In this document: piece by piece, positions 1-51,740 of the stretch
How the letters are laid out: every line of letters begins with the position of its first letter
Numbering within the stretch: position 1 is the stretch's first letter
Assembly (NCBI GenBank): GCA_029777935.1
Contig: JAKORH010000298.1
Location: 1-51,740 of the forward strand
Length of the DNA: 51,740 nt
DNA from: Pseudomonadota bacterium
GTDB lineage: Bacteria; Pseudomonadota; Gammaproteobacteria; Burkholderiales; Burkholderiaceae
Direction: 5' to 3'
Notes under the pieces: model-generated
Told to the model about the DNA's origin: nothing
Seen by the model: only the letters and a program-made list of their open reading frames with translations
Databases searched by the model: none
Position numbers and translations under genes: made by a program

Positions 1-2244
1 GTCGGCAAGGTTCAGCCACGCGAGCGCGTCCTGCGGCTGCGCTCTGACCTGCCGCTCGAGCCACGGCCGCGCGCGCGCCGGTTCGGCTAGCGCGAGCCAC
101 GCGGCGCCGACCGGCCCCCACAGTTCCGAGGCGTCGGCCGCGTGCGGCGCGAGATCGGCGAGCAGCGCGCGCAGCGCCGGCGCATCACGCGCGGCCACCA
201 GCGACCAGACGAGCAGCGCGGCGAGGTCCGCGTTGCCGGGCGCGAGCCGCCGCGCCGCGGTTATGTCGGCGACCGCGCGCGCGGGCTCGTCGCGTGCCAG
301 CCGGAGCAGCGCGCGCTGCTGCAGGAAGCCGGTGTTCTTCTCGTACGATGCGCGCTGTGCCGGCGTCAGCGCCGAAAGGAACGCAGCTGCGGCGGCGCGA
401 TATCCCGCGCGGTCGTACAGCGCGAGCAGGCGATTGGCGAGCAGCACGCCGGGCGCCTGCCGGTGCGCGCGCAGCACCAGTTCGGCGGCGCGGTCCGGAG
501 CGTCCAGCTCCAGCAGCGACGCGGCGTCGAGCAGCACGTTGCTGCCCGCGCGGCCGCCGTCGATCAGCACCATCAGCGCACGCAGCGCGGCGGCGCGATC
601 GCCGGCCGCGAGTGCCGTGTCGGCATACGCCTCCCAGTATCCGACATCGGTCGGCTTCGCCGCACGCTCGGCGCTCTTCAGCGCGGCAAAGGCGGCGGCG
701 CGGTCGTCGCGCTTCAGTTCGATTTCGGCCAGCGCGGTGGCGAACTCCGCGCTCGGTCCGAACTCGCGGTTCAGCGTCTGCAGCGTCGCGCGCTGCACGT
801 CGATCGCGCCCGCGCGCCCGGCGAGGTCGGCCAGTTCGCGCAGCACCGAGGCGCGGCGCAGGCCGTGTGCGTACTGCGGCAGGGCCGCGATCGCGCGCTC
901 GGGCTCGCCGAGCAGTTCGTACAGCTCGATCATCCGCGCCAGCAGCACGGGGTCGTCGGGTGTGCGCTGCAGCCGGCGCTCGACGGCGTCGAGCCAGCGC
1001 CGGTAGTCGAACACGCCCGGCGCACGCTGCTCGACCTCGCGCCACGCCGTCTCGTCGCCGGTCTGTTGTGCGATCGCGTGCCACTGCTCGAGTGCGAGCG
1101 GCGCATCGCCGCTGAAGTCGGCCACCTGCGCCAGACGGCGCCGCCAATCGAGGTCGTGCGGCGCGTGGCGCACGGCCGCGCGCGCGACCGCCATCGCATC
1201 GCGCAGATTGCCGTTGGCGAGGAACACCTCGAAGCTCAGCCGATAGCGCGCCTCGTCGAACGGCAGGTGCGGTGCGCGCTCATCAATGGTCACGGCCTGC
1301 ACGCGCGCGAGCGACGGCGGCAGCAGGTTCTCGAGCGCGTCCATCATCCGCTGCGCCGCCGCCGGCAGCGGCGCGTTCGAGCGCGCGCGCCACGCGGCGG
1401 CGACGTCGTGCAGCAGCGACAGCTTCAGCATCATCGTCGCGTAGCGCTGCGCGACCTCGGGCCGGCCCGCGGCGAGCGCGAGCCGGGTCAGGTATTCGAG
1501 CGTGGCGGCATCGCCGGCCAGCCGGCCGAGTTCGGCGTCGGCCAGCGCCAGCGCCTCGTCGATGCGGTTGTCGCTTCGCAGCGCCTGCAGCGCGGCGATG
1601 AAGTTGCCGCGCTCGGCTTCGAGGGTCCGGCTCGTTTCACGCGCGCGCAGTAACAGGCGCGCGGCGAGCGCGGTCTCGCGCAAGGCCAGCATGTTGCGGC
1701 CGGCCTGCGCCCACCATGCGGCCGGCTGCACTTCGCGGCGCTCGAGCGCGCGCGCATACCAGTGCGCCGCCGGAAAGCGCGCGCCGACGCTCACGGCCTG
1801 CCCGGCCAGCCGCGCCTCGGCCGCCGCGCTCCACGCGCGCTGCATCATGCCCTCCAGTCGCGCATGCACCAGCGCAAGCCGCTCGGCGCGGCGCGTATCG
1901 GCCGGCGCGAGCGCAAACAACGCCGCGATGTCGATGTCGAGCGCCTGCAGCGCGACGCGCTCTGCGAGCGCCGGATCGAGCGCATCGAGTTGCGATTCGA
2001 GCGGCGCCAGCCGGGCGTGCGCGTCGTCGAAGCTGCCGATGCGCGTCAGGTCGCGCGCCAGCCGCAGCCGCAGGCCGTGCTCGGACGGGTGCGCGGCGAG
2101 CCATGCGCTCATGTACGCGATGTGCAGCGCGTCGGGGTTGGGCGCGTCGCGCATCACGCGCTTCTCGACGCCTTCGTAGCGGAAGGTCAGCGCGAGGGCG
2201 ATCGCGGTGATCGCGCCCAGCGCCAGCGCCAGCCACGGCGGCAT
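1..2244 (-). CDS. pelB: PelB-like TPR protein of Pel polysaccharide export, C-terminus beyond the left edge
   Basis: I translated this frame by hand from an ATG at 2244, which lies 13 bases after the pelA stop. It stays open for 748 codons to base 1, so the gene is cut by the window edge. The N-terminus (MPPWLALALGAITAIALALTF) is one membrane segment. The rest is alanine-, leucine- and arginine-rich helical sequence with repeated A..L...G-type helix pairs, as expected for tetratricopeptide repeats. In the known Pel system PelB has an inner-membrane anchor, a long periplasmic TPR scaffold that binds the modification enzyme PelA, and a C-terminal outer-membrane beta-barrel. The barrel would be off the window. 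Position directly after pelA is the main support for the name. The arginine-rich open frames on the plus strand here are shadows. Confidence 0.75.
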   Translation of the reverse strand, partial: MPPWLALALGAITAIALALTFRYEGVEKRVMRDAPNPDALHIAYMSAWLAAHPSEHGLRLRLARDLTRIGSFDDAHARLAPLESQLDALDPALAERVALQALDIDIAALFALAPADTRRAERLALVHARLEGMMQRAWSAAAEARLAGQAVSVGARFPAAHWYARALERREVQPAAWWAQAGRNMLALRETALAARLLLRARETSRTLEAERGNFIAALQALRSDNRIDEALALADAELGRLAGDAATLEYLTRLALAAGRPEVAQRYATMMLKLSLLHDVAAAWRARSNAPLPAAAQRMMDALENLLPPSLARVQAVTIDERAPHLPFDEARYRLSFEVFLANGNLRDAMAVARAAVRHAPHDLDWRRRLAQVADFSGDAPLALEQWHAIAQQTGDETAWREVEQRAPGVFDYRRWLDAVERRLQRTPDDPVLLARMIELYELLGEPERAIAALPQYAHGLRRASVLRELADLAGRAGAIDVQRATLQTLNREFGPSAEFATALAEIELKRDDRAAAFAALKSAERAAKPTDVGYWEAYADTALAAGDRAAALRALMVLIDGGRAGSNVLLDAASLLELDAPDRAAELVLRAHRQAPGVLLANRLLALYDRAGYRAAAAAFLSALTPAQRASYEKNTGFLQQRALLRLARDEPARAVADITAARRLAPGNADLAALLVWSLVAARDAPALRALLADLAPHAADASELWGPVGAAWLALAEPARARPWLERQVRAQPQDALAWLNLAD

Positions 2245-2257
2245 CAGCCGCTCGCGG

Positions 2258-5065
2258 TCAGGGGCGGCAGACGATGTCCACGCGGGCAGGCGTCGGCGCT
2301 GCAGCGATCGCGCGATCGGCAAGCTCATAGCGCAACAGGGCCGGGTCGCCGCCCGGCAAGGGAACGAGGTCGCGGCCGTCGGCGCGAGCCTTGCAGCCGT
2401 GTGCGTCGGCGAGCGCAAAGCCCGCGTCACCGTAAGCGTTCAGCGTGAAGGACAAGCCGTCGCGGCGGCGCGCGAAGTCCCCGATCCAGCCGCGCGCGTC
2501 GTGCACGTACGGCGCGCCGATGCTCTGCCCCAGCCGCAGTTCGGCCGCAGCGTCCGTCAGGTGCACGTAGCGGCCGTCGCGGCCATCGGCGAAGCCGGCG
2601 ACGTTGCGGCTGGAAGCGAGCGCGACCGCCGTGCGCGGCGGCAGCCGCAGAGTTCGCAGCTCCCCGTCGCCGCGGATGCGCCACGTGTCCGGCGTGCGCC
2701 AGTCGCGCGCGATCGCCATGCGGTGGAAGTCGAGCACCTTGCGGATGTAGTCGGAGGCGTACTCGGGCACGACCGGCTGCGCCAGCGCCCAGCGGTACAC
2801 GCGCTGCAGCGCGGCCAGCGACGCCTGCTTGCTGGCCGAGTAGACGTGGTAGTAGATGTCGATCGGCTTCAGTCGCCGCGGCGCCTCGGTCAGCTCGAAG
2901 GTTTCGATCGCGCGCTGGTAGCCGTAGAACGGCCCGGTCCACAGATTCGTGTAGACGTTCTCGTTCTGGTTCGGCGCGAACACCTGCAGCGCGCGGCCGC
3001 GCTTCAGGCCCAGGCCCGCCATCTGTGTCAGCGTCGGCTCGCTGCGCGTGGCGGTCGTGTCGCCGCCGTTCATGTTCAGCAAACCGGCGGCCTCAGTGGC
3101 GAGCACCGCGTCGGTCGTCGCGACCGTGTCACCGGTCCACAGGAACACCCTGGTGCGCTTGCCCGGCGGTGCGAGCTTCTGATCGATGTACGCGGCCGAG
3201 CCCGTGATCTCGGCGTCGAGACTGAACTTGTATCCCGGCAGCGCGAGGTTCAGCGCGCGCTCGTAGTTCTTCTGATCGGCGCCGGCGGCGAGCGCGCGCC
3301 ACACGAACGGGTGCGAGTACGAGTGGCTGGCGATCTCGACGTTCGGTTCGGCGAAGATGCGGCGCGCGATCGCTTCCAGCGCCGGCGACAGTTCGGGATA
3401 CATGCCGTCGGCCGCGACCTCGCCCTGGATCACCGAGATCGTGTGCGGAATCCGGTAGCGGCGGATCAGCTCGCGCAGCATCACCTCGGGCGCGAACGGC
3501 GTGCCGGGCATCTCGGCGCGCGATGCGAAGCCGTCGCCGTCGACGTGTGCCAGCAGCAGGCGGCGTCCGCTTTCGGTGGTCACGTCGGGCGCGGGGAAGT
3601 CGGTGCGCAGCGCGCGTTTGAGGAACTCGATCGGGTCGATCACCCAGCGCGCGTTGCCGCTGTCATCCAGCGCGGTGAACGCGAACGGCGCCAGCGCGAA
3701 GCCGCCCCACGCCGTCAGCGCCACCGCGTCGATGCGCGTGCCGTCGGCCGCGCGCAGCGTGAGCAGCGGCGTGCTCGCCTTCGGCATCGCCAGCGGCTCG
3801 ACATCGGCACCGGCAAGCGGCGGCTGCGCCTCGAACCCGACCAGCGGATCGCGCGTGACGATCGCCAGCGGCGCCTCGGGATTCGCCGTCGGCGTGAAGC
3901 CGAGCGCGCGCGCCAGCGCCGAGCCCGGCGCAAACCCGGGGCGGTTCATGATCACCACGCGCAGCCCCGCGTCGAGCTGCCGCTGCAACCACGCGGCGTA
4001 GCCGGGGTTCAGCGTCGCGACCGGCTGCGAGAACCACGTGACGACCGCGGCGTAGCTGCCGTCGGCCAGATGCTCGGGCAGCGGGCGTGCGACATCGAAC
4101 AGGTCGATCGTGTAGCCGAGGTAGTGCAGCGGCAGCGACAGGAAGCGCACCGCGGGCGTCACCTGGAAGTCGACGTTGGCCGGCCGGTCCGTGACGAGTG
4201 CCACGCGGCGCGGCACGACTTCGACGTCGCCCACGCCGAGCGTGTCGAGTCCGCCGGAAGCGACCCAGGGAATGAAGCCGAGCGCGCGGATGCGTTGCGC
4301 GGCGTCGCGCGCCGCCGCGCGCTGCGCCTGCGGCGCATAGTCGATCACCAGCACCGGCACGCCCTGTTCGGCCTGCACGCGCGCGAGCTGCGAAAGCAGC
4401 CAGTCGCGATCGGCGGCCGGCACCGCGCCGTACTGGCTCGCCGCCGCGTCGTAGCGCAGGAACAGCGACTCGGCCGCGACCATCGCCACCTTGCCCTTCA
4501 GTCGCGGCAGGATCTCGAAGCCGCGATTGAAGATCAGCTCGATGCCGGGAAAGCGCGCGTGCAGGCGGGTGACCAGCGCGACCAGCGCGTCTTCCTGCGC
4601 GGCCTTCTGCCGCGGCTCGATCGCGAACGCCTGGTAGGCGTCGAGCGTGTCGAGGAAGAAGCCGCGGTAGCCCTGCTGCCACAGCGGCGCGATCACGCGG
4701 CGCTCGAAGAACTCGGCCCAGCCCGGCGCGGTCTGGTCGACGAGCCGGCTGCCCCACGCGCTGTTCTCGCCGCGCAGCCACGCGGCCGGGATGTCGCGGA
4801 ACCACGCGCGCGACGGCTGCACCTCGCCGACGCTGACGTACGCAAACCAGCGCGTGTGCTTGCGCGGCAGCCGCGCGGCATCGACGTGGTCGGGCTCGAT
4901 CACCACGAGGTCGAACGCCTGCAGTTCCGCCAGCGGCGGATCGGCGCCGTAGAAGAGCGCCACCGCGGGATGCGCGGGCAGCGTCTGTGCAGCGGGAAGG
5001 CTGACCCAGCCGCTCGCGAGTGCGACGGCCAGCAGCAGGCGGACGAGACGGTTCAGGTACTGCAA
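2258..5065 (-). CDS. pelA: PelA-like bifunctional glycoside hydrolase / polysaccharide deacetylase
   Basis: This periplasmic enzyme modifies and trims the Pel exopolysaccharide during export. The 935-residue product starts at a TTG with a signal peptide (about residues 1-26). Residues 30-280 resemble the GH114/GH166-type alpha-galactosaminidase domain, with acidic residues in FFLDT (D139) and AAES (E199). The C-terminal half is a NodB/CE18-like deacetylase: HVDGDGF (507-513) supplies the metal-binding aspartate, and HSYSH (581-585) supplies the two histidines, matching the D/H/H set of Pseudomonas PelA. The length is close to that of PelA (about 950). pelB follows at once on the same strand. 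The upstream neighbour is divergent, so this is the operon's first gene. The start codon is the least certain part, because no clear ribosome-binding site precedes the TTG. Confidence 0.85.
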   Translation of the reverse strand: MQYLNRLVRLLLAVALASGWVSLPAAQTLPAHPAVALFYGADPPLAELQAFDLVVIEPDHVDAARLPRKHTRWFAYVSVGEVQPSRAWFRDIPAAWLRGENSAWGSRLVDQTAPGWAEFFERRVIAPLWQQGYRGFFLDTLDAYQAFAIEPRQKAAQEDALVALVTRLHARFPGIELIFNRGFEILPRLKGKVAMVAAESLFLRYDAAASQYGAVPAADRDWLLSQLARVQAEQGVPVLVIDYAPQAQRAAARDAAQRIRALGFIPWVASGGLDTLGVGDVEVVPRRVALVTDRPANVDFQVTPAVRFLSLPLHYLGYTIDLFDVARPLPEHLADGSYAAVVTWFSQPVATLNPGYAAWLQRQLDAGLRVVIMNRPGFAPGSALARALGFTPTANPEAPLAIVTRDPLVGFEAQPPLAGADVEPLAMPKASTPLLTLRAADGTRIDAVALTAWGGFALAPFAFTALDDSGNARWVIDPIEFLKRALRTDFPAPDVTTESGRRLLLAHVDGDGFASRAEMPGTPFAPEVMLRELIRRYRIPHTISVIQGEVAADGMYPELSPALEAIARRIFAEPNVEIASHSYSHPFVWRALAAGADQKNYERALNLALPGYKFSLDAEITGSAAYIDQKLAPPGKRTRVFLWTGDTVATTDAVLATEAAGLLNMNGGDTTATRSEPTLTQMAGLGLKRGRALQVFAPNQNENVYTNLWTGPFYGYQRAIETFELTEAPRRLKPIDIYYHVYSASKQASLAALQRVYRWALAQPVVPEYASDYIRKVLDFHRMAIARDWRTPDTWRIRGDGELRTLRLPPRTAVALASSRNVAGFADGRDGRYVHLTDAAAELRLGQSIGAPYVHDARGWIGDFARRRDGLSFTLNAYGDAGFALADAHGCKARADGRDLVPLPGGDPALLRYELADRAIAAAPTPARVDIVCRP

Positions 5066-5179
5066 CCGCTACGACCGAGTAGGGCGAAGCAACACATCGG
5101 CGGCAATGATAGCGGTCATGCATCCGGCGGTTGCATCGCGCGCACGTTGCCGGCAATCTTCGCGAGGGGAGGATTCACG

Positions 5180-5545
5180 ATGACGCGGCGGCGCGCTTCG
5201 CGCGAGATCACACTGGTGCTGGCGGCGGCCGCGCTGCAGGGCTGCTCGCCCGATCCGGCGTCCGAACTGGTGCGCGACCACTACAACTCGCGCGAGGAAT
5301 GCGCGGCCGACTGGGGCCGCCCCGACTGGTGCGAGCAGACCGCGCGCGGCAGCAGCGGCGGCTACTACTTCCGCGGCCCGTCGTACTACGCCGGTGTGCG
5401 CGAGGCGGCGCAGCGCGAGGCGCGCACGCAGGCGGGCATCGGCGCGCAGCCGCCGAGCAACCACTCGATCAGCCGCGCGCCGGCCGGCTCCACGGTGCGC
5501 GGCGGGTTCGGCGCGATGGCGCGCGGCTTCTCGGGCGGCGGCTGA
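5180..5545 (+). CDS. YgiB/DUF1190-like small lipoprotein
   Basis: This 121-residue protein begins at an ATG with a strong purine-rich ribosome-binding site (GAGGGGAGGA). A lipoprotein signal ends in the lipobox LQGCS, so the mature protein should start at the lipidated cysteine near residue 22. The body has short aromatic, serine- and glycine-rich segments (EECAADWGRPDWC, GGYYFRGPSYY) and a glycine-rich tail, as in DUF1190 proteins such as E. coli YgiB and YjfM. Its stop codon overlaps the start of the next gene (TGATG). The following genes are a glutathionylspermidine-synthase-like ligase and a DUF350 protein. That trio is a recurrent conserved association in proteobacteria. The exact role is unknown. 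Confidence 0.7.
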   Translation: MTRRRASREITLVLAAAALQGCSPDPASELVRDHYNSREECAADWGRPDWCEQTARGSSGGYYFRGPSYYAGVREAAQREARTQAGIGAQPPSNHSISRAPAGSTVRGGFGAMARGFSGGG

Positions 5546-6696
5546 TGCGGCGCGAAATGCTGACAGCGCGCCTCGGCTGGCAGCGCGAGATGGAAGCGAT
5601 CGGGTTCACCTACCACTCGATCGACGGCACCTACTGGGACGAGTCGCGCTGCTACGCGTTCACCGAGGCGCAGATCGACGAGCTCGAGACCGCCGCGGCC
5701 GAACTGCACGACATGGCGCTGAACGCCGCGCAGTACGTGGTCGGCAGCCACCGCTTCGACGAGTTCGCGATTCCGCCCGCGTGGCGCGACGCGATCGCGC
5801 GCACCTGGCAGGCGCACGTCGACGGCGGCGTCGGCGGCTTCTCGCTGTTCGGCCGCATGGACCTCGCCTACGACGGCCGCCATCCGCCGAAGCTCCTCGA
5901 ATACAACGCCGACACGCCGACCGCATGCCTGGAAGCGAGCGTGGCGCAGTGGCACTGGCTGCAGGCGGTGAAGCCCGGCGCCGACCAGTTCAACTCGATC
6001 CACGAGAAACTGATCGACGCCTGGCGCGCGCTGCGCGAGACGAGCTCCGGCGAGCGGCTGCACTTCGCCGCGGTGGCCGACGCCGAGGAAGACTGGGGCA
6101 ACGTCAACTACCTGCGCGACACCGCCACGCAGGCCGGCTGGCAGACGTTCGCGCTGCCGGTCGAGCGCATCGGCTTCGACGGAACCGCGTTCGTCGACGA
6201 ATCCAACCTGCCGATCGAGCGGCTGTTCAAGCTGTATCCGTGGGAGTGGCTGGTGCGCGAGGAGTTCGGGCCCGCGCTGCTCGCGAGCCCCATGCAGGTG
6301 ATCGAGCCGGCGTGGAAGATGCTGCTGTCGAACAAGGCGCTGCTGGTCGTGCTGTGGGAGCTCTATCCGGATTCACCGTACCTGCTGCCCGCGTACTACG
6401 AGGCCGCGCTGCTGGGCGAGCGCTACGTGCGCAAGCCGAAGCTGGCGCGCGAAGGCGCCAACGTGCTGCTCGTCGACGGCGCGCATCAGCAGGCCACGCC
6501 CGGTGACTACGGCGCCGAAGGCTACGTGTACCAGGCGCTCGCCGAGCTGCCGCGCTTCGGGCTCGACACGCCGGTGCTCGGCGCGTGGATCGTCGATGGC
6601 GCGCCGGCCGGCATCGGCATCCGCGAGGACACTTCGCCGATCACCCGCAACAGCAGCCGTTTCGTTCCGCACTACTTCACGCACACCTTCGAATAG
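5545..6696 (+). CDS. Glutathionylspermidine synthase-like ATP-grasp ligase (YgiC/YjfC family)
   Basis: The 383-residue protein resembles the C-terminal synthetase domain of glutathionylspermidine synthase. It contains YNADTPT (about residues 114-120), the LYPWEW segment (about 230), and a C-terminal RNSSRFVPH region, all typical of the YgiC/YjfC proteins. Family members are ATP-grasp enzymes predicted to join a carboxylate and an amine. The amidase domain of the bifunctional enzyme is absent, and the physiological substrate of YgiC-type proteins is not established. The start codon overlaps the stop of the preceding lipoprotein gene by one base, so the two are translationally coupled. DUF350 follows nine bases later. 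Confidence 0.85.
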   Translation: MRREMLTARLGWQREMEAIGFTYHSIDGTYWDESRCYAFTEAQIDELETAAAELHDMALNAAQYVVGSHRFDEFAIPPAWRDAIARTWQAHVDGGVGGFSLFGRMDLAYDGRHPPKLLEYNADTPTACLEASVAQWHWLQAVKPGADQFNSIHEKLIDAWRALRETSSGERLHFAAVADAEEDWGNVNYLRDTATQAGWQTFALPVERIGFDGTAFVDESNLPIERLFKLYPWEWLVREEFGPALLASPMQVIEPAWKMLLSNKALLVVLWELYPDSPYLLPAYYEAALLGERYVRKPKLAREGANVLLVDGAHQQATPGDYGAEGYVYQALAELPRFGLDTPVLGAWIVDGAPAGIGIREDTSPITRNSSRFVPHYFTHTFE

Positions 6697-6705
6697 GACG
6701 CCCAG

Positions 6706-7119
6706 ATGAGCGAATCCGCACTCCAGTATCTGTCTGGCCTGCCGGCGTTCGGCGCGTACTTCGCGCTCGCCCTGGTGCTGCTGGCGCTGTTCGTGCTGGT
6801 GTACGTCGCCATCACGCCGTACCGGGAACTCGCGCTGATCCGCGAAGGCAACGTCGCCGCCGCCGCCAGCCTCGGCGGCGCGCTGATCGGCTTCGCGATT
6901 CCTGTGGCCAGTGCGATCGAGCACAGCGTGTCGCTGGCCGACATGCTGATCTGGGCGCTGGTGGCGCTGGTCGCGCAGTTGATCGCTTACCTCGTCGCGC
7001 GGCTGCTGGTGCCCGCGATCGCGAGCAACATCGAGCACGGCCAGGTCGCCAGCGGCGTATTCCTCGGCGCGATCGCCATCGCGATCGGGCTGCTCAACGC
7101 GGCGGCGATGACGTATTGA
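6706..7119 (+). CDS. DUF350 inner-membrane protein (YjfL-like)
   Basis: This small hydrophobic protein has 137 residues and about four transmembrane segments (near residues 16-37, 48-68, 78-98 and 110-135). The charged loop ALIREGNVAAA and the glycine-alanine helix after it are typical of DUF350. It is the third gene of the YgiB-like / ligase / DUF350 set and lies nine bases after the ligase gene. In other genomes DUF350 and YgiC-like genes are neighbours, so a shared envelope role is likely, but no biochemical function is established. It converges on the NHL lipoprotein gene, leaving only 19 bases between their stops. Confidence 0.8.
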   Translation: MSESALQYLSGLPAFGAYFALALVLLALFVLVYVAITPYRELALIREGNVAAAASLGGALIGFAIPVASAIEHSVSLADMLIWALVALVAQLIAYLVARLLVPAIASNIEHGQVASGVFLGAIAIAIGLLNAAAMTY

Positions 7120-7138
7120 GCCGTGTGCTGTCCGCTTC

Positions 7139-9607
7139 TCAGGGCAGCGTAGCGATCAGCACCGCATTGCCCGACGTGATCGCGAAGCGATTGCCGCCGA
7201 GCCACGCGATGCGGCGTGGCGACGACAGGCTCGGACTGGCGCCCAGCACGATGCCGGACTGCCCGGCGATGCCGAGCACCGTCGTGACGGTGCCGTCGGG
7301 CGCGATCTTGCGGATCGTGTGGTTGCCGGTGTCGGCGACGTACAGGTTGCCGCTGCCGTCGAACGCCAGGCCTTCGGGTCGATTGAATCGCGAGGTTGCT
7401 CCTGTGCCGTCGGCGCTGCCGCACGATGGCGTCGAAGGCAGAGCGCCCGCGATCGTGGTTACGAAACCGTCTGTGGCGATGCGTCGAATGGAGCAGTTGA
7501 ACGTGTCCGCGACGTATAGATTCCCGGCGCCGTCGGCAACGATGCCGGCGCCATTTTCGTATTGGTAGGAGTAAGAAGCGCTATCAAGCGAAGAGCCGCC
7601 AGTCGCCCTGATGATCGCCTGATTACCGGGGCCGTCGGCGAACATGAAGCTGGGCGGCGCAACACTACGGCCGGCGAGGAACGTGACATTGCCCGCGACA
7701 TCGATCCGTTCGAACACGCTGTATGGCGTACCTGCATAGACGGAGATCTCGTAGGTCGCATCCAGATGCAGACTACGTCCCAGGAAATAGCCGCCGCCGG
7801 CAGCGGTAGCGATCGTGACCACGCTGTCACGCGCCAGACGGGTCGTAACTTGTCCCGACGGCGAGACGGCGCGCACCAAGCCGTTGCCGCTGTCGGCGAC
7901 GAGCAGATCGCCCGAAGCATCGATGGCGATGTCGCCAAGTTTTCCGAATCGCGCTGCCGTCCCCATCGCGTCGATGTACCCAGGATTGAGTGCAGAACCG
8001 GCCAGCGTGGTCACGATGCCTGACGGCATGATCTGACGGATCGTGTCGTTGCCGAAGTCCGCGATGAACACGTTACCGTTTGCCGCGGCTGCGACGCCGA
8101 GAGGATTACGAAACCGAGCGGCAGCCCCGGTCCCGTCCTCGCTGCCCGCTGATGGTGCCGCACCGGCCCAGGTGCTGACCACGCCGTCCGGTGTGATCCT
8201 GCGGACGGTCAGGTTGCCGTCGTCCGCAACGAACACGTTGCCGTCGGCGTCGACCGCGATACCGCGCAGGCTGCTGAAGCGGGCCGCACTGCCGACCCCG
8301 TCCAAGTAGCCGGCCAGGCCTGCCGCTCCGGCGACGGTCGTGACGACGCCGGCCGGCGTGATCTTGCGAACGGTGAGTCGGTCGGAGACGTACAGGTTGT
8401 CCGTGCTGTCGATGGCCAATGCGCCGGGCCCGGCGAATCTCGCCGCGCTGCCGGTTCCATCGGCGCCGCCCGCCTGGCCTGCGATTCCCGCAAAGGTCGA
8501 GACGACTCCCGCCGGCGTGATCTTGCGAATGACGACGTTATTCGTGTCGGCGACGTAGACATTGCCTGCCGAATCGACCGCCACAGCGGACGGGTAGTTG
8601 AACAATGCCGACGCCCCGGTGCCGTCGCTGCTTCCGATGACGCGGGGTGTACCCGCGACGGTCGTGACAACGCCGGCCGACGTGATCTTGCGGATCGTGC
8701 TGTTCCATTGATCGGCGAAGATCACGTTTCCAGTCCTGTCGACGGCGATGCCCCCCGGCGCCCATGCGACCACGTCGACCCCCCCGAAGCTGGCCGATGG
8801 GCCGACGCCATCGCTGGAGCCGAACACGTAGTAGGTTCCTGCCAGGATGGTCGCTTCGCCGGAAGGACTTATCCGTCGGATCGTGCCGTCTTCAGGGTTG
8901 GCGTAAAGATTGCCGGCAGCGTCGACGGCAGCGTGGCGCAGGCAGAAGGGCAGCGACTGCGTGCTGATGAATCCCTGCGGGGAAATGGTGCGATTGCAGT
9001 TCGTGCCATAAGCGCCCACGCGCAGCGAACCGCTGGCATCGATGGCGACATCTTCGGCGGAATCGAAGCGCGCGCTGATGCCTGCGCCGTCGACGTTGCC
9101 GGGTCCGCCGATGTTCCCGGCCAGAAGCTGTAGCGTCGCCGCCGGTGCACCCGCTGCGCGCACGGCCAAGCGCGCCGAGTTGCTGGTGGCGGCGCCCGCG
9201 CTGTTGCTGGCCACGGCGCGTAGCTGGACACCATTCATGCTGCCATCGGTCGAGGCGAATGCGTAGCTCGCGCTGGTTGCGCCGGGGATGTCGATCCAGT
9301 TCGCGCCGCCATTGCTGCTCAGTTGCCACCGATAGTTCACGGCGTCTCCGGCAGCGGCAACGCTGAAGCTCGCCGCGGAGGGTGCGACCACGACCTGGTC
9401 GATCGGCTGCGCGCTGATGGTGGGTGCAGTGACCTGCGGCGGCGGTGGCGGCGGAGGCGTGACGGGTGGAGGCGTGACGGGTGCCGACGCTCCGCCGGAG
9501 TCGGAGCCGCCGCCGCACGCCCCCAGCGCGCCGAGCAGCGCAAGCGTGGCTGCCGCGAACAGGATGCGGCGCCCGCTGCGCTGCGCCGAAGTCGAAAGAA
9601 CCTTCAT
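7139..9607 (-). CDS. NHL-repeat lipoprotein with N-terminal Ig-like domain (copy 1)
   Basis: This 822-residue protein has a lipoprotein signal with lipobox LGACG, followed by a Ser/Gly linker and a proline run. An Ig-like domain follows (about residues 65-150). The remainder consists of NHL beta-propeller repeats with the phrases DGSGNLYVADTGNHTIRKI, VAVDSAGNVYVADTNN and GVVTTVAG. It should be anchored in the envelope and exposed as a binding propeller. No catalytic motif is visible. I chose the ATG at 9607 over the one at 9622 because GGAAGAG lies at proper distance before it. It is a tandem paralogue of the next gene upstream, and the last about 240 bp of the two genes are nearly identical. 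Confidence 0.85.
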   Translation of the reverse strand: MKVLSTSAQRSGRRILFAAATLALLGALGACGGGSDSGGASAPVTPPPVTPPPPPPPQVTAPTISAQPIDQVVVAPSAASFSVAAAGDAVNYRWQLSSNGGANWIDIPGATSASYAFASTDGSMNGVQLRAVASNSAGAATSNSARLAVRAAGAPAATLQLLAGNIGGPGNVDGAGISARFDSAEDVAIDASGSLRVGAYGTNCNRTISPQGFISTQSLPFCLRHAAVDAAGNLYANPEDGTIRRISPSGEATILAGTYYVFGSSDGVGPSASFGGVDVVAWAPGGIAVDRTGNVIFADQWNSTIRKITSAGVVTTVAGTPRVIGSSDGTGASALFNYPSAVAVDSAGNVYVADTNNVVIRKITPAGVVSTFAGIAGQAGGADGTGSAARFAGPGALAIDSTDNLYVSDRLTVRKITPAGVVTTVAGAAGLAGYLDGVGSAARFSSLRGIAVDADGNVFVADDGNLTVRRITPDGVVSTWAGAAPSAGSEDGTGAAARFRNPLGVAAAANGNVFIADFGNDTIRQIMPSGIVTTLAGSALNPGYIDAMGTAARFGKLGDIAIDASGDLLVADSGNGLVRAVSPSGQVTTRLARDSVVTIATAAGGGYFLGRSLHLDATYEISVYAGTPYSVFERIDVAGNVTFLAGRSVAPPSFMFADGPGNQAIIRATGGSSLDSASYSYQYENGAGIVADGAGNLYVADTFNCSIRRIATDGFVTTIAGALPSTPSCGSADGTGATSRFNRPEGLAFDGSGNLYVADTGNHTIRKIAPDGTVTTVLGIAGQSGIVLGASPSLSSPRRIAWLGGNRFAITSGNAVLIATLP

Positions 9608-9676
9608 CGCATGCTCTTCCACCGAAAGTTCACTGCGAACGCGCCGGCGCCGACCTGCGGAGCGGCCACGTTCGAA

Positions 9677-9917
9677 TCAAGGCAGCGTGGCAATCAGCAC
9701 CGCATTGCCCGACGTGATCGCGAAGCGATTGCCGCCGAGCCACGCGATGCGCCGCGCCGACGACAGGCTCGGACTGGCGCCCAGCACGATGCCGGACTGC
9801 CCCACAACGCCAAGCACCGTCGTGACCGTTCCGTCGGGCGCGATCTTGCGGATCGTGTGGTTGCCGGTGTCGGCCACGTACAGGTTGCCGCTGCCGTCGA
9901 ACGCCAGGCCTTCGGGC
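9677..9917 (-). repeat. Paralogous 3'-end repeat shared with 7139-7380
   Basis: About 240 bases at the 3' end of this NHL gene match 7139-7380 at the end of the other copy with only scattered substitutions. Upstream of this block the two genes diverge strongly. The sharp boundary fits recent gene conversion or selection on the last propeller blade. Confidence 0.8.
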
Positions 9918-12100
9918 AGTCGGAATCGCGCGGTGTCGCCCGGGCCGTCGGCGGCGGCGCAGAAGTAGTCGCCCGGGCTCGAACGCAGGCGCCCGGCGAC
10001 GGTCGTTGTCGCTCCGGACGCGCTGATGCGGCGGATCGCGCAGTTGTCTCTATCGGCGACCAGCACGTTGCCGGCGGCGTCTGCCGCGATAGCGCCGCTC
10101 TGCCCGAACAGCGCCTGATCGCCCGGGCCGTCACGGGCAGCCGCGCCGAGCGCAAAGTCCGAAGCGTCCGGGGACTTGCCTGCGAGCGCGAGCACGCTTC
10201 CGGCGGCATCGATCCGCTCGAACTGGCTGTAGGTGAGGCAGGGACCGATCGGGTTGAAGCAGGTTACGTTGTTTCGTCCGAGATAGATGTTCCCCGCCCT
10301 GACATCGATTCCCGTGGCGGCGCGCGCCAGCCGCAGCGAAACCTGACCCGATGTAGTGACGCTGCGGACAGTACCGTTGCCGGTGTCCGTCACGAGGATG
10401 TTTCCCGCTGCATCGAGCGCCAGATCGCTGGGCGCATTGAAGCGTGCGACGGGCCCGCTCGCGTCGGTGTTGCCCGGATTCATCGCGAAGCCCGCGAGCG
10501 TCGTGACGTCGCCGGCGGCGGAGATCTGCCGGATCGTATGATTGCCGGTGTCGGCGACGTAGACCGTGCCGTTTGCAGCCGCGGCAAGTCCGATCGGTGA
10601 ACGGAAACTCGCGGCGGCGCGCATGCCGTCTGCGCTGCCCGCGACACCAGGGCCGGCGCCGGCCCACGTCGTGACCAGACCGTCGCTCGAGATTCGTCGG
10701 ATCGCCGCGTTGCCGGTGTCGGCGACAAACAGGTTGCCGCTGCGATCGATCGCGACGCTCATCGGATTGCGGAAACGGGCCGCGTTGCCGGCTCCGTCGG
10801 CGTAATCGTGCTGGCCGGCTGCCCCGGCAACGGTCGCCACCACGCCGGCGGGCGTGACCTTGCGGATGGTCGAGTTGTCGCGATCGGCGACGTACACGTT
10901 GTCCGCCGCATCAATGGCCAGTCCGGACGGCGCCGCGAAGCGCGCCGCGCTTCCGGTCCCGTCCGCTGCGCCCCACTGTCCTGCGAGTCCTGCCAGGGTC
11001 GTCACCACTCCTGCGGCAGTGACTTTGCGCAGCGTGTGGTTGAACTGGTCGGCCACGATCAGGTTGCCGGATCGGTCGACGACCAGCGCGTACGGGAAGT
11101 TGAACAGCGCCGCGGTACCCGTGCCGTCGGCGCTGCCGCGCACGCCGGCCGTGCCAGCGATAGTCGTCACCACGCCTGCGGGCGTGATGCGAAGGATCAC
11201 GCTGTTGCCCTGATCGGCCACGAACACGTTGCCGGCCGCGTCCACCGCGACGCCGCCGCTCGTGGAGACCGATGCGCCCAATGCCGTCAGCACGCCGTCC
11301 GCAGTCAGTTTGCGGATCGTCCCGTCGCGATTATTGAAATACATGTTGCCCGCGGCGTCGAACGCAAACTGGCGCTCGTCATTGCAGTAGGCCGGCTGGA
11401 CGACGGGCAGGGCGGTCGTGCTGACGAAACCTTCCGCCGAAATCCGGCGCAGGCACGGTGCCGACGGTGCCGCTTGGCTATCGCCGGTAACGCTGAAGCC
11501 GTCCCAGATCACCAGCGCTCCCGCACCATCGATCGCGATGCTGCCGGGACTGCTAAACCGCGCACTGCGTCCCGCTCCGTCGCGGCTGCCGGCTCCCGCG
11601 ATGCTGCCCGCCAGCAACTGCAGCGTCGCGGCCGGTGCGCCCGCGGTACGCACGGCGAGTGTCGCCGGATCGCTCGCGACCGTTCCTGTCGCGTTGCTCG
11701 CAAGCGCGCGCAGCATCAAGCCGTTCATGCCAGCCGAGGTCGAGCCGGTCGTGTAAGCCGCGGTTGCGGCCGGCAGGTCGTTCCAGACCGCTCCGCCGTC
11801 GATGCTCATCTGCCACCGGAACGTGACGTTGTCCCCGCTCGCGGCGACGCTGAAGCTGGCGGCGGCCGGCGCGACGACGGTCTGGTCGCCCGGTTGAACC
11901 GTGAAGCCGAGGCTCTGTGGTCCTGGAGGGGGAGGCGACGGCGACGGGGATGGGGATGGTGTGGGCGTCGGATTCACCGGCGTCAACGGCACCGAGCCTG
12001 AATCGGAGCCGCCCCCGCACGCCGCCAGCGTGCACACCAGCGCCGCCGTCGGCGCCGCCAGCAGCATCCGCAATCTGCGCGCCGATTCAGCAACCGCCAT
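9677..12100 (-). CDS. NHL-repeat lipoprotein with N-terminal Ig-like domain (copy 2)
   Basis: The 807-residue paralogue of the neighbouring lipoprotein has the same architecture: lipobox LAACG, a Ser/Gly stretch, a Thr-Pro/Ser-Pro linker, an Ig-like domain, and a long series of NHL repeats with GNxYVAD and GVVTTxAG phrases. The C-terminal repeat is almost identical to that of copy 1. The start is set at the ATG at 12100. A longer reading would need a TTG 12 bases upstream. A GGGGG stretch precedes the ATG, but the ribosome-binding site is poor. The gap to copy 1 is only 69 bases, so they may be cotranscribed with this copy first. Its ligand is unknown. Confidence 0.83.
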   Translation of the reverse strand: MAVAESARRLRMLLAAPTAALVCTLAACGGGSDSGSVPLTPVNPTPTPSPSPSPSPPPPGPQSLGFTVQPGDQTVVAPAAASFSVAASGDNVTFRWQMSIDGGAVWNDLPAATAAYTTGSTSAGMNGLMLRALASNATGTVASDPATLAVRTAGAPAATLQLLAGSIAGAGSRDGAGRSARFSSPGSIAIDGAGALVIWDGFSVTGDSQAAPSAPCLRRISAEGFVSTTALPVVQPAYCNDERQFAFDAAGNMYFNNRDGTIRKLTADGVLTALGASVSTSGGVAVDAAGNVFVADQGNSVILRITPAGVVTTIAGTAGVRGSADGTGTAALFNFPYALVVDRSGNLIVADQFNHTLRKVTAAGVVTTLAGLAGQWGAADGTGSAARFAAPSGLAIDAADNVYVADRDNSTIRKVTPAGVVATVAGAAGQHDYADGAGNAARFRNPMSVAIDRSGNLFVADTGNAAIRRISSDGLVTTWAGAGPGVAGSADGMRAAASFRSPIGLAAAANGTVYVADTGNHTIRQISAAGDVTTLAGFAMNPGNTDASGPVARFNAPSDLALDAAGNILVTDTGNGTVRSVTTSGQVSLRLARAATGIDVRAGNIYLGRNNVTCFNPIGPCLTYSQFERIDAAGSVLALAGKSPDASDFALGAAARDGPGDQALFGQSGAIAADAAGNVLVADRDNCAIRRISASGATTTVAGRLRSSPGDYFCAAADGPGDTARFRLPEGLAFDGSGNLYVADTGNHTIRKIAPDGTVTTVLGVVGQSGIVLGASPSLSSARRIAWLGGNRFAITSGNAVLIATLP

Positions 12101-12198
12101 GTCAACCCCCAACCGCTTACATCACAGTGATTGTACTTAGCGGTCCGCTGGGTGCAGAGGTTGACCGCGCGCAAGTGGGAGGCGGGGGGAGGCGGGCG

Positions 12199-13200
12199 CT
12201 ACACCACGCAGCCGGCTTCGATCTTCGCTGCCTCGGCGATCGGCACCGGCGTAGGAATCCGGTAGCCGTACTTGGTCGCGGTCAGCTCTGCCAGGATCGA
12301 CACCGCGATCTCGGGCGGCGTGCGCGCGCCGTTCTTGATGCCGACCGGCCCGTGCAGTTGCTCGAGCTGCTCGGGCGTGACGCCAAACTCGACCAGCCGC
12401 TCCTTGCGCTTGGCCTGGTTGCGCTGCGAGCCGATCGCGCCGACGTAGAACGCATCGGACTTCAGCGCTTCCATCAGCGCCAGATCGTCGAGCTTGGGAT
12501 CGTGCGTCAGCGCGATGATCGCGGTGTTGCGGTCGGGCCGGAAATCGACCACGGTGTCGTCGGGCATCGTGCGCAGCAGCGTGGTGCCGGGCACCATCCA
12601 GCCGTCGGCGTATTCCTCGCGCGGATCGCAGATCGTCACCTGGTAGTCGAGCGCGAGCGCCATCTGCGCCAGGTAGTGCGTCATCTGGCCGGCGCCGACG
12701 ACCAGAAGCCGCAGCCGCGGGCCGTGGACGGTGACGAGCTTCTCGTCACTGAACGCGAGCAGGTCGCTGCCGCGGCCGTCTTCCAGCGTCACGCGGCCGG
12801 TCTTCATGTCGAGCGTGCGCAGCGTCTGCTTGCCGGATTCCGTACGCGCGAGCAGTTCACCGATCCGGGATTCCTTCGCGATCGGCTCCAGGATCAGCTC
12901 GATCGTGCCGCCGCACGGCAGGCCGAAGCGGAACGCCTCTTCGGCGGTCACGCCGTAGGTCACGCGCTGCGGCCGCTCGGCGGCGAGCGCCTTGCCGCGC
13001 ACCTTGTCGACCAGGTCGTCTTCGATGCAGCCGCCGGACACTGAGCCGACGACGAGGCCGTCGCCGCGGATCGCGACCAGCGCGCCGACCGGCCGCGGCG
13101 CGGAGCCCCAGGTGCGGACGATCGTTCCCATCACGACGCGATGGCCCTCGCGCTGCCACTCGTCGGTCTTCTTCAGGACTTGCGTGTCGACCGAATCCAT
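12199..13200 (-). CDS. XdhC/CoxF-family molybdenum cofactor maturation protein
   Basis: XdhC-family proteins bind molybdenum cofactor, promote its sulfuration and insert it into enzymes of the xanthine dehydrogenase family. The 333-residue product has the N-terminal XdhC/CoxI domain with GSAPRPVGA (about 32-40) and SVSGGCIEDD (about 53-62). A C-terminal Rossmann-like domain follows, with LLVVGAGQM, ICDPREEYA, ALTHDPKLDD and YVGAIGSQRN. The C-terminal phrase GIKNGARTPPEIAVSILAE is also typical. No molybdenum hydroxylase large subunit lies nearby. The only candidate partner in the window is the [2Fe-2S] subunit at 51047-51520, nearly 38 kb away. The gene appears monocistronic. Confidence 0.9.
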   Translation of the reverse strand: MDSVDTQVLKKTDEWQREGHRVVMGTIVRTWGSAPRPVGALVAIRGDGLVVGSVSGGCIEDDLVDKVRGKALAAERPQRVTYGVTAEEAFRFGLPCGGTIELILEPIAKESRIGELLARTESGKQTLRTLDMKTGRVTLEDGRGSDLLAFSDEKLVTVHGPRLRLLVVGAGQMTHYLAQMALALDYQVTICDPREEYADGWMVPGTTLLRTMPDDTVVDFRPDRNTAIIALTHDPKLDDLALMEALKSDAFYVGAIGSQRNQAKRKERLVEFGVTPEQLEQLHGPVGIKNGARTPPEIAVSILAELTATKYGYRIPTPVPIAEAAKIEAGCVV

Positions 13201-13330
13201 ACTGCGCCCTCGATGTGTTTGATCCTATTTTAGGTCGGGACGAGCGTCAGGGCAGCGCGCGAACGCGTGCCGGTGACGACGGCGGAAGGGTCGGCGCGCT
13301 CCGCATGTGGCGCTGCCGGTTCGCACGAAA

Positions 13331-13355
13331 GACAAACCCCGCCGAAGCGGGGCCT
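13331..13355 (-). terminator. Rho-independent terminator-like hairpin
   Basis: On the minus strand the sequence forms a perfect stem (CCCCGC, loop TTCG, GCGGGG) followed by the T-rich TTTGTCTTT. It lies 19 bases after the stop of the PEP-CTERM remnant, as expected for that gene's terminator. Confidence 0.75.
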
Positions 13356-13373
13356 GTCGTGCGGGGACGCTGA

Positions 13374-13700
13374 TTACTGCTTGCGCCGACGCGATGCGGC
13401 TAGACCGGCCAGGCCCAGGCCCAGAAGCGCAAGAGTTCCCGGTTCGGGGACAGTGCTGCCGCCCGAGCAGTCGCCGATGCATTCGACGTCGGCATTATCC
13501 AGACCGATGTAATTGAAGCCGCTGGCACCCTGAAGCAGCACTGTCGTCGTGGCGGACGACGCAACGAATGACATCGAATCATGCGTCCAGACGTTGGTAC
13601 CCCTCGACGGCGATGTAAACGTCGCCGATGTGCCAGCGGCGCTGGCCGTGATCGAGTCGGGCAATCCCGACTCATGAGCTTGGAAAACGAAACAACTTCC
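13374..13700 (-). pseudogene. 5'-truncated PEP-CTERM sorting-domain protein
   Basis: The last about 100 codons are a recognisable exported PEP-CTERM protein: a beta-rich segment with SMSFVASSATTTVLLQG and FNYIGLDNADVE, then the sorting signal. That signal is VPEPGTLALLGLGLAGL followed by ARG-rich RRRK, the classic Pro-Glu-Pro motif, membrane helix and basic tail recognised by an exosortase. The frame stays open upstream, but residues before about base 13700 look random, contain no signal peptide and run through the toxin-antitoxin operator. The gene therefore seems to have lost its 5' end, and the present start is unknown. The terminator after it is intact, which supports a once-functional gene. 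The left boundary is approximate. Confidence 0.65.
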
Positions 13701-13790
13701 GTCGGCGCGCCGCGGTCGTGACGGATCATCCCATCGGGTTCGAAAGGGCGATGGCGACTTTGCGCTGAAGACGCCGCACGGAGGCATTGA

Positions 13791-13826
13791 CATGTTTCCC
13801 ACATGCTTATATGTTGAGCACATGTC
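13791..13826 (+). promoter_or_regulatory. Probable operator/promoter of the VapBC-type module
   Basis: Just before and overlapping the antitoxin start are several ACAT/ATGT boxes. One clear inverted pair is ATGT-TGAGC-ACAT (13811-13823). RHH antitoxins usually bind such short repeats to autoregulate their operon. The assignment is by position and symmetry only. Confidence 0.4.
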
Positions 13827-14052
13827 AACCATGATCCAGTTGCGCCACGTTCCGGACGACCTCCACCGCAAGCTGAAGGCGCGGGCTGCGTTGGCCGGCA
13901 TGTCGCTGTCCGATTACCTCCTGCGCGAGATCCGAGACATCGCGGAACGTCCGAGCATCACGGAGTTGCGGGCACGCCTCGACCGTCGCGCCCCGGTGCG
14001 ACCGACGCTCTCGCCAGCCAAGGCCGTTCGCGCAGAGCGAGACGGGCGTTGA
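13822..14052 (+). CDS. FitA/VapB-type ribbon-helix-helix antitoxin
   Basis: The 76-residue protein has an N-terminal ribbon-helix-helix segment (MIQLRHVPDDLHRKLKARA, then AGMSLSDYLLREI) characteristic of FitA-like VapB antitoxins. A flexible C-terminal tail (RLDRRAPV and onward) would wrap the toxin. I chose the ATG at 13822; 13831 is also possible, and the in-frame ATG at 13792 would only add residues encoded by the operator. It overlaps the toxin gene by four bases. The module probably controls itself through the repeats at its own start. Confidence 0.88.
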   Translation: MSTMIQLRHVPDDLHRKLKARAALAGMSLSDYLLREIRDIAERPSITELRARLDRRAPVRPTLSPAKAVRAERDGR

Positions 14053-14441
14053 TTGTCGTCGACGCGTCCGCGGTCATCGAGGTATTGCTTGGTACCTCGG
14101 CGGCAAGTCGAATCGCCGATCGGTTCTTCGCCGGAGGCGAGACACTGCACGCACCGCATCTGCTCGATGTCGAAGTTGCGCAGGTGTTGCGAAGGTATGC
14201 GCTTGCGCGTGCGTTTGGCGCTGAGCGCGGCGAGGAGGCGCTCGAGGATCTCGCCGAATTCCCGATCTCGCGCTACCCTCATCAACCGTTCCTGTTCCGC
14301 ATTTGGGAACTGCGACACAACGTCACCGCCTACGACGCCGCGTATATCGCCTTGGCTGAAGCGCTTGATGTGCCGCTCGTGACGCGCGATGCGAAGCTGG
14401 CATCGACCGACGGTCACAAGGCGCGAATTGAACTCGTGTGA
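14049..14441 (+). CDS. VapC-type PIN-domain ribonuclease toxin
   Basis: The 130-residue PIN protein begins at a TTG that overlaps the antitoxin stop (TTGA). The four acidic metal ligands of PIN nucleases are in place: D5 in VVDASAV, E42 in LDVEVAQVL, D96 in AYDAAYIALAE and D114 in LVTRDAKL. VapC toxins cut specific tRNA or rRNA sites when the antitoxin is lost. The complete catalytic set and intact antitoxin suggest a functional pair. It ends 10 bases from the 3' end of the convergent qhpE gene. Confidence 0.9.
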   Translation: MIVVDASAVIEVLLGTSAASRIADRFFAGGETLHAPHLLDVEVAQVLRRYALARAFGAERGEEALEDLAEFPISRYPHQPFLFRIWELRHNVTAYDAAYIALAEALDVPLVTRDAKLASTDGHKARIELV

Positions 14442-14451
14442 CGTCCAGCCC

Positions 14452-15060
14452 TCACACTGAAGCGAGATGCACGAGCGCTCGTGCACACGCGAACGATGGG
14501 CCGCGCAAATTGGCATGCGACGAAGCGCGATCGAGGTCCCGCGGCCGGCCCGGTGCGGCGAGTCGCGTTGCTCCGCTTCTTCGAACTTCGCCGAACGCGA
14601 GCGAGTCATCTGCCGTGACCGCGTAGACACCCGGCAGCGCTGCGGGCAGCCAGCCCGGGCGATCGGCTCTTGCCGATGCGACGACCACGCAGCCGGCTTC
14701 GATCGCGCTCGCGCACGCTGCGGCCAGCACGTCGGCTCCGGGAGGCGGCAGGGACACACTGATATTCACGAAACCGCACCCTTCGGCCGCCGCGCGCAGG
14801 ACGCCGCGCGCGACCAGCGACGGGTACGTCGTAGCGCCGCCGTCGAACACGCGAATCGCGACGATCTCGGCGGCTGGTAGCGCCTCGCGGATGACGCCGG
14901 CGACCGCCGTCCCGTGACCGACGAGATCGCGAAAGTCCCGGTCTTCGCATAGTGTCCCGTCCGGCCCGACGAAGATGCGCCAACCACTGACGCGCCCGCG
15001 CACGTGCGAATGCCACGGATTGACGCCGGTATCGACGATGCCGATACGCAGTGTGGTCAC
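14452..15060 (-). CDS. qhpE: QhpE-like subtilisin-family protease processing the QHNDH gamma subunit
   Basis: In Paracoccus, QhpE is the cytoplasmic subtilisin-like protease that removes the leader peptide of QhpC after the radical SAM enzyme has crosslinked it. This 202-residue product contains the subtilisin triad: D10 in IVDTGVN, H49 in GHGTAVAGV and S189 in GPSFACA. It is short because it has no signal peptide or prodomain, as in QhpE. It starts at a GTG that overlaps the qhpF stop by four bases (GTGA), so it is translationally coupled and is the last gene of the operon. In Paracoccus the order is qhpE before qhpF; here it is reversed. Confidence 0.88.
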   Translation of the reverse strand: MTTLRIGIVDTGVNPWHSHVRGRVSGWRIFVGPDGTLCEDRDFRDLVGHGTAVAGVIREALPAAEIVAIRVFDGGATTYPSLVARGVLRAAAEGCGFVNISVSLPPPGADVLAAACASAIEAGCVVVASARADRPGWLPAALPGVYAVTADDSLAFGEVRRSGATRLAAPGRPRDLDRASSHANLRGPSFACARALVHLASV

Positions 15061-16778
15061 GGCATGGTCGCGAGCGGGCGCTCGTCCCACCGGTGATCGG
15101 CATCGAGCAGGTCGCGCGCATCGTCGGGCGCGAGCGGAGCCAACTCGCCGTCGCGCAGGAAGAAGATCCGATCTAGATCCGCCAGTCCCACCGGTCGATG
15201 CGAGATGACGATCACGGTGCGATCGGGGAACGCGCGCCAAAGGTTGCCCCGCACCTGCGCTTCGGTCTCGAGGTCGAGCGCGGAGAACGCCTCGTCTAGC
15301 ACGAGGATATCGGGCGCATGCAGAAACAGCCGCGCCAGGCCGAGGCGCTGGCGCTGGCCGTCGGACAGCGCCAGTCCGCGCCCGCCGATCACGGTCGCAT
15401 AGCCGTCGGGCAGCGTCTTGATGAATTCGTGTGCACCGGCGAGTGCCGCCGCATGTTCGATTTCCGCGCGCCGCGCGGCTGGATTGCCGTAGCGCAGGTT
15501 CTCCTCGATCGTCGCGTGCATCAGGAACGGCTCGGCGCCCGCATAGCCGAGCGTGCTGCGGCCCGATGCATCGTCGTGCGCAGGCCGCCCGTCGATCAGC
15601 ACTGCACCCGCGGTCGGCAGCCGCAATCCGAACAGCAGTTGCACCAGCGTGGATTTGCCCGCGCCCGACGCGCCGAACAGGCCGACGCGCTCTCCGCGCC
15701 GCACGTGCAGGTGCAGATGCGCGTATAGCGGCGGCTTGCCGGCATAGGCGAACGTCACGTCGGCGAAGCCGATCGCGTCGCTCGTCTCGACGCTCGCGAC
15801 TTCGCGGGCGGCATCCGGGGGCGAATCCTCCGGCCCGAGCACCTCGGCCACGCGATCGAGGCTGACGCGCGCCGACTGCAGGTTGCGCACGAGGCCGAGC
15901 AGTCCCTGCGCCGGCGCGAACAGGCGCCCCTGATACAGCACGAACGCGACGAAGGTGCCGAGGCTGATCGATCCCGCTTCGAGCAGCCGGCCGCCGGCCA
16001 GATAGATCCACGCAAGAGACAGCGTCAGCAGCAGCCCCGGCACGCCGGTCGCGAGCGCGTCCAGCACCTGGAAGCCGACCACCTCGCGGTTCAGCCGCTC
16101 GTTCGCATCCGCCAGCCGCTGCTGTTCCTCCGCCTGCGCGCGATGCAGCCGCAGCGCGCGCAGCGCGCCCAGCCGCTCGGCGAGAAAATGCGAAAGATTC
16201 GCCATGGCCTCGCGCACTTGGTGCGTCCGCGTCTCGATCGGGCGGCGAAACGCAATTGTCGCGACCAGCGCGAGCGCCACGCCGAGGAAGCTCCATAGCG
16301 CCAGCACCGGCGACAGCATGAAGGTGATCGCCGCCGCCACCGCGAGAAACAGCGCGCTCTGCAGCGCGCCCAGCAGCCCGTCGACCAGCAGCGTCTGGAT
16401 GCGCGGCACGTCGGTGCCGAAGCGCGTCAGCAGATCGCCGTGGCGGAACGGCTCCAGCGCTTCGAGCGGCCCGGACAGGCAGCGCGCGAACAGCGCCGCG
16501 CGCAGCGCGGCGAGCACGTCGGCCGACAGCCGCGCGTGCACGCGCTGCGACACCGTGGCGAGCACGAGATCGAGCACGGCGAGCCCGAGCAGCGCGCCGG
16601 CGATCGCGGGAATCACGGAGTAGTCGTTGCGGCTTGCCACCGCGTCGACGAACGCCTTGCCCAGCAGCGGTGTCGACAGCGACACCGCGGCGCCGCCGAG
16701 GCCGAGCACGAACAGCACGGCGAGCGCGCCCCAGCGGCCCGCGAGGTGCGGCGTGAAGCGCTCGAGCGTCTTCAGCAC
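15057..16778 (-). CDS. qhpF: QhpF-like ABC exporter (fused membrane and ATPase domains)
   Basis: This half-transporter of 573 residues has about six membrane segments in residues 15-300 and then an ABC ATPase domain. The ATPase carries Walker A GASGAGKST, signature LSDGQRQRL, Walker B ILVLDEAF and the switch histidine in VISHRP. QhpF is thought to export the crosslinked gamma subunit of QHNDH to the periplasm. The GTG start overlaps the end of the preceding U32 gene by seven bases, and the qhpE start overlaps its own stop. This chain of overlaps binds the U32 genes, transporter and protease into one translation unit. Confidence 0.87.
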   Translation of the reverse strand: MLKTLERFTPHLAGRWGALAVLFVLGLGGAAVSLSTPLLGKAFVDAVASRNDYSVIPAIAGALLGLAVLDLVLATVSQRVHARLSADVLAALRAALFARCLSGPLEALEPFRHGDLLTRFGTDVPRIQTLLVDGLLGALQSALFLAVAAAITFMLSPVLALWSFLGVALALVATIAFRRPIETRTHQVREAMANLSHFLAERLGALRALRLHRAQAEEQQRLADANERLNREVVGFQVLDALATGVPGLLLTLSLAWIYLAGGRLLEAGSISLGTFVAFVLYQGRLFAPAQGLLGLVRNLQSARVSLDRVAEVLGPEDSPPDAAREVASVETSDAIGFADVTFAYAGKPPLYAHLHLHVRRGERVGLFGASGAGKSTLVQLLFGLRLPTAGAVLIDGRPAHDDASGRSTLGYAGAEPFLMHATIEENLRYGNPAARRAEIEHAAALAGAHEFIKTLPDGYATVIGGRGLALSDGQRQRLGLARLFLHAPDILVLDEAFSALDLETEAQVRGNLWRAFPDRTVIVISHRPVGLADLDRIFFLRDGELAPLAPDDARDLLDADHRWDERPLATMP

Positions 16779-17743
16779 GTGGAGGCCGCCGGCGCGGTTG
16801 CCTGCTCGCGCCAGACGTCCGGGTAGTAGCACAGGTGCGCATCGCGGCATAGCTCCGGCGCGCCGCGCAGCGCGATCACGCCGTCGCGGATCGCCTCGGG
16901 CGTCGCGTCTTGCCGCGCCAGCTCGAGCGCCGCGGCAGCGAGACGCACCGACGCGGCCTTGCGCGCCAGCGACGCCTCGCGCCCGACCACCTTCAGGCTC
17001 GCGATGCCGAGCCGCGCCAGCCGCGGCAGCGCGCACAGCCCGCAGGGACCGAGCGTGTAGCCGCGACTGGTCTGGCAGCCGCAGTTGTTCTGCGTCCATT
17101 TCCAGAATTCGTAGCGCTCGTCGAGCCGGCCGAACTTGCCGCCGACGCGATCGGTCAGGCAGTAGGTGCCGAGCGCGTGCGTGGTCGAGCACAGGCCTTC
17201 CTCGAACACGCAGCCGTCGTTCAGCACGAAGGCCTCGAACTCGAGACCCGGGATCGCGGTGGCTTCGATCTCGGCGAGCGTCATGTGCCGCGGCAGGATC
17301 ACGCGCGCCACGCCGAGGCTGCGGTAGAAGGCCGCCGCGCCGGGGTTGCGGCAGCTCGCGAGGCTGGAGACGTGCAGCCGCGGCGCGAGACCCTCTTCCC
17401 ACAGCCCCAGCAGCAGTTCCCACTCGGCGACGATCAGCGCGGCCACACCGGCCTCGTCGAGCAGCCTCCGGCCGAATTCGACCAGGCGCGGCACCGCGCC
17501 GGCGGGATATGACGGCGCATTCAGCGTCGCGTACACCGGCCGCCCCTGCGCGAGCGCGACGATGCGGCGCAGGTCGTCGAAGTCCGGCACGCCGGCGGAG
17601 CGCGGATTGCGCCGATGTGCCCACGCCTGCCCGTACGTCTGTTCCCAGCCGGGCGGCGTCAGGCCGCAGTAGAACTCCTGCGCGCCCGCCTCGATCAGCG
17701 GCGCGACCTCCCCGGAATTGCGCAGCGGCGCCAGCACCTTCAC
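16772..17743 (-). CDS. U32-family UbiU-like protein, candidate O2-independent hydroxylase subunit
   Basis: The 323-residue product has the U32 fold signatures GAQEFYCGL (20-28) and ILPRHMTLAEI (149-159). Its cysteine pattern resembles the [4Fe-4S] site of UbiU: C178-x6-C185, then C195, with further cysteines at 221, 223, 234 and 237. E. coli UbiU has CX6C and two later cysteines. UbiU and UbiV form a dimer that hydroxylates ubiquinone precursors without O2; other U32 proteins hydroxylate RNA. It starts at a GTG overlapping the stop of the UbiV-like gene by four bases and overlaps qhpF at the other end. Such coupling inside a QHNDH operon argues for a role in QHNDH maturation, most likely hydroxylation of the cofactor tryptophan. 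Databases may label it peptidase U32. Confidence 0.85.
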   Translation of the reverse strand: MKVLAPLRNSGEVAPLIEAGAQEFYCGLTPPGWEQTYGQAWAHRRNPRSAGVPDFDDLRRIVALAQGRPVYATLNAPSYPAGAVPRLVEFGRRLLDEAGVAALIVAEWELLLGLWEEGLAPRLHVSSLASCRNPGAAAFYRSLGVARVILPRHMTLAEIEATAIPGLEFEAFVLNDGCVFEEGLCSTTHALGTYCLTDRVGGKFGRLDERYEFWKWTQNNCGCQTSRGYTLGPCGLCALPRLARLGIASLKVVGREASLARKAASVRLAAAALELARQDATPEAIRDGVIALRGAPELCRDAHLCYYPDVWREQATAPAASTC

Positions 17744-18579
17744 GGCGTCGCCTCCTCGTGCAGCACGATGCGGTCGGCGTGCGCCAGCCACTCGCTCGCC
17801 GCCTGCTGCGGGATCTCGTAGAACAGCGTGTTGCCGGCGCGCCAGTGGGCGAGCGCCGCATCGGTCCGTGGCGCCGGCAGCGGCCCCGACCGGCACGGCG
17901 CGGAGCAGGGATCGGCGAGCGACTTGGAAAAGCCGCTGCCCTCCGGATACAGCAGCGCTTTCAGCGGGCAGTTGCGGCCCGAGGCCGCGAACGTGAACGG
18001 CAGATGCAGCGCGCGCGCCATGCCGTTGGCTCCGTTGCCGAGGAATCCGCCGTCGAGGTCGACATCGGTCTCGACCGCGCCCACGCCCGCGACCAGCAGG
18101 AAGCGCCGCAACCGCGCGAAGCGCGTGCCGTCATGTGTGGCGCCGGCGCGCGACTCGTCGCCTGCCCGATCCCGATAGGCGCGCGGATCGCGCAGCGAGC
18201 GGTTCATCAGCCGGCCGGCACGCCGCGGCAGCGCCGGATGTCGTTCGCGCAGCAATCCGAGCACGCCCCAGTCGTTGAACACGACGGCGGGCTGGCGCTG
18301 ATTCGCTTCCAGTGCCGCGAGCAGCCGATGCACGCGTTCGAGTCCGGCCGGCGTCGCGAGCGGCGTGAGCAACGTCGGTTCCCAGCCGCGCGCGTGCGCC
18401 GTCGCGCAGAACGCCTCGGCCTCGTCGAGATCGGGCAGCCGGTCCTCGCAGAACTCCGAACCGAAGTACAGCGCGGCGACCGGAGCTTCCGGCAGCAGTT
18501 TCCGCCACGACGCCGGACACGCGTCGCGCGGATCGGCCGGCGCCGCGTCGGGTCGCGTGAGGCGAAGTCCGTATTCCAT
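17740..18579 (-). CDS. U32-family UbiV-like protein, partner of the UbiU-like protein
   Basis: The 279-residue product is close in length to UbiV (about 290). Its four conserved cysteines match the UbiV [4Fe-4S] pattern: C44 in FGSEFCEDR near the N-terminus, then C204, C225 and C229 with the final pair spaced CX3C. The E. coli protein has C39, C180, C193 and C197. The N-terminal phrase ALYFGSEFCEDRLP and the central AVVFNDWGVL are typical of the family. I chose the ATG at 18579 because upstream codons run into a repeat element. The ribosome-binding site is poor. It ends in a four-base overlap with the UbiU-like gene. The paired cluster-binding proteins suggest a heterodimer, as in UbiUV. Confidence 0.83.
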   Translation of the reverse strand: MEYGLRLTRPDAAPADPRDACPASWRKLLPEAPVAALYFGSEFCEDRLPDLDEAEAFCATAHARGWEPTLLTPLATPAGLERVHRLLAALEANQRQPAVVFNDWGVLGLLRERHPALPRRAGRLMNRSLRDPRAYRDRAGDESRAGATHDGTRFARLRRFLLVAGVGAVETDVDLDGGFLGNGANGMARALHLPFTFAASGRNCPLKALLYPEGSGFSKSLADPCSAPCRSGPLPAPRTDAALAHWRAGNTLFYEIPQQAASEWLAHADRIVLHEEATP

Positions 18580-18600
18580 CGCGATGTCAAGATGGCCTAC

Positions 18601-18670
18601 GTCGCCCCGGCGAAGGCCGGGGCCCAGGTGCCGGCGCTCCAAATTGGGTCCCGGCCTGCGCCGGGACGAC
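18601..18670. repeat. REP/MITE-like paired hairpin inside the qhp operon
   Basis: Two GC-rich stems (CCCCGG-CGAAGG-CCGGGG and CCCGGC-CTG-CGCCGGG) bounded by GTCG and CGAC-like ends lie between qhpB and the UbiV-like gene. The same layout occurs at 36823-36903 and 47419-47494. The long stems may weaken transcription into the maturation genes or protect the upstream mRNA. Confidence 0.6.
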
Positions 18671-18712
18671 GATCGCGCAGTGCTTGCATCTCGTCACCGC
18701 CGAACTTCATCG

Positions 18713-19729
18713 TCAATCCGGAACGCTGATCCGCCGCAGATCCATGCCGTCGGATGCCATCTGCAGCACCTTGATCGGTTTCAGCGTTCGCGCATCGAAC
18801 ACCGTCAGCGTCGAGCCGCCGGCGCCGACGTAGATCTTGCGGCCGTCGCTCGACACGTTGACGCCGTAGCAGGTGCCTTCCTTGATCGGCACCGACGCCA
18901 CATAGGTCTTCTTGTCGAGGTCGATCACGGTCAGGTCATCCATCACCGCGTAGGCCTTCCTGCCATCGGGCGCGAGCACCACCGAATACGCCATCGCCGG
19001 CTCGCCCTTCAGCACGATGTCCCGGATGTCCCCGGTAGCCTGGTCGACCAGCAGCAACCCCATCGCCTTCGGCGTGTAGTAGTTCATGCTGGCCACGCCG
19101 CCGTTGTCGAACGCATAGTCCCAGAACGGCAGGATGTTCATCTCCTTGTCGAACATCGGCACGGTCTCGACGATCTTCATCTCGGTGCCGGTGGTGTCGA
19201 TCTTGTACAGGTCCTGGCCGATCGCGTAGATCGTCTTGCCGCCCTTCACTGCGACCAGGTGCGCCACGCCCCACGGCACTTCGACGCTGCGCAGTAGCCT
19301 GCCGGAGGCGAGATCGAACTGCGCCACCACCGGCTTGCCGACGATGATCTGGTCCTTCTTGGTCGTGCGCGACATCAGCGCGCCGTAGGCGGTCTTGCCG
19401 TCGGCGTCGAGCGCGAAGCCGAACATGAATCGGTCCCAGCCGTCGCTCGCGAGGTCGACGGACTCGACCACGCGGTTGGCGGCCAGATCGACCTTGTGCA
19501 CCAGGTGGCGGTTGGTCGCCACGTACATGAACTTCTTGTCCGCGGTCAGCGCGACGTCGCGCGTGGCGCCCTTGATCGGGATGTCGGCAACGATCGCGTC
19601 GGTCTCGCCGTCGATGACCTGGATGACCTCGTAGCCGAGGTAGTAGAGCCGGTCGCGCGCCTCGGCGACACCCGCGTGGATCGTGCACGCGATCGCCGTG
19701 CAGGCGATCAGGAGAAGCTTCGGGTTCAT
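18713..19729 (-). CDS. qhpB: Quinohemoprotein amine dehydrogenase beta subunit
   Basis: The 338-residue periplasmic protein has a signal peptide (about 1-24, ending VAEA) and seven beta-propeller blades, seen as repeated strands such as VALTADKKFMYVAT, FALDADGKTAYG, VVLAPDGRKAYAV and VNVSSDGRKIYVG. The beta subunit of QHNDH covers the active site and, with the alpha and gamma subunits, forms the heterotrimer that oxidises primary amines to aldehyde and ammonia. The length matches the Paracoccus and Pseudomonas proteins (about 340-370 with signal). It lies 42 bases after qhpC, with a hairpin between them. The propeller fold is also found in AADH large subunits, but this context is QHNDH. Confidence 0.93.
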   Translation of the reverse strand: MNPKLLLIACTAIACTIHAGVAEARDRLYYLGYEVIQVIDGETDAIVADIPIKGATRDVALTADKKFMYVATNRHLVHKVDLAANRVVESVDLASDGWDRFMFGFALDADGKTAYGALMSRTTKKDQIIVGKPVVAQFDLASGRLLRSVEVPWGVAHLVAVKGGKTIYAIGQDLYKIDTTGTEMKIVETVPMFDKEMNILPFWDYAFDNGGVASMNYYTPKAMGLLLVDQATGDIRDIVLKGEPAMAYSVVLAPDGRKAYAVMDDLTVIDLDKKTYVASVPIKEGTCYGVNVSSDGRKIYVGAGGSTLTVFDARTLKPIKVLQMASDGMDLRRISVPD

Positions 19730-19750
19730 GTGTCCTCCGTTCGAGACTCC

Positions 19751-19768
19751 CTCTCCCCGCGGGGAGAG
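19751..19768 (-). other. Perfect 18-bp palindrome between qhpC and qhpB
   Basis: CTCTCCCC followed by GC and GGGGAGAG forms a perfect palindrome just after the qhpC stop. No T-run follows, so it is unlikely to be a strong terminator. It could stabilise the upstream mRNA or adjust the ratio of the small crosslinked gamma subunit to beta. Confidence 0.55.
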
Positions 19769-19771
19769 AGG

Positions 19772-20098
19772 TCAGTCGTACTTCAGGTTGCGCCAGTCGC
19801 GCGCGATGTTCGGACAGGCGACATCGAAGTCCTTGTGATTGGTCAGCCCGTCGGGCATCTGCGCCGGCCACCAGCAGTCGCCCGCGCAGCCGTGGAAGTC
19901 GCGCGCCGATGCCTGGCAGTTGCCGATCGGATAGGTCGGCCGCGGATTGGTCTCCCAGCCGGTGTCGAAGATCGTCGCGCAGCCCTGCGGCACCGGCGGC
20001 AGCTTGCCGAGCGCCTCGGCCGTGGGCTGCTCGCCGTCGGCCAGGCGCTCGATCGCGCGGGCCTTCTCGTTCAAAGCCTCGATGAGCTTCTTCTTCAT
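19772..20098 (-). CDS. qhpC: Quinohemoprotein amine dehydrogenase gamma subunit precursor (CTQ-bearing)
   Basis: This 108-residue precursor carries the CTQ cofactor. Every crosslink partner known from Paracoccus and Pseudomonas is present at identical spacing: C40-E49 (x8), C61-D67 (x5), C75-D83 (x7), and C71 with W77 in the GCAGDCWWPAQ motif for CTQ. The N-terminal about 35-38 residues are a charged, non-Sec leader, removed by QhpE after crosslinking. I chose the ATG at 20098: AGGAG sits six bases before it but directly abuts the alternative ATG at 20104. One extra cysteine, C95, has no counterpart in the known mature gamma subunits. It lies 23 bases after qhpD. Confidence 0.95.
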   Translation of the reverse strand: MKKKLIEALNEKARAIERLADGEQPTAEALGKLPPVPQGCATIFDTGWETNPRPTYPIGNCQASARDFHGCAGDCWWPAQMPDGLTNHKDFDVACPNIARDWRNLKYD

Positions 20099-20121
20099 CG
20101 CCATCTCCTGTCAGAGCAAGG

Positions 20122-21558
20122 TCAACCCTCGGCGCGCCGTGCGAGGAAAGCGAGCACACGGTCGTCGGGGGCGCGGCGCAGCGCCGCGTACACGCGAATG
20201 CCGATCTCGATCCAGCGCCGGATGAAGTCGCACGACCCGCCCGGCGCCAGGCCGAGTTCGCTTTCGCGCAGGTGGTTGTCGTGGTGGCAGCCGCCCGCGC
20301 ACAGGCTGCGCGCCCAGCACGTGCTGCACGCGTTCTGTCGCGGCGCGGCCTGCGCGGCGAGGCAGGCGCGGATGCGGTCGTGATCGATGCCGCGCTCGAG
20401 ATCGCCGACGCGAAAGTGCTCCACGCCCGCCAGCCGATGGCACAGGTAGAAGCGGCCTTCCGCGTCGAGCGCGAGGTAGCCCAGCCCCGCGCCGCACGGC
20501 GCCTCCTTCGGTTGCCCCTGATGCAAGCGCGCGAGCAGGTCGAGCAGGTTGGAAAACGGCAGCAGCCGTCCTGCCTCGGCCTCCTGAACGAAACGCTCCG
20601 CGACTTGCGCAAAGCCCGCGAGCAGGGTCGCCTCCTGCGCGGGTGTGGGCAGCAGCGCCGCGCTGACAGGGCTCACCGGCGCTATGCCGACTTCGAGGAA
20701 ACCGAGTGCGCGCACGTGATCGAATACCTCGGGCACGCGCTGCCACTGCTCGGGCGTCAGCGTCACGCGCGCCGCCGGCGGCCGCGGCAGGTGCGCGCGC
20801 AGCGCCTCCAGCCCGGCCACAATGTCGGCATATGTGCCCGCGCCGGCCGTTCCCCCACCCGTCGTTCCACCACTGATGGCGCCCGCATAGCGCCGATTGG
20901 CGTCGTGCAGGTCCGGCGGGCCATCGATGCTGACCGACAGCGAGACCGGATGCGCGCGCAGGAACGCGAGCGCTGCGGGCGTGAAGCGCGTGCCGTTGGT
21001 GGTGAGCGAGACGACCAGCTTCTTGCCACGGGCCTGCGCCGCTGCCTCGGCTTCTAGCACGGCCGCTTCGATCGCCGGCAGGTTGAGCAGCGGCTCGCCG
21101 CCGAAGAGGACCAGTGTCACGCTGGCGCGGTCGCCAGAGGCTTCGACCAGGAAGCGCGCTGCGCGCCGCGCGAGCTCGGGCGACATCAGGCGCGCGGCGC
21201 CGCCGTACGATCCGCCGCCTGCGTAGCAGTAGGTGCAGCGCAGGTTGCACGCCTGCGCGGCCTCGAGCACCAGCGTGCCGAGGGGAATCGGCGCCGGATC
21301 GATCGGCGCCGGCACCGGCCGGCGCGCCCGAGCCGAGGGCACGAGCACCTGCGCGTCGCGCAGCGCTTCGAGCACCTCGCGGTCCGGCTCCTGCGCGCGC
21401 CGCAGATCGATCTCGGTCTCGGTGCGCCAGCGGTCGATCACCTCGCGTGTGGCGTCTTCGATCGCGAACAGGCTCGCGTGCTCGGCGCCGAACAGCAGCG
21501 CGCTGCCGTCCGCACCGGCAAAGATCCGGTGATCCGCGAACGCGTAAACGTCTGTCAT
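20122..21558 (-). CDS. qhpD: Radical SAM enzyme forming thioether crosslinks in QhpC
   Basis: The 478-residue enzyme contains the radical SAM motif CNLRCTYC (C104, C108, C111), the GGEPLL motif (about 159-164), and a SPASM-type C-terminal region with C355, C373, C411, C414, C420, C424 and C443 for auxiliary Fe-S clusters. QhpD makes the three Cys-to-Asp/Glu thioether bonds in the gamma subunit before export. Its N-terminal about 90 residues likely form the substrate-binding domain that holds the QhpC leader. The ATG overlaps the qhpA stop by four bases, and qhpC follows, giving the order A-D-C-B seen in other QHNDH operons. No key residue is missing. Confidence 0.94.
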   Translation of the reverse strand: MTDVYAFADHRIFAGADGSALLFGAEHASLFAIEDATREVIDRWRTETEIDLRRAQEPDREVLEALRDAQVLVPSARARRPVPAPIDPAPIPLGTLVLEAAQACNLRCTYCYAGGGSYGGAARLMSPELARRAARFLVEASGDRASVTLVLFGGEPLLNLPAIEAAVLEAEAAAQARGKKLVVSLTTNGTRFTPAALAFLRAHPVSLSVSIDGPPDLHDANRRYAGAISGGTTGGGTAGAGTYADIVAGLEALRAHLPRPPAARVTLTPEQWQRVPEVFDHVRALGFLEVGIAPVSPVSAALLPTPAQEATLLAGFAQVAERFVQEAEAGRLLPFSNLLDLLARLHQGQPKEAPCGAGLGYLALDAEGRFYLCHRLAGVEHFRVGDLERGIDHDRIRACLAAQAAPRQNACSTCWARSLCAGGCHHDNHLRESELGLAPGGSCDFIRRWIEIGIRVYAALRRAPDDRVLAFLARRAEG

Positions 21559-23135
21559 CGAATCCGCGCGATGAAGTCCGGCATCGTGACGGCGAGCTGC
21601 GCCTGAGCCCGATACGTCTGCGCGCCGCGCTTGTAGTCCGCGACGACCTTCACCAGTCCGCTGTTCTCGCCCGAATAGTTGCGCGCCGGATTGGGGCCGT
21701 AGTCGCCCATCGGCACGTAACGGCCGTTGGGCTGGATCGCGCCGAGCCAGCGCAGATCGTCGTCGTCGGGGCGCGTCTTCTCCTCGGCGAGCCTGAACGT
21801 CGCCGGCACCGGGCCGAGGGCAACGCCTTTCGAACCGCTCTTCGCGTAGGCGATCGCCTCGAACTGAACGCCCTCGGCCGGATAGTGTTGTCCGCCCGAC
21901 AGGCGAGCGCGGCCAAGCTCCGGCGTGATCGCGATGTGGTCGATCTTCGGCGCGAGCGTGATCGAACCGGCCGCGATGCCTTTCAGCGCGAGCTTCGCCG
22001 CGGCGAGCTTGTCGGCGCTGCTGATCACCTCGAGCTGCAGCGCGCCCGGAGCGAGGCGCCTGATCGACAGCACCTTGACCGCGGCGCCGGCGAACGAAAT
22101 GTCAGCAGGCCGCGCGTCGGGCAGGTTCAGGCCCTCGATCGTGAGCGTCGTCTTCTCGCCCTTCAGCAGGAACGCCGGCACGACGCGAGCGACCCTCGCG
22201 GTGCCGTCATCGCGCAGCCAGGTCGCACTCGACGTGCGGAAGTTCGGCGCCGGCAGGTGCCATTCACCGCGCAGCGTGTCGCCCGCCACGATGAACGCGC
22301 CGTGGCTGGCAAAGCCGTTGTTCTGCGTGCGCGTGCGCAGCGCGTAGCCGCCGTAGAGCGTGGCTTCGCCCGCAAACGCGTCGGAGGTTCCGTCGGTGTA
22401 GGTGAAACTTCCGTCGAGCCGGTATTCGGCGTTGCCGGCATCGGCCACGCGCGCTTCGCCCCGATACCAGCCGCGGCCCGGCTCGTAGCCGAACATGGCC
22501 CAGTTGCCGTCGAGCCTGGAGGGCGGCGCCGACCACGCCTTGTCGTACGGCAGCTTCTTCGCGAGGGACGCGAGCACCGCGTCGGCCTCCGTGACCCAGC
22601 GCATCTCGCGCATCTGGAACACGACCGTCGGCACCATGTACAGATGGAAGTCGCGCAGCCGGGCCCACCCATCCGCGGTCATCCGGTGCGAGAAGATCTT
22701 GCCCGCGGTATGGCAGCGCACGCAGGTGGCGAACAACTTCTCTTCCTCCTTGTCGGCGGGCGCCTCGACCTGCTGCGAGTTGTGCCACAGGCTCAGGTAC
22801 GCGACCCTGGCCTGTTCCGCCGGCGTCAGGATCTGCGTGGCGGTGAGTTCCTTCAGCAACCGGTCCATCTCGCCCTGCTTGATCTCCATGCCGTGCAGCC
22901 GCTGCATGCGGTCGACGATCACGGTCCATTCTTCCGGCGTGGTTCGCACTTCCTCGATCCGCGCGATCCGGCCTTCCGCGTTCGCCGCGTGGCACGGCGT
23001 GCACTTCTTCCAGACCAGTGAATCGCGGTCGAACGCCTGCGCGGAACCGGCCGCGACCCACGCCGCGAAGCCGAACGCGAAGACCAGCGACGAGCCGACT
23101 GCAGCGCGGAGGAACTTGCGGGTACTCGAAGCCAT
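21555..23135 (-). CDS. qhpA: Quinohemoprotein amine dehydrogenase alpha subunit (diheme)
   Basis: The 526-residue precursor has a signal peptide (about 1-34, ending AQA) and two heme c sites, C45TPCH49 and C138VRCH142, in the N-terminal cytochrome domain. Beta-sandwich domains follow, as in the four-domain alpha subunit of QHNDH. It takes electrons from CTQ in the gamma subunit and passes them to a soluble cytochrome or azurin. GGAGAGG at the right distance supports the ATG at 23135. It is the first gene of the operon: upstream lie a long leader and the shared 23-bp element at 23372-23394. Its stop overlaps the qhpD start (ATGA). Confidence 0.93.
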   Translation of the reverse strand: MASSTRKFLRAAVGSSLVFAFGFAAWVAAGSAQAFDRDSLVWKKCTPCHAANAEGRIARIEEVRTTPEEWTVIVDRMQRLHGMEIKQGEMDRLLKELTATQILTPAEQARVAYLSLWHNSQQVEAPADKEEEKLFATCVRCHTAGKIFSHRMTADGWARLRDFHLYMVPTVVFQMREMRWVTEADAVLASLAKKLPYDKAWSAPPSRLDGNWAMFGYEPGRGWYRGEARVADAGNAEYRLDGSFTYTDGTSDAFAGEATLYGGYALRTRTQNNGFASHGAFIVAGDTLRGEWHLPAPNFRTSSATWLRDDGTARVARVVPAFLLKGEKTTLTIEGLNLPDARPADISFAGAAVKVLSIRRLAPGALQLEVISSADKLAAAKLALKGIAAGSITLAPKIDHIAITPELGRARLSGGQHYPAEGVQFEAIAYAKSGSKGVALGPVPATFRLAEEKTRPDDDDLRWLGAIQPNGRYVPMGDYGPNPARNYSGENSGLVKVVADYKRGAQTYRAQAQLAVTMPDFIARIR

Positions 23136-23690
23136 GACGCCTCTCCGATGCGTTGAGCGTGCGAAGCAGGGGGAAGACAGGAAATCAGCCGGCAGCGCGA
23201 TGCGACGCGGCCTTGCGGCTTGCCATCGATGCGCATGCCGCGCGCGGAGGCGCCTGCGAACTGACGAGCGCGCTTCTACGCAGCATCGATGCCTCCGCGG
23301 GTGCTGCGGCCGTCCCGTGCGAGACGCAGCCGAATTCAGGGGTGCGGGCGATTGTGGGCGCCGGGTCGAGCGGCCGTTATCCCGAATCGGCAATGCGCCC
23401 GCGCTGTTCTTTCTCCAGATCAAGGAACTTCGAATTGGCAGGTCGAAGCGCCGCAGCGATCGCGGTGCAGCGCGAACTGCAGCGCGTTGGCACACGGCAG
23501 CGCGCGGTCAAGAGTGAAGAGCGCGCGTGACGCGCGAGCGTGACCGCCGAACCGCCGGTCACGACCGGGGCCGGCCTCTCCAATTCAGGGGTGGGTCCGC
23601 GCGATCGATGTTGTGCAACGCGAGACGCTCCCGACGACGGTCGGCTTGCGACCCGAAGCAGTAGCTCGGCGCAGACTTGCGCCGCTCCGG
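23136..23690. other. Intergenic region upstream of qhpA
   Basis: No credible gene is visible in these 555 bases; the open frames are GC-driven. The region holds the predicted qhpA promoter (23351-23394) and an untranslated leader of about 200 bases. A second, weaker TGCC-ATTCG-like box occurs on the minus strand near 23430-23440. The direct sequence CGAATTCAGG/ATTCAGGGGTG occurs twice (near 23330 and 23580) with no obvious meaning. Confidence 0.5.
23351..23394 (-). promoter_or_regulatory. Predicted activator site and promoter of the qhp operon
   Basis: On the minus strand, 23394-23372 reads ATTGCCGA, TT, CGGGATAAC, GGCC. The same element lies before the acyl-CoA synthetase and aauB. A -10-like CACAAT begins 27 bases after the start of GGGATAA, which would put the element at about -50 to -28, overlapping -35. 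That is the class II position for AraC-family activators. The predicted transcript would have a leader of about 208 bases. Confidence 0.75.
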
Positions 23691-24146
23691 TTACGCGTCA
23701 CTGGCTCGCGAGAGATGTTCAGGGATTCTCCTGGCCGAGTTCTCCACGTCCCACGCCTGGGCCGCGATGCGCCAGACGCCGCTGTCCTTGATGAGCAGGA
23801 ACGCGCTCACGTCCCTGGTGACCGTTGTCTCATTCTCGAGCATGCTGCAGGCCGCCATGGCGATGGCAACGTTTCCGAAGACATGAACGAGTTGGCCCAG
23901 CCCCGCCTCCTCGAACGCCGTCAGAGCATTCGACGTGCGCAACGCCTCCATTCGCGCGATGAACGCAGCAACTGGCGTGGCGCTGGCCGGGCGCGCGGCG
24001 GGGAACAGCATGGCGTCCGGCGCGAACGCGACTGAAAACGCAGACCAGTCGGGAGGCGCACCGGGTCGCCAGCGGAGACTTTGGAATTGCTCGGCGATGA
24101 GCGCCCCGATTGCACGGATATCGTCGATCGAATCGTCCGACTGCAT
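23691..24146 (-). CDS. NTF2-like (SnoaL/DUF4440-type) protein
   Basis: The 151-residue protein has the alpha-beta pattern of NTF2-like folds: an N-terminal helix (IRAIGALIAEQFQSL), a segment with WSAFSVAFAPDAMLFPA, and C-terminal strands ending VWRIAAQAWDVEN. Such domains often act as small-molecule-binding proteins or isomerases, but no catalytic residue can be assigned. I chose the ATG at 24146; the frame extends upstream to 24908 without family similarity. It lies on the same strand as qhpA, 555 bases upstream, and is separated from it by the predicted qhp promoter, so it is not part of that operon. Confidence 0.7.
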   Translation of the reverse strand: MQSDDSIDDIRAIGALIAEQFQSLRWRPGAPPDWSAFSVAFAPDAMLFPAARPASATPVAAFIARMEALRTSNALTAFEEAGLGQLVHVFGNVAIAMAACSMLENETTVTRDVSAFLLIKDSGVWRIAAQAWDVENSARRIPEHLSRASDA

Positions 24147-24262
24147 GTGACTAGCCTCCGGATGCCGCAAGCACCGCTTCTTGTGGTGACGTCCAACGTT
24201 CGAGTTCACCCGATCGCGGACGCGCGCGCAGCCCGCGGTCGCGGTTCGGGTGCAGCGCAGGA

Positions 24263-24697
24263 CTAGGCCGCAGATGCACGGCGCAGACCCCAAAGAAGAA
24301 GCAGCAAGACAGCGATGAGAGCCGCCCCGGCAGAGCGCAGCCCGATGGTGATGATCGTTTCCTGCGCGGTGGTGCCCGGAGCCGTACCCGCTGCCATGGG
24401 GATGATCGAGTGTCCCGCACCCCAGGCAGCAGCAAAGGCGTTTGACAGGAACGCCGCGACCGCCTGATATGCGGCAAGCCAGAACGCAAGCACACCCTGC
24501 AGGTGCGTGAGACCCAACCGACTCCAAATCGAACCAAGTGCCAGCAGCAAGATGCCCTGCAGGATGCCGACGAGATGCGCCGACAGCGCGAGGCGGGGAA
24601 CACTGAAGCGAGGAATGGCCAAGCCGAGCAAGACCGCGACCAATATCAGGCCGACACCAACCTGAAGGAGACGACGAGACTGCGATGCGCGATCCAC
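24263..24697 (-). CDS. Hydroxylaminobenzene mutase-like membrane protein (HabA/HabB family)
   Basis: The 144-residue protein has four predicted membrane segments (about 9-28, 40-60, 70-92 and 115-137). The motifs RLALSAHLVGILQGILLLALG, LAFWLAAYQ and AAWGAGHSIIPMAAG correspond closely to conserved parts of HabA/HabB, which rearrange hydroxylaminobenzene to aminophenol in nitroarene degradation. The true substrate here is unknown, since this family is also found in bacteria that do not grow on nitroarenes. A GTG start at 24697 is well supported by GGAGGAGG a few bases upstream. Neighbours do not form an obvious nitroarene pathway. Confidence 0.7.
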   Translation of the reverse strand: MDRASQSRRLLQVGVGLILVAVLLGLAIPRFSVPRLALSAHLVGILQGILLLALGSIWSRLGLTHLQGVLAFWLAAYQAVAAFLSNAFAAAWGAGHSIIPMAAGTAPGTTAQETIITIGLRSAGAALIAVLLLLLWGLRRASAA

Positions 24698-24768
24698 TGC
24701 CTCCTCCTTCGCTGCGGCCTGAACGCAGGAGTGAGCCGCGCTCGTTGAGCGCCGGCTCCACTGTCAAG

Positions 24769-24981
24769 TCACGCAGCGATGTCCACGTGATCGACACGAC
24801 TCGCCGGAGCGGGCCTCGGGAAGTCGTCTTCGCGCAGCCCTTCCAGGTGAAAGGCGATTGCTTCGCGAATCCGCGCTTCAACCAAATCGAGGGTTGTCCC
24901 GGTTGCATCGCAACCGGGCATATCCGGCACGTCGGCGGAGTAATTCGAGTCAGCCCTCTCGCTCACGACCGCATTGCGCAT
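24769..24981 (-). CDS. HicB-type antitoxin
   Basis: The 70-residue protein matches the N-terminal HicB fold, with NYSADVPDMPGCDATGTT followed by a helix ending REAIAFHLEGLREDDFP. It lacks an added C-terminal DNA-binding domain, as in many short HicB proteins. The usual order is hicA followed by hicB. Here the upstream, overlapping hicA is only a frameshifted remnant, so the antitoxin appears orphaned. Confidence 0.85.
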   Translation of the reverse strand: MRNAVVSERADSNYSADVPDMPGCDATGTTLDLVEARIREAIAFHLEGLREDDFPRPAPASRVDHVDIAA

Positions 24982-25140
24982 ACGATCCTCGCTCTTTCGG
25001 TCCGGCTTGCTTGAAGATGCTGTTCAGCGTGCCCGGAGCCGGACCATCGCTCGGCTTACCCGGCAGCGTGACGCGCCCGGACTTGTTCGGATGCCTGTAC
25101 GGCGGTGACCGCCACACGCAACGGCAAAAGACGTCCCCTC
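24950..25140 (-). pseudogene. Degenerate hicA toxin gene
   Basis: In one minus-strand frame the sequence reads YRHPNKSGRVTLPGKP, then GTLNSIFKQAG, the conserved C-terminal half of HicA, with a stop at 24950. The upstream half, expected to contain the catalytic GSHxxYRHP histidine, is split. The adjacent frame gives GGH just before, about one base out of phase near 25100, and no plausible start can be reached in frame. The gene is probably inactivated by an indel. The left end, overlapping hicB by about 30 bases, fits a former hicAB pair. Confidence 0.65.
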
Positions 25141-25538
25141 GGCGAGCGGAGCACCTTGCTGACCATCACGCGGGAAGGATATCAAGTCCAAGTCCACCAT
25201 GAGTGTTCGGCGAACGCTGTCAAATCATCATGCCGCAACAAGAAACGTGATCGGCGACCCCTGCCACTTCCCCTTTCACGGCTGATCGCGGACTGCGTCA
25301 AGAACAACGCGTGCGCCGCACGCGTCCGCCGCGGGCCGGAGCCGATTTGCCCGCGGGATGAGGCGCTCGCGTCCGTCTTGCCCGTGTCGCGGCGGGCGCG
25401 CCTGTCGATGACACGGTGTGCGCTCCGCTCGCGGTTGATCCATGCTGAGCGCACTCGAACGGCGCAGCGGCAGCCCGCCAGCGCGATTGATGCCTTGGCA
25501 ACCGCGGCGCATGCTTGCGCGGCCCTTGCACTGCCTCG
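25141..25538. other. Intergenic region before the BTAD regulator
   Basis: About 400 bases with no supportable gene. Arginine-rich frames here have no family features. It should contain the promoter of the regulator gene, but I could not identify clear boxes. Confidence 0.4.
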
Positions 25539-28514
25539 ATGACAGTGTTCCTGTCACTCTTCGGCGTACCGTCGATCTCGCGCGACGGCGCCGCGCGTCC
25601 ACTGCCTTTCGAACGGCGGACGCAGTTGCTCGCGCATCTGGCCCTGAAGCGCACCTGGGTTTCGCGCGACGAGCTCGCCGCGCTGCTGTGGCCCAAGCTG
25701 GACAGCAGGCTGGCGCAGACCAACCTGCGCAAGGCGCTGTTCCGGCTGCAGGGACTGCCGGGCGCCGACCGGCTCGACGTGCAGGGCCGCGCGCTGCGCG
25801 TGGAGATGCCCACCGACGTGCATGCCTTCGAGCAGGCGCTGCGCGAGGAGCGGATTGCCGACGCGGTGGCGCTGCACCGGGGCGGACTGCTGGCCGGCTT
25901 CGATGACGGCGGCAATCAGGCGTGGACCGAGTGGCTGGGCTTCGAGCGCGGCCGCCTGCGCAGCGCTTGGCGAGGCGCCGCGCAGCAGCACCTGCAGGGC
26001 GACCTGCCGGCTGCGCAGGCGGTAGAACTGTCGCAGCGGCTGGTCGATGAAGATCCGCTGGACGAGGGTGCGGTTCGCCTGCACATGGACTGGCTGGTGC
26101 GGGCCGGACAGGCGGGGCGCGCGCGCCAGGCCGGCCGCGAGTTCGTGGCGCGGCTGCGCGATGAACTGGGCATCGAGCCCAGCGCCGAACTGCGTGCGCT
26201 GAACGATGCGCTGGCGTCGGCACCGTCGCGGGTCGCCCGGCCGGCGGCCGCGCGCGACGAGGCCCGGGTCCAAGCCTTCATCGGGCGGACGGTGGAATTG
26301 CGGCGCATCGGCGCGCTGCTGGCGCAGGACGACTGCCGGCTGCTGTGCCTGACCGGTCCGGGCGGCGTCGGCAAGACAAGCCTCGCGCGCCACGCGATGC
26401 AGGCGCTTGCCGCCGAGTACGCCGACGGCGCGGCCTTTGTTCCGCTGGAGGAACTGGCAGGGGCGCCGGAGCTCGGCGCCCGTATCGCGCACGAGCTCGG
26501 CTTCACGCTCGAGGGGCGGGCCGAGCCGATGCAGCAGGTGATCGACGCGCTGCATTCTCGCCAGATGCTGCTGGTCCTCGACAACTTCGAGCACCTGATC
26601 GATGGCGCGCGCCAGCTCGATCCGCTGCTCGCCGCCTGCCCGCGCGTGAAGCTGCTCGTCACTTCGCGCATGCGCCTGGCGCTGCCCGCGGAATGGCTGC
26701 TGCCGCTGGAGGGCCTGCCGTGTCCCGAAGAGGAGGACGAAGACCGCCTCGAGTCGTTCGACGCTGCGCGCCTCTTCATGCGCGCCGCACGGCGCGTTAC
26801 GCCGGAACTCGTGCCCGCCGTCGAGGCGCCGGCGATAGTGGACATCTGCCGCCAGGTCGAAGGACTGCCGCTTGCACTGGAACTTGCCGCCGCGTGGACC
26901 CGCGTGCTGACGTGTGCCGAGATCGCCGCCGAGTTGACGCACGGCACCGAACTGCTGCACGCGGTCGACGCCACCCAGCCGCCGCGGCATGCCAGTCTCG
27001 AAGCAGTGTTCGACAAGTCATGGCAGTTGCTGATGCCGGTCGAGCGCGCAGCGCTCGCGCGGTTATCGGTATTCCGCGGCGGCTTCACCGCCGAGGCGGC
27101 GCGTGCCGTGGCCCGCGCGCCGCTGCCGGTGCTGGCCGCGCTCGCGGACAAGTCGCTGCTGCGCAAGGACGGCGCGCGCCTTCACCTGCATCCGCTGGTG
27201 CAGCAGTTCGCCGTCAAAAGGCTCGGTGAAGGGCCCGAGCGCGACGCGACGCAGGCCGCGCACGCCGAGTTCTTCCTCGGGTTGCTGGGGCAGATGCGCG
27301 GCCTGACCATGGCGGGCGGCGGCGCAGCGCTGCAGGTGATCGACGAGGACTTCGAGAATTTCCGCCGCGCATGGACCTGGGCGATCGCGCAAACGAAGCC
27401 CGGCGCGGCAACGGGCGGCGCCAAGGCGCTGCTCGACCTGTGCGACTTCCGCGGCCGCATCGCCGACGGCCTCGCGCTGTTCGCGGCAGCGGTCGACTCG
27501 CCGCTTGCGCAGGTGGACGCCGCGTTCGGCGCACTCGCGCGCAGCCAGTTCGCCCACGTGCTGTACCGCCTCGACCGCTATGCGGAGGCCGAAGCGAACG
27601 CGAAGCTCGCGCTCGAGGCGGCGAAGAAGAGCGAGCGCGAGACGCGCCGGCAGTCCTTCAACGTGCTCGCCACCTGCGCACTGCGGCTCGGCAGGCTGGC
27701 CGAGGCCCGCGAGTATTTCCACAAGGTGCTCGACGCTTCGCCGGCGGAGACGCACTCGAGAACGTTCGCCGCGACGCTCGATCACCTCGCGCTCGTGGAA
27801 AAGGGCATGGGCAACTTCGACGAGGCGCTGCGGCTCGGGTTGCAGGCACTGGCGCAGCACCGCCGCAACGGCAGCACGGCCACGGAAGCGCTGTGCCTGA
27901 GCAACCTCGGTTCGCTCCACCTCGCACGCGGCGAGTACGCCGCGGCCGTCGATTACCTGAAGGGGGCGCTCGCGATATGCGAGCGCGATGGCATCGTCAG
28001 CACGCTGCAGTACGTACTGTCGAACCTGACCGAGGTGACGATGCACCTTGGCGATCTTGCCGCCGCCGAGACCTATGCCAGGCGCACGCTCGAGAGTGCG
28101 CTCACCACGAATCACCGCGCGGTGGCAGGATCGGCTCGATTCAACCTGGCCCGCCTCGCGCGGCGTCGAAGCGACCTTGACGCCGCGCGTGCAGCGCTCG
28201 CCGAGGCCACGGAAACGGTGCTCCCGCTGGGCGTTCCGATCCTGAAGTTCGACGCACTCGCGTGTCTTGCCGAGATTCTGCAGGCGCAGGGCGAAGGCTC
28301 GTGCGCGCGCCGCGTGCTTGCGTACGCCGCGCGCCATCCGGCCGCCGTGCCGGGCGCGCGTGCCGAACTGCAGCGGCTGCTCGACCACGTTCCCGGCGAT
28401 GCCGGTGCCGATGCACGGTGGCCGGCGCTGGAACTCGACGACCTGCTGCATCGGATCGTCGCCGACAGCCGCCACGCCTTTGCACCGCTGATCCGCATGC
28501 TGCGCGCCGACTGA
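25539..28514 (+). CDS. BTAD / NB-ARC-like ATPase / TPR transcriptional regulator (AfsR/SARP-like)
   Basis: This 991-residue regulator begins with a winged-helix-like segment (FLSLFGVPSISRDG, then RRTQLLAHLAL and SRDELAALLWP). A bacterial transcriptional activator domain (about 90-240, ending ELGIEPSAELRAL) follows. An ATPase domain has Walker A GPGGVGKT (273-280) and LLVLDNFEHL as Walker B. The C-terminal half has many TPR-like helices (about 640-950). This architecture matches the AfsR/SARP-type STAND regulators, which sense a ligand through the TPR part. I chose the ATG at 25539 because the earlier start is a TTG encoding an unrelated extension. It precedes a methyltransferase, diiron protein and hydrolase on the same strand, and may control them. 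Confidence 0.85.
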   Translation: MTVFLSLFGVPSISRDGAARPLPFERRTQLLAHLALKRTWVSRDELAALLWPKLDSRLAQTNLRKALFRLQGLPGADRLDVQGRALRVEMPTDVHAFEQALREERIADAVALHRGGLLAGFDDGGNQAWTEWLGFERGRLRSAWRGAAQQHLQGDLPAAQAVELSQRLVDEDPLDEGAVRLHMDWLVRAGQAGRARQAGREFVARLRDELGIEPSAELRALNDALASAPSRVARPAAARDEARVQAFIGRTVELRRIGALLAQDDCRLLCLTGPGGVGKTSLARHAMQALAAEYADGAAFVPLEELAGAPELGARIAHELGFTLEGRAEPMQQVIDALHSRQMLLVLDNFEHLIDGARQLDPLLAACPRVKLLVTSRMRLALPAEWLLPLEGLPCPEEEDEDRLESFDAARLFMRAARRVTPELVPAVEAPAIVDICRQVEGLPLALELAAAWTRVLTCAEIAAELTHGTELLHAVDATQPPRHASLEAVFDKSWQLLMPVERAALARLSVFRGGFTAEAARAVARAPLPVLAALADKSLLRKDGARLHLHPLVQQFAVKRLGEGPERDATQAAHAEFFLGLLGQMRGLTMAGGGAALQVIDEDFENFRRAWTWAIAQTKPGAATGGAKALLDLCDFRGRIADGLALFAAAVDSPLAQVDAAFGALARSQFAHVLYRLDRYAEAEANAKLALEAAKKSERETRRQSFNVLATCALRLGRLAEAREYFHKVLDASPAETHSRTFAATLDHLALVEKGMGNFDEALRLGLQALAQHRRNGSTATEALCLSNLGSLHLARGEYAAAVDYLKGALAICERDGIVSTLQYVLSNLTEVTMHLGDLAAAETYARRTLESALTTNHRAVAGSARFNLARLARRRSDLDAARAALAEATETVLPLGVPILKFDALACLAEILQAQGEGSCARRVLAYAARHPAAVPGARAELQRLLDHVPGDAGADARWPALELDDLLHRIVADSRHAFAPLIRMLRAD

Positions 28515-28918
28515 CAGCGTGCGCGGCCGGTCCGGTCGGGCGGCGGCGCGGAACGCGAGGAACGCGCGCGGAACGCACCCCTGCGTACGGTTCGCCCTCA
28601 TCGAAACGAGGACGACACCATGCGCCATTCTCAATTGCTCCGCCTGCCCGGCGAGGATCGCCATCGCGTCTGGAGCTACGACTGCGGGCAGTTCGCGAAT
28701 TGCTGCACCTCGGGCGGACCTCGCGGCGCGCAGGTCGAGCGGATCGCCGCGCTCGCGCGCCTGCTGCACGCACGCCGCGGTCGCATTTCATCCGCAATCG
28801 CGCCGGCCGGCAACGCAACCTGCGCGTAATGGCCGACGGTGAAAGTGCCCACAGCGGCCTGCGCCACGAGCGGCGGGCGCCGAGCCAACCGACCACTCTC
28901 GAACCGAAAGGAGCAACC
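28515..28918. other. Gap with a doubtful 69-codon reading frame
   Basis: A frame from an ATG at 28620 to 28829 would encode 69 residues after GAGGACGA. It has no recognisable domain and ordinary GC bias, so I do not call it a gene. Otherwise this stretch holds only the presumed promoter and leader of the methyltransferase gene. Confidence 0.35.
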
Positions 28919-29761
28919 ATGACAGTCATGCAGGAGTCGACCGCCGCCACGCCCAGCTACGCGGCCATCAAGCAGCGCCAGCAGGCCACGTGGGCCAGCG
29001 GCGACTTCGCCATCGTTGGCACTACGCTGCAGATCGTCGGCGAATTGCTGGCCGAGGCGGCCGACGTGCGCGCCGGCGAGCGCGTGCTCGACGTGGCCGC
29101 CGGCAACGGCAACGCCACGCTGGCGGCGGCGCGCCGCTTCGCCCAGGTCACATCGACCGACTACGTGCCCGCACTGCTCGACAAGGGCCGCGCCCGCGCG
29201 CAGGCCGACGGGCTGGAGGTGCGATTCCTCGAAGCCGATGTCGAGGACCTGCCGTTCGCCGACGGCAGCTTCGACGTCGTTGTGTCGACCTTCGGCGCGA
29301 TGTTCGCGCCGGACCAGCGCCGCACGGCGCGCGAAATGATGCGCGTGCTGCGGCCGGGCGGCCGAATCGGCATGGCCAACTGGACACCCGCCGGCTTCAT
29401 CGGCCGGCTGTTCAAGGTCGTCGGCGCGCACGTGCCGCCGCCGGCGGGACTCTTGTCGCCGGCGCTGTGGGGGACCGAGGCGCACGTGGCCGGGCTGTTC
29501 GGCGCGCAGGCCGCGCACATCCGCGCCGAGCGCCGCGTCTTCAACTTCCGCTACCGCTCGCCCGCGCACTGGGTGCAGGTGTTCTGCGACTACTACGGGC
29601 CGACGCACAAGGCCTTCGCGGCCCTCGACACCGCGCGCCAAGGCGCGCTCGAACGCGACCTCATCGCGCTGCTCAACGAGATGAACACGGCCGGCGATGC
29701 CGCGCTGGTCGTTCCGGGCGAGTACCTGGAGATCGTCGTCACCAAGCGGGGCGCCGAGTGA
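28919..29761 (+). CDS. Class I SAM-dependent methyltransferase
   Basis: The 280-residue protein has the Rossmann-like methyltransferase core: motif I VLDVAAGNGNATL (57-69), an acidic strand end in TSTDYVP (about 80), LEADVEDLPF for motif II (about 103) and MMRVLRPGGRIGMANW (about 140-155). It is of the UbiE/MenG-like type that methylates small molecules. The substrate cannot be told. The C-terminal half (WVQVFCDYYGPTHKA) resembles uncharacterised methyltransferases in operons with regulators. GAAAGGAG lies just before the ATG. It is followed by a diiron protein and a hydrolase on the same strand. Confidence 0.85.
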   Translation: MTVMQESTAATPSYAAIKQRQQATWASGDFAIVGTTLQIVGELLAEAADVRAGERVLDVAAGNGNATLAAARRFAQVTSTDYVPALLDKGRARAQADGLEVRFLEADVEDLPFADGSFDVVVSTFGAMFAPDQRRTAREMMRVLRPGGRIGMANWTPAGFIGRLFKVVGAHVPPPAGLLSPALWGTEAHVAGLFGAQAAHIRAERRVFNFRYRSPAHWVQVFCDYYGPTHKAFAALDTARQGALERDLIALLNEMNTAGDAALVVPGEYLEIVVTKRGAE

Positions 29762-29763
29762 GG

Positions 29764-29841
29764 ATGTGCGGACTATTGCTTGCGGCGACGGCCGCCGCCG
29801 TGACGGCCTGCAGCTCGACCGCCGTTCTGCTTCAGCCGTAA
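29764..29841 (+). CDS. Possible 25-residue lipoprotein micropeptide
   Basis: Three bases after the methyltransferase stop, an ATG opens a 25-codon frame. It reads as a short hydrophobic helix ending in a lipobox-like TACSS, followed by only about nine residues. If translated it would be an entericidin-like lipopeptide. No strong ribosome-binding site is visible apart from GTGAGG, so translation would depend on coupling to the upstream gene. The frame could also be chance. Confidence 0.3.
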   Translation: MCGLLLAATAAAVTACSSTAVLLQP

Positions 29842-29945
29842 CCCAGAGCGCCGGCCGCCGCCGGCGCATTCCCGATTCACCTCGTCCGCGGCAGGCGGCA
29901 TGGCTTGCCCGGGCATTTCTCAACCTGCAACCAAGGAGCAACGCA

Positions 29946-30920
29946 ATGCACACGACAGCCCAACAACCGACCCGGCGCGCCGTACCGACGTCGGAGCGCT
30001 ACGCGAAAGCCATCGAGGTTTCCAAGCGCATCCGCTGGGACATCGACCGCGACGTGATCCGCGGCCGCGGCTTCGACTTCTCCAAGAAGTTCCTGCCGGA
30101 CGGCCTGTCGCTGATCCCGACGCTGAAGTTCCTGGCGCCGGCCGAGGCGCGCTTCCTGTCGCAGATCCAGGGACGCACCTACGCCAACATGTTCGCGCTG
30201 GTCGAGCGCTACATCGGCGCCAAGACCATGCAGCTCAGCCAGGACCACGCGCTGGGCGACCAGGTGGCGTTCGAGGCGCTGGTGCGCCTGACCGACGAGG
30301 AGCTCAAGCACCAGGAGCTGTTCCGCCGTCTGGACATGATGGCCGGCGAGCAGATGCCGGCGGGCTACGACTTCAAGCCGCAGCCCAACGACGTCGCCAA
30401 CGCGGTGCTGAGCAAGGGCACGTGGAGCGTGATGGCGCTGACGCTCGACATCGAGATCTTCACGCAGACGCACTACCGCTCGAGCATCGAACCTGATGCG
30501 GAACTGTCCGATCTGTGGAAGGACGTGTTCCTGTTCCACTGGAAGGAGGAGTCGCAGCACGCGATCCTCGACGAGCTGGAGCTGCGGCGCGTGCATGCCG
30601 AGCTGGGCGAGGCCGCGCGCGACCAGGGTGTCACGGAGCTGATCGAGCTGGTGGGCGCCGTCGATCAACTGGTGCAACTGCAGGCCAAGGCCGACGCCGA
30701 CTACTTCATCGCGACCGCCGGCCGCAGGTTCAGCGCCGGTGAACAGGCCGCGATCGGCGAGCTGCTGCTCAAGGCCTACCGCTGGCAGTACATCGTCAGC
30801 GGCGCGCAGGACCCACGCTTCGGCGAGGTGCTTGCCGAGCTGACGACACCGGCGCAAATGCAGCGCATCGGCGCCGCTCTCGCGCCGATCGTCGCCGCCA
30901 CCACGCAAGCCACGCACTGA
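29946..30920 (+). CDS. Ferritin-like diiron protein, probable oxygenase/oxidase
   Basis: The 324-residue helical protein carries a complete ferritin-type diiron site: E87 in LVERYIG, E119-L-K-H122 in DEELKHQELF, E170 in LDIEIFTQTHY and E202-S-Q-H205 in KEESQHAILDE. Proteins of this shape include N-oxygenases, desaturases and small-molecule oxygenases. I cannot choose among them. There is no signal peptide. CAAGGAG lies just before the ATG at 29946. The stop overlaps the start of the alpha/beta hydrolase by one base (TGATG), implying coupled expression and a common pathway with the hydrolase and perhaps the methyltransferase. Confidence 0.75.
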   Translation: MHTTAQQPTRRAVPTSERYAKAIEVSKRIRWDIDRDVIRGRGFDFSKKFLPDGLSLIPTLKFLAPAEARFLSQIQGRTYANMFALVERYIGAKTMQLSQDHALGDQVAFEALVRLTDEELKHQELFRRLDMMAGEQMPAGYDFKPQPNDVANAVLSKGTWSVMALTLDIEIFTQTHYRSSIEPDAELSDLWKDVFLFHWKEESQHAILDELELRRVHAELGEAARDQGVTELIELVGAVDQLVQLQAKADADYFIATAGRRFSAGEQAAIGELLLKAYRWQYIVSGAQDPRFGEVLAELTTPAQMQRIGAALAPIVAATTQATH

Positions 30921-31789
30921 TGTCGACGGAGAAGGGGGAGATGGAAGCGCAAGCTCCCCTCGCTGACCGCAGGGCGTCGCGACCGGCGGTCGTGCTGCTG
31001 CACTCGAGCGCCAGTTCGGCGCGGCAATGGAGCGGGCTTGTCGCCAAGCTAGGCGAGCGCTTCGACACCCATGCGGTCGACTTCCACGGCCACGGTGCGC
31101 GGCCGGCGTGGCGTGGCCGTGGCCCGCTGACACTGGCCGACGAGGCAGCGCTCGTCGCACCGGTCGTGCAGGCTGCGGGCGCGGTCCATCTGGTCGGTCA
31201 CTCGTACGGCGGCGCGGTCGCACTCAAGCTCGCGACGCTGTTTCCGCGTGCGGTGCACAGCGTCGCGCTGTACGAGCCGGTGCTCTTTCCGTGGCTGTTT
31301 GCGGAGGAGCGCGACGCCGAGGTCGCACGCGAGGTGCTCGGCCTTGCCGACGCGATCCGCAACGCTTTGCATCTGCGCCGCTTTCGCGCTGCCGCCGAGC
31401 GCTTTGTTGACTATTGGTCCGGCCAGGGCACGTGGGCGCAGATGCCGCCCGAGCGCCAGCAGCCAATCGCGGCGCGCATGCCGGCGGTGCTGGCGCACTT
31501 TGATGCGCTCGCGCGCGAGGACTTCTCACCGCAGGCGATGCGATCGTCGCTGCCGGTGCTCGGCCTCAGCGGCACCGACTCGCCCCGCTCGACGCGGCGC
31601 ATCGCGCAGATCCTCCGGTGCAAGCTGCCGGGAGCCACCTGCGAGGCGTTGCCCGGGATGGGGCACATGGGGCCGATCACGCACGAGACCATCGTATCGC
31701 GACGGATCGAACGCTTCCTCCGGCAGCACGACGCCACGCTGCGAGCGCCGAGCATCGTGCCGACAGAGCCACGGTTCAGCTTCGCATGA
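30920..31789 (+). CDS. Alpha/beta hydrolase
   Basis: The 289-residue protein is a standard alpha/beta hydrolase: oxyanion region VVLLHSSASSARQW (24-37), DFHGHG (54-59), the nucleophile elbow GHSYGG with S95, and GMGHMGPI near residue 245 for the catalytic histidine. A lid of helices lies between. It resembles esterases and C-C bond hydrolases, but the substrate is unknown. It is coupled by a one-base overlap to the diiron protein gene. Confidence 0.85.
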   Translation: MSTEKGEMEAQAPLADRRASRPAVVLLHSSASSARQWSGLVAKLGERFDTHAVDFHGHGARPAWRGRGPLTLADEAALVAPVVQAAGAVHLVGHSYGGAVALKLATLFPRAVHSVALYEPVLFPWLFAEERDAEVAREVLGLADAIRNALHLRRFRAAAERFVDYWSGQGTWAQMPPERQQPIAARMPAVLAHFDALAREDFSPQAMRSSLPVLGLSGTDSPRSTRRIAQILRCKLPGATCEALPGMGHMGPITHETIVSRRIERFLRQHDATLRAPSIVPTEPRFSFA

Positions 31790-32183
31790 TCGCGGCTGAA
31801 ACCCCTGGTCGGCGGCCGGTGCGAGACGGTCCGATGACGCGCAATGGCCCGTCCGCAGTCACGCGGGTCGGTGCTGAGTCGCCCCTGCGCGGGAACCGAA
31901 TTCACTGCCTGCGCTTTCTTCGCGACGAGATTGGCACATGACCCATTTCACCGAGGACAGCTCGACGGTCCTGCCACGAGCAGCCTGCAGGCGGCGTTCC
32001 AGTTCCAGTCGCTGAACCGGTCACCCGTATGCCGGCCGCCACGAAGGGCTGCAAGCGTCATTGGATTGGACACCCTCTTCCGTCGGCGTCCGCTGGCTGC
32101 CACATCGGGAGAGGGCGACCTTGCCCGGTTGCTCGATGGTGGCGGTCAATGATCACGATGAAGAAACTTGCGCGCCGGAGCCG
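31790..32183. other. Intergenic region between convergent genes
   Basis: About 390 bases between the hydrolase (plus) and the secreted protein (minus). I see no gene with family features and no clear terminator hairpin. Confidence 0.45.
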
Positions 32184-32897
32184 TCAGCGTGGATTCCACG
32201 TCGCCGGCGGTTCCGGATGCTGCGGCTCGTCGGTATGCGCGGGATCGAGCACAACTACGTCCGGCACCGTGTCTACCGGCAGCGTGTGCTCGAACTCCGG
32301 GTGATCGAAAACGAGGAGCCGTGTCGCCGCGAACCACTTCAGCGGTGCGCAGCTGCGCGTGATGAGATCCGCCAATCGGACCTTGACGGTCACCGTCGCG
32401 CGGTCGAACCGGTAGTCGACCGCGTCACCAATGACGACCCGGCGCGGGTTGCAGCTCTTGACGACGAACCAGTGCGCACTCCAGCGTCGGCCATTCCAGG
32501 ACACGTTGACGCCGCTCTTGTCGGTCGGCGATGCAGTGGTGCAGCCGTCCTGGAACTGCCAGTAATAGATGAGCACTGGAACCCGCGGCGAGGCGGGGAT
32601 CGCCTCACGCACGATCATCGTCAGTTCGACCGCGTCTTGACCGCTCTGGCGGATCGCCGCCGTTGCAGTATCGACCCAGCCGGGCAGGTCCTTCGACATC
32701 CCGACGCCGATCGTGCACGGCATACGCGGCCGCCGACGGTCGCAGTTCCGGATCTGCAGATCACCCGCAGCGTCGTTGACTATCGTCGTGCCTGGCTCGA
32801 GCGTGGCGACTTCCGACGCGATCGCGCCCGGATCGATCGCAGAAAGTCCCAGCACGGCGAGACCGAGGCCGAGTCGAGCATGTCGATGTGTGTTCAT
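32184..32897 (-). CDS. Secreted protein of unknown function
   Basis: The 237-residue product has an N-terminal signal (about 1-27: a basic start, a hydrophobic run, ending AIAS). The mature part contains several cysteines (near CDRRRP, MPCTIG, DGCTTAS, KSCNPR and RSCAPL) and beta-rich segments such as VPVLIYYWQFQDGC and WSAHWFVVKSCNP, suggesting a disulphide-bonded periplasmic or exported protein. I do not recognise the family. The ATG at 32897 is chosen because it opens the signal peptide. The next gene upstream on the same strand is the TonB-like protein, 251 bases away. Confidence 0.6.
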   Translation of the reverse strand: MNTHRHARLGLGLAVLGLSAIDPGAIASEVATLEPGTTIVNDAAGDLQIRNCDRRRPRMPCTIGVGMSKDLPGWVDTATAAIRQSGQDAVELTMIVREAIPASPRVPVLIYYWQFQDGCTTASPTDKSGVNVSWNGRRWSAHWFVVKSCNPRRVVIGDAVDYRFDRATVTVKVRLADLITRSCAPLKWFAATRLLVFDHPEFEHTLPVDTVPDVVVLDPAHTDEPQHPEPPATWNPR

Positions 32898-33148
32898 CGA
32901 GGATCGCTTGATCACTGCCTTGAACTCACAGGATTCCGGTGGCTTGCCGGCCCGGCGGTGGCGCGTCCGAGCGACAAACCGTGCAAATCCAATTCTAGTC
33001 AGCTCCACTCCCTCACCTGTCATTCTGAACGGCGCACTGCGTGCCGATCGACCGGCCGGACCTGGCCGACATCGCCATCGGCGCAGTTGACCACAAGCGG
33101 CTGTCTCTGCGAGATGCGGGGGTGCGGTGGCCCGGTATCAGGCTCCCG

Positions 33149-35434
33149 TCAGTTCAGCCGGATCGCGGTATCGAAGTACCAGGTTCGGCGGATCTCGACC
33201 ACGTCGTACTCGCGTGCCAGTGCAGGCGGAAACGGCGGGTAGGGGCGCAGCCCCTCCACGATGCGCCGTATCGCTGCATCGATTTCCGCCACGCCGCTCG
33301 AGATCTCGAAAGTCACCGCCTCCACCGATCCGTCGCTTCGTATCGCCACCGTCACCATCGGAGGCGTGTGGAGCTGCCTCGTCACCTCGCGGACTGTTTC
33401 GATCGCGGTGTTGAACTGGACCCGCTGCGCCCATGCCTCCGCGTACTGGATGAGTTCGACGTTGGGGTGGGCGCGCCCCCACAGCCTGACTCGACGCGCG
33501 GTGCTCAACGAGTAGGGTAGCGAGGAACGTGAACGAGCGGCCGCGTCACGCTGGGCGGCTTCCTCGTCGAGCTGGCGTCCGATGGCCCGAATCCGCTCTT
33601 CCCGTTTTGCCTCCTCTTCTCGTTGCGCCAGCAGGCGCGCGGCCTCCTGCCGTGCCGCCGCCTGCCGCGCAGCTTCCTCGCGTTCGGCCTCGCGCCGTGC
33701 TGCTTCGGTGCGCGCAGCTTCTTCGCGGGCAGCTTCCTGGCGTTGCGCCTCCAGTCGTGCCGCGGCCTGTCGCGCGGCTTCCTGGCGCTCGGCCTCGAGC
33801 CGTGCGGCCTCGCGTCGTTCAGCCTCGATGCGAGCTGCTTGCTGGCGAGCCGCCTCCTGGCGTTGCGCCTCCAGACGTGCAGCGGCCTGTCGCGCGGCCT
33901 CCTGGCGTTCGCCCTCGAGCCGCGCGCTCTCGCGTCGTTCGGCCTCGATGCGAGCTGCTTGCTGACGAGCCGCCTCCTGACGCTGCGCTTCCAACTGTGC
34001 CGCGGCCAGTCGCGCGGCTTCCTGGCGCTCGGCCTCGAGCCGTGCCGCCTCGCGTCGTTCAGCCTCGATGCGCGCGGCTTGCTGGCGTTCTGCTTCCAGG
34101 CGGGCGGCCTCGACGCGCTCGGCGTCCTGACGAGCGGCTGCCTGACGCTGTTCCTCCAGCCGTGCCGCGGCCAGTCGCGCGGCCTCCTGGTGTTCAGCTT
34201 CGAGCCGTGCGGCCTCGCGTCGTTCAGCTTCGATCCGCGCCGCCTCCTGGCGCGTGGCCTCCTGACGCAGCGCCTCCTGTCGTGCCGCCGCCGATCTCGC
34301 GGCCTCCTGGCGTTCGACTTCCTGACGCTGCGCCTGCAGTCTTGCCGCCTCCTGCCGCGCGGTCTCCTGTCTTTCAGCCTCCAGTCTCGCGGCTTCCTGG
34401 CTTTCGGCCTGCAGTCGTGCGGACTCGAGTCGTGCGGCTTCGGCGCGTGCCGCTTCCAGGCGCTCGGTTCCCTGCCGCTGCGCCTGCCGCGCAGCTTCCT
34501 GGCGTTCGGTCTCCAGTCGCGCGGCTTCGGCACGCGCGGCCTCCAACTGTTCCGCCTGACGTTGCGCCTCTCCCGGAAGTTCGAGCCTGGGTACTTCAGC
34601 GGCTCGCTCCGGTCCCTCCGGTTGGGCTCGCTCCTGCGCTGCCTCGCTGCTATCTCGAGGAGTGGGCACCACGGTTTGCGTGCTCGAAGCGTCTGGTGCA
34701 GCCGCGATGACAGAGGTTGGCGTCGAGGGAGCGACAGGCTCGACCGATCTCGCCTCGTCGGTCTGCTCGGCGGCGACTACCGGTTCAGCGATCGGTGCGG
34801 AAACTGCTTCACCGGACCCTTCGGTACGCAAAGGCGAGGTCGCAGGAGCCGCATCGGTCGCGACCTCCGGCTTCGCCGCAATCTTGGCCGCCGTCTCGGC
34901 CTTGGGCGCGATCGCTTCCGCCCTCCGGGCCCGGGTCCGCGCAGGCGACGGGGATGGAGTCGGTGTCGGCCGCGCGGCGACAGTCCGGTGCTCGATCGAT
35001 GCCTGCTGCACCGGCTCCTCGGCCGGAGAACCCGCAGGCTCCGCGGCTTCGGTCTGTGCGGGCACGAGTTCGACGCGCAGGCTTGCAATTGGCGCCGCGA
35101 TCCGCCGCTCTTGCCACGGAAAGCCGAAGCCCGGGAGCCCCGATTCCTCGTCACCGAAAGTCAGGCTGAACAGCAGCGCGTGAAACGACAGGGATAGCAG
35201 GAATGTGAGAGCCAGCCGCCTGCGATCGGCGCTCGTGCGCTGGTTCGGCTGAGTGCCGTGGCCGGGGGCTCCCGGAGATCGCGGCAGCCTTGGCTCAGTC
35301 GGCGGCGCCGGCTCGGCGCCGGGATCTTTCGAACTCGACAGTGCTCGATCATCGCTGCCGGGACACGGCTGTCGGGGCGCGGCAGGACGCTGCCTGCTCT
35401 CTGGGGACGCAGTCTTGTCGGGCTCACCGGCCAT
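33149..35434 (-). CDS. TonB/TolA-like protein with a long repetitive helical segment
   Basis: The 761-residue protein has a cytoplasmic proline-rich N-terminus and one membrane segment (about 71-92). A Pro/Ala/Thr-rich linker to about residue 290 follows. Residues about 291-618 are almost only A, R, E, Q and L, with phrases such as EAARLEAERQ. A C-terminal TonB-like domain (about 645-761) contains VTVAIRSDGSVEAVTF, SGVAEIDAAI and YPPFPPALA. The layout is like TolA: an inner-membrane anchor, a periplasm-spanning helix, and a domain that touches an outer-membrane partner. The helical region is longer than in typical TolA. No tolQRB or exbBD genes are nearby. The gene lies 282 bases after a trypsin-like protease gene. 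Confidence 0.75.
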   Translation of the reverse strand: MAGEPDKTASPESRQRPAAPRQPCPGSDDRALSSSKDPGAEPAPPTEPRLPRSPGAPGHGTQPNQRTSADRRRLALTFLLSLSFHALLFSLTFGDEESGLPGFGFPWQERRIAAPIASLRVELVPAQTEAAEPAGSPAEEPVQQASIEHRTVAARPTPTPSPSPARTRARRAEAIAPKAETAAKIAAKPEVATDAAPATSPLRTEGSGEAVSAPIAEPVVAAEQTDEARSVEPVAPSTPTSVIAAAPDASSTQTVVPTPRDSSEAAQERAQPEGPERAAEVPRLELPGEAQRQAEQLEAARAEAARLETERQEAARQAQRQGTERLEAARAEAARLESARLQAESQEAARLEAERQETARQEAARLQAQRQEVERQEAARSAAARQEALRQEATRQEAARIEAERREAARLEAEHQEAARLAAARLEEQRQAAARQDAERVEAARLEAERQQAARIEAERREAARLEAERQEAARLAAAQLEAQRQEAARQQAARIEAERRESARLEGERQEAARQAAARLEAQRQEAARQQAARIEAERREAARLEAERQEAARQAAARLEAQRQEAAREEAARTEAARREAEREEAARQAAARQEAARLLAQREEEAKREERIRAIGRQLDEEAAQRDAAARSRSSLPYSLSTARRVRLWGRAHPNVELIQYAEAWAQRVQFNTAIETVREVTRQLHTPPMVTVAIRSDGSVEAVTFEISSGVAEIDAAIRRIVEGLRPYPPFPPALAREYDVVEIRRTWYFDTAIRLN
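33700..34180 (-). repeat. 120-bp tandem repeats encoding 40-residue helical units
   Basis: Blocks beginning with the same phrase (on the plus strand GCCTCGATGCGAGCTGCTT or close to it) recur at about 33822, 33942 and 34062, exactly 120 bases apart. Each unit encodes a 40-residue block starting AARIEAERRE. More degenerate, shorter 15- and 30-bp periodicity extends over about 33580-34560. Such arrays are prone to copy-number change. Confidence 0.85.
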
Positions 35435-35716
35435 GGCCCTGCCGAAGCACCTTGGGGATGTTCTTAAACAGCATCCGATCCATTTCCCGATTCACGCGCG
35501 CCAGACGAGAGATCGATTCTTATGGCCCGAACGAGCCGTCGACGCGGAGGGAGCATTGCACACTGAGAAGAGGGAGCGCGGCATGCTTCGCCGCCGGAGG
35601 ACCAGGCTGACCCGACTCAGTGGTCGCAACAGCCAGCCTTGAGGTCAGTTCGTCGTCTTGCGCCTGGGTCCGCTCTTGCCTGACCTCGACCGTTCGCAAA
35701 CGCGAATGCTTGCGGG

Positions 35717-36715
35717 TCAGCGAAACCTTCCCTCCAGCTCTCGCAATCGAAGTCCTCGCGCAGCCAGAAGCGCCGAAACCTGGACGCGCCTCACGTGACC
35801 GTACTCGACCAGGTTGCGCGGTCCATCGCCAGTCGCGCGTGAAAAGAGGCCGAGCACGGAACCATCGACCGCTACAACGGCCGAGCCGCTGTTGCCCAGC
35901 GAGCCGTCGCAATCGGTTTCGAAGTAATCCGTGCCTTCCAGCGAGGAGACCGTGCCACGAGACACGCGCAGATCGCCGTTCGCATCGTCGTAGCCGAACT
36001 GCGCCCTTGCCGCCGCAGTCCGTGCACTGCGAAGCGGAAAGCCCGCCATCCAGACGGGTTCGCCCACGGTGGGCATTCGATCAGCCAGTGTGAGATGAGC
36101 AGTGGGCGCCGGTGCGACTCGCAGCAGCGCGGTGTCTTCGCGCAGTTCGCCGGTGTTGTCGCCGTGATCGCGGATTGCGCGGCTTTCCGGCGGGTTCGAA
36201 GCAAGCCAGACCTCGTCCGCGTCGCGCCACACCCAATCGCCTGTTTCAGTTGGATGGGCCACCTGAACCCGGAGCGTTCGACACGGCATCTCGATGTTGA
36301 TTCGGCCGTCTTGGCGCTTGTGGTTGCCGATTTCGGACGAGACCAGGTGATAGTTGGTGAGGATGTGCCCGCCGGCGGTGATCGCGAAGCCGGTGCCGCC
36401 TCCGATGAGCGGAACTTCCGCCGGCAGCGAACCGCCGTTCTTGAGGTGCTGGCTGAACTCGAAGCGCACCATGCCCATCGAGAACTGCGAGTCGGCGATA
36501 TGCTCAGCGTCAGCGCGCGTGAAGTACCGGTACCAACGCTCGCTGCCATCGGGCCGTGACTCGTTGCGCGCCTTGACGCGGGTTTCCTCCGCATCGCGCG
36601 CCCAGTCCAGCAAGAGCACAGTGCGCGGCAGAACCCGAACCAACGCAGCCGCAAGTCGATCTGCCGGAAGTCTGGGGATCGGGCAGCGCGCGGGATCGTG
36701 CAGTCCTTCAGCCAT
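35717..36715 (-). CDS. Trypsin-like serine protease
   Basis: The 332-residue protein shows a chymotrypsin-fold triad: H123 in HILTNYHLVSS, D194 in REDTALLRV and S276 in DGSLGNSGSAVV. GGGTGFAIT (106-113) precedes the histidine, as in DegP/trypsin-like peptidases. The aspartate follows an inserted loop. There is no clear signal peptide; residues 21-38 (LAAALVRVLPRTVLLLDW) are only moderately hydrophobic. No PDZ domain is present. The TonB-like gene is next on the same strand, 282 bases downstream, so a joint envelope role is possible but unproven. Confidence 0.75.
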   Translation of the reverse strand: MAEGLHDPARCPIPRLPADRLAAALVRVLPRTVLLLDWARDAEETRVKARNESRPDGSERWYRYFTRADAEHIADSQFSMGMVRFEFSQHLKNGGSLPAEVPLIGGGTGFAITAGGHILTNYHLVSSEIGNHKRQDGRINIEMPCRTLRVQVAHPTETGDWVWRDADEVWLASNPPESRAIRDHGDNTGELREDTALLRVAPAPTAHLTLADRMPTVGEPVWMAGFPLRSARTAAARAQFGYDDANGDLRVSRGTVSSLEGTDYFETDCDGSLGNSGSAVVAVDGSVLGLFSRATGDGPRNLVEYGHVRRVQVSALLAARGLRLRELEGRFR

Positions 36716-37032
36716 GATCGACGACGAATCGCGTTAGCGGTCGCCAGGCAGGTCAAGGTGCAACCTGATCAGCGATGAATCCCAGCACAGCCGTAAGCGG
36801 CAGGAATGTGCGCTACTCAATCGTCATCCCCGCGAAAGCGGGGACTCCTCATTAGTGTCTTGCTCGACAGAGACCCTGGATTCCCGCTTGCGCGGGAATG
36901 ACGTCCGGGTGCTGAAGTTCATCGCCAATCAAGAGGCGCAAGATGCCGCGACGAGCCTTGTGTCGAAGCGGGTCAGGGTCTACTTCGCGAAAGTGCGTTC
37001 GAGCGTGTCCGATCGTGCCCGTCGGCCCCCGG
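36716..37032. other. Intergenic region with a REP/MITE-like element
   Basis: This 317-base gap holds no gene. It contains an about 80-base element (36823-36903) bounded by inverted GTCAT and ATGAC ends, with two stems (CCCCGC-GAAA-GCGGGG and TTCCCGC-TTG-CGCGGGAA). Two further elements of this class lie at 18601 and 47419. Confidence 0.6.
36823..36903. repeat. REP/MITE-like paired hairpin element
   Basis: Two GC-rich hairpins in opposite orientation with GTCATCCC at one end and GGGAATGAC at the other. It is in the gap between the protease gene and the AraC-family gene and may act as a bidirectional terminator. Confidence 0.6.
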
Positions 37033-38034
37033 TTACGCCGGTCGCGGCGTCTCCGAAGGTCGGCAACCGAACAGTTGCCGGTAGTGCGTGGTGAAATGGC
37101 CCAGGTGCCAGAAGCCCCAGCGCGCGGCGATGTCCTGGATCGACGCCGCACTGCGTGGCGTCGACTTCATTTCGCGCCGCACGCCGTGCAGCCGCGCAGC
37201 GCGCAGGTACTCGACCGGCGACGTGCCGAGCACGTGCTCGAACGCGTACTGCAGGCTGCGGCGGGATACGCCGATGACTTCGCACAGGCGCTCGACGAAG
37301 ATCGGCTCCTCGGTCCGCGACAGCACGTAGTCGGTCGCGCGTTGCACGATCGCGCGCTGGCTGGCGTGGCGCACTTCGTGCATCGGCTGGGCGACCGCGT
37401 CCTGTGCCGCGGCAGCGAGGCCTTCCATCACGTCGTCGCGGATCTGCTCGCGCACGCCGGCCGAGGCCAGCCGTTGCGGGTCTGCCTCGATGGTGTCGAA
37501 CAGCGACCGCGCGAGCGCACGCACGCGGGCGGCCACCGGCGGGTTCATCCGCACGAGGCGATTCGGCGCGCGGCCGTGCTCGGACTCGAAAGCGGCGCGC
37601 GCCGCGCCGAGCGACGCGAGCTTCTCCTGCGGCATGGAGATGCCGACGATATCCAGCGTCGGCGAAGTCAGGAAATCCAGTTCCCCGCACGAGCCCAGCA
37701 CCAGCATCGAGTCGAGATCCATCGGCTGGCCGCAGAAGCGGGCCGTGCCCTCCATCGCCAGCGGTATGCCGAAGGTGACGGAGCCCGGCCACGCGCGCCC
37801 GGCCTGGTAGATGCGGCGGTTGCTGCGCTCGCGGAACACCTGCATCGACTCGAACCACAAATCGGTCGTCAGGCCCTCGAAGCGCCCGGGCGCGAGCTGG
37901 CGATAGACCTGGTCCCACTCGCGCAGGCGCTGAGCCGCCTCGTCGGCGTCGCAGCTCTCGGTGCGCGCGAATGCGAACCCGGGGGGCGGGTGGCACGCCG
38001 CATCGGTGTGCCTCGCTTCTGTGGCAGCGGTCAT
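37033..38034 (-). CDS. AraC-family activator, candidate regulator of the amine regulon
   Basis: The 333-residue protein has a C-terminal AraC DNA-binding domain (about 235-333). Its two helix-turn-helix units are visible as VERLCEVIGVSRRSLQYAFEHVLG and IQDIAARWGFWHLGHFTTHYRQLFGCRPSE. The N-terminal sensing domain resembles the AraC-binding-like domain of the QhpR/FeaR/EutR group, regulators of amine catabolism; this assignment is by general features. The ATG at 38034 has GGGAGA eight bases upstream. It is divergent from the acyl-CoA synthetase, and the shared 23-bp element lies in the space between them. The same element precedes both amine dehydrogenase operons, so this is the best candidate for their activator. 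Confidence 0.85.
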   Translation of the reverse strand: MTAATEARHTDAACHPPPGFAFARTESCDADEAAQRLREWDQVYRQLAPGRFEGLTTDLWFESMQVFRERSNRRIYQAGRAWPGSVTFGIPLAMEGTARFCGQPMDLDSMLVLGSCGELDFLTSPTLDIVGISMPQEKLASLGAARAAFESEHGRAPNRLVRMNPPVAARVRALARSLFDTIEADPQRLASAGVREQIRDDVMEGLAAAAQDAVAQPMHEVRHASQRAIVQRATDYVLSRTEEPIFVERLCEVIGVSRRSLQYAFEHVLGTSPVEYLRAARLHGVRREMKSTPRSAASIQDIAARWGFWHLGHFTTHYRQLFGCRPSETPRPA

Positions 38035-38178
38035 GGCGATGTCTCCCTGCAGGCATCCGCAGGCGGCGGTCGCGCGCGGTGCCTTGCTCTGTTTGGTGGC
38101 CATTGTGCGGCATCGGGCGCGGTCCCGGCAATCGGGTGCTGCCGATGCATTGCGCGGCGGAACTGCCGGAGCGGGGCG

Positions 38179-38223
38179 ATTGCCGAAGCGGGATAACGGC
38201 CCGCCGCGGTTCGTCGCTAGTCT
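38179..38223 (+). promoter_or_regulatory. Predicted activator site and promoter of the acyl-CoA synthetase
   Basis: 38179-38201 reads ATTGCCGA, AG, CGGGATAAC, GGCC. TAGTCT (38218-38223) begins 28 bases after the start of GGGATAA and can serve as -10. A related box TGCCGGAGCGGGG lies 17 bases upstream (38164) and may be a second half-site. The predicted leader is about 46 bases. Confidence 0.78.
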
Positions 38224-38275
38224 GATGGCCCCTGGGTACGGGTGACGTCCGGCGGGGCAACCCTGGAGAAGGTCC

Positions 38276-39961
38276 ATGAGCAAGACACTCCCGAGAGTAC
38301 CGGTCGATCGCATGTCGCTGGTCCGCGGCGTGACCGACGTGCCGTTGTCGGAGCAGACGGTGCACGAGGTGCTCGCCGCCGCGGCACGGCGCTGGCCGCA
38401 GCGCGACGCGGCGGTCTTCCGTGAACAGGGGATCCGTTGGACATGGTCGCAGTTTCTGCAGGAAGTCGAGCGCGCCGCGGCCGGTTTCTGGCAGCTCGGC
38501 ATCCGCAAGGGCGACCGGGTCGGCATCTGGTCGCCGAACCGCTGCGAGTGGCTGGTGACCCAGTTCGCCACGGCGCGCATCGGCGCGATCCTGGTCAACG
38601 TCAATCCCGCGTATCGGCTCGCCGAGCTTGAATACGCGCTGAACAAGGCCGGCGTCCGCGTGCTCGTGACCGCGGCGGCGTTCAAGTCGAGCGACTACCT
38701 TGGCATGCTGCAGGCACTCGGCTTCGGCGGCGCCGCCGGCGCCAAACTGCCGCGCCTGCAGACCGTGGTGCGCCTCGGGGACGAAACGACGGCGGGCATG
38801 CTGAACTGGAGGCGCCTGCTGGAAATGGGCGCGGCGCATGCGGCCGATCTGCCGCCGGCCGAAGCGTTGAACTGCCGCGAACCGATCAACATCCAGTTCA
38901 CCAGCGGCACGACCGGCGCGCCCAAGGGCGCCACGCTCACGCATCACAACATCGTCAACAACGCGCTGGCGATCGCGCAATGCATGCGCTTGACCGAGCG
39001 CGACGGGCTGTGCATTCCGGTGCCGCTGTACCACTGCTTCGGCATGGTGCTGTCGGTGCTGGTTTGCGTGGTCAGCGGCGCCAAGATGGTGTTCCCGGGC
39101 GAAGGCTTCGAGCCGCGCGCGACGCTGGCCGCGGTGCAGGCCGAGCAGTGCACCGCGCTGCACGGCGTGCCGACCATGTTCATCGCCGAGCTCGACCATC
39201 CGGAGTTCCGGCAGTTCGACCTCGGTTCGCTGCGCACCGGCATCATGGCCGGCGCGCCGTGCCCGATCGAAGTGATGCGGCGCGTGCAGGGCGACATGCA
39301 CATGCACGAGGTGACGATCGCCTACGGCATGACGGAGACGAGCCCGGTGTCGTTCCAGAGCGCGACCGACGATCCGATCGAAAAGCGCGTAACCACCGTC
39401 GGCCGCGTGTTGCCGCACCTCGAAGTGAAGGTCATCGATGCCGAGGGGCGCATCGTGCCGGTCGGCAAGAAGGGTGAACTGTGTACGCGCGGCTATTCGG
39501 TGATGCTCGGTTACTGGGAAGACGAGCCGCGCACGCGCGAGGCGGTGCGCGACGGCTGGATGCACACCGGCGATCTGGCGACGATCGACGCTGAGGGCTA
39601 TTGCAACATCGTCGGCCGCGTGAAGGACATGGTGATCCGCGGCGGCGAGAACGTGTATCCGCGCGAGGTCGAGGAGTTCCTGTTCCGCCACCCGAAGGTG
39701 GCGACGGTGCAGGTGTTCGGCGTTCCCGACGAGCGCTATGGTGAAGAGCTCGCCGCGTGGATCGTCACCAAGCCCGGCGTGACCTGTACGGAAGAGGAGA
39801 TCCGGAGCTTCTGCCGCGACCAGATCGCGCACTACAAGGTGCCGCGATACATCCGCTTCGTGCAGGACCTGCCGGTCACGGTGACGGGCAAGCCGCAGAA
39901 GTTCCTGATGCGCGAGGCGATGATGCGCGAGCTGGGGCTGAAAGCCGCCGCCACTGCGTAG
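38276..39961 (+). CDS. AMP-forming fatty-acid/aromatic acyl-CoA synthetase
   Basis: The 561-residue enzyme activates a carboxylic acid to its CoA thioester through an acyl-adenylate. It has the AMP-binding loop [15 protein letters not shown] (about 215-229), GMTETSP (about 355), [11 protein letters not shown] with the ribose-binding aspartate, [16 protein letters not shown] (about 448-463) and the C-terminal catalytic lysine in VTGKPQKF. It looks like the FadD/LcfB branch; substrate range cannot be read directly. Because it shares its predicted activator site with two amine dehydrogenase operons, it probably activates an acid derived from an amine: amine to aldehyde to acid to acyl-CoA. No aldehyde dehydrogenase is in the window. 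AGAAGG precedes the ATG. Confidence 0.9.
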
Positions 39962-40094
39962 CATCGCGGTCACGAGTACGTAGACATCCGAGCGGTTCGC
40001 GTGCGTGAAGTGCGGCGCAGCAAGAATGCCGCGCCGGCTTTCCTTGATCTCCGGCATATTGCGCACCGCGCATTGCGCTGACGATTCGCATCCG

Positions 40095-40139
40095 ATTGCC
40101 GATCCGGGATAACAGCCCACGAAGAAAGCAAGTTAACTT
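40095..40139 (+). promoter_or_regulatory. Predicted activator site and promoter of the aau operon
   Basis: 40095-40117 reads ATTGCCGA, TC, CGGGATAAC, AGCC. TAACTT (40134-40139), or TTAACT one base earlier, begins 27-28 bases after the start of GGGATAA. A weaker TGACGATTCG box lies 18 bases upstream (40079). The predicted leader to aauB is about 100 bases. Confidence 0.78.
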
Positions 40140-40244
40140 CTCGCGGACCTCCGGGCAGCGGCAAAGAAGACGAGCAAGCCGCGATCCCGGGATCGGGGTG
40201 GGCGCGACAGCAAGAGAACGTCGCGCCCATGATCGGGAGACAAC

Positions 40245-41468
40245 ATGTCGATGTTCAAATTCAGCGCGGGGCGCCGCCCCGCGACGGTAGTGTTGCAGCC
40301 CGCCGCAGTCGGCGCCGCGCGCGTGCTCGGCCTGGCAATGGTGGCGGCGTTGTCGCTGGCGGCGGCACCGGTGCGGGCGCAGTCGGGCGGCGGCGTCGAA
40401 ACGGTCGGGGTGGCCGCTCTGCCGCCGGCCACGCCGGATCGCCTGTACGTCGCCGACGTGGCGATCTCGCACATCGTCGACGGCAAGTTGCACATACTCG
40501 ACGGCCGGACGATGAAGTACCAGGGCACGATCGCGACGGCGCTGGCGGGCAACTTCACGCTGTCGGCCGATCGCAAGGAACTGTACGTCGCAACGACGTA
40601 CTTCACGCGGCTGAATCACGGCGAGCGCGTCGACCAGGTCGACATCTACGACGCGGCGACGCTGAAGCTGACCGGCGAGGTGCCGATTCCCGCCAAACAC
40701 GCCCAGACTCTGCCGTACCGCGGTTACCTGCGCGCGTCTTCGGATGGGCGCTGGCTGTGGGTGCAGAACGCCACGCCGGCCACCTCGGTCAGCCTCGTCG
40801 ACCTGAAGGCGAAGAAGTTCGTCGCCGAGATTCCGACGCCGGGCTGCTGGGCGCTGCTCACCGTGCCGTCACAGCCGGCGCGCTTCACGTCGGTCTGCGG
40901 CGACGGCTCGCTGCTCACTGTGACCGTCGATGCGGAAGGCAAGGTCGCCTCGCAGCAGCGCGCACCGAAGTTCTTCGATCCCGACGCCGATCCGATCTTC
41001 ATCCACGCCGAATACGACGGCGACCACGTGTATTTCGTGTCGTTCAAGGGCATGGTGCACAGCGTGAATCTGGCCGGCGACAAGCCGGGCTTCGACGCGC
41101 CGTGGCCGCTGGTGCAGGGCGCCGACCTCAAGCGCAACTGGCGGCCCGGAGGCTACGAGCCGCTGGCGCTGGATGCGAAGAAAGGGCGGCTCTATGTCGG
41201 CCTGCATCCGAATGGCAAGGAAGGCAGCCACAAGGAGCCGGCGCGCGAGATCTGGGTCTTCGACACGGCGAAGAAGGCGCGCGTCGCGCGCGTGCCGGGC
41301 TCGATGTCGATCGCGCTGGCCGTCACACGCGGCGACAAGCCGCTGCTGTTCGGCATCGACGGCGTGAAGAATGCGCTGGTGTCGTGGGACGTGCAGGGCG
41401 CGCCGCGCCTGCGCAAGGAACAGATGGCGCCGATCGGCGAAACGTCCACGCTGATCGAGGTGCAGTGA
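40245..41468 (+). CDS. aauB: Aromatic amine dehydrogenase large subunit
   Basis: The 407-residue precursor has a signal peptide (about 1-45, ending VRAQ) and a seven-bladed propeller with strands such as RLYVADVAISHIVDGKLHILDG, GNFTLSADRKELYVATTYFTRLNHG and RLYVGLHPNGKEGSHKEPAREIWVFD. These are characteristic of the large subunits of methylamine and aromatic amine dehydrogenases. Two of these propellers and two TTQ subunits make the alpha2beta2 periplasmic enzyme. GGGAGA lies before the ATG. Upstream is the shared activator element, and three bases after its stop begins aauE. AADH rather than methylamine dehydrogenase is indicated by the small subunit, which is nearly the Alcaligenes sequence over long stretches. 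Confidence 0.93.
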   Translation: MSMFKFSAGRRPATVVLQPAAVGAARVLGLAMVAALSLAAAPVRAQSGGGVETVGVAALPPATPDRLYVADVAISHIVDGKLHILDGRTMKYQGTIATALAGNFTLSADRKELYVATTYFTRLNHGERVDQVDIYDAATLKLTGEVPIPAKHAQTLPYRGYLRASSDGRWLWVQNATPATSVSLVDLKAKKFVAEIPTPGCWALLTVPSQPARFTSVCGDGSLLTVTVDAEGKVASQQRAPKFFDPDADPIFIHAEYDGDHVYFVSFKGMVHSVNLAGDKPGFDAPWPLVQGADLKRNWRPGGYEPLALDAKKGRLYVGLHPNGKEGSHKEPAREIWVFDTAKKARVARVPGSMSIALAVTRGDKPLLFGIDGVKNALVSWDVQGAPRLRKEQMAPIGETSTLIEVQ

Positions 41469-41470
41469 GC

Positions 41471-42046
41471 ATGCCGCTGGACCCGCTGGCCATCGACGTG
41501 GTGATCGCGCGCGCCTGCGGCACGGCGGTGGCGCTGATCCTGCTGATCGGCGCGATCGACAAGCTGCGTGACCGCGAACTGTTCGAGGCGATCGTCGAGA
41601 ACTACCGCGTGCTGCCGGCCGGTGCGGCGTCGCGCTGGTTCGCGCTGCTGCTGCCGGCGACGGAGATCGCTGCCGCGGGCCTGCTGCTGTGGCCGCCGCT
41701 GCGCGCAGCCGGTGCGCTCGGCGCCGTCGGCCTGCTGGCGCTGTTCTCGTTCGCGATCGCGGCCAATCTGGTGCGCGGCCGGCGCGATGTCGACTGCGGC
41801 TGCGGCGGCGCCAGTGGCCGGCAGACACTGTCGTGGTGGCTGGTCGCGCGCAATGCGGTGCTCGCACTGCTCGCGGTGATCGGCGCCGGCGAGGGCGCGG
41901 CGCGCGCCACGGCGTGGCTCGACGCGTTCACCGCGGTGGCCGGCACACTGGCGCTGCTGGCGCTGTACGTGTTCTTCAATCAGATCGGCGCCAACGCGCC
42001 GCGCCTGCTGTCGCTGCGCCGGCCGGCGGGAGGAAACGTGAAATGA
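41471..42046 (+). CDS. aauE: MauE/AauE-type membrane protein for amine dehydrogenase maturation
   Basis: The 191-residue inner-membrane protein has about five membrane segments and the MauE-family pattern: a loop DKLRDRELFEAIVENYRVLP near residues 31-50, and VDCGCGG (near 115) with two close cysteines. MauE and MauD are needed to export and fold the disulphide-rich small subunit; MauE is like the membrane domain of DsbD/VKOR-type partners. It starts two bases after aauB and its stop overlaps the aauD start by four bases. Confidence 0.92.
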   Translation: MPLDPLAIDVVIARACGTAVALILLIGAIDKLRDRELFEAIVENYRVLPAGAASRWFALLLPATEIAAAGLLLWPPLRAAGALGAVGLLALFSFAIAANLVRGRRDVDCGCGGASGRQTLSWWLVARNAVLALLAVIGAGEGAARATAWLDAFTAVAGTLALLALYVFFNQIGANAPRLLSLRRPAGGNVK

Positions 42047-42633
42047 CCGAAGCGCTGGTGATCTCGAACGTCGCGCTGTGGCTGGTGGTGCTCGCGCTGC
42101 TGGTGGCAGTCATCGCGCTGGCGCGGCAGGTCGGCATCCTGTACGAGCGCGTCGCGCCGATGGGCGCGCTGACCCTCGACGCCGGCCCGGCCGTCGGCGC
42201 CGCCGCGCCGGCCAAGAGCCTGCGCGCGCTCGACGGCCGAGCGGTCGAGGTGGGCACGCCGACGCGCGCCAGCACGCTGCTGTTCTTCCTGTCGCCGACC
42301 TGCCCGGTGTGCAAGAAGCTGCTGCCGATCCTGCGCAGCATCCGCGACGCCGAAGGCAAATGGCTCGACGTCGTGCTCGCCAGCGACGGCGATCCGGCCG
42401 AGCACCAGGCGTTCGTCGCGAGGCAGGAACTCGCGGACTTCCCGTACGTGCTCAGCCGCGATCTGGGCATGGCGTTCCGCGTCGGCAAGCTGCCGTACGC
42501 GGTGCTGCTGGACGAAACCGGACACGTGCGCGCGAAAGGGCTCGTCAATTCGCGCGAGCAGATCGAGAGCCTGTTCAATGCGAGCGAGCTCGGCGTGGGT
42601 TCGGTGCAGGAACTGGTCAGGCAGAGGGGCTAG
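42043..42633 (+). CDS. aauD: MauD/AauD-type thioredoxin-like disulphide protein
   Basis: The 196-residue protein has an N-terminal membrane anchor (about 5-27) and a periplasmic thioredoxin-like domain with the active site SPTCPVCKKLLP (CPVC, about residues 87-90) and the cis-proline region KLPYAVLLD. MauD family members shape the six disulphides of the amine dehydrogenase small subunit. The ATG overlaps the aauE stop (ATGA). aauA follows after 24 bases with GGAGG before its start. Confidence 0.92.
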   Translation: MTEALVISNVALWLVVLALLVAVIALARQVGILYERVAPMGALTLDAGPAVGAAAPAKSLRALDGRAVEVGTPTRASTLLFFLSPTCPVCKKLLPILRSIRDAEGKWLDVVLASDGDPAEHQAFVARQELADFPYVLSRDLGMAFRVGKLPYAVLLDETGHVRAKGLVNSREQIESLFNASELGVGSVQELVRQRG

Positions 42634-42657
42634 CGACGGAATCGCACGGAGGAAGTC

Positions 42658-43188
42658 ATGCTGATGCAATGGTTCGATCGCATCGTCGAGAAGCGCGTGC
42701 GCAAGGTGGCGCAGGACACGTCGAGGCGCAGCCTGCTGGTGGGCGTCGGGCGCACGCTGGTCGGCGCCGCGTTCGTTCTGCCGGTGCTGCCGTTCGATCG
42801 ATCGGCGCGCGCCGCCGAGGGCAGGGCGAAGGCGCAGAAGACCGATGTCGATTGCGATTACTGGCGCTACTGCGCGCTGGACGGATTCCTGTGCACCTGC
42901 TGCGGCGGGTCGATCTCGCAATGCCCGCCGGGCACCGAGCCGTCGAAGGTGACGTGGATCGGCACCTGCCACAGCGCGGTCGACGGCAAGGACTACCTGA
43001 TCAGCTACAACGACTGCTGCGGCGTGACCGCGTGCGGCCGCTGCCTGTGCAACGGCAACGAGGGAGAGCGGCCGGGCTACCGGATGGGCGTTCACAACGA
43101 CATCAACTGGTGCATGGCCAACACGAGCACGATGTACCACTGCACCGTGGCGGCGGCGGTAGGCATCGCCGAGCCGCGCAAGAGCTGA
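42658..43188 (+). CDS. aauA: Aromatic amine dehydrogenase small subunit (TTQ-bearing)
   Basis: The 176-residue precursor has an unusually long twin-arginine-like leader (SRRSLLVG, cleavage near 52) and a mature part rich in cysteine. The TTQ tryptophans are W100 (in VTWIGTC) and W151 (in NDINWCMAN), 51 residues apart as in AADH and MADH. The catalytic aspartate is D119 (in SYNDCCG), 19 residues after the first tryptophan. CDYWRYCALDGFLC, CGRCLC and HNDINWCMAN closely match Alcaligenes AADH. The enzyme oxidises aromatic amines such as phenylethylamine or tyramine to aldehydes and passes electrons to a cupredoxin or cytochrome. Confidence 0.96.
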   Translation: MLMQWFDRIVEKRVRKVAQDTSRRSLLVGVGRTLVGAAFVLPVLPFDRSARAAEGRAKAQKTDVDCDYWRYCALDGFLCTCCGGSISQCPPGTEPSKVTWIGTCHSAVDGKDYLISYNDCCGVTACGRCLCNGNEGERPGYRMGVHNDINWCMANTSTMYHCTVAAAVGIAEPRKS

Positions 43189-43193
43189 AGCGG

Positions 43194-43661
43194 GTGAAGG
43201 CGCCGACCGCATCGCTCGCCCTGCGCAGCGCGCTGCTCGGCAGCGCCGCGCTTGCCGTCGCCCCGGCGCTGGGGGCGGTGAACGGCGAAGCGCTGTTCCG
43301 GCAGCATTGCGCGGCGTGCCATCAAGCGGACGGCTCGGGCGTGCCGGGGCTGGCGCCGCCGCTCGCGAACGCGCTGGCGAAGCATCTTGCATCGCCGCGA
43401 GCGACCGAGTACCTGACGCGCGTGGTGGTGGGCGGGCTGGCAGGGCCAATCACGTTTTCCGGACAGGCGTTCGTCGGCGCGATGCCGGGCCTGCCGCAGC
43501 TTTCGGACGAGGAGATCGGCGCTGCGCTGAACTATGTCGTGCGCGGGCTGAACGGCGCAGCCGAGGATCGCATCTCCGCCGCCGACGTGGCCGCCGCGCG
43601 CCAGAGCCGTCCCAATCCGAACGACACGCTGCGGCTGCGGCGCAGCCTGCTGGGAGGCTGA
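43194..43661 (+). CDS. Class I c-type cytochrome, probable AADH electron acceptor
   Basis: The 155-residue precursor starts at a GTG, has a signal peptide (about 1-28), one heme site CAACH in FRQHCAACHQADGSG (near residue 42), and a methionine in GAMPGLPQLSDEE as the likely distal ligand. It is a monoheme cytochrome of the type found beside aauBEDA in Alcaligenes. It begins five bases after aauA, so it is very likely in the same transcript and receives electrons from TTQ. The C-terminal extension after residue 120 is longer than in minimal cytochromes. Confidence 0.88.
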   Translation: MKAPTASLALRSALLGSAALAVAPALGAVNGEALFRQHCAACHQADGSGVPGLAPPLANALAKHLASPRATEYLTRVVVGGLAGPITFSGQAFVGAMPGLPQLSDEEIGAALNYVVRGLNGAAEDRISAADVAAARQSRPNPNDTLRLRRSLLGG

Positions 43662-43663
43662 GC

Positions 43664-44101
43664 GTGCGACGTGCCGTCATCTTCGGCTCCTGCCTCGCAC
43701 TGCTTGCGCTGCAGAGTGTCGCGGCCGCCTGGCCTGACCGCTCGCGCCAGAACTACATCCAGTTCTGTGCCGGCTGCCACCAGCTCGATGGCAGCGGCAG
43801 TCCGGGCGTCGGCATTCCCGACGTGCGCGGGCAACTGGGGTACTTCCTGAATTCGCAGGGCGGCCGCGCGTTCCTCGTGCAGGTGCCGGGCTCGGCCAAT
43901 TCGCCGCTGTCGGACGCCGAACTGGCATTGCTGCTGAACTGGATGCTCAGGACGTTCAGCCCGGCGCAGGTTCCGGCGTCGTTCGAGGCGTACAGCGAGG
44001 GCGAAGTGAAGAAATTGCGGGCACAGGTTCCGGCGGCGGTCGACGATCTGCGGCGCCAGGTGACGCTCGATCTGCAGCAGCGGGGATTTCCGGTCAGATA
44101 A
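43664..44101 (+). CDS. Second c-type cytochrome of the aau operon
   Basis: The 145-residue precursor starts at a GTG two bases after the previous stop. It has a signal peptide (about 1-22), the heme site CAGCH in YIQFCAGCHQLDGSG and a long helical C-terminus (VKKLRAQVPAAVDDLRRQ). No clear methionine ligand stands at the usual place, where the sequence reads VPGSANSPLSDAE. The heme may therefore have a different axial ligand or an open site, which would suit a redox partner or a maturation role rather than simple transfer. It closes the aau operon; the next gene begins 32 bases on with its own strong ribosome-binding site. Confidence 0.82.
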   Translation: MRRAVIFGSCLALLALQSVAAAWPDRSRQNYIQFCAGCHQLDGSGSPGVGIPDVRGQLGYFLNSQGGRAFLVQVPGSANSPLSDAELALLLNWMLRTFSPAQVPASFEAYSEGEVKKLRAQVPAAVDDLRRQVTLDLQQRGFPVR

Positions 44102-44133
44102 GACCACATGCACCCAGGGTGGAGGGAAGTTCG

Positions 44134-45519
44134 ATGAGTGATACAAGCAACTCGGCCTGCAACAGCACGCGCGGCGCGCTGTCGACGCTGGCCTGCGCGC
44201 TGCTGCTGGCGTTTGCGGGCGGCGCGGCAGCGCAGGACGCCGCGCGGCTGAAACAGGACCTCACGCCGGTCGGTGCCGAGCGTGCCGGCAACAAGGAGGG
44301 CACGATCCCGGCCTGGACCGGCGGCGACCTGAAGGCGCCCGCGGGCTGGAAGCCGGGCCAGCCGCGCCCTGATCCGTACGCGGCCGACAAGCCGCTGTAC
44401 ACGGTCGATGCGAGCAACGCCGACAAGTACAAGGCGCAGCTGAGCGAAGGGCAGATCGCGCTGCTGAAGACGCTGAAGGGCTACACGATGCAGGTGTTCC
44501 CGACACGGCGCTCTTGCGGTTATCCCGACTTCGTCTACGAACGCACCGCACAGAACGCGACCGGATCGAAGCTCGCGGCCAACGGCTTCGAGATCGAGAA
44601 GGCCATGCCGGCGGGCGTTCCGTTCCCGTTGCCGAAGAACGGCGCCGAGGCGATGTGGAATCACAAGCTGCACTGGGTCGGCGCCGGCCGCATCGAGCGC
44701 TACGCGACCATCTTCTCCGATCCGAAGGGCGGCGACTTCGTGCCGCTGGTACAGGACCAGTGGACGCTGACGCCGTTCGGCAATCCGAAGGCCAAGACGG
44801 TCGATGAAGTGCAGGGCATCGAGTGGAAGCTGCTGAACGAGGTCGTGTCGCCGGCGGCGCGGGTGGGTGAACTCATCCTGATCAACTATTACCTGAACAA
44901 GGAAAGTGAGGCGTGGCTCTACTTCCCGGGCCAGCGCCGCGTACGGCGCGCTCCGACCTTCTCGTACGACAACCCGGTGCCGGGCTACGAGAACCTGCTG
45001 ATGGTCGACCAGTATCCGATGTACGCCGGCCCAATGGACCGCTACGACTGGAAGATCGTCGGCAAGCAGGAACTGCTGGTGCCGTACAACACGTTCAAGT
45101 TCAACGACACGTCGCGCAAGTACAAGGACATCTTCGGTGCCGAGTATCCGAAGCGCGAGCTGATCCGCTACGAGTTGCACCGGGTGTGGAAGATCGAGGC
45201 CACCGTCAAGCAGGGCCAGCGGCATCTGTTTCCGAAGCGCGAGATGTACCTGGACGAGGACACGTGGATGCTGCTGGTGGAGGACCTGTACGACGCGCAG
45301 GGCAAGATCTGGCGCGTGATGGAGTCGTATCCGTACAGCGCTTGGGAGCTGCCCGCGTGCGTGTACCAGGGCTACATCAGCTACGACCTGAACGTCGGCC
45401 GCTACATGGCCGACAACCAGCCGCAGGAGGGCAAGGTCGACTGGCTGGCGGGCCGCGAAGGCCGGATCGATCCGAACAAGTTCAATGCCGACGAACTGCG
45501 GCGTGTGGGCGGGCGCTGA
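44134..45519 (+). CDS. DUF1329 family periplasmic/outer-membrane protein
   Basis: The 461-residue protein has a signal peptide (about 1-34, ending AAAQ) and is DUF1329 throughout, with DLTPVGAERAGNKEGTIPAWTGG near the N-terminus, GQRRVRRAPTFSYDNP (about 268-283) and RYELHRVWKIEATVKQGQRHLFPKREMYLDEDTW. The family is related to LolA/LolB-like lipid-binding folds, so it likely binds a hydrophobic ligand or lipoprotein. It is nearly always beside DUF1302 and an RND exporter, as here. GGAGGGAAG before 44134 decides the start over a GTG at 44119. Confidence 0.88.
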   Translation: MSDTSNSACNSTRGALSTLACALLLAFAGGAAAQDAARLKQDLTPVGAERAGNKEGTIPAWTGGDLKAPAGWKPGQPRPDPYAADKPLYTVDASNADKYKAQLSEGQIALLKTLKGYTMQVFPTRRSCGYPDFVYERTAQNATGSKLAANGFEIEKAMPAGVPFPLPKNGAEAMWNHKLHWVGAGRIERYATIFSDPKGGDFVPLVQDQWTLTPFGNPKAKTVDEVQGIEWKLLNEVVSPAARVGELILINYYLNKESEAWLYFPGQRRVRRAPTFSYDNPVPGYENLLMVDQYPMYAGPMDRYDWKIVGKQELLVPYNTFKFNDTSRKYKDIFGAEYPKRELIRYELHRVWKIEATVKQGQRHLFPKREMYLDEDTWMLLVEDLYDAQGKIWRVMESYPYSAWELPACVYQGYISYDLNVGRYMADNQPQEGKVDWLAGREGRIDPNKFNADELRRVGGR

Positions 45520-45546
45520 GCGCGCTGCGACAGGAGGAGGGGACAG

Positions 45547-47367
45547 ATGAACAGCAACGGCAGGAATCGTGCGGCCGCCGACCGGCCGCTGACGCTGATG
45601 GCGGCCGCCGTCGGCGCGGCATTCGCGCTCGCGGCCGCGCCGGCGAGCGCGTTCCGCTACGAAACCGAGAGCGGCGTGCAGATCGACTTCGGCACGACGA
45701 TCTCGCTCGGCCTGCAGGTGCGGCTGCAGAATCCGTCGGTGACCAACATCGGCAACGACAACGGCGGCACGGTGCCGACCACCGGCCCGATCGGCGGCCG
45801 CGTGGCCGGCGACCCTGCGTTCGCGGACGCGGATTTCAACTTCATCAACGGCGACGATGGCAACCTGAACTACAAGAAGGGCGACATCCCGTCGCTGGCG
45901 CTGAAGGGCACGCACGAACTCGGGGTGAAGTGGGGCGACGGCTGGAAGTCGCTCGCGCGCGCGACCTGGGTGTACGACTTCAAGGTCGACGACACGCGCC
46001 GCACGCCGCTGTCGGGTGACGCGAAGAACCTCGCGCAGCACAACATCACCTTGCTCGACCTGTGGGTGTCGAAGGACACCAAGCTGATCGGCGACCAGCC
46101 GGCGACCATCAAGCTCGGCAACCAGGTCATCAGCTGGGGCGAGGACATCTTCATCGTCGGCGGCGTCAACTCGATCAATGCGCTCGACCTGCGCAAGTAC
46201 CACACGCCTGGCACGCAGCTGAAGGAGATCTTCCGCCCGGCGCCGATGCTGTACCTGAACACGGGACTCACGGAGGGGCTGAACCTCGAGGGCTACTACC
46301 AGTTCACGTGGAACGCGTTCCAGTTCGACCCGGTCGGCACGTTCTTCTCGACCGCCGACGTGGTCGGCAAGGGGCAGCGGCCCGCGTTCATTCCGTCGTC
46401 GCTGCTGCAGCCGTTCGGCCTGTGTCTGCCGCCCACGCCGTGCGGCGACATCGGCGACAAGATCCAGCCCGGCGTCAACGTGATCCCGTTCGAGGGCGAC
46501 AAGAAGCCGCCTGCGGGTGGCCAGTTCGGCCTTGCGCTGCGCGGCAAGCCGCGCAACCTGGACACCGAGTTCGCGCTGTACTACATCCGCTACCACGACA
46601 AGCTGCCGTTCACGACGCTGTTCACCGATCCGGCGAATCTGGCCTTCAACGTGGTCGCCGCTGGCTACTACAACGAGTACGGCAAGGACAAGGACCTGTT
46701 CGGCGCGTCGTTCAACACCAAGCTCGGGCCGTGGGCGGTGGGCGGCGAGCTGTCGTACCGGCCGCGCGACTCGGTGGCGATCGATCCATCCGTGCCGCCG
46801 ACCGGCCCCTACAGCATCTTCGACCCGGTGGCGGGACCGACCAAGACCGTCGACCCGAATGGCCGCATCACCGTGCGCGGCTTCGTCGACGAGGCGAAGT
46901 ACCAGGCGCACCTGACCGGCTTCTACTTCATCGAGGTCAATTCGCCGATGGGTGCGCTGATGCGCGGGCTGGGCGCGTCCGAGGGTTACGTGCTGGCAGA
47001 GGCCGCGGTCACGCGCTATCCGAACCTCGACCCGTCGCACATTCCGTACCTGATCTTCCCGAGCTACGAGATCCCGACCAAGACCTCGGGCGGCTATGTG
47101 TTCGAGGTCGGCCTCACGTACCCTGACGCATTGGGCAGCGGCATTAACGTGACGCCGCAAGTGGACTTCGCGCACGATGTCTTCGGCATCTCGCCGAACA
47201 CGTTGCCGTTCGTCAAGGGCCGCAAGTCGCTGTTCCTCGGCGTCAACTTCGACCGTGAGAGCGTGTGGCGCGGCCAGATCGGCCTGTCGCGCTTCTTCGG
47301 CGGCGGCTTGACCAACGTGATGCGCGACCGCAGTTTCTTCGGCGCGAGCATCTCGTACTCGTTCTAA
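45547..47367 (+). CDS. DUF1302 family outer-membrane beta-barrel
   Basis: The 606-residue protein has a signal peptide (about 1-36, ending ASAF) and many amphipathic strands ending in a C-terminal aromatic residue (ISYSF), the outer-membrane insertion signal. Phrases such as IDFGTTISLGLQVRLQNP, IKLGNQVISWGEDIFIVGGVNSIN and QFTWNAFQFDPVGTFF are typical of DUF1302. These porin-like proteins are paired with DUF1329 and RND transporters and are linked to uptake or export of hydrophobic compounds, but transport has rarely been shown. GGAGGAGGGG precedes the ATG. Confidence 0.88.
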   Translation: MNSNGRNRAAADRPLTLMAAAVGAAFALAAAPASAFRYETESGVQIDFGTTISLGLQVRLQNPSVTNIGNDNGGTVPTTGPIGGRVAGDPAFADADFNFINGDDGNLNYKKGDIPSLALKGTHELGVKWGDGWKSLARATWVYDFKVDDTRRTPLSGDAKNLAQHNITLLDLWVSKDTKLIGDQPATIKLGNQVISWGEDIFIVGGVNSINALDLRKYHTPGTQLKEIFRPAPMLYLNTGLTEGLNLEGYYQFTWNAFQFDPVGTFFSTADVVGKGQRPAFIPSSLLQPFGLCLPPTPCGDIGDKIQPGVNVIPFEGDKKPPAGGQFGLALRGKPRNLDTEFALYYIRYHDKLPFTTLFTDPANLAFNVVAAGYYNEYGKDKDLFGASFNTKLGPWAVGGELSYRPRDSVAIDPSVPPTGPYSIFDPVAGPTKTVDPNGRITVRGFVDEAKYQAHLTGFYFIEVNSPMGALMRGLGASEGYVLAEAAVTRYPNLDPSHIPYLIFPSYEIPTKTSGGYVFEVGLTYPDALGSGINVTPQVDFAHDVFGISPNTLPFVKGRKSLFLGVNFDRESVWRGQIGLSRFFGGGLTNVMRDRSFFGASISYSF

Positions 47368-47418
47368 GCGGGTCGGGGTGTCGGCAGGAGCGCAGTTCAG
47401 TGGCCACGGCGCAGAGCC

Positions 47419-47494
47419 TGCCCCGGAATCGATCCGGGGCCGGGGCGCAATTTCAGGCGCTGCGTTCCGGACCCCGGTCTCCGCCGGGGTGACG
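47419..47494. repeat. REP/MITE-like paired hairpin element
   Basis: Two stems (GCCCCGG-AATCGAT-CCGGGGC and CCCCGG-TCTC-CGCCGGGG) lie between the DUF1302 and RND genes. The layout matches 18601-18670 and 36823-36903. Confidence 0.6.
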
Positions 47495-47522
47495 CCCTGT
47501 CGTTCGCATACCTGACGCGCTG

Positions 47523-49883
47523 ATGATCGAACTCGTTGTCCGTCGTCTCGAGGCGGTGATCTTCGGTCACCGCGCGGTCACGCTCGCGGTGCTCGGACTG
47601 CTGACGCTCGCGCTCGGCTACTTCGCGCTGCAGTTGCGAATGGACGCCGGCTTCGACAAGCAGTTGCCGACCGGGCACGAGTACACCGACACGTTCTTCC
47701 AGTACCGCGACCAGGTGTTCGGCGCCAACCGCCTGATGATCGCGGTGGCGCGCACCAAGGGCGACGTGTGGAACGTCGCCGCGCTGCGCAAGCTCAACCA
47801 GGTCACCGAGGCGGTGCTGTTCATGCCCGGCATCGACCGCCGCACGGTCAGTTCGCTGTGGACGCCGAACACGCGTGTGCTGCAGATCACCGAGGAAGGC
47901 TTCAAGGGGATGGACGTCATCGGCGGCAACGTGACGCCCGAGAACCTGACCGTTGCGCAAGTGGAGCGCATCCGCGACAACGCGATCCAGGGTGGCTACA
48001 TCGGCAGCCTGGTCGCCAACGACGCGACCGCCACCATGGTGATCGCCGACCTGCTCGACTACGACCCGAAGACGCGGGAGAAGACCGACTACATCGAGCT
48101 GGGGCGCCGCATCGAGACCGATCTGCGCGCGAAGTTCGAGGACGCCGACACGAAGATCCAGGTGATCGGCTTCGCCAAGCAGATCAGCGACATCGCCGAC
48201 GGCGCGGCGAGCGTGCTGCGTTTCTTCGCGCTGGCGTTCGTGCTAACGGCGGCCGCGGTGTACTGGTACAGCCGCTCGGTCGCGTTCACGATCGCCACGC
48301 TGATGTGCTCGCTGGTATCGCTGGTATGGCAGTTCGGCACGCTGAAACTGCTGGGCTACGGCCTCGATCCGCTCGCGGTGCTGGTGCCGTTCCTGGTGTT
48401 CGCGATCGGCGTGTCGCACGGCGTGCAGCAGGTCAACTACATTTCGCGCTCGATCTGCGGCGGGCTGTCGGGGCCGGACGCCGCGCGCTCCAGCTTCCGC
48501 GGGCTGCTGGTGCCGGGCACGATGGCGCTGGTCACCGCGTTCGTCGGCTTCGCCACGCTGTACCTGGTGCCGATCCCGATGATCCGCGAACTGTCGCTGA
48601 CCGCATCGATCGGCGTGGCTTACAAGATCGTCACCAACCTCGTGATGCTGCCGGTGGTGGCGTCGTTCTTTCATTTCGGTCCCGACTATGTCCAACGCGT
48701 CACGGCGCTGCGGCAGCAGCGCGAGGGCTGGATGAAGCGGCTGGACCACGTCGCGGAGCGGAAGGTCGCGTTCGCGGTCACCGCTGCTGCGGTCGTGCTG
48801 TTCGCGGTGGCGGTGTGGCAGTCGAGCGATCGCCACGTCGGATACCTGAAGCCGGGTGCGCCGGAACTGCGCGAGGACTCGCGCTACAACCGCGACGCGG
48901 TCGCGATCGTCGAGAAATTCGGGCTGGGGCTGGACGTGTTCACGCTGGTGCTCGAGATGCCGCCCGACGGCTGCTACGCGTTCGCGCGCATGGCGTACGT
49001 CGACGACCTGTCGTGGGTGATGGCCAACGTGCCCGGCGTGATCGGCGTGGCGAGCCTGCCGGCGCTGGTGAAGATCGGCGCCTCCGGCTTCAACGAAGGC
49101 AACCCCAAGTGGCAGGCGCTGCCGCGCGACGCGCGCTCGATGGCGAGCTTCATCGGCCTGGCCGGCGAGGGCTCGGGCCTGTACGACCCGCGCTGCTCGG
49201 TGCTGCCGGTCAACGTCAGCCTCGCCGATCACAAGGCGGTCACGCTGAAGGCGGTGGTCGATGCGGCCAAGCGCTACCGGCAGGAAAACGTCAACGACAC
49301 CGTCAAGGTGCGGCTCGCGAGCGGCAACGCCGGCGTGCAGGCCGCGACCAACGAGGTGCTCGAGCACACCGAACTGCCGATGATGCTGTACGTGTACGTG
49401 ACGATCCTGCTGCTGGTGCTGATCACCTACCGCGACTGGCGCGCGATGATCGCCTGCTGCGTGCCGCTGACGCTGGCGACCTTCCTCGGCTACTGGTTCA
49501 TGAAGGTGCTCGACATCGGGCTGACGGTGGCCACGCTGCCGGTGATGGTGCTGGCGGTCGGCATCGGCGTCGATTACGCCTTCTACATCTACAACCGACT
49601 GCAGACGTATCTGGCCGACGGCATGGCGATTGAGCCCGCGTTCAAGAACGCGCTGCTGGAGACGGGCAACGCGACGATCTTCACCGCCATCACGCTGTCG
49701 ATCGGCGTGGCGACGTGGGGTTTCTCGGATCTGAAATTCCAGGCCGACATGGGGCTGCTGCTGGCGTTCATGTTCATGATCAACATGGTGATGGCGATCA
49801 CGCTGCTGCCGGCGCTGGCGGTGGTGATCGATGCGCTGGTCGCGCGGCGCGGGCCGGTCAAACGGCCGCTGATGGCGCACTAG
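47523..49883 (+). CDS. RND/MMPL-superfamily transporter
   Basis: The 786-residue inner-membrane protein shows the duplicated RND layout: TM1 near 20-40, a periplasmic domain, then TM2-6 (about 225-400) with VLVPFLVFAIGVSHGVQQ, then TM7 (about 420-440), a second periplasmic domain, and TM8-12 (about 620-780) with VLAVGIGVDYAFYIYNR. The conserved GxxxD-like segments in TM4 and TM10 carry a single acidic residue in the second repeat only. It resembles MMPL and hopanoid/sterol exporters of the predicted exporter family. It is next to DUF1329, DUF1302 and a Ycf48-like protein, a recurrent set likely forming a trans-envelope path for a lipid-like or aromatic substrate. Confidence 0.88.
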   Translation: MIELVVRRLEAVIFGHRAVTLAVLGLLTLALGYFALQLRMDAGFDKQLPTGHEYTDTFFQYRDQVFGANRLMIAVARTKGDVWNVAALRKLNQVTEAVLFMPGIDRRTVSSLWTPNTRVLQITEEGFKGMDVIGGNVTPENLTVAQVERIRDNAIQGGYIGSLVANDATATMVIADLLDYDPKTREKTDYIELGRRIETDLRAKFEDADTKIQVIGFAKQISDIADGAASVLRFFALAFVLTAAAVYWYSRSVAFTIATLMCSLVSLVWQFGTLKLLGYGLDPLAVLVPFLVFAIGVSHGVQQVNYISRSICGGLSGPDAARSSFRGLLVPGTMALVTAFVGFATLYLVPIPMIRELSLTASIGVAYKIVTNLVMLPVVASFFHFGPDYVQRVTALRQQREGWMKRLDHVAERKVAFAVTAAAVVLFAVAVWQSSDRHVGYLKPGAPELREDSRYNRDAVAIVEKFGLGLDVFTLVLEMPPDGCYAFARMAYVDDLSWVMANVPGVIGVASLPALVKIGASGFNEGNPKWQALPRDARSMASFIGLAGEGSGLYDPRCSVLPVNVSLADHKAVTLKAVVDAAKRYRQENVNDTVKVRLASGNAGVQAATNEVLEHTELPMMLYVYVTILLLVLITYRDWRAMIACCVPLTLATFLGYWFMKVLDIGLTVATLPVMVLAVGIGVDYAFYIYNRLQTYLADGMAIEPAFKNALLETGNATIFTAITLSIGVATWGFSDLKFQADMGLLLAFMFMINMVMAITLLPALAVVIDALVARRGPVKRPLMAH

Positions 49884-49966
49884 GATGAAGCGGTTCCCAC
49901 GCTCGTTTCTCGCGCTGCTCCCCGGGGCGTCGCGTCAGTGCCTGCGGGCGGCCGGGCGGTACTGAC

Positions 49967-50932
49967 ATGGGCCGTGCATTCGTCTCGCTGTGTGCGGCCC
50001 TGGCGATCACCGCCACCGCGCTGGTCCGTGCGGCGGACCCGGCGCCCGCCACCGTGTCACCTCCCGGCGGCGGCGACGCGCGGCCGTCGAACCTCGCGAC
50101 CTCGAACCTGCTGCTCGCGGGGGCCCGCACCGGATCGAGGCTGGTCGTCGTCGGCGAGTATGGGCACGTGTTGCTGTCGGACGACGACGGCGCGAACTGG
50201 CGCCAGGCCAGGCACGTGCCGACGCGCACCACGCTGACCGCGGTGACCTTCGTCGACGAACGCACCGGCTGGGCCGTGGGCCACGGCGGCATCGTGATCG
50301 GCACCCGCGACGGCGGCGAGAACTGGCAACTGCTGTCCGGTCGGATCGACGGCAAGGACCCGCTGTTCTCGGTCTGGTTCCGCGACGACAAGCACGGGCT
50401 CGTGGTCGGACCGTACGGTCATGCCGAGCGCAGCAGCGACGGCGGTGCGACCTGGCAGCAATTCGAGATCGCCGCGGGGGAACTCGGCGAGCGTCACCTG
50501 AACCAGATCGTCGCGCGCGACCGCCTGGTGCTGATCGCGGCCGAAAGCGGAGCCGCGTTCCGTTCGGAGGACGGCGGCGAGACATTCAAACCAGTCGCGC
50601 TGCCTTACAAGGGATCGATCTGGGGCGGCACTGCGCTGGCCGACAGGACGCTGCTGCTGTGGGGCATGGGCGGCACCGTGCTCCGCAGCACCGACGACGG
50701 CCTGACGTGGTCGGCGATCACCTCCGGCACCGACCAGTCGCTCGCCGGCGGTGCGCAACTGGCCGATGGCTCGGTCGTGGTCGCGGGCCTGAACGGTGTC
50801 ACGCTGACCAGTCGCGACGGTGGCGCGAGCTTCCAGGCGTCGGTGCGTGCCGACCGCGCCAACTCCGCCGCGGTGCTGGCCACGCGGCGCGGCTACATGC
50901 TGCTCGGCCCGGCCGGCATCCGCGCGCCGTGA
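49967..50932 (+). CDS. Ycf48-like BNR-repeat periplasmic protein
   Basis: The 321-residue protein has a signal peptide (about 1-23) and a propeller of BNR/Asp-box repeats: SDDDGANWRQ, TRDGGENWQL, SSDGGATWQQF, RSEDGGETF, RSTDDGLTW and TSRDGGASF. Proteins of this type are called photosystem II stability factor-like, but in proteobacteria without photosystem II they accompany RND/DUF1329/DUF1302 sets and probably form an accessory scaffold. It begins 83 bases after the RND gene. A short frame lies between them. Confidence 0.85.
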   Translation: MGRAFVSLCAALAITATALVRAADPAPATVSPPGGGDARPSNLATSNLLLAGARTGSRLVVVGEYGHVLLSDDDGANWRQARHVPTRTTLTAVTFVDERTGWAVGHGGIVIGTRDGGENWQLLSGRIDGKDPLFSVWFRDDKHGLVVGPYGHAERSSDGGATWQQFEIAAGELGERHLNQIVARDRLVLIAAESGAAFRSEDGGETFKPVALPYKGSIWGGTALADRTLLLWGMGGTVLRSTDDGLTWSAITSGTDQSLAGGAQLADGSVVVAGLNGVTLTSRDGGASFQASVRADRANSAAVLATRRGYMLLGPAGIRAP

Positions 50933-51046
50933 CCGGCGCCAATCGCGGAAACGCGGGGCGAGCGACCGCGCTCTTGCACGGTCTGATCGCACGGCAGTAA
51001 ATTGCCCTTCCCGCCGAGAAGAACGAACTCAACCCGAGGAGTCATC

Positions 51047-51520
51047 ATGGCAGTCCCGCTTTCGCTGCGGGTCAACGGCAAGGCCGTCTCGGCCGACGTT
51101 GCGCCCGACACCCTGCTCGTCACATTCCTGCGCGAACACATGCGTCTGACCGGTACTCACGTCGGCTGCGACACCGGCCAGTGCGGTGCGTGCACGATTC
51201 TCGTCAACGGCCGCGCAGTGAAGAGCTGCAACCTGCTCGCCGCGCAGGTGCAGGGCGCGGAGCTCACGACGATCGAGGGCATCACGCCGGCCGACGGCAC
51301 GATGCATCCGATGCAGGCGGCGTTCAAGACCTGCCACGGCCTGCAGTGCGGCTTCTGCACGCCGGGAATGGTGATGAGCGCGATCGATCTCGTGACGCAT
51401 CACCCGCACGCGAACGAGCGCGAGGTGCGCGAAGGGCTCGAAGGCAACTTCTGCCGGTGCACCGGCTACCAGAATATCGTCAAGGCCGTGCTGCAGGGCG
51501 CGCAGGCGATGGGCAAATAG
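51047..51520 (+). CDS. [2Fe-2S] subunit of a molybdenum hydroxylase (CoxS/IorA type)
   Basis: The 157-residue protein has all eight cluster cysteines of the xanthine-oxidase family small subunit: C41, C46, C49 and C61 in the plant-type ferredoxin domain, then C101, C104, C136 and C138 in the helical domain. No signal peptide is present. Such subunits move electrons from a Mo-containing large subunit of, for example, isoquinoline oxidoreductase or aldehyde oxidase. No large subunit is seen in the remaining 220 bases, which instead carry a probable transposase on the other strand. An AGGAG at proper distance marks the ATG. Confidence 0.92.
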   Translation: MAVPLSLRVNGKAVSADVAPDTLLVTFLREHMRLTGTHVGCDTGQCGACTILVNGRAVKSCNLLAAQVQGAELTTIEGITPADGTMHPMQAAFKTCHGLQCGFCTPGMVMSAIDLVTHHPHANEREVREGLEGNFCRCTGYQNIVKAVLQGAQAMGK

Positions 51521-51565
51521 GGCTGTGTCATTCCCGCGGAAGCGCACTGCTGTCCGGGATAATTT

Positions 51566-51740
51566 TCATGCGAACAGGGCGGGTTGTAGGCGGGCGAATT
51601 CGGCGTGCTGCTGTCTTCGTCGTCGCAGCATTTCGGTTTCGGTGGCGGGGCGCTGAAACAGCGTGGCGCGCACCTCGCCGAGCAGTTGCCACAAGCTGAG
51701 GGTCAGCCCATGGGTCTGCCGATACAGCGCCAGCAGCAGA
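51566..51740 (-). mobile_element. 3' end of a probable transposase gene, cut by the right edge
   Basis: On the minus strand a frame runs from the window edge to a stop at 51566-51568, giving 57 codons rich in arginine and glutamine with GLTLSLWQLLGEVRATLF and EMLRRRRQQHAEFA. It resembles the C-terminus of IS transposases, but I cannot assign the family. The sequence just outside, TGTCCGGGATAATTTT, could be part of a terminal repeat. Only this end is visible. Confidence 0.4.

What the first reader, a model, noticed from the sequence alone, without database searches (positions are those of the whole stretch)
16772..18579. A UbiUV-like U32 pair in the QHNDH operon, where QhpG is absent: a possible O2-independent tryptophan hydroxylase
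The operon has every QHNDH structural and maturation gene I know except the flavin monooxygenase QhpG, which in Paracoccus hydroxylates the CTQ-precursor tryptophan of QhpC. In its place, between qhpB and qhpF and locked in by overlapping start/stop codons, are two U32 proteins with UbiV-like (C44, C204, C225, C229) and UbiU-like (C178-x6-C185 plus later cysteines) [4Fe-4S] patterns. UbiUV is a known O2-independent hydroxylase pair. The simplest reading is that this pair hydroxylates W77 of QhpC, so that CTQ could be built without oxygen. This would be a protein-modifying U32 hydroxylase. I could not check whether it has been described.
Basis: partly seen in the sequence, partly recalled or inferred. 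Interest (0 to 1): 0.95.

Follow-up and report, generated by a model that had tools for sequence, protein, structure and literature searches.

The report
Oxygen-free maker of a protein-built quinone
In this gene cluster for a bacterial amine-oxidising enzyme, the gene for the oxygen-using protein that normally builds the enzyme's tryptophan-derived cofactor is missing, and a pair of genes sits there instead, one of the U32 family and one that resembles it; their proteins are predicted to bind iron-sulfur clusters and would likely add the needed hydroxyl groups without oxygen, so that bacteria living without air could make this cofactor.

Summary
The window carries a quinohemoprotein amine dehydrogenase (QHNDH) operon, qhpA-D-C-B-[U32a-U32b]-F-E, without qhpG. 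A scan for U32a found 26 loci (Beta- and Gammaproteobacteria, Geobacter and kin), all in qhp operons: 19 of 26 show all eight genes, the other 7 stop at a contig end. Among 18 further genomes found only through QhpC, 7 have U32a and no QhpG, 11 have QhpG and no U32a, none both or neither. NCBI's curated QhpG model passes its cut-off in 11 of 44 genomes, exactly those without U32a, and in 0 of the 33 with it. In one genome the pair sits with the maturation genes (D-U32a-U32b-F-E), apart from the structural genes. QhpC keeps its CTQ Cys/Trp in 33 of 33 U32-type copies. U32b is related to UbiU (hhalign E 2e-20); U32a is more distant, with a UbiV-like cysteine pattern. Limits: the exclusion is one deep split on the QhpD tree, the window's own genome is not held, no chemistry was tested. 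Best reading: an O2-independent peptidyl-tryptophan dihydroxylase standing in for QhpG. No paper in the open-access library holds both 'U32' and 'tryptophylquinone'.

The parts
16772..17743 (-). U32b, UbiU-like U32 protein, 323 aa (GTG start); predicted [4Fe-4S] ligands C178, C185, C195, C234 (or C237)
   Evidence: PF01136 5.6e-25; profile match to UbiU E 2.2e-20; C178/C185/C195/C234/C237 in 32 of 32 operon copies with sequence there; top fold match 5D88 U32
17740..18579 (-). U32a, partner protein, 279 aa, UbiV-like cysteine pattern C44 ... C204-x20-C225-x3-C229
19772..20104 (-). qhpC, gamma subunit precursor, the presumed substrate; CTQ residues C73 and W79; other Cys and acidic residues of the crosslinks C42, E51, C63, D69, C77, D85
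   Evidence: PF08992 2.5e-17, NF037958 115 bits; these residues are in 33 of 33 U32-type and 19 of 19 QhpG-type copies
20122..21558 (-). qhpD, radical SAM/SPASM thioether maturase
   Evidence: best NCBIfam TIGR03906 315 bits, below its cut-off 453
21555..23135 (-). qhpA, di-heme alpha subunit (two CXXCH)
   Evidence: TIGR03908 295 bits over cut-off; CXXCH count
18713..19729 (-). qhpB, beta-propeller beta subunit
   Evidence: TIGR03907 109 bits, below cut-off 223
15057..16778 (-). qhpF, ABC exporter
   Evidence: blastp match to annotated ABC transporters of qhp operons in L028-L031
14452..15060 (-). qhpE, subtilisin-like leader protease
   Evidence: NF049966 123 bits, below cut-off 165; PF00082

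Best explanation
U32a and U32b, encoded in a qhp operon that lacks qhpG, would likely work as a UbiUV-like iron-sulfur pair that adds two hydroxyl groups to the CTQ-precursor tryptophan of QhpC without using O2, in place of the flavin monooxygenase QhpG. Shown here: the pair lies in the qhp operon in each of 26 distinct loci; no QhpG passes its cut-off in any of the 33 U32a genomes searched; QhpC keeps the CTQ Cys and Trp; U32b is a U32-family relative of UbiU; both proteins carry invariant cysteine sets; in one genome the pair lies with the maturation genes D, F and E, apart from the structural genes. Inferred: each subunit binds a [4Fe-4S] cluster, the two form a heterodimer, QhpD first makes the three thioether crosslinks, the pair then dihydroxylates W79 in the cytoplasm, QhpF and QhpE export and trim the product, and the hemes of QhpA finish the oxidation to CTQ. 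The oxygen donor is unknown; prephenate is the best guess by analogy with UbiUV, RlhA and TrhP.
For: Location: 26 of 26 U32a loci in genome contigs lie in qhp operons, 19 with all eight genes, 7 cut by a contig end; order (qhpB)>U32a>U32b>(qhpF) on one strand in 33 of 33 loci that hold both, of 34 given. Exclusion: among 18 genomes found by QhpC alone, 7 U32a+/QhpG-, 11 U32a-/QhpG+, 0 both, 0 neither; curated QhpG over cut-off in 11 of 44 genomes, precisely those without U32a. In two U32a genomes listed at 4.2 Mb the operon lies on one 4.24-Mb contig (G047, G998), and the table row for Geobacter argillaceus (G013) reads as 100% complete (PMC8516083, passages). Cluster D-U32a-U32b-F-E in G103, with two A-C-B clusters elsewhere. 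Substrate residues kept, W79 in 33 of 33. Relation to O2-independent hydroxylases: U32b to UbiU E 2.2e-20; U32b C-x6-C-x9-C-x38-C against UbiU C-x6-C-x16-C-x38-C, U32a C...C-x20-C-x3-C against UbiV C...C-x12-C-x3-C (PMC6747719, passages). Not for ubiquinone: canonical UbiV passes its cut-off as a separate gene in 14 of 33 U32a genomes, all with Pseudomonadota titles. QhpG dihydroxylates this Trp in the cytoplasm (PMC7876137, Introduction and Discussion read).
Against: U32-type and QhpG-type operons are two sides of one branch of the QhpD tree (support 94), so the exclusion counts as about one event and the pair could in principle be a co-inherited passenger. U32a is not matched by Pfam or NCBIfam; even the wide U32a profile matches UbiV weakly (E 0.0046, 7.6%) and UbiU somewhat better (E 0.00063, 28%), and narrower ones failed against UbiV (E 0.31; 0.11). 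The U32b loop with C178-C221 has pLDDT under 50. Most U32a genomes are MAGs, and the genome searches scored at most 30 or 68 QhpG candidates a genome. Weak QhpG-like FAD proteins exist in U32a genomes (104.9 bits in G103; tblastn E 3e-8 to L037 of G023). The pair also occurs in Burkholderiales-type hosts, where O2 may be available. I found no measured activity, cluster or product.
Confidence: 0.72

Rival explanations
1. The pair is a true QHNDH maturation factor but does another job: for example it modifies a different QhpC residue (the Cys97 found in all U32-type copies), or serves QhpD, while the Trp is hydroxylated autocatalytically or by the hemes of QhpA, in the manner of MauG.
For: Initial mono-hydroxylation of Trp is thought to be autocatalytic in MADH and LodA/GoxA (PMC7876137 Discussion). 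C97 is present in 33 of 33 U32-type and 1 of 19 QhpG-type QhpC.
Against: In QhpG-type operons QhpG inserts both oxygens into unmodified Trp; an autocatalytic or peroxide route would need oxidants that anaerobes lack (inference). The one other copy with C97 (Novosphingobium L032) has no U32 pair. Known UbiUV chemistry is aromatic ring hydroxylation.
Confidence: 0.16
2. The pair is a passenger fixed by one deep split of the operon lineage; an unrelated enzyme elsewhere in the genome hydroxylates the Trp.
For: Single change on the QhpD tree; many U32a genomes have FAD proteins with weak QhpG-model matches, up to 104.9 bits.
Against: Kept in the same place in 33 of 33 loci over a deep tree, with invariant cysteines; lies with the maturation genes in G103. 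Weak FAD matches of the same size occur in QhpG+ genomes (117 bits), and two 415-aa ones that were scanned match geranylgeranyl-reductase models best.
Confidence: 0.07
3. The pair is a second UbiUV that makes ubiquinone (or another quinone) as electron acceptor for the enzyme.
For: U32b resembles UbiU.
Against: UbiU model 53 bits against a cut-off of 440, no UbiV model hit; a separate canonical UbiV in 14 of 33 U32a genomes, all with Pseudomonadota titles; U32b proteins lie apart from UbiU and nine other U32 proteins on a 99%-supported branch.
Confidence: 0.03
4. The pair is a true protease that trims QhpC, as the name U32 peptidase suggests.
For: Family name only.
Against: qhpE, the known leader protease, is present in every locus whose contig runs well past qhpF; conserved cysteine sets fit the Fe-S U32 proteins.
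Confidence: 0.02

Closest known systems
UbiU-UbiV, O2-independent ubiquinone hydroxylases (E. coli; PMC6747719, passages)
   Same: Two adjacent genes; U32b a clear relative of UbiU with its C-x6-C and x38 spacing; U32a with a UbiV-like far-upstream Cys and C-x3-C; hydroxylation of an aromatic ring is the proposed task
   Different: Different operon and presumed substrate (a protein, not a lipid quinone); U32b has extra invariant cysteines C237, C299, C305; U32b far below the UbiU cut-off, U32a without any UbiV or Pfam match
QhpG, peptidyl tryptophan dihydroxylase (PDB 7ctq; PMC7876137)
   Same: Same operon type, same presumed substrate residue and product, same point in maturation
   Different: QhpG is an FAD monooxygenase that uses O2; the pair is of another protein class
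RlhA and TrhP, RNA-hydroxylating U32 proteins (PMC11574389, passages; PMC6599085, listing only)
   Same: U32 domain, Fe-S cysteine motif, prephenate-dependent hydroxylation
   Different: RNA substrates; act without a U32 partner (recalled); U32b scores 34 bits on the TrhP model (cut-off 534)
MauG, LodB and GoxB, other tryptophylquinone maturases (PMC7876137 Discussion)
   Same: Put an oxygen into a Trp-derived quinone cofactor
   Different: Heme or flavin enzymes acting on a mono-hydroxylated Trp

Membership tests
QHNDH (qhp) operon | alpha subunit with two c-type heme sites, QhpC with CTQ Cys/Trp and crosslink residues, radical SAM QhpD, exporter QhpF, protease QhpE | tested here: met
   QhpD, QhpB and QhpE fall below the curated cut-offs, so the operon is a divergent lineage
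QHNDH (qhp) operon | QhpG flavin monooxygenase | tested here: not met
   absent from the window and below cut-off in 33 of 33 U32a genomes; the window's own genome is not held
U32 family (PF01136) | U32b matches the family profile over its cut-off | tested here: met
   88 bits, cut-off 22.4
U32 family (PF01136) | U32a matches the family profile | tested here: not met
   no Pfam hit for U32a; none of the five divergent kin scanned hits U32, one has a chance-level hit to another family
U32 family (PF01136) | U32a has a U32 fold | tested here: inconclusive
UbiU | NCBIfam UbiU equivalog model over cut-off | tested here: not met
   U32b 53.4 bits, cut-off 440
UbiU | four cluster cysteines C-x6-C-x16-C-x38-C | tested here: inconclusive
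   C178-x6-C185-x9-C195-x38-C234, in 32 of 32 copies: same order, two of three spacings
UbiV | NCBIfam UbiV equivalog model | tested here: not met
   no hit for U32a
UbiV | Cys ligand far upstream plus C-x12-C-x3-C | tested here: inconclusive
   C44 and C204-x20-C225-x3-C229, invariant where sequence exists; in register with the UbiV ligands in a weak alignment
UbiU-UbiV pair | heterodimer, each subunit with one [4Fe-4S] cluster, hydroxylase activity | not testable with these tools
   needs purified protein
QhpG-like peptidyl Trp dihydroxylase (function) | +32 Da on the CTQ-precursor Trp of crosslinked QhpC | not testable with these tools
   needs mass spectrometry

The most novel reading that the evidence does not exclude
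A U32 iron-sulfur pair is an O2-independent peptidyl-tryptophan dihydroxylase, probably fed by prephenate: the first U32 hydroxylase that modifies a protein, and an anaerobic route to a tryptophylquinone cofactor, which lets strict anaerobes such as Geobacter build and use CTQ amine dehydrogenases.
Probability: 0.6. Interest if true: 0.95.

Novelty: new variant of a known kind. Interest (0 to 1): 0.88.

Why it matters
The maturases of tryptophylquinones compared in PMC7876137 are flavin or heme enzymes. A U32 pair in QhpG's place would show that the cofactor can be made without oxygen, would extend U32 hydroxylases from lipids and RNA to proteins, and would give a soluble protein substrate on which the unsolved U32 mechanism (oxygen donor, role of the Fe-S clusters) could be assayed; the ubiquinone substrates are hydrophobic and not commercial (PMC6747719, passage). 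It also suggests that primary amines can be oxidised with CTQ enzymes in anoxic habitats.

Tried and rejected
Searching the window's own genome: none is held. phmmer of both proteins against PDB sequences: no hits at E up to 1. hhalign of narrow U32a alignments against U32b (E 0.07), UbiV (0.31; 0.11) and UbiU (0.011; 0.0035): weak or none; only a wider alignment with divergent kin gave better, still weak, matches. QhpG-profile matches in all 26 U32a genomes at E up to 1e-3: N-terminal FAD region only (about positions 1-200), 54 bits or less; two of the best were scanned and match geranylgeranyl-reductase models best; a 645-aa ORF of G023 (L037) gave tblastn E 3e-8 with one QhpG. Cys97 of QhpC as a U32-specific mark: rejected as strictly specific, since Novosphingobium L032, with a divergent QhpG-like ORF (43 bits on my profile, 60 on NF049967, no Pfam FAD hit), also has it. 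Independent replacements: the QhpD tree shows one split, so the Fisher value (3e-5) must not be read as independent evidence. Third protein search with the wide alignment (120 of 717 hits listed): no listed U32a relative has a precomputed Pfam domain; UniRef names the G. argillaceus copy a U32 family peptidase. In the fold searches no chain named UbiU, UbiV, RlhA or TrhP appeared in the 50 rows shown each. A published seven-gene cluster qhpRADCBFE of Methyloversatilis universalis lists no G (PMC5023235, passages); its type was not determined here. Arcobacter butzleri is also said to have QHNDH (PMC2147049, passages); not examined. Draws for the QhpC survey were centred on groups with known qhp genomes; other phyla were not surveyed.
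Full report
1. What is there. On the minus strand of the window lies an operon qhpA (23135-21555), qhpD (21558-20122), qhpC (20104-19772), qhpB (19729-18713), U32a (18579-17740), U32b (17743-16772), qhpF (16778-15057), qhpE (15060-14452). NCBIfam confirms A and C over curated cut-offs and D, B and E below them, so this is a divergent branch of QHNDH. qhpF was given in a wrong frame; it is named from blastp to annotated exporters of qhp operons. U32b is a U32 protein (PF01136, 88 bits) and hits the UbiU model at 53 bits (cut-off 440). U32a has no match in either library. Start/stop overlaps join U32a-U32b-F-E; 133 bases separate qhpB from U32a.

2. The pair belongs to the operon. Alignments of 32 rows each, chosen from the 120 listed homologues of 407 (U32a) and 539 (U32b), show among others U32a cysteines 44, 58, 204, 225, 229 and U32b cysteines 178, 185, 195, 234, 237, 299, 305 invariant. 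A scan of genome contigs with the U32a alignment gave 162 pattern matches, 27 true relatives and 26 distinct loci. tblastn of the eight window proteins: 19 of 26 loci carry all eight genes; the other 7 (L002, L004, L005, L008, L012, L017, L024) stop at a contig end, and what they show is in the same order. The record titles name Beta- and Gammaproteobacteria, Geobacter and other Desulfuromonadales, two Deltaproteobacteria and one unplaced bacterium. In 33 of 34 loci given to (window, 25 of the 26, and 7 later ones) both U32 genes are held, and in all 33 the order is (B)-U32a-U32b-(F) on one strand.

3. QhpG is absent where the pair is present. True QhpG proteins were taken from plasmid-borne qhp operons; the Paracoccus pantotrophus one matches PDB 7ctq, peptidyl tryptophan dihydroxylase, at 2e-43. 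With five QhpGs as queries, none of the 26 loci nor the window gives more than chance-level tblastn matches (best E 0.022 in L023), and none of the seven plasmid loci has U32a or U32b. In the whole genomes of the 26 loci my QhpG profile gives at best 54 bits, over the FAD-binding part only. To avoid selecting on U32, genomes were then found by QhpC alone (NF037958): 8 of 297, 7 of 398, 3 of 300, 6 of 146, 4 of 121 and 5 of 190 drawn genomes (draws overlap and were centred on groups known to hold qhp). These are 29 distinct genomes, 11 of them already known from the U32a scan and 18 new. Of the 18 new, 7 have U32a (111 to 357 bits) and no QhpG (at most 39.5 bits), 11 have QhpG (322 to 525 bits) and no U32a at E up to 1e-3. 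NCBI's own QhpG model over all 44 genomes is over cut-off in 11, exactly the U32a-less ones (385 to 588 bits); the best in the 33 U32a genomes is 104.9 bits against a cut-off of 240, no higher than second-best proteins of QhpG genomes (117 bits). In the order of G009, one genome has the pair and two have QhpG. In G047 and G998, listed at 4.2 Mb, the operon lies on a 4.24-Mb contig, so absence there is hardly an assembly gap.

4. The pair goes with maturation genes. Genome G103 has two structural clusters A-C-B (L061, L062) and, on another contig, D-U32a-U32b-F-E (L130). No qhpD, qhpE or U32 hit lies in the stretches fetched around L061 (L098, L099; one weak exporter-like match of 64 bits lies in L061); the contig of L062 is only 8 kb. 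The pair is thus grouped with the genes that process QhpC.

5. The substrate is kept. Among 33 U32-type and 19 QhpG-type QhpC copies (L032 counted with the latter, G103's two with the former), C42, E51, C63, D69, C73, C77, W79 and D85 are present in all. C73 and W79 have the spacing of Cys37 and Trp43 of CTQ (PMC7876137); the pairing of the other residues into crosslinks is recalled. QhpA keeps two CXXCH motifs in 30 of 32 U32-type copies (the two others, L010 and L062, begin near a contig start) and in 18 of 18 QhpG-type ones. So the U32-type enzymes should still need a dihydroxylated Trp, a step done by QhpG in Paracoccus (PMC7876137: Introduction and Discussion read, other parts as passages). 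An extra Cys97 marks 33 of 33 U32-type copies, but also Novosphingobium L032, whose operon has only a divergent QhpG-like ORF.

7. Not ubiquinone synthesis. Canonical UbiV passes its cut-off, as a separate gene, in 14 of the 33 U32a genomes, all 14 with Pseudomonadota titles, and in 3 of 11 QhpG genomes.

8. Mechanism, with steps marked. Known from papers: QhpD crosslinks QhpC, QhpG dihydroxylates the Trp in the cytoplasm, QhpE and QhpF trim and export (PMC7876137); UbiU-UbiV is a heterodimer with one [4Fe-4S] cluster each (PMC6747719); [quoted passage not shown] Inferred here: the qhp U32 pair takes QhpG's step with UbiUV-like chemistry and needs no O2. Untested: everything biochemical.

9. 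Weak points. The QhpD tree splits 32 U32-type from 18 QhpG-type rows on one branch (support 94, quick method), so the exclusion is one deep event kept since. Most genomes are MAGs. The window's own genome could not be searched. That Geobacter argillaceus is a strict anaerobe is recalled; the passages seen (PMC8516083) state it for other Geobacterales.

10. Novelty. In the open-access library no paper holds both 'U32' and 'tryptophylquinone', and the five papers with two or more QHNDH/CTQ maturation terms have no title or abstract start on U32; the one read in part (PMC7876137) has no 'U32'. Wider searches were listed only in part or gave nothing relevant (30 of 3,138; 12 of 56; all listed). 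Subscription papers and preprints are not held. I file it as a new variant of a known kind: UbiUV-type chemistry moved to a protein substrate.

Noticed in passing
window 19772-20104, QhpC Cys97: An extra cysteine is present in 33 of 33 U32-type QhpC and absent from 18 of 19 QhpG-type ones; possibly a further crosslink or a contact of the pair. The exception is L032.
   Followed up: partly
L032 11210-12496 (Novosphingobium plasmid): qhp operon with neither the U32 pair nor a standard QhpG: the ORF between qhpB and qhpF resembles mainly the C-terminal half of QhpG (60 bits on NF049967) and lacks a Pfam FAD hit; perhaps a third maturation type.
   Followed up: partly
L131 812-1576, L132 9290-10060, L133 7781-8530: U32a-like paralogues with the same cysteine pattern outside qhp operons in three genomes (G268, G998, G202), beside moeA in L133 and a LysM transglycosylase in L132; function unknown.
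   Followed up: partly
L175 8511-9488 (G026): A U32b-like paralogue (175 bits to the U32b profile) beside FtsJ-type and tetrapyrrole-methylase-type genes, perhaps an RNA modifier.
   Followed up: partly
window 18580-18712: The 133-base gap between qhpB and U32a seems, by eye, to hold an inverted repeat (sequence); not studied.
   Followed up: no
window 40229-43661: A 605-aa protein with a C-terminal MauE (methylamine utilisation) domain, followed by a protein with a cytochrome c domain.
   Followed up: no
window 7139-12112: Two adjacent, similar 811-827 aa proteins that look repetitive by eye.
   Followed up: no
window 13792-14441: Two small plus-strand genes that look like a VapBC-type pair by eye; no search made.
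   Followed up: no
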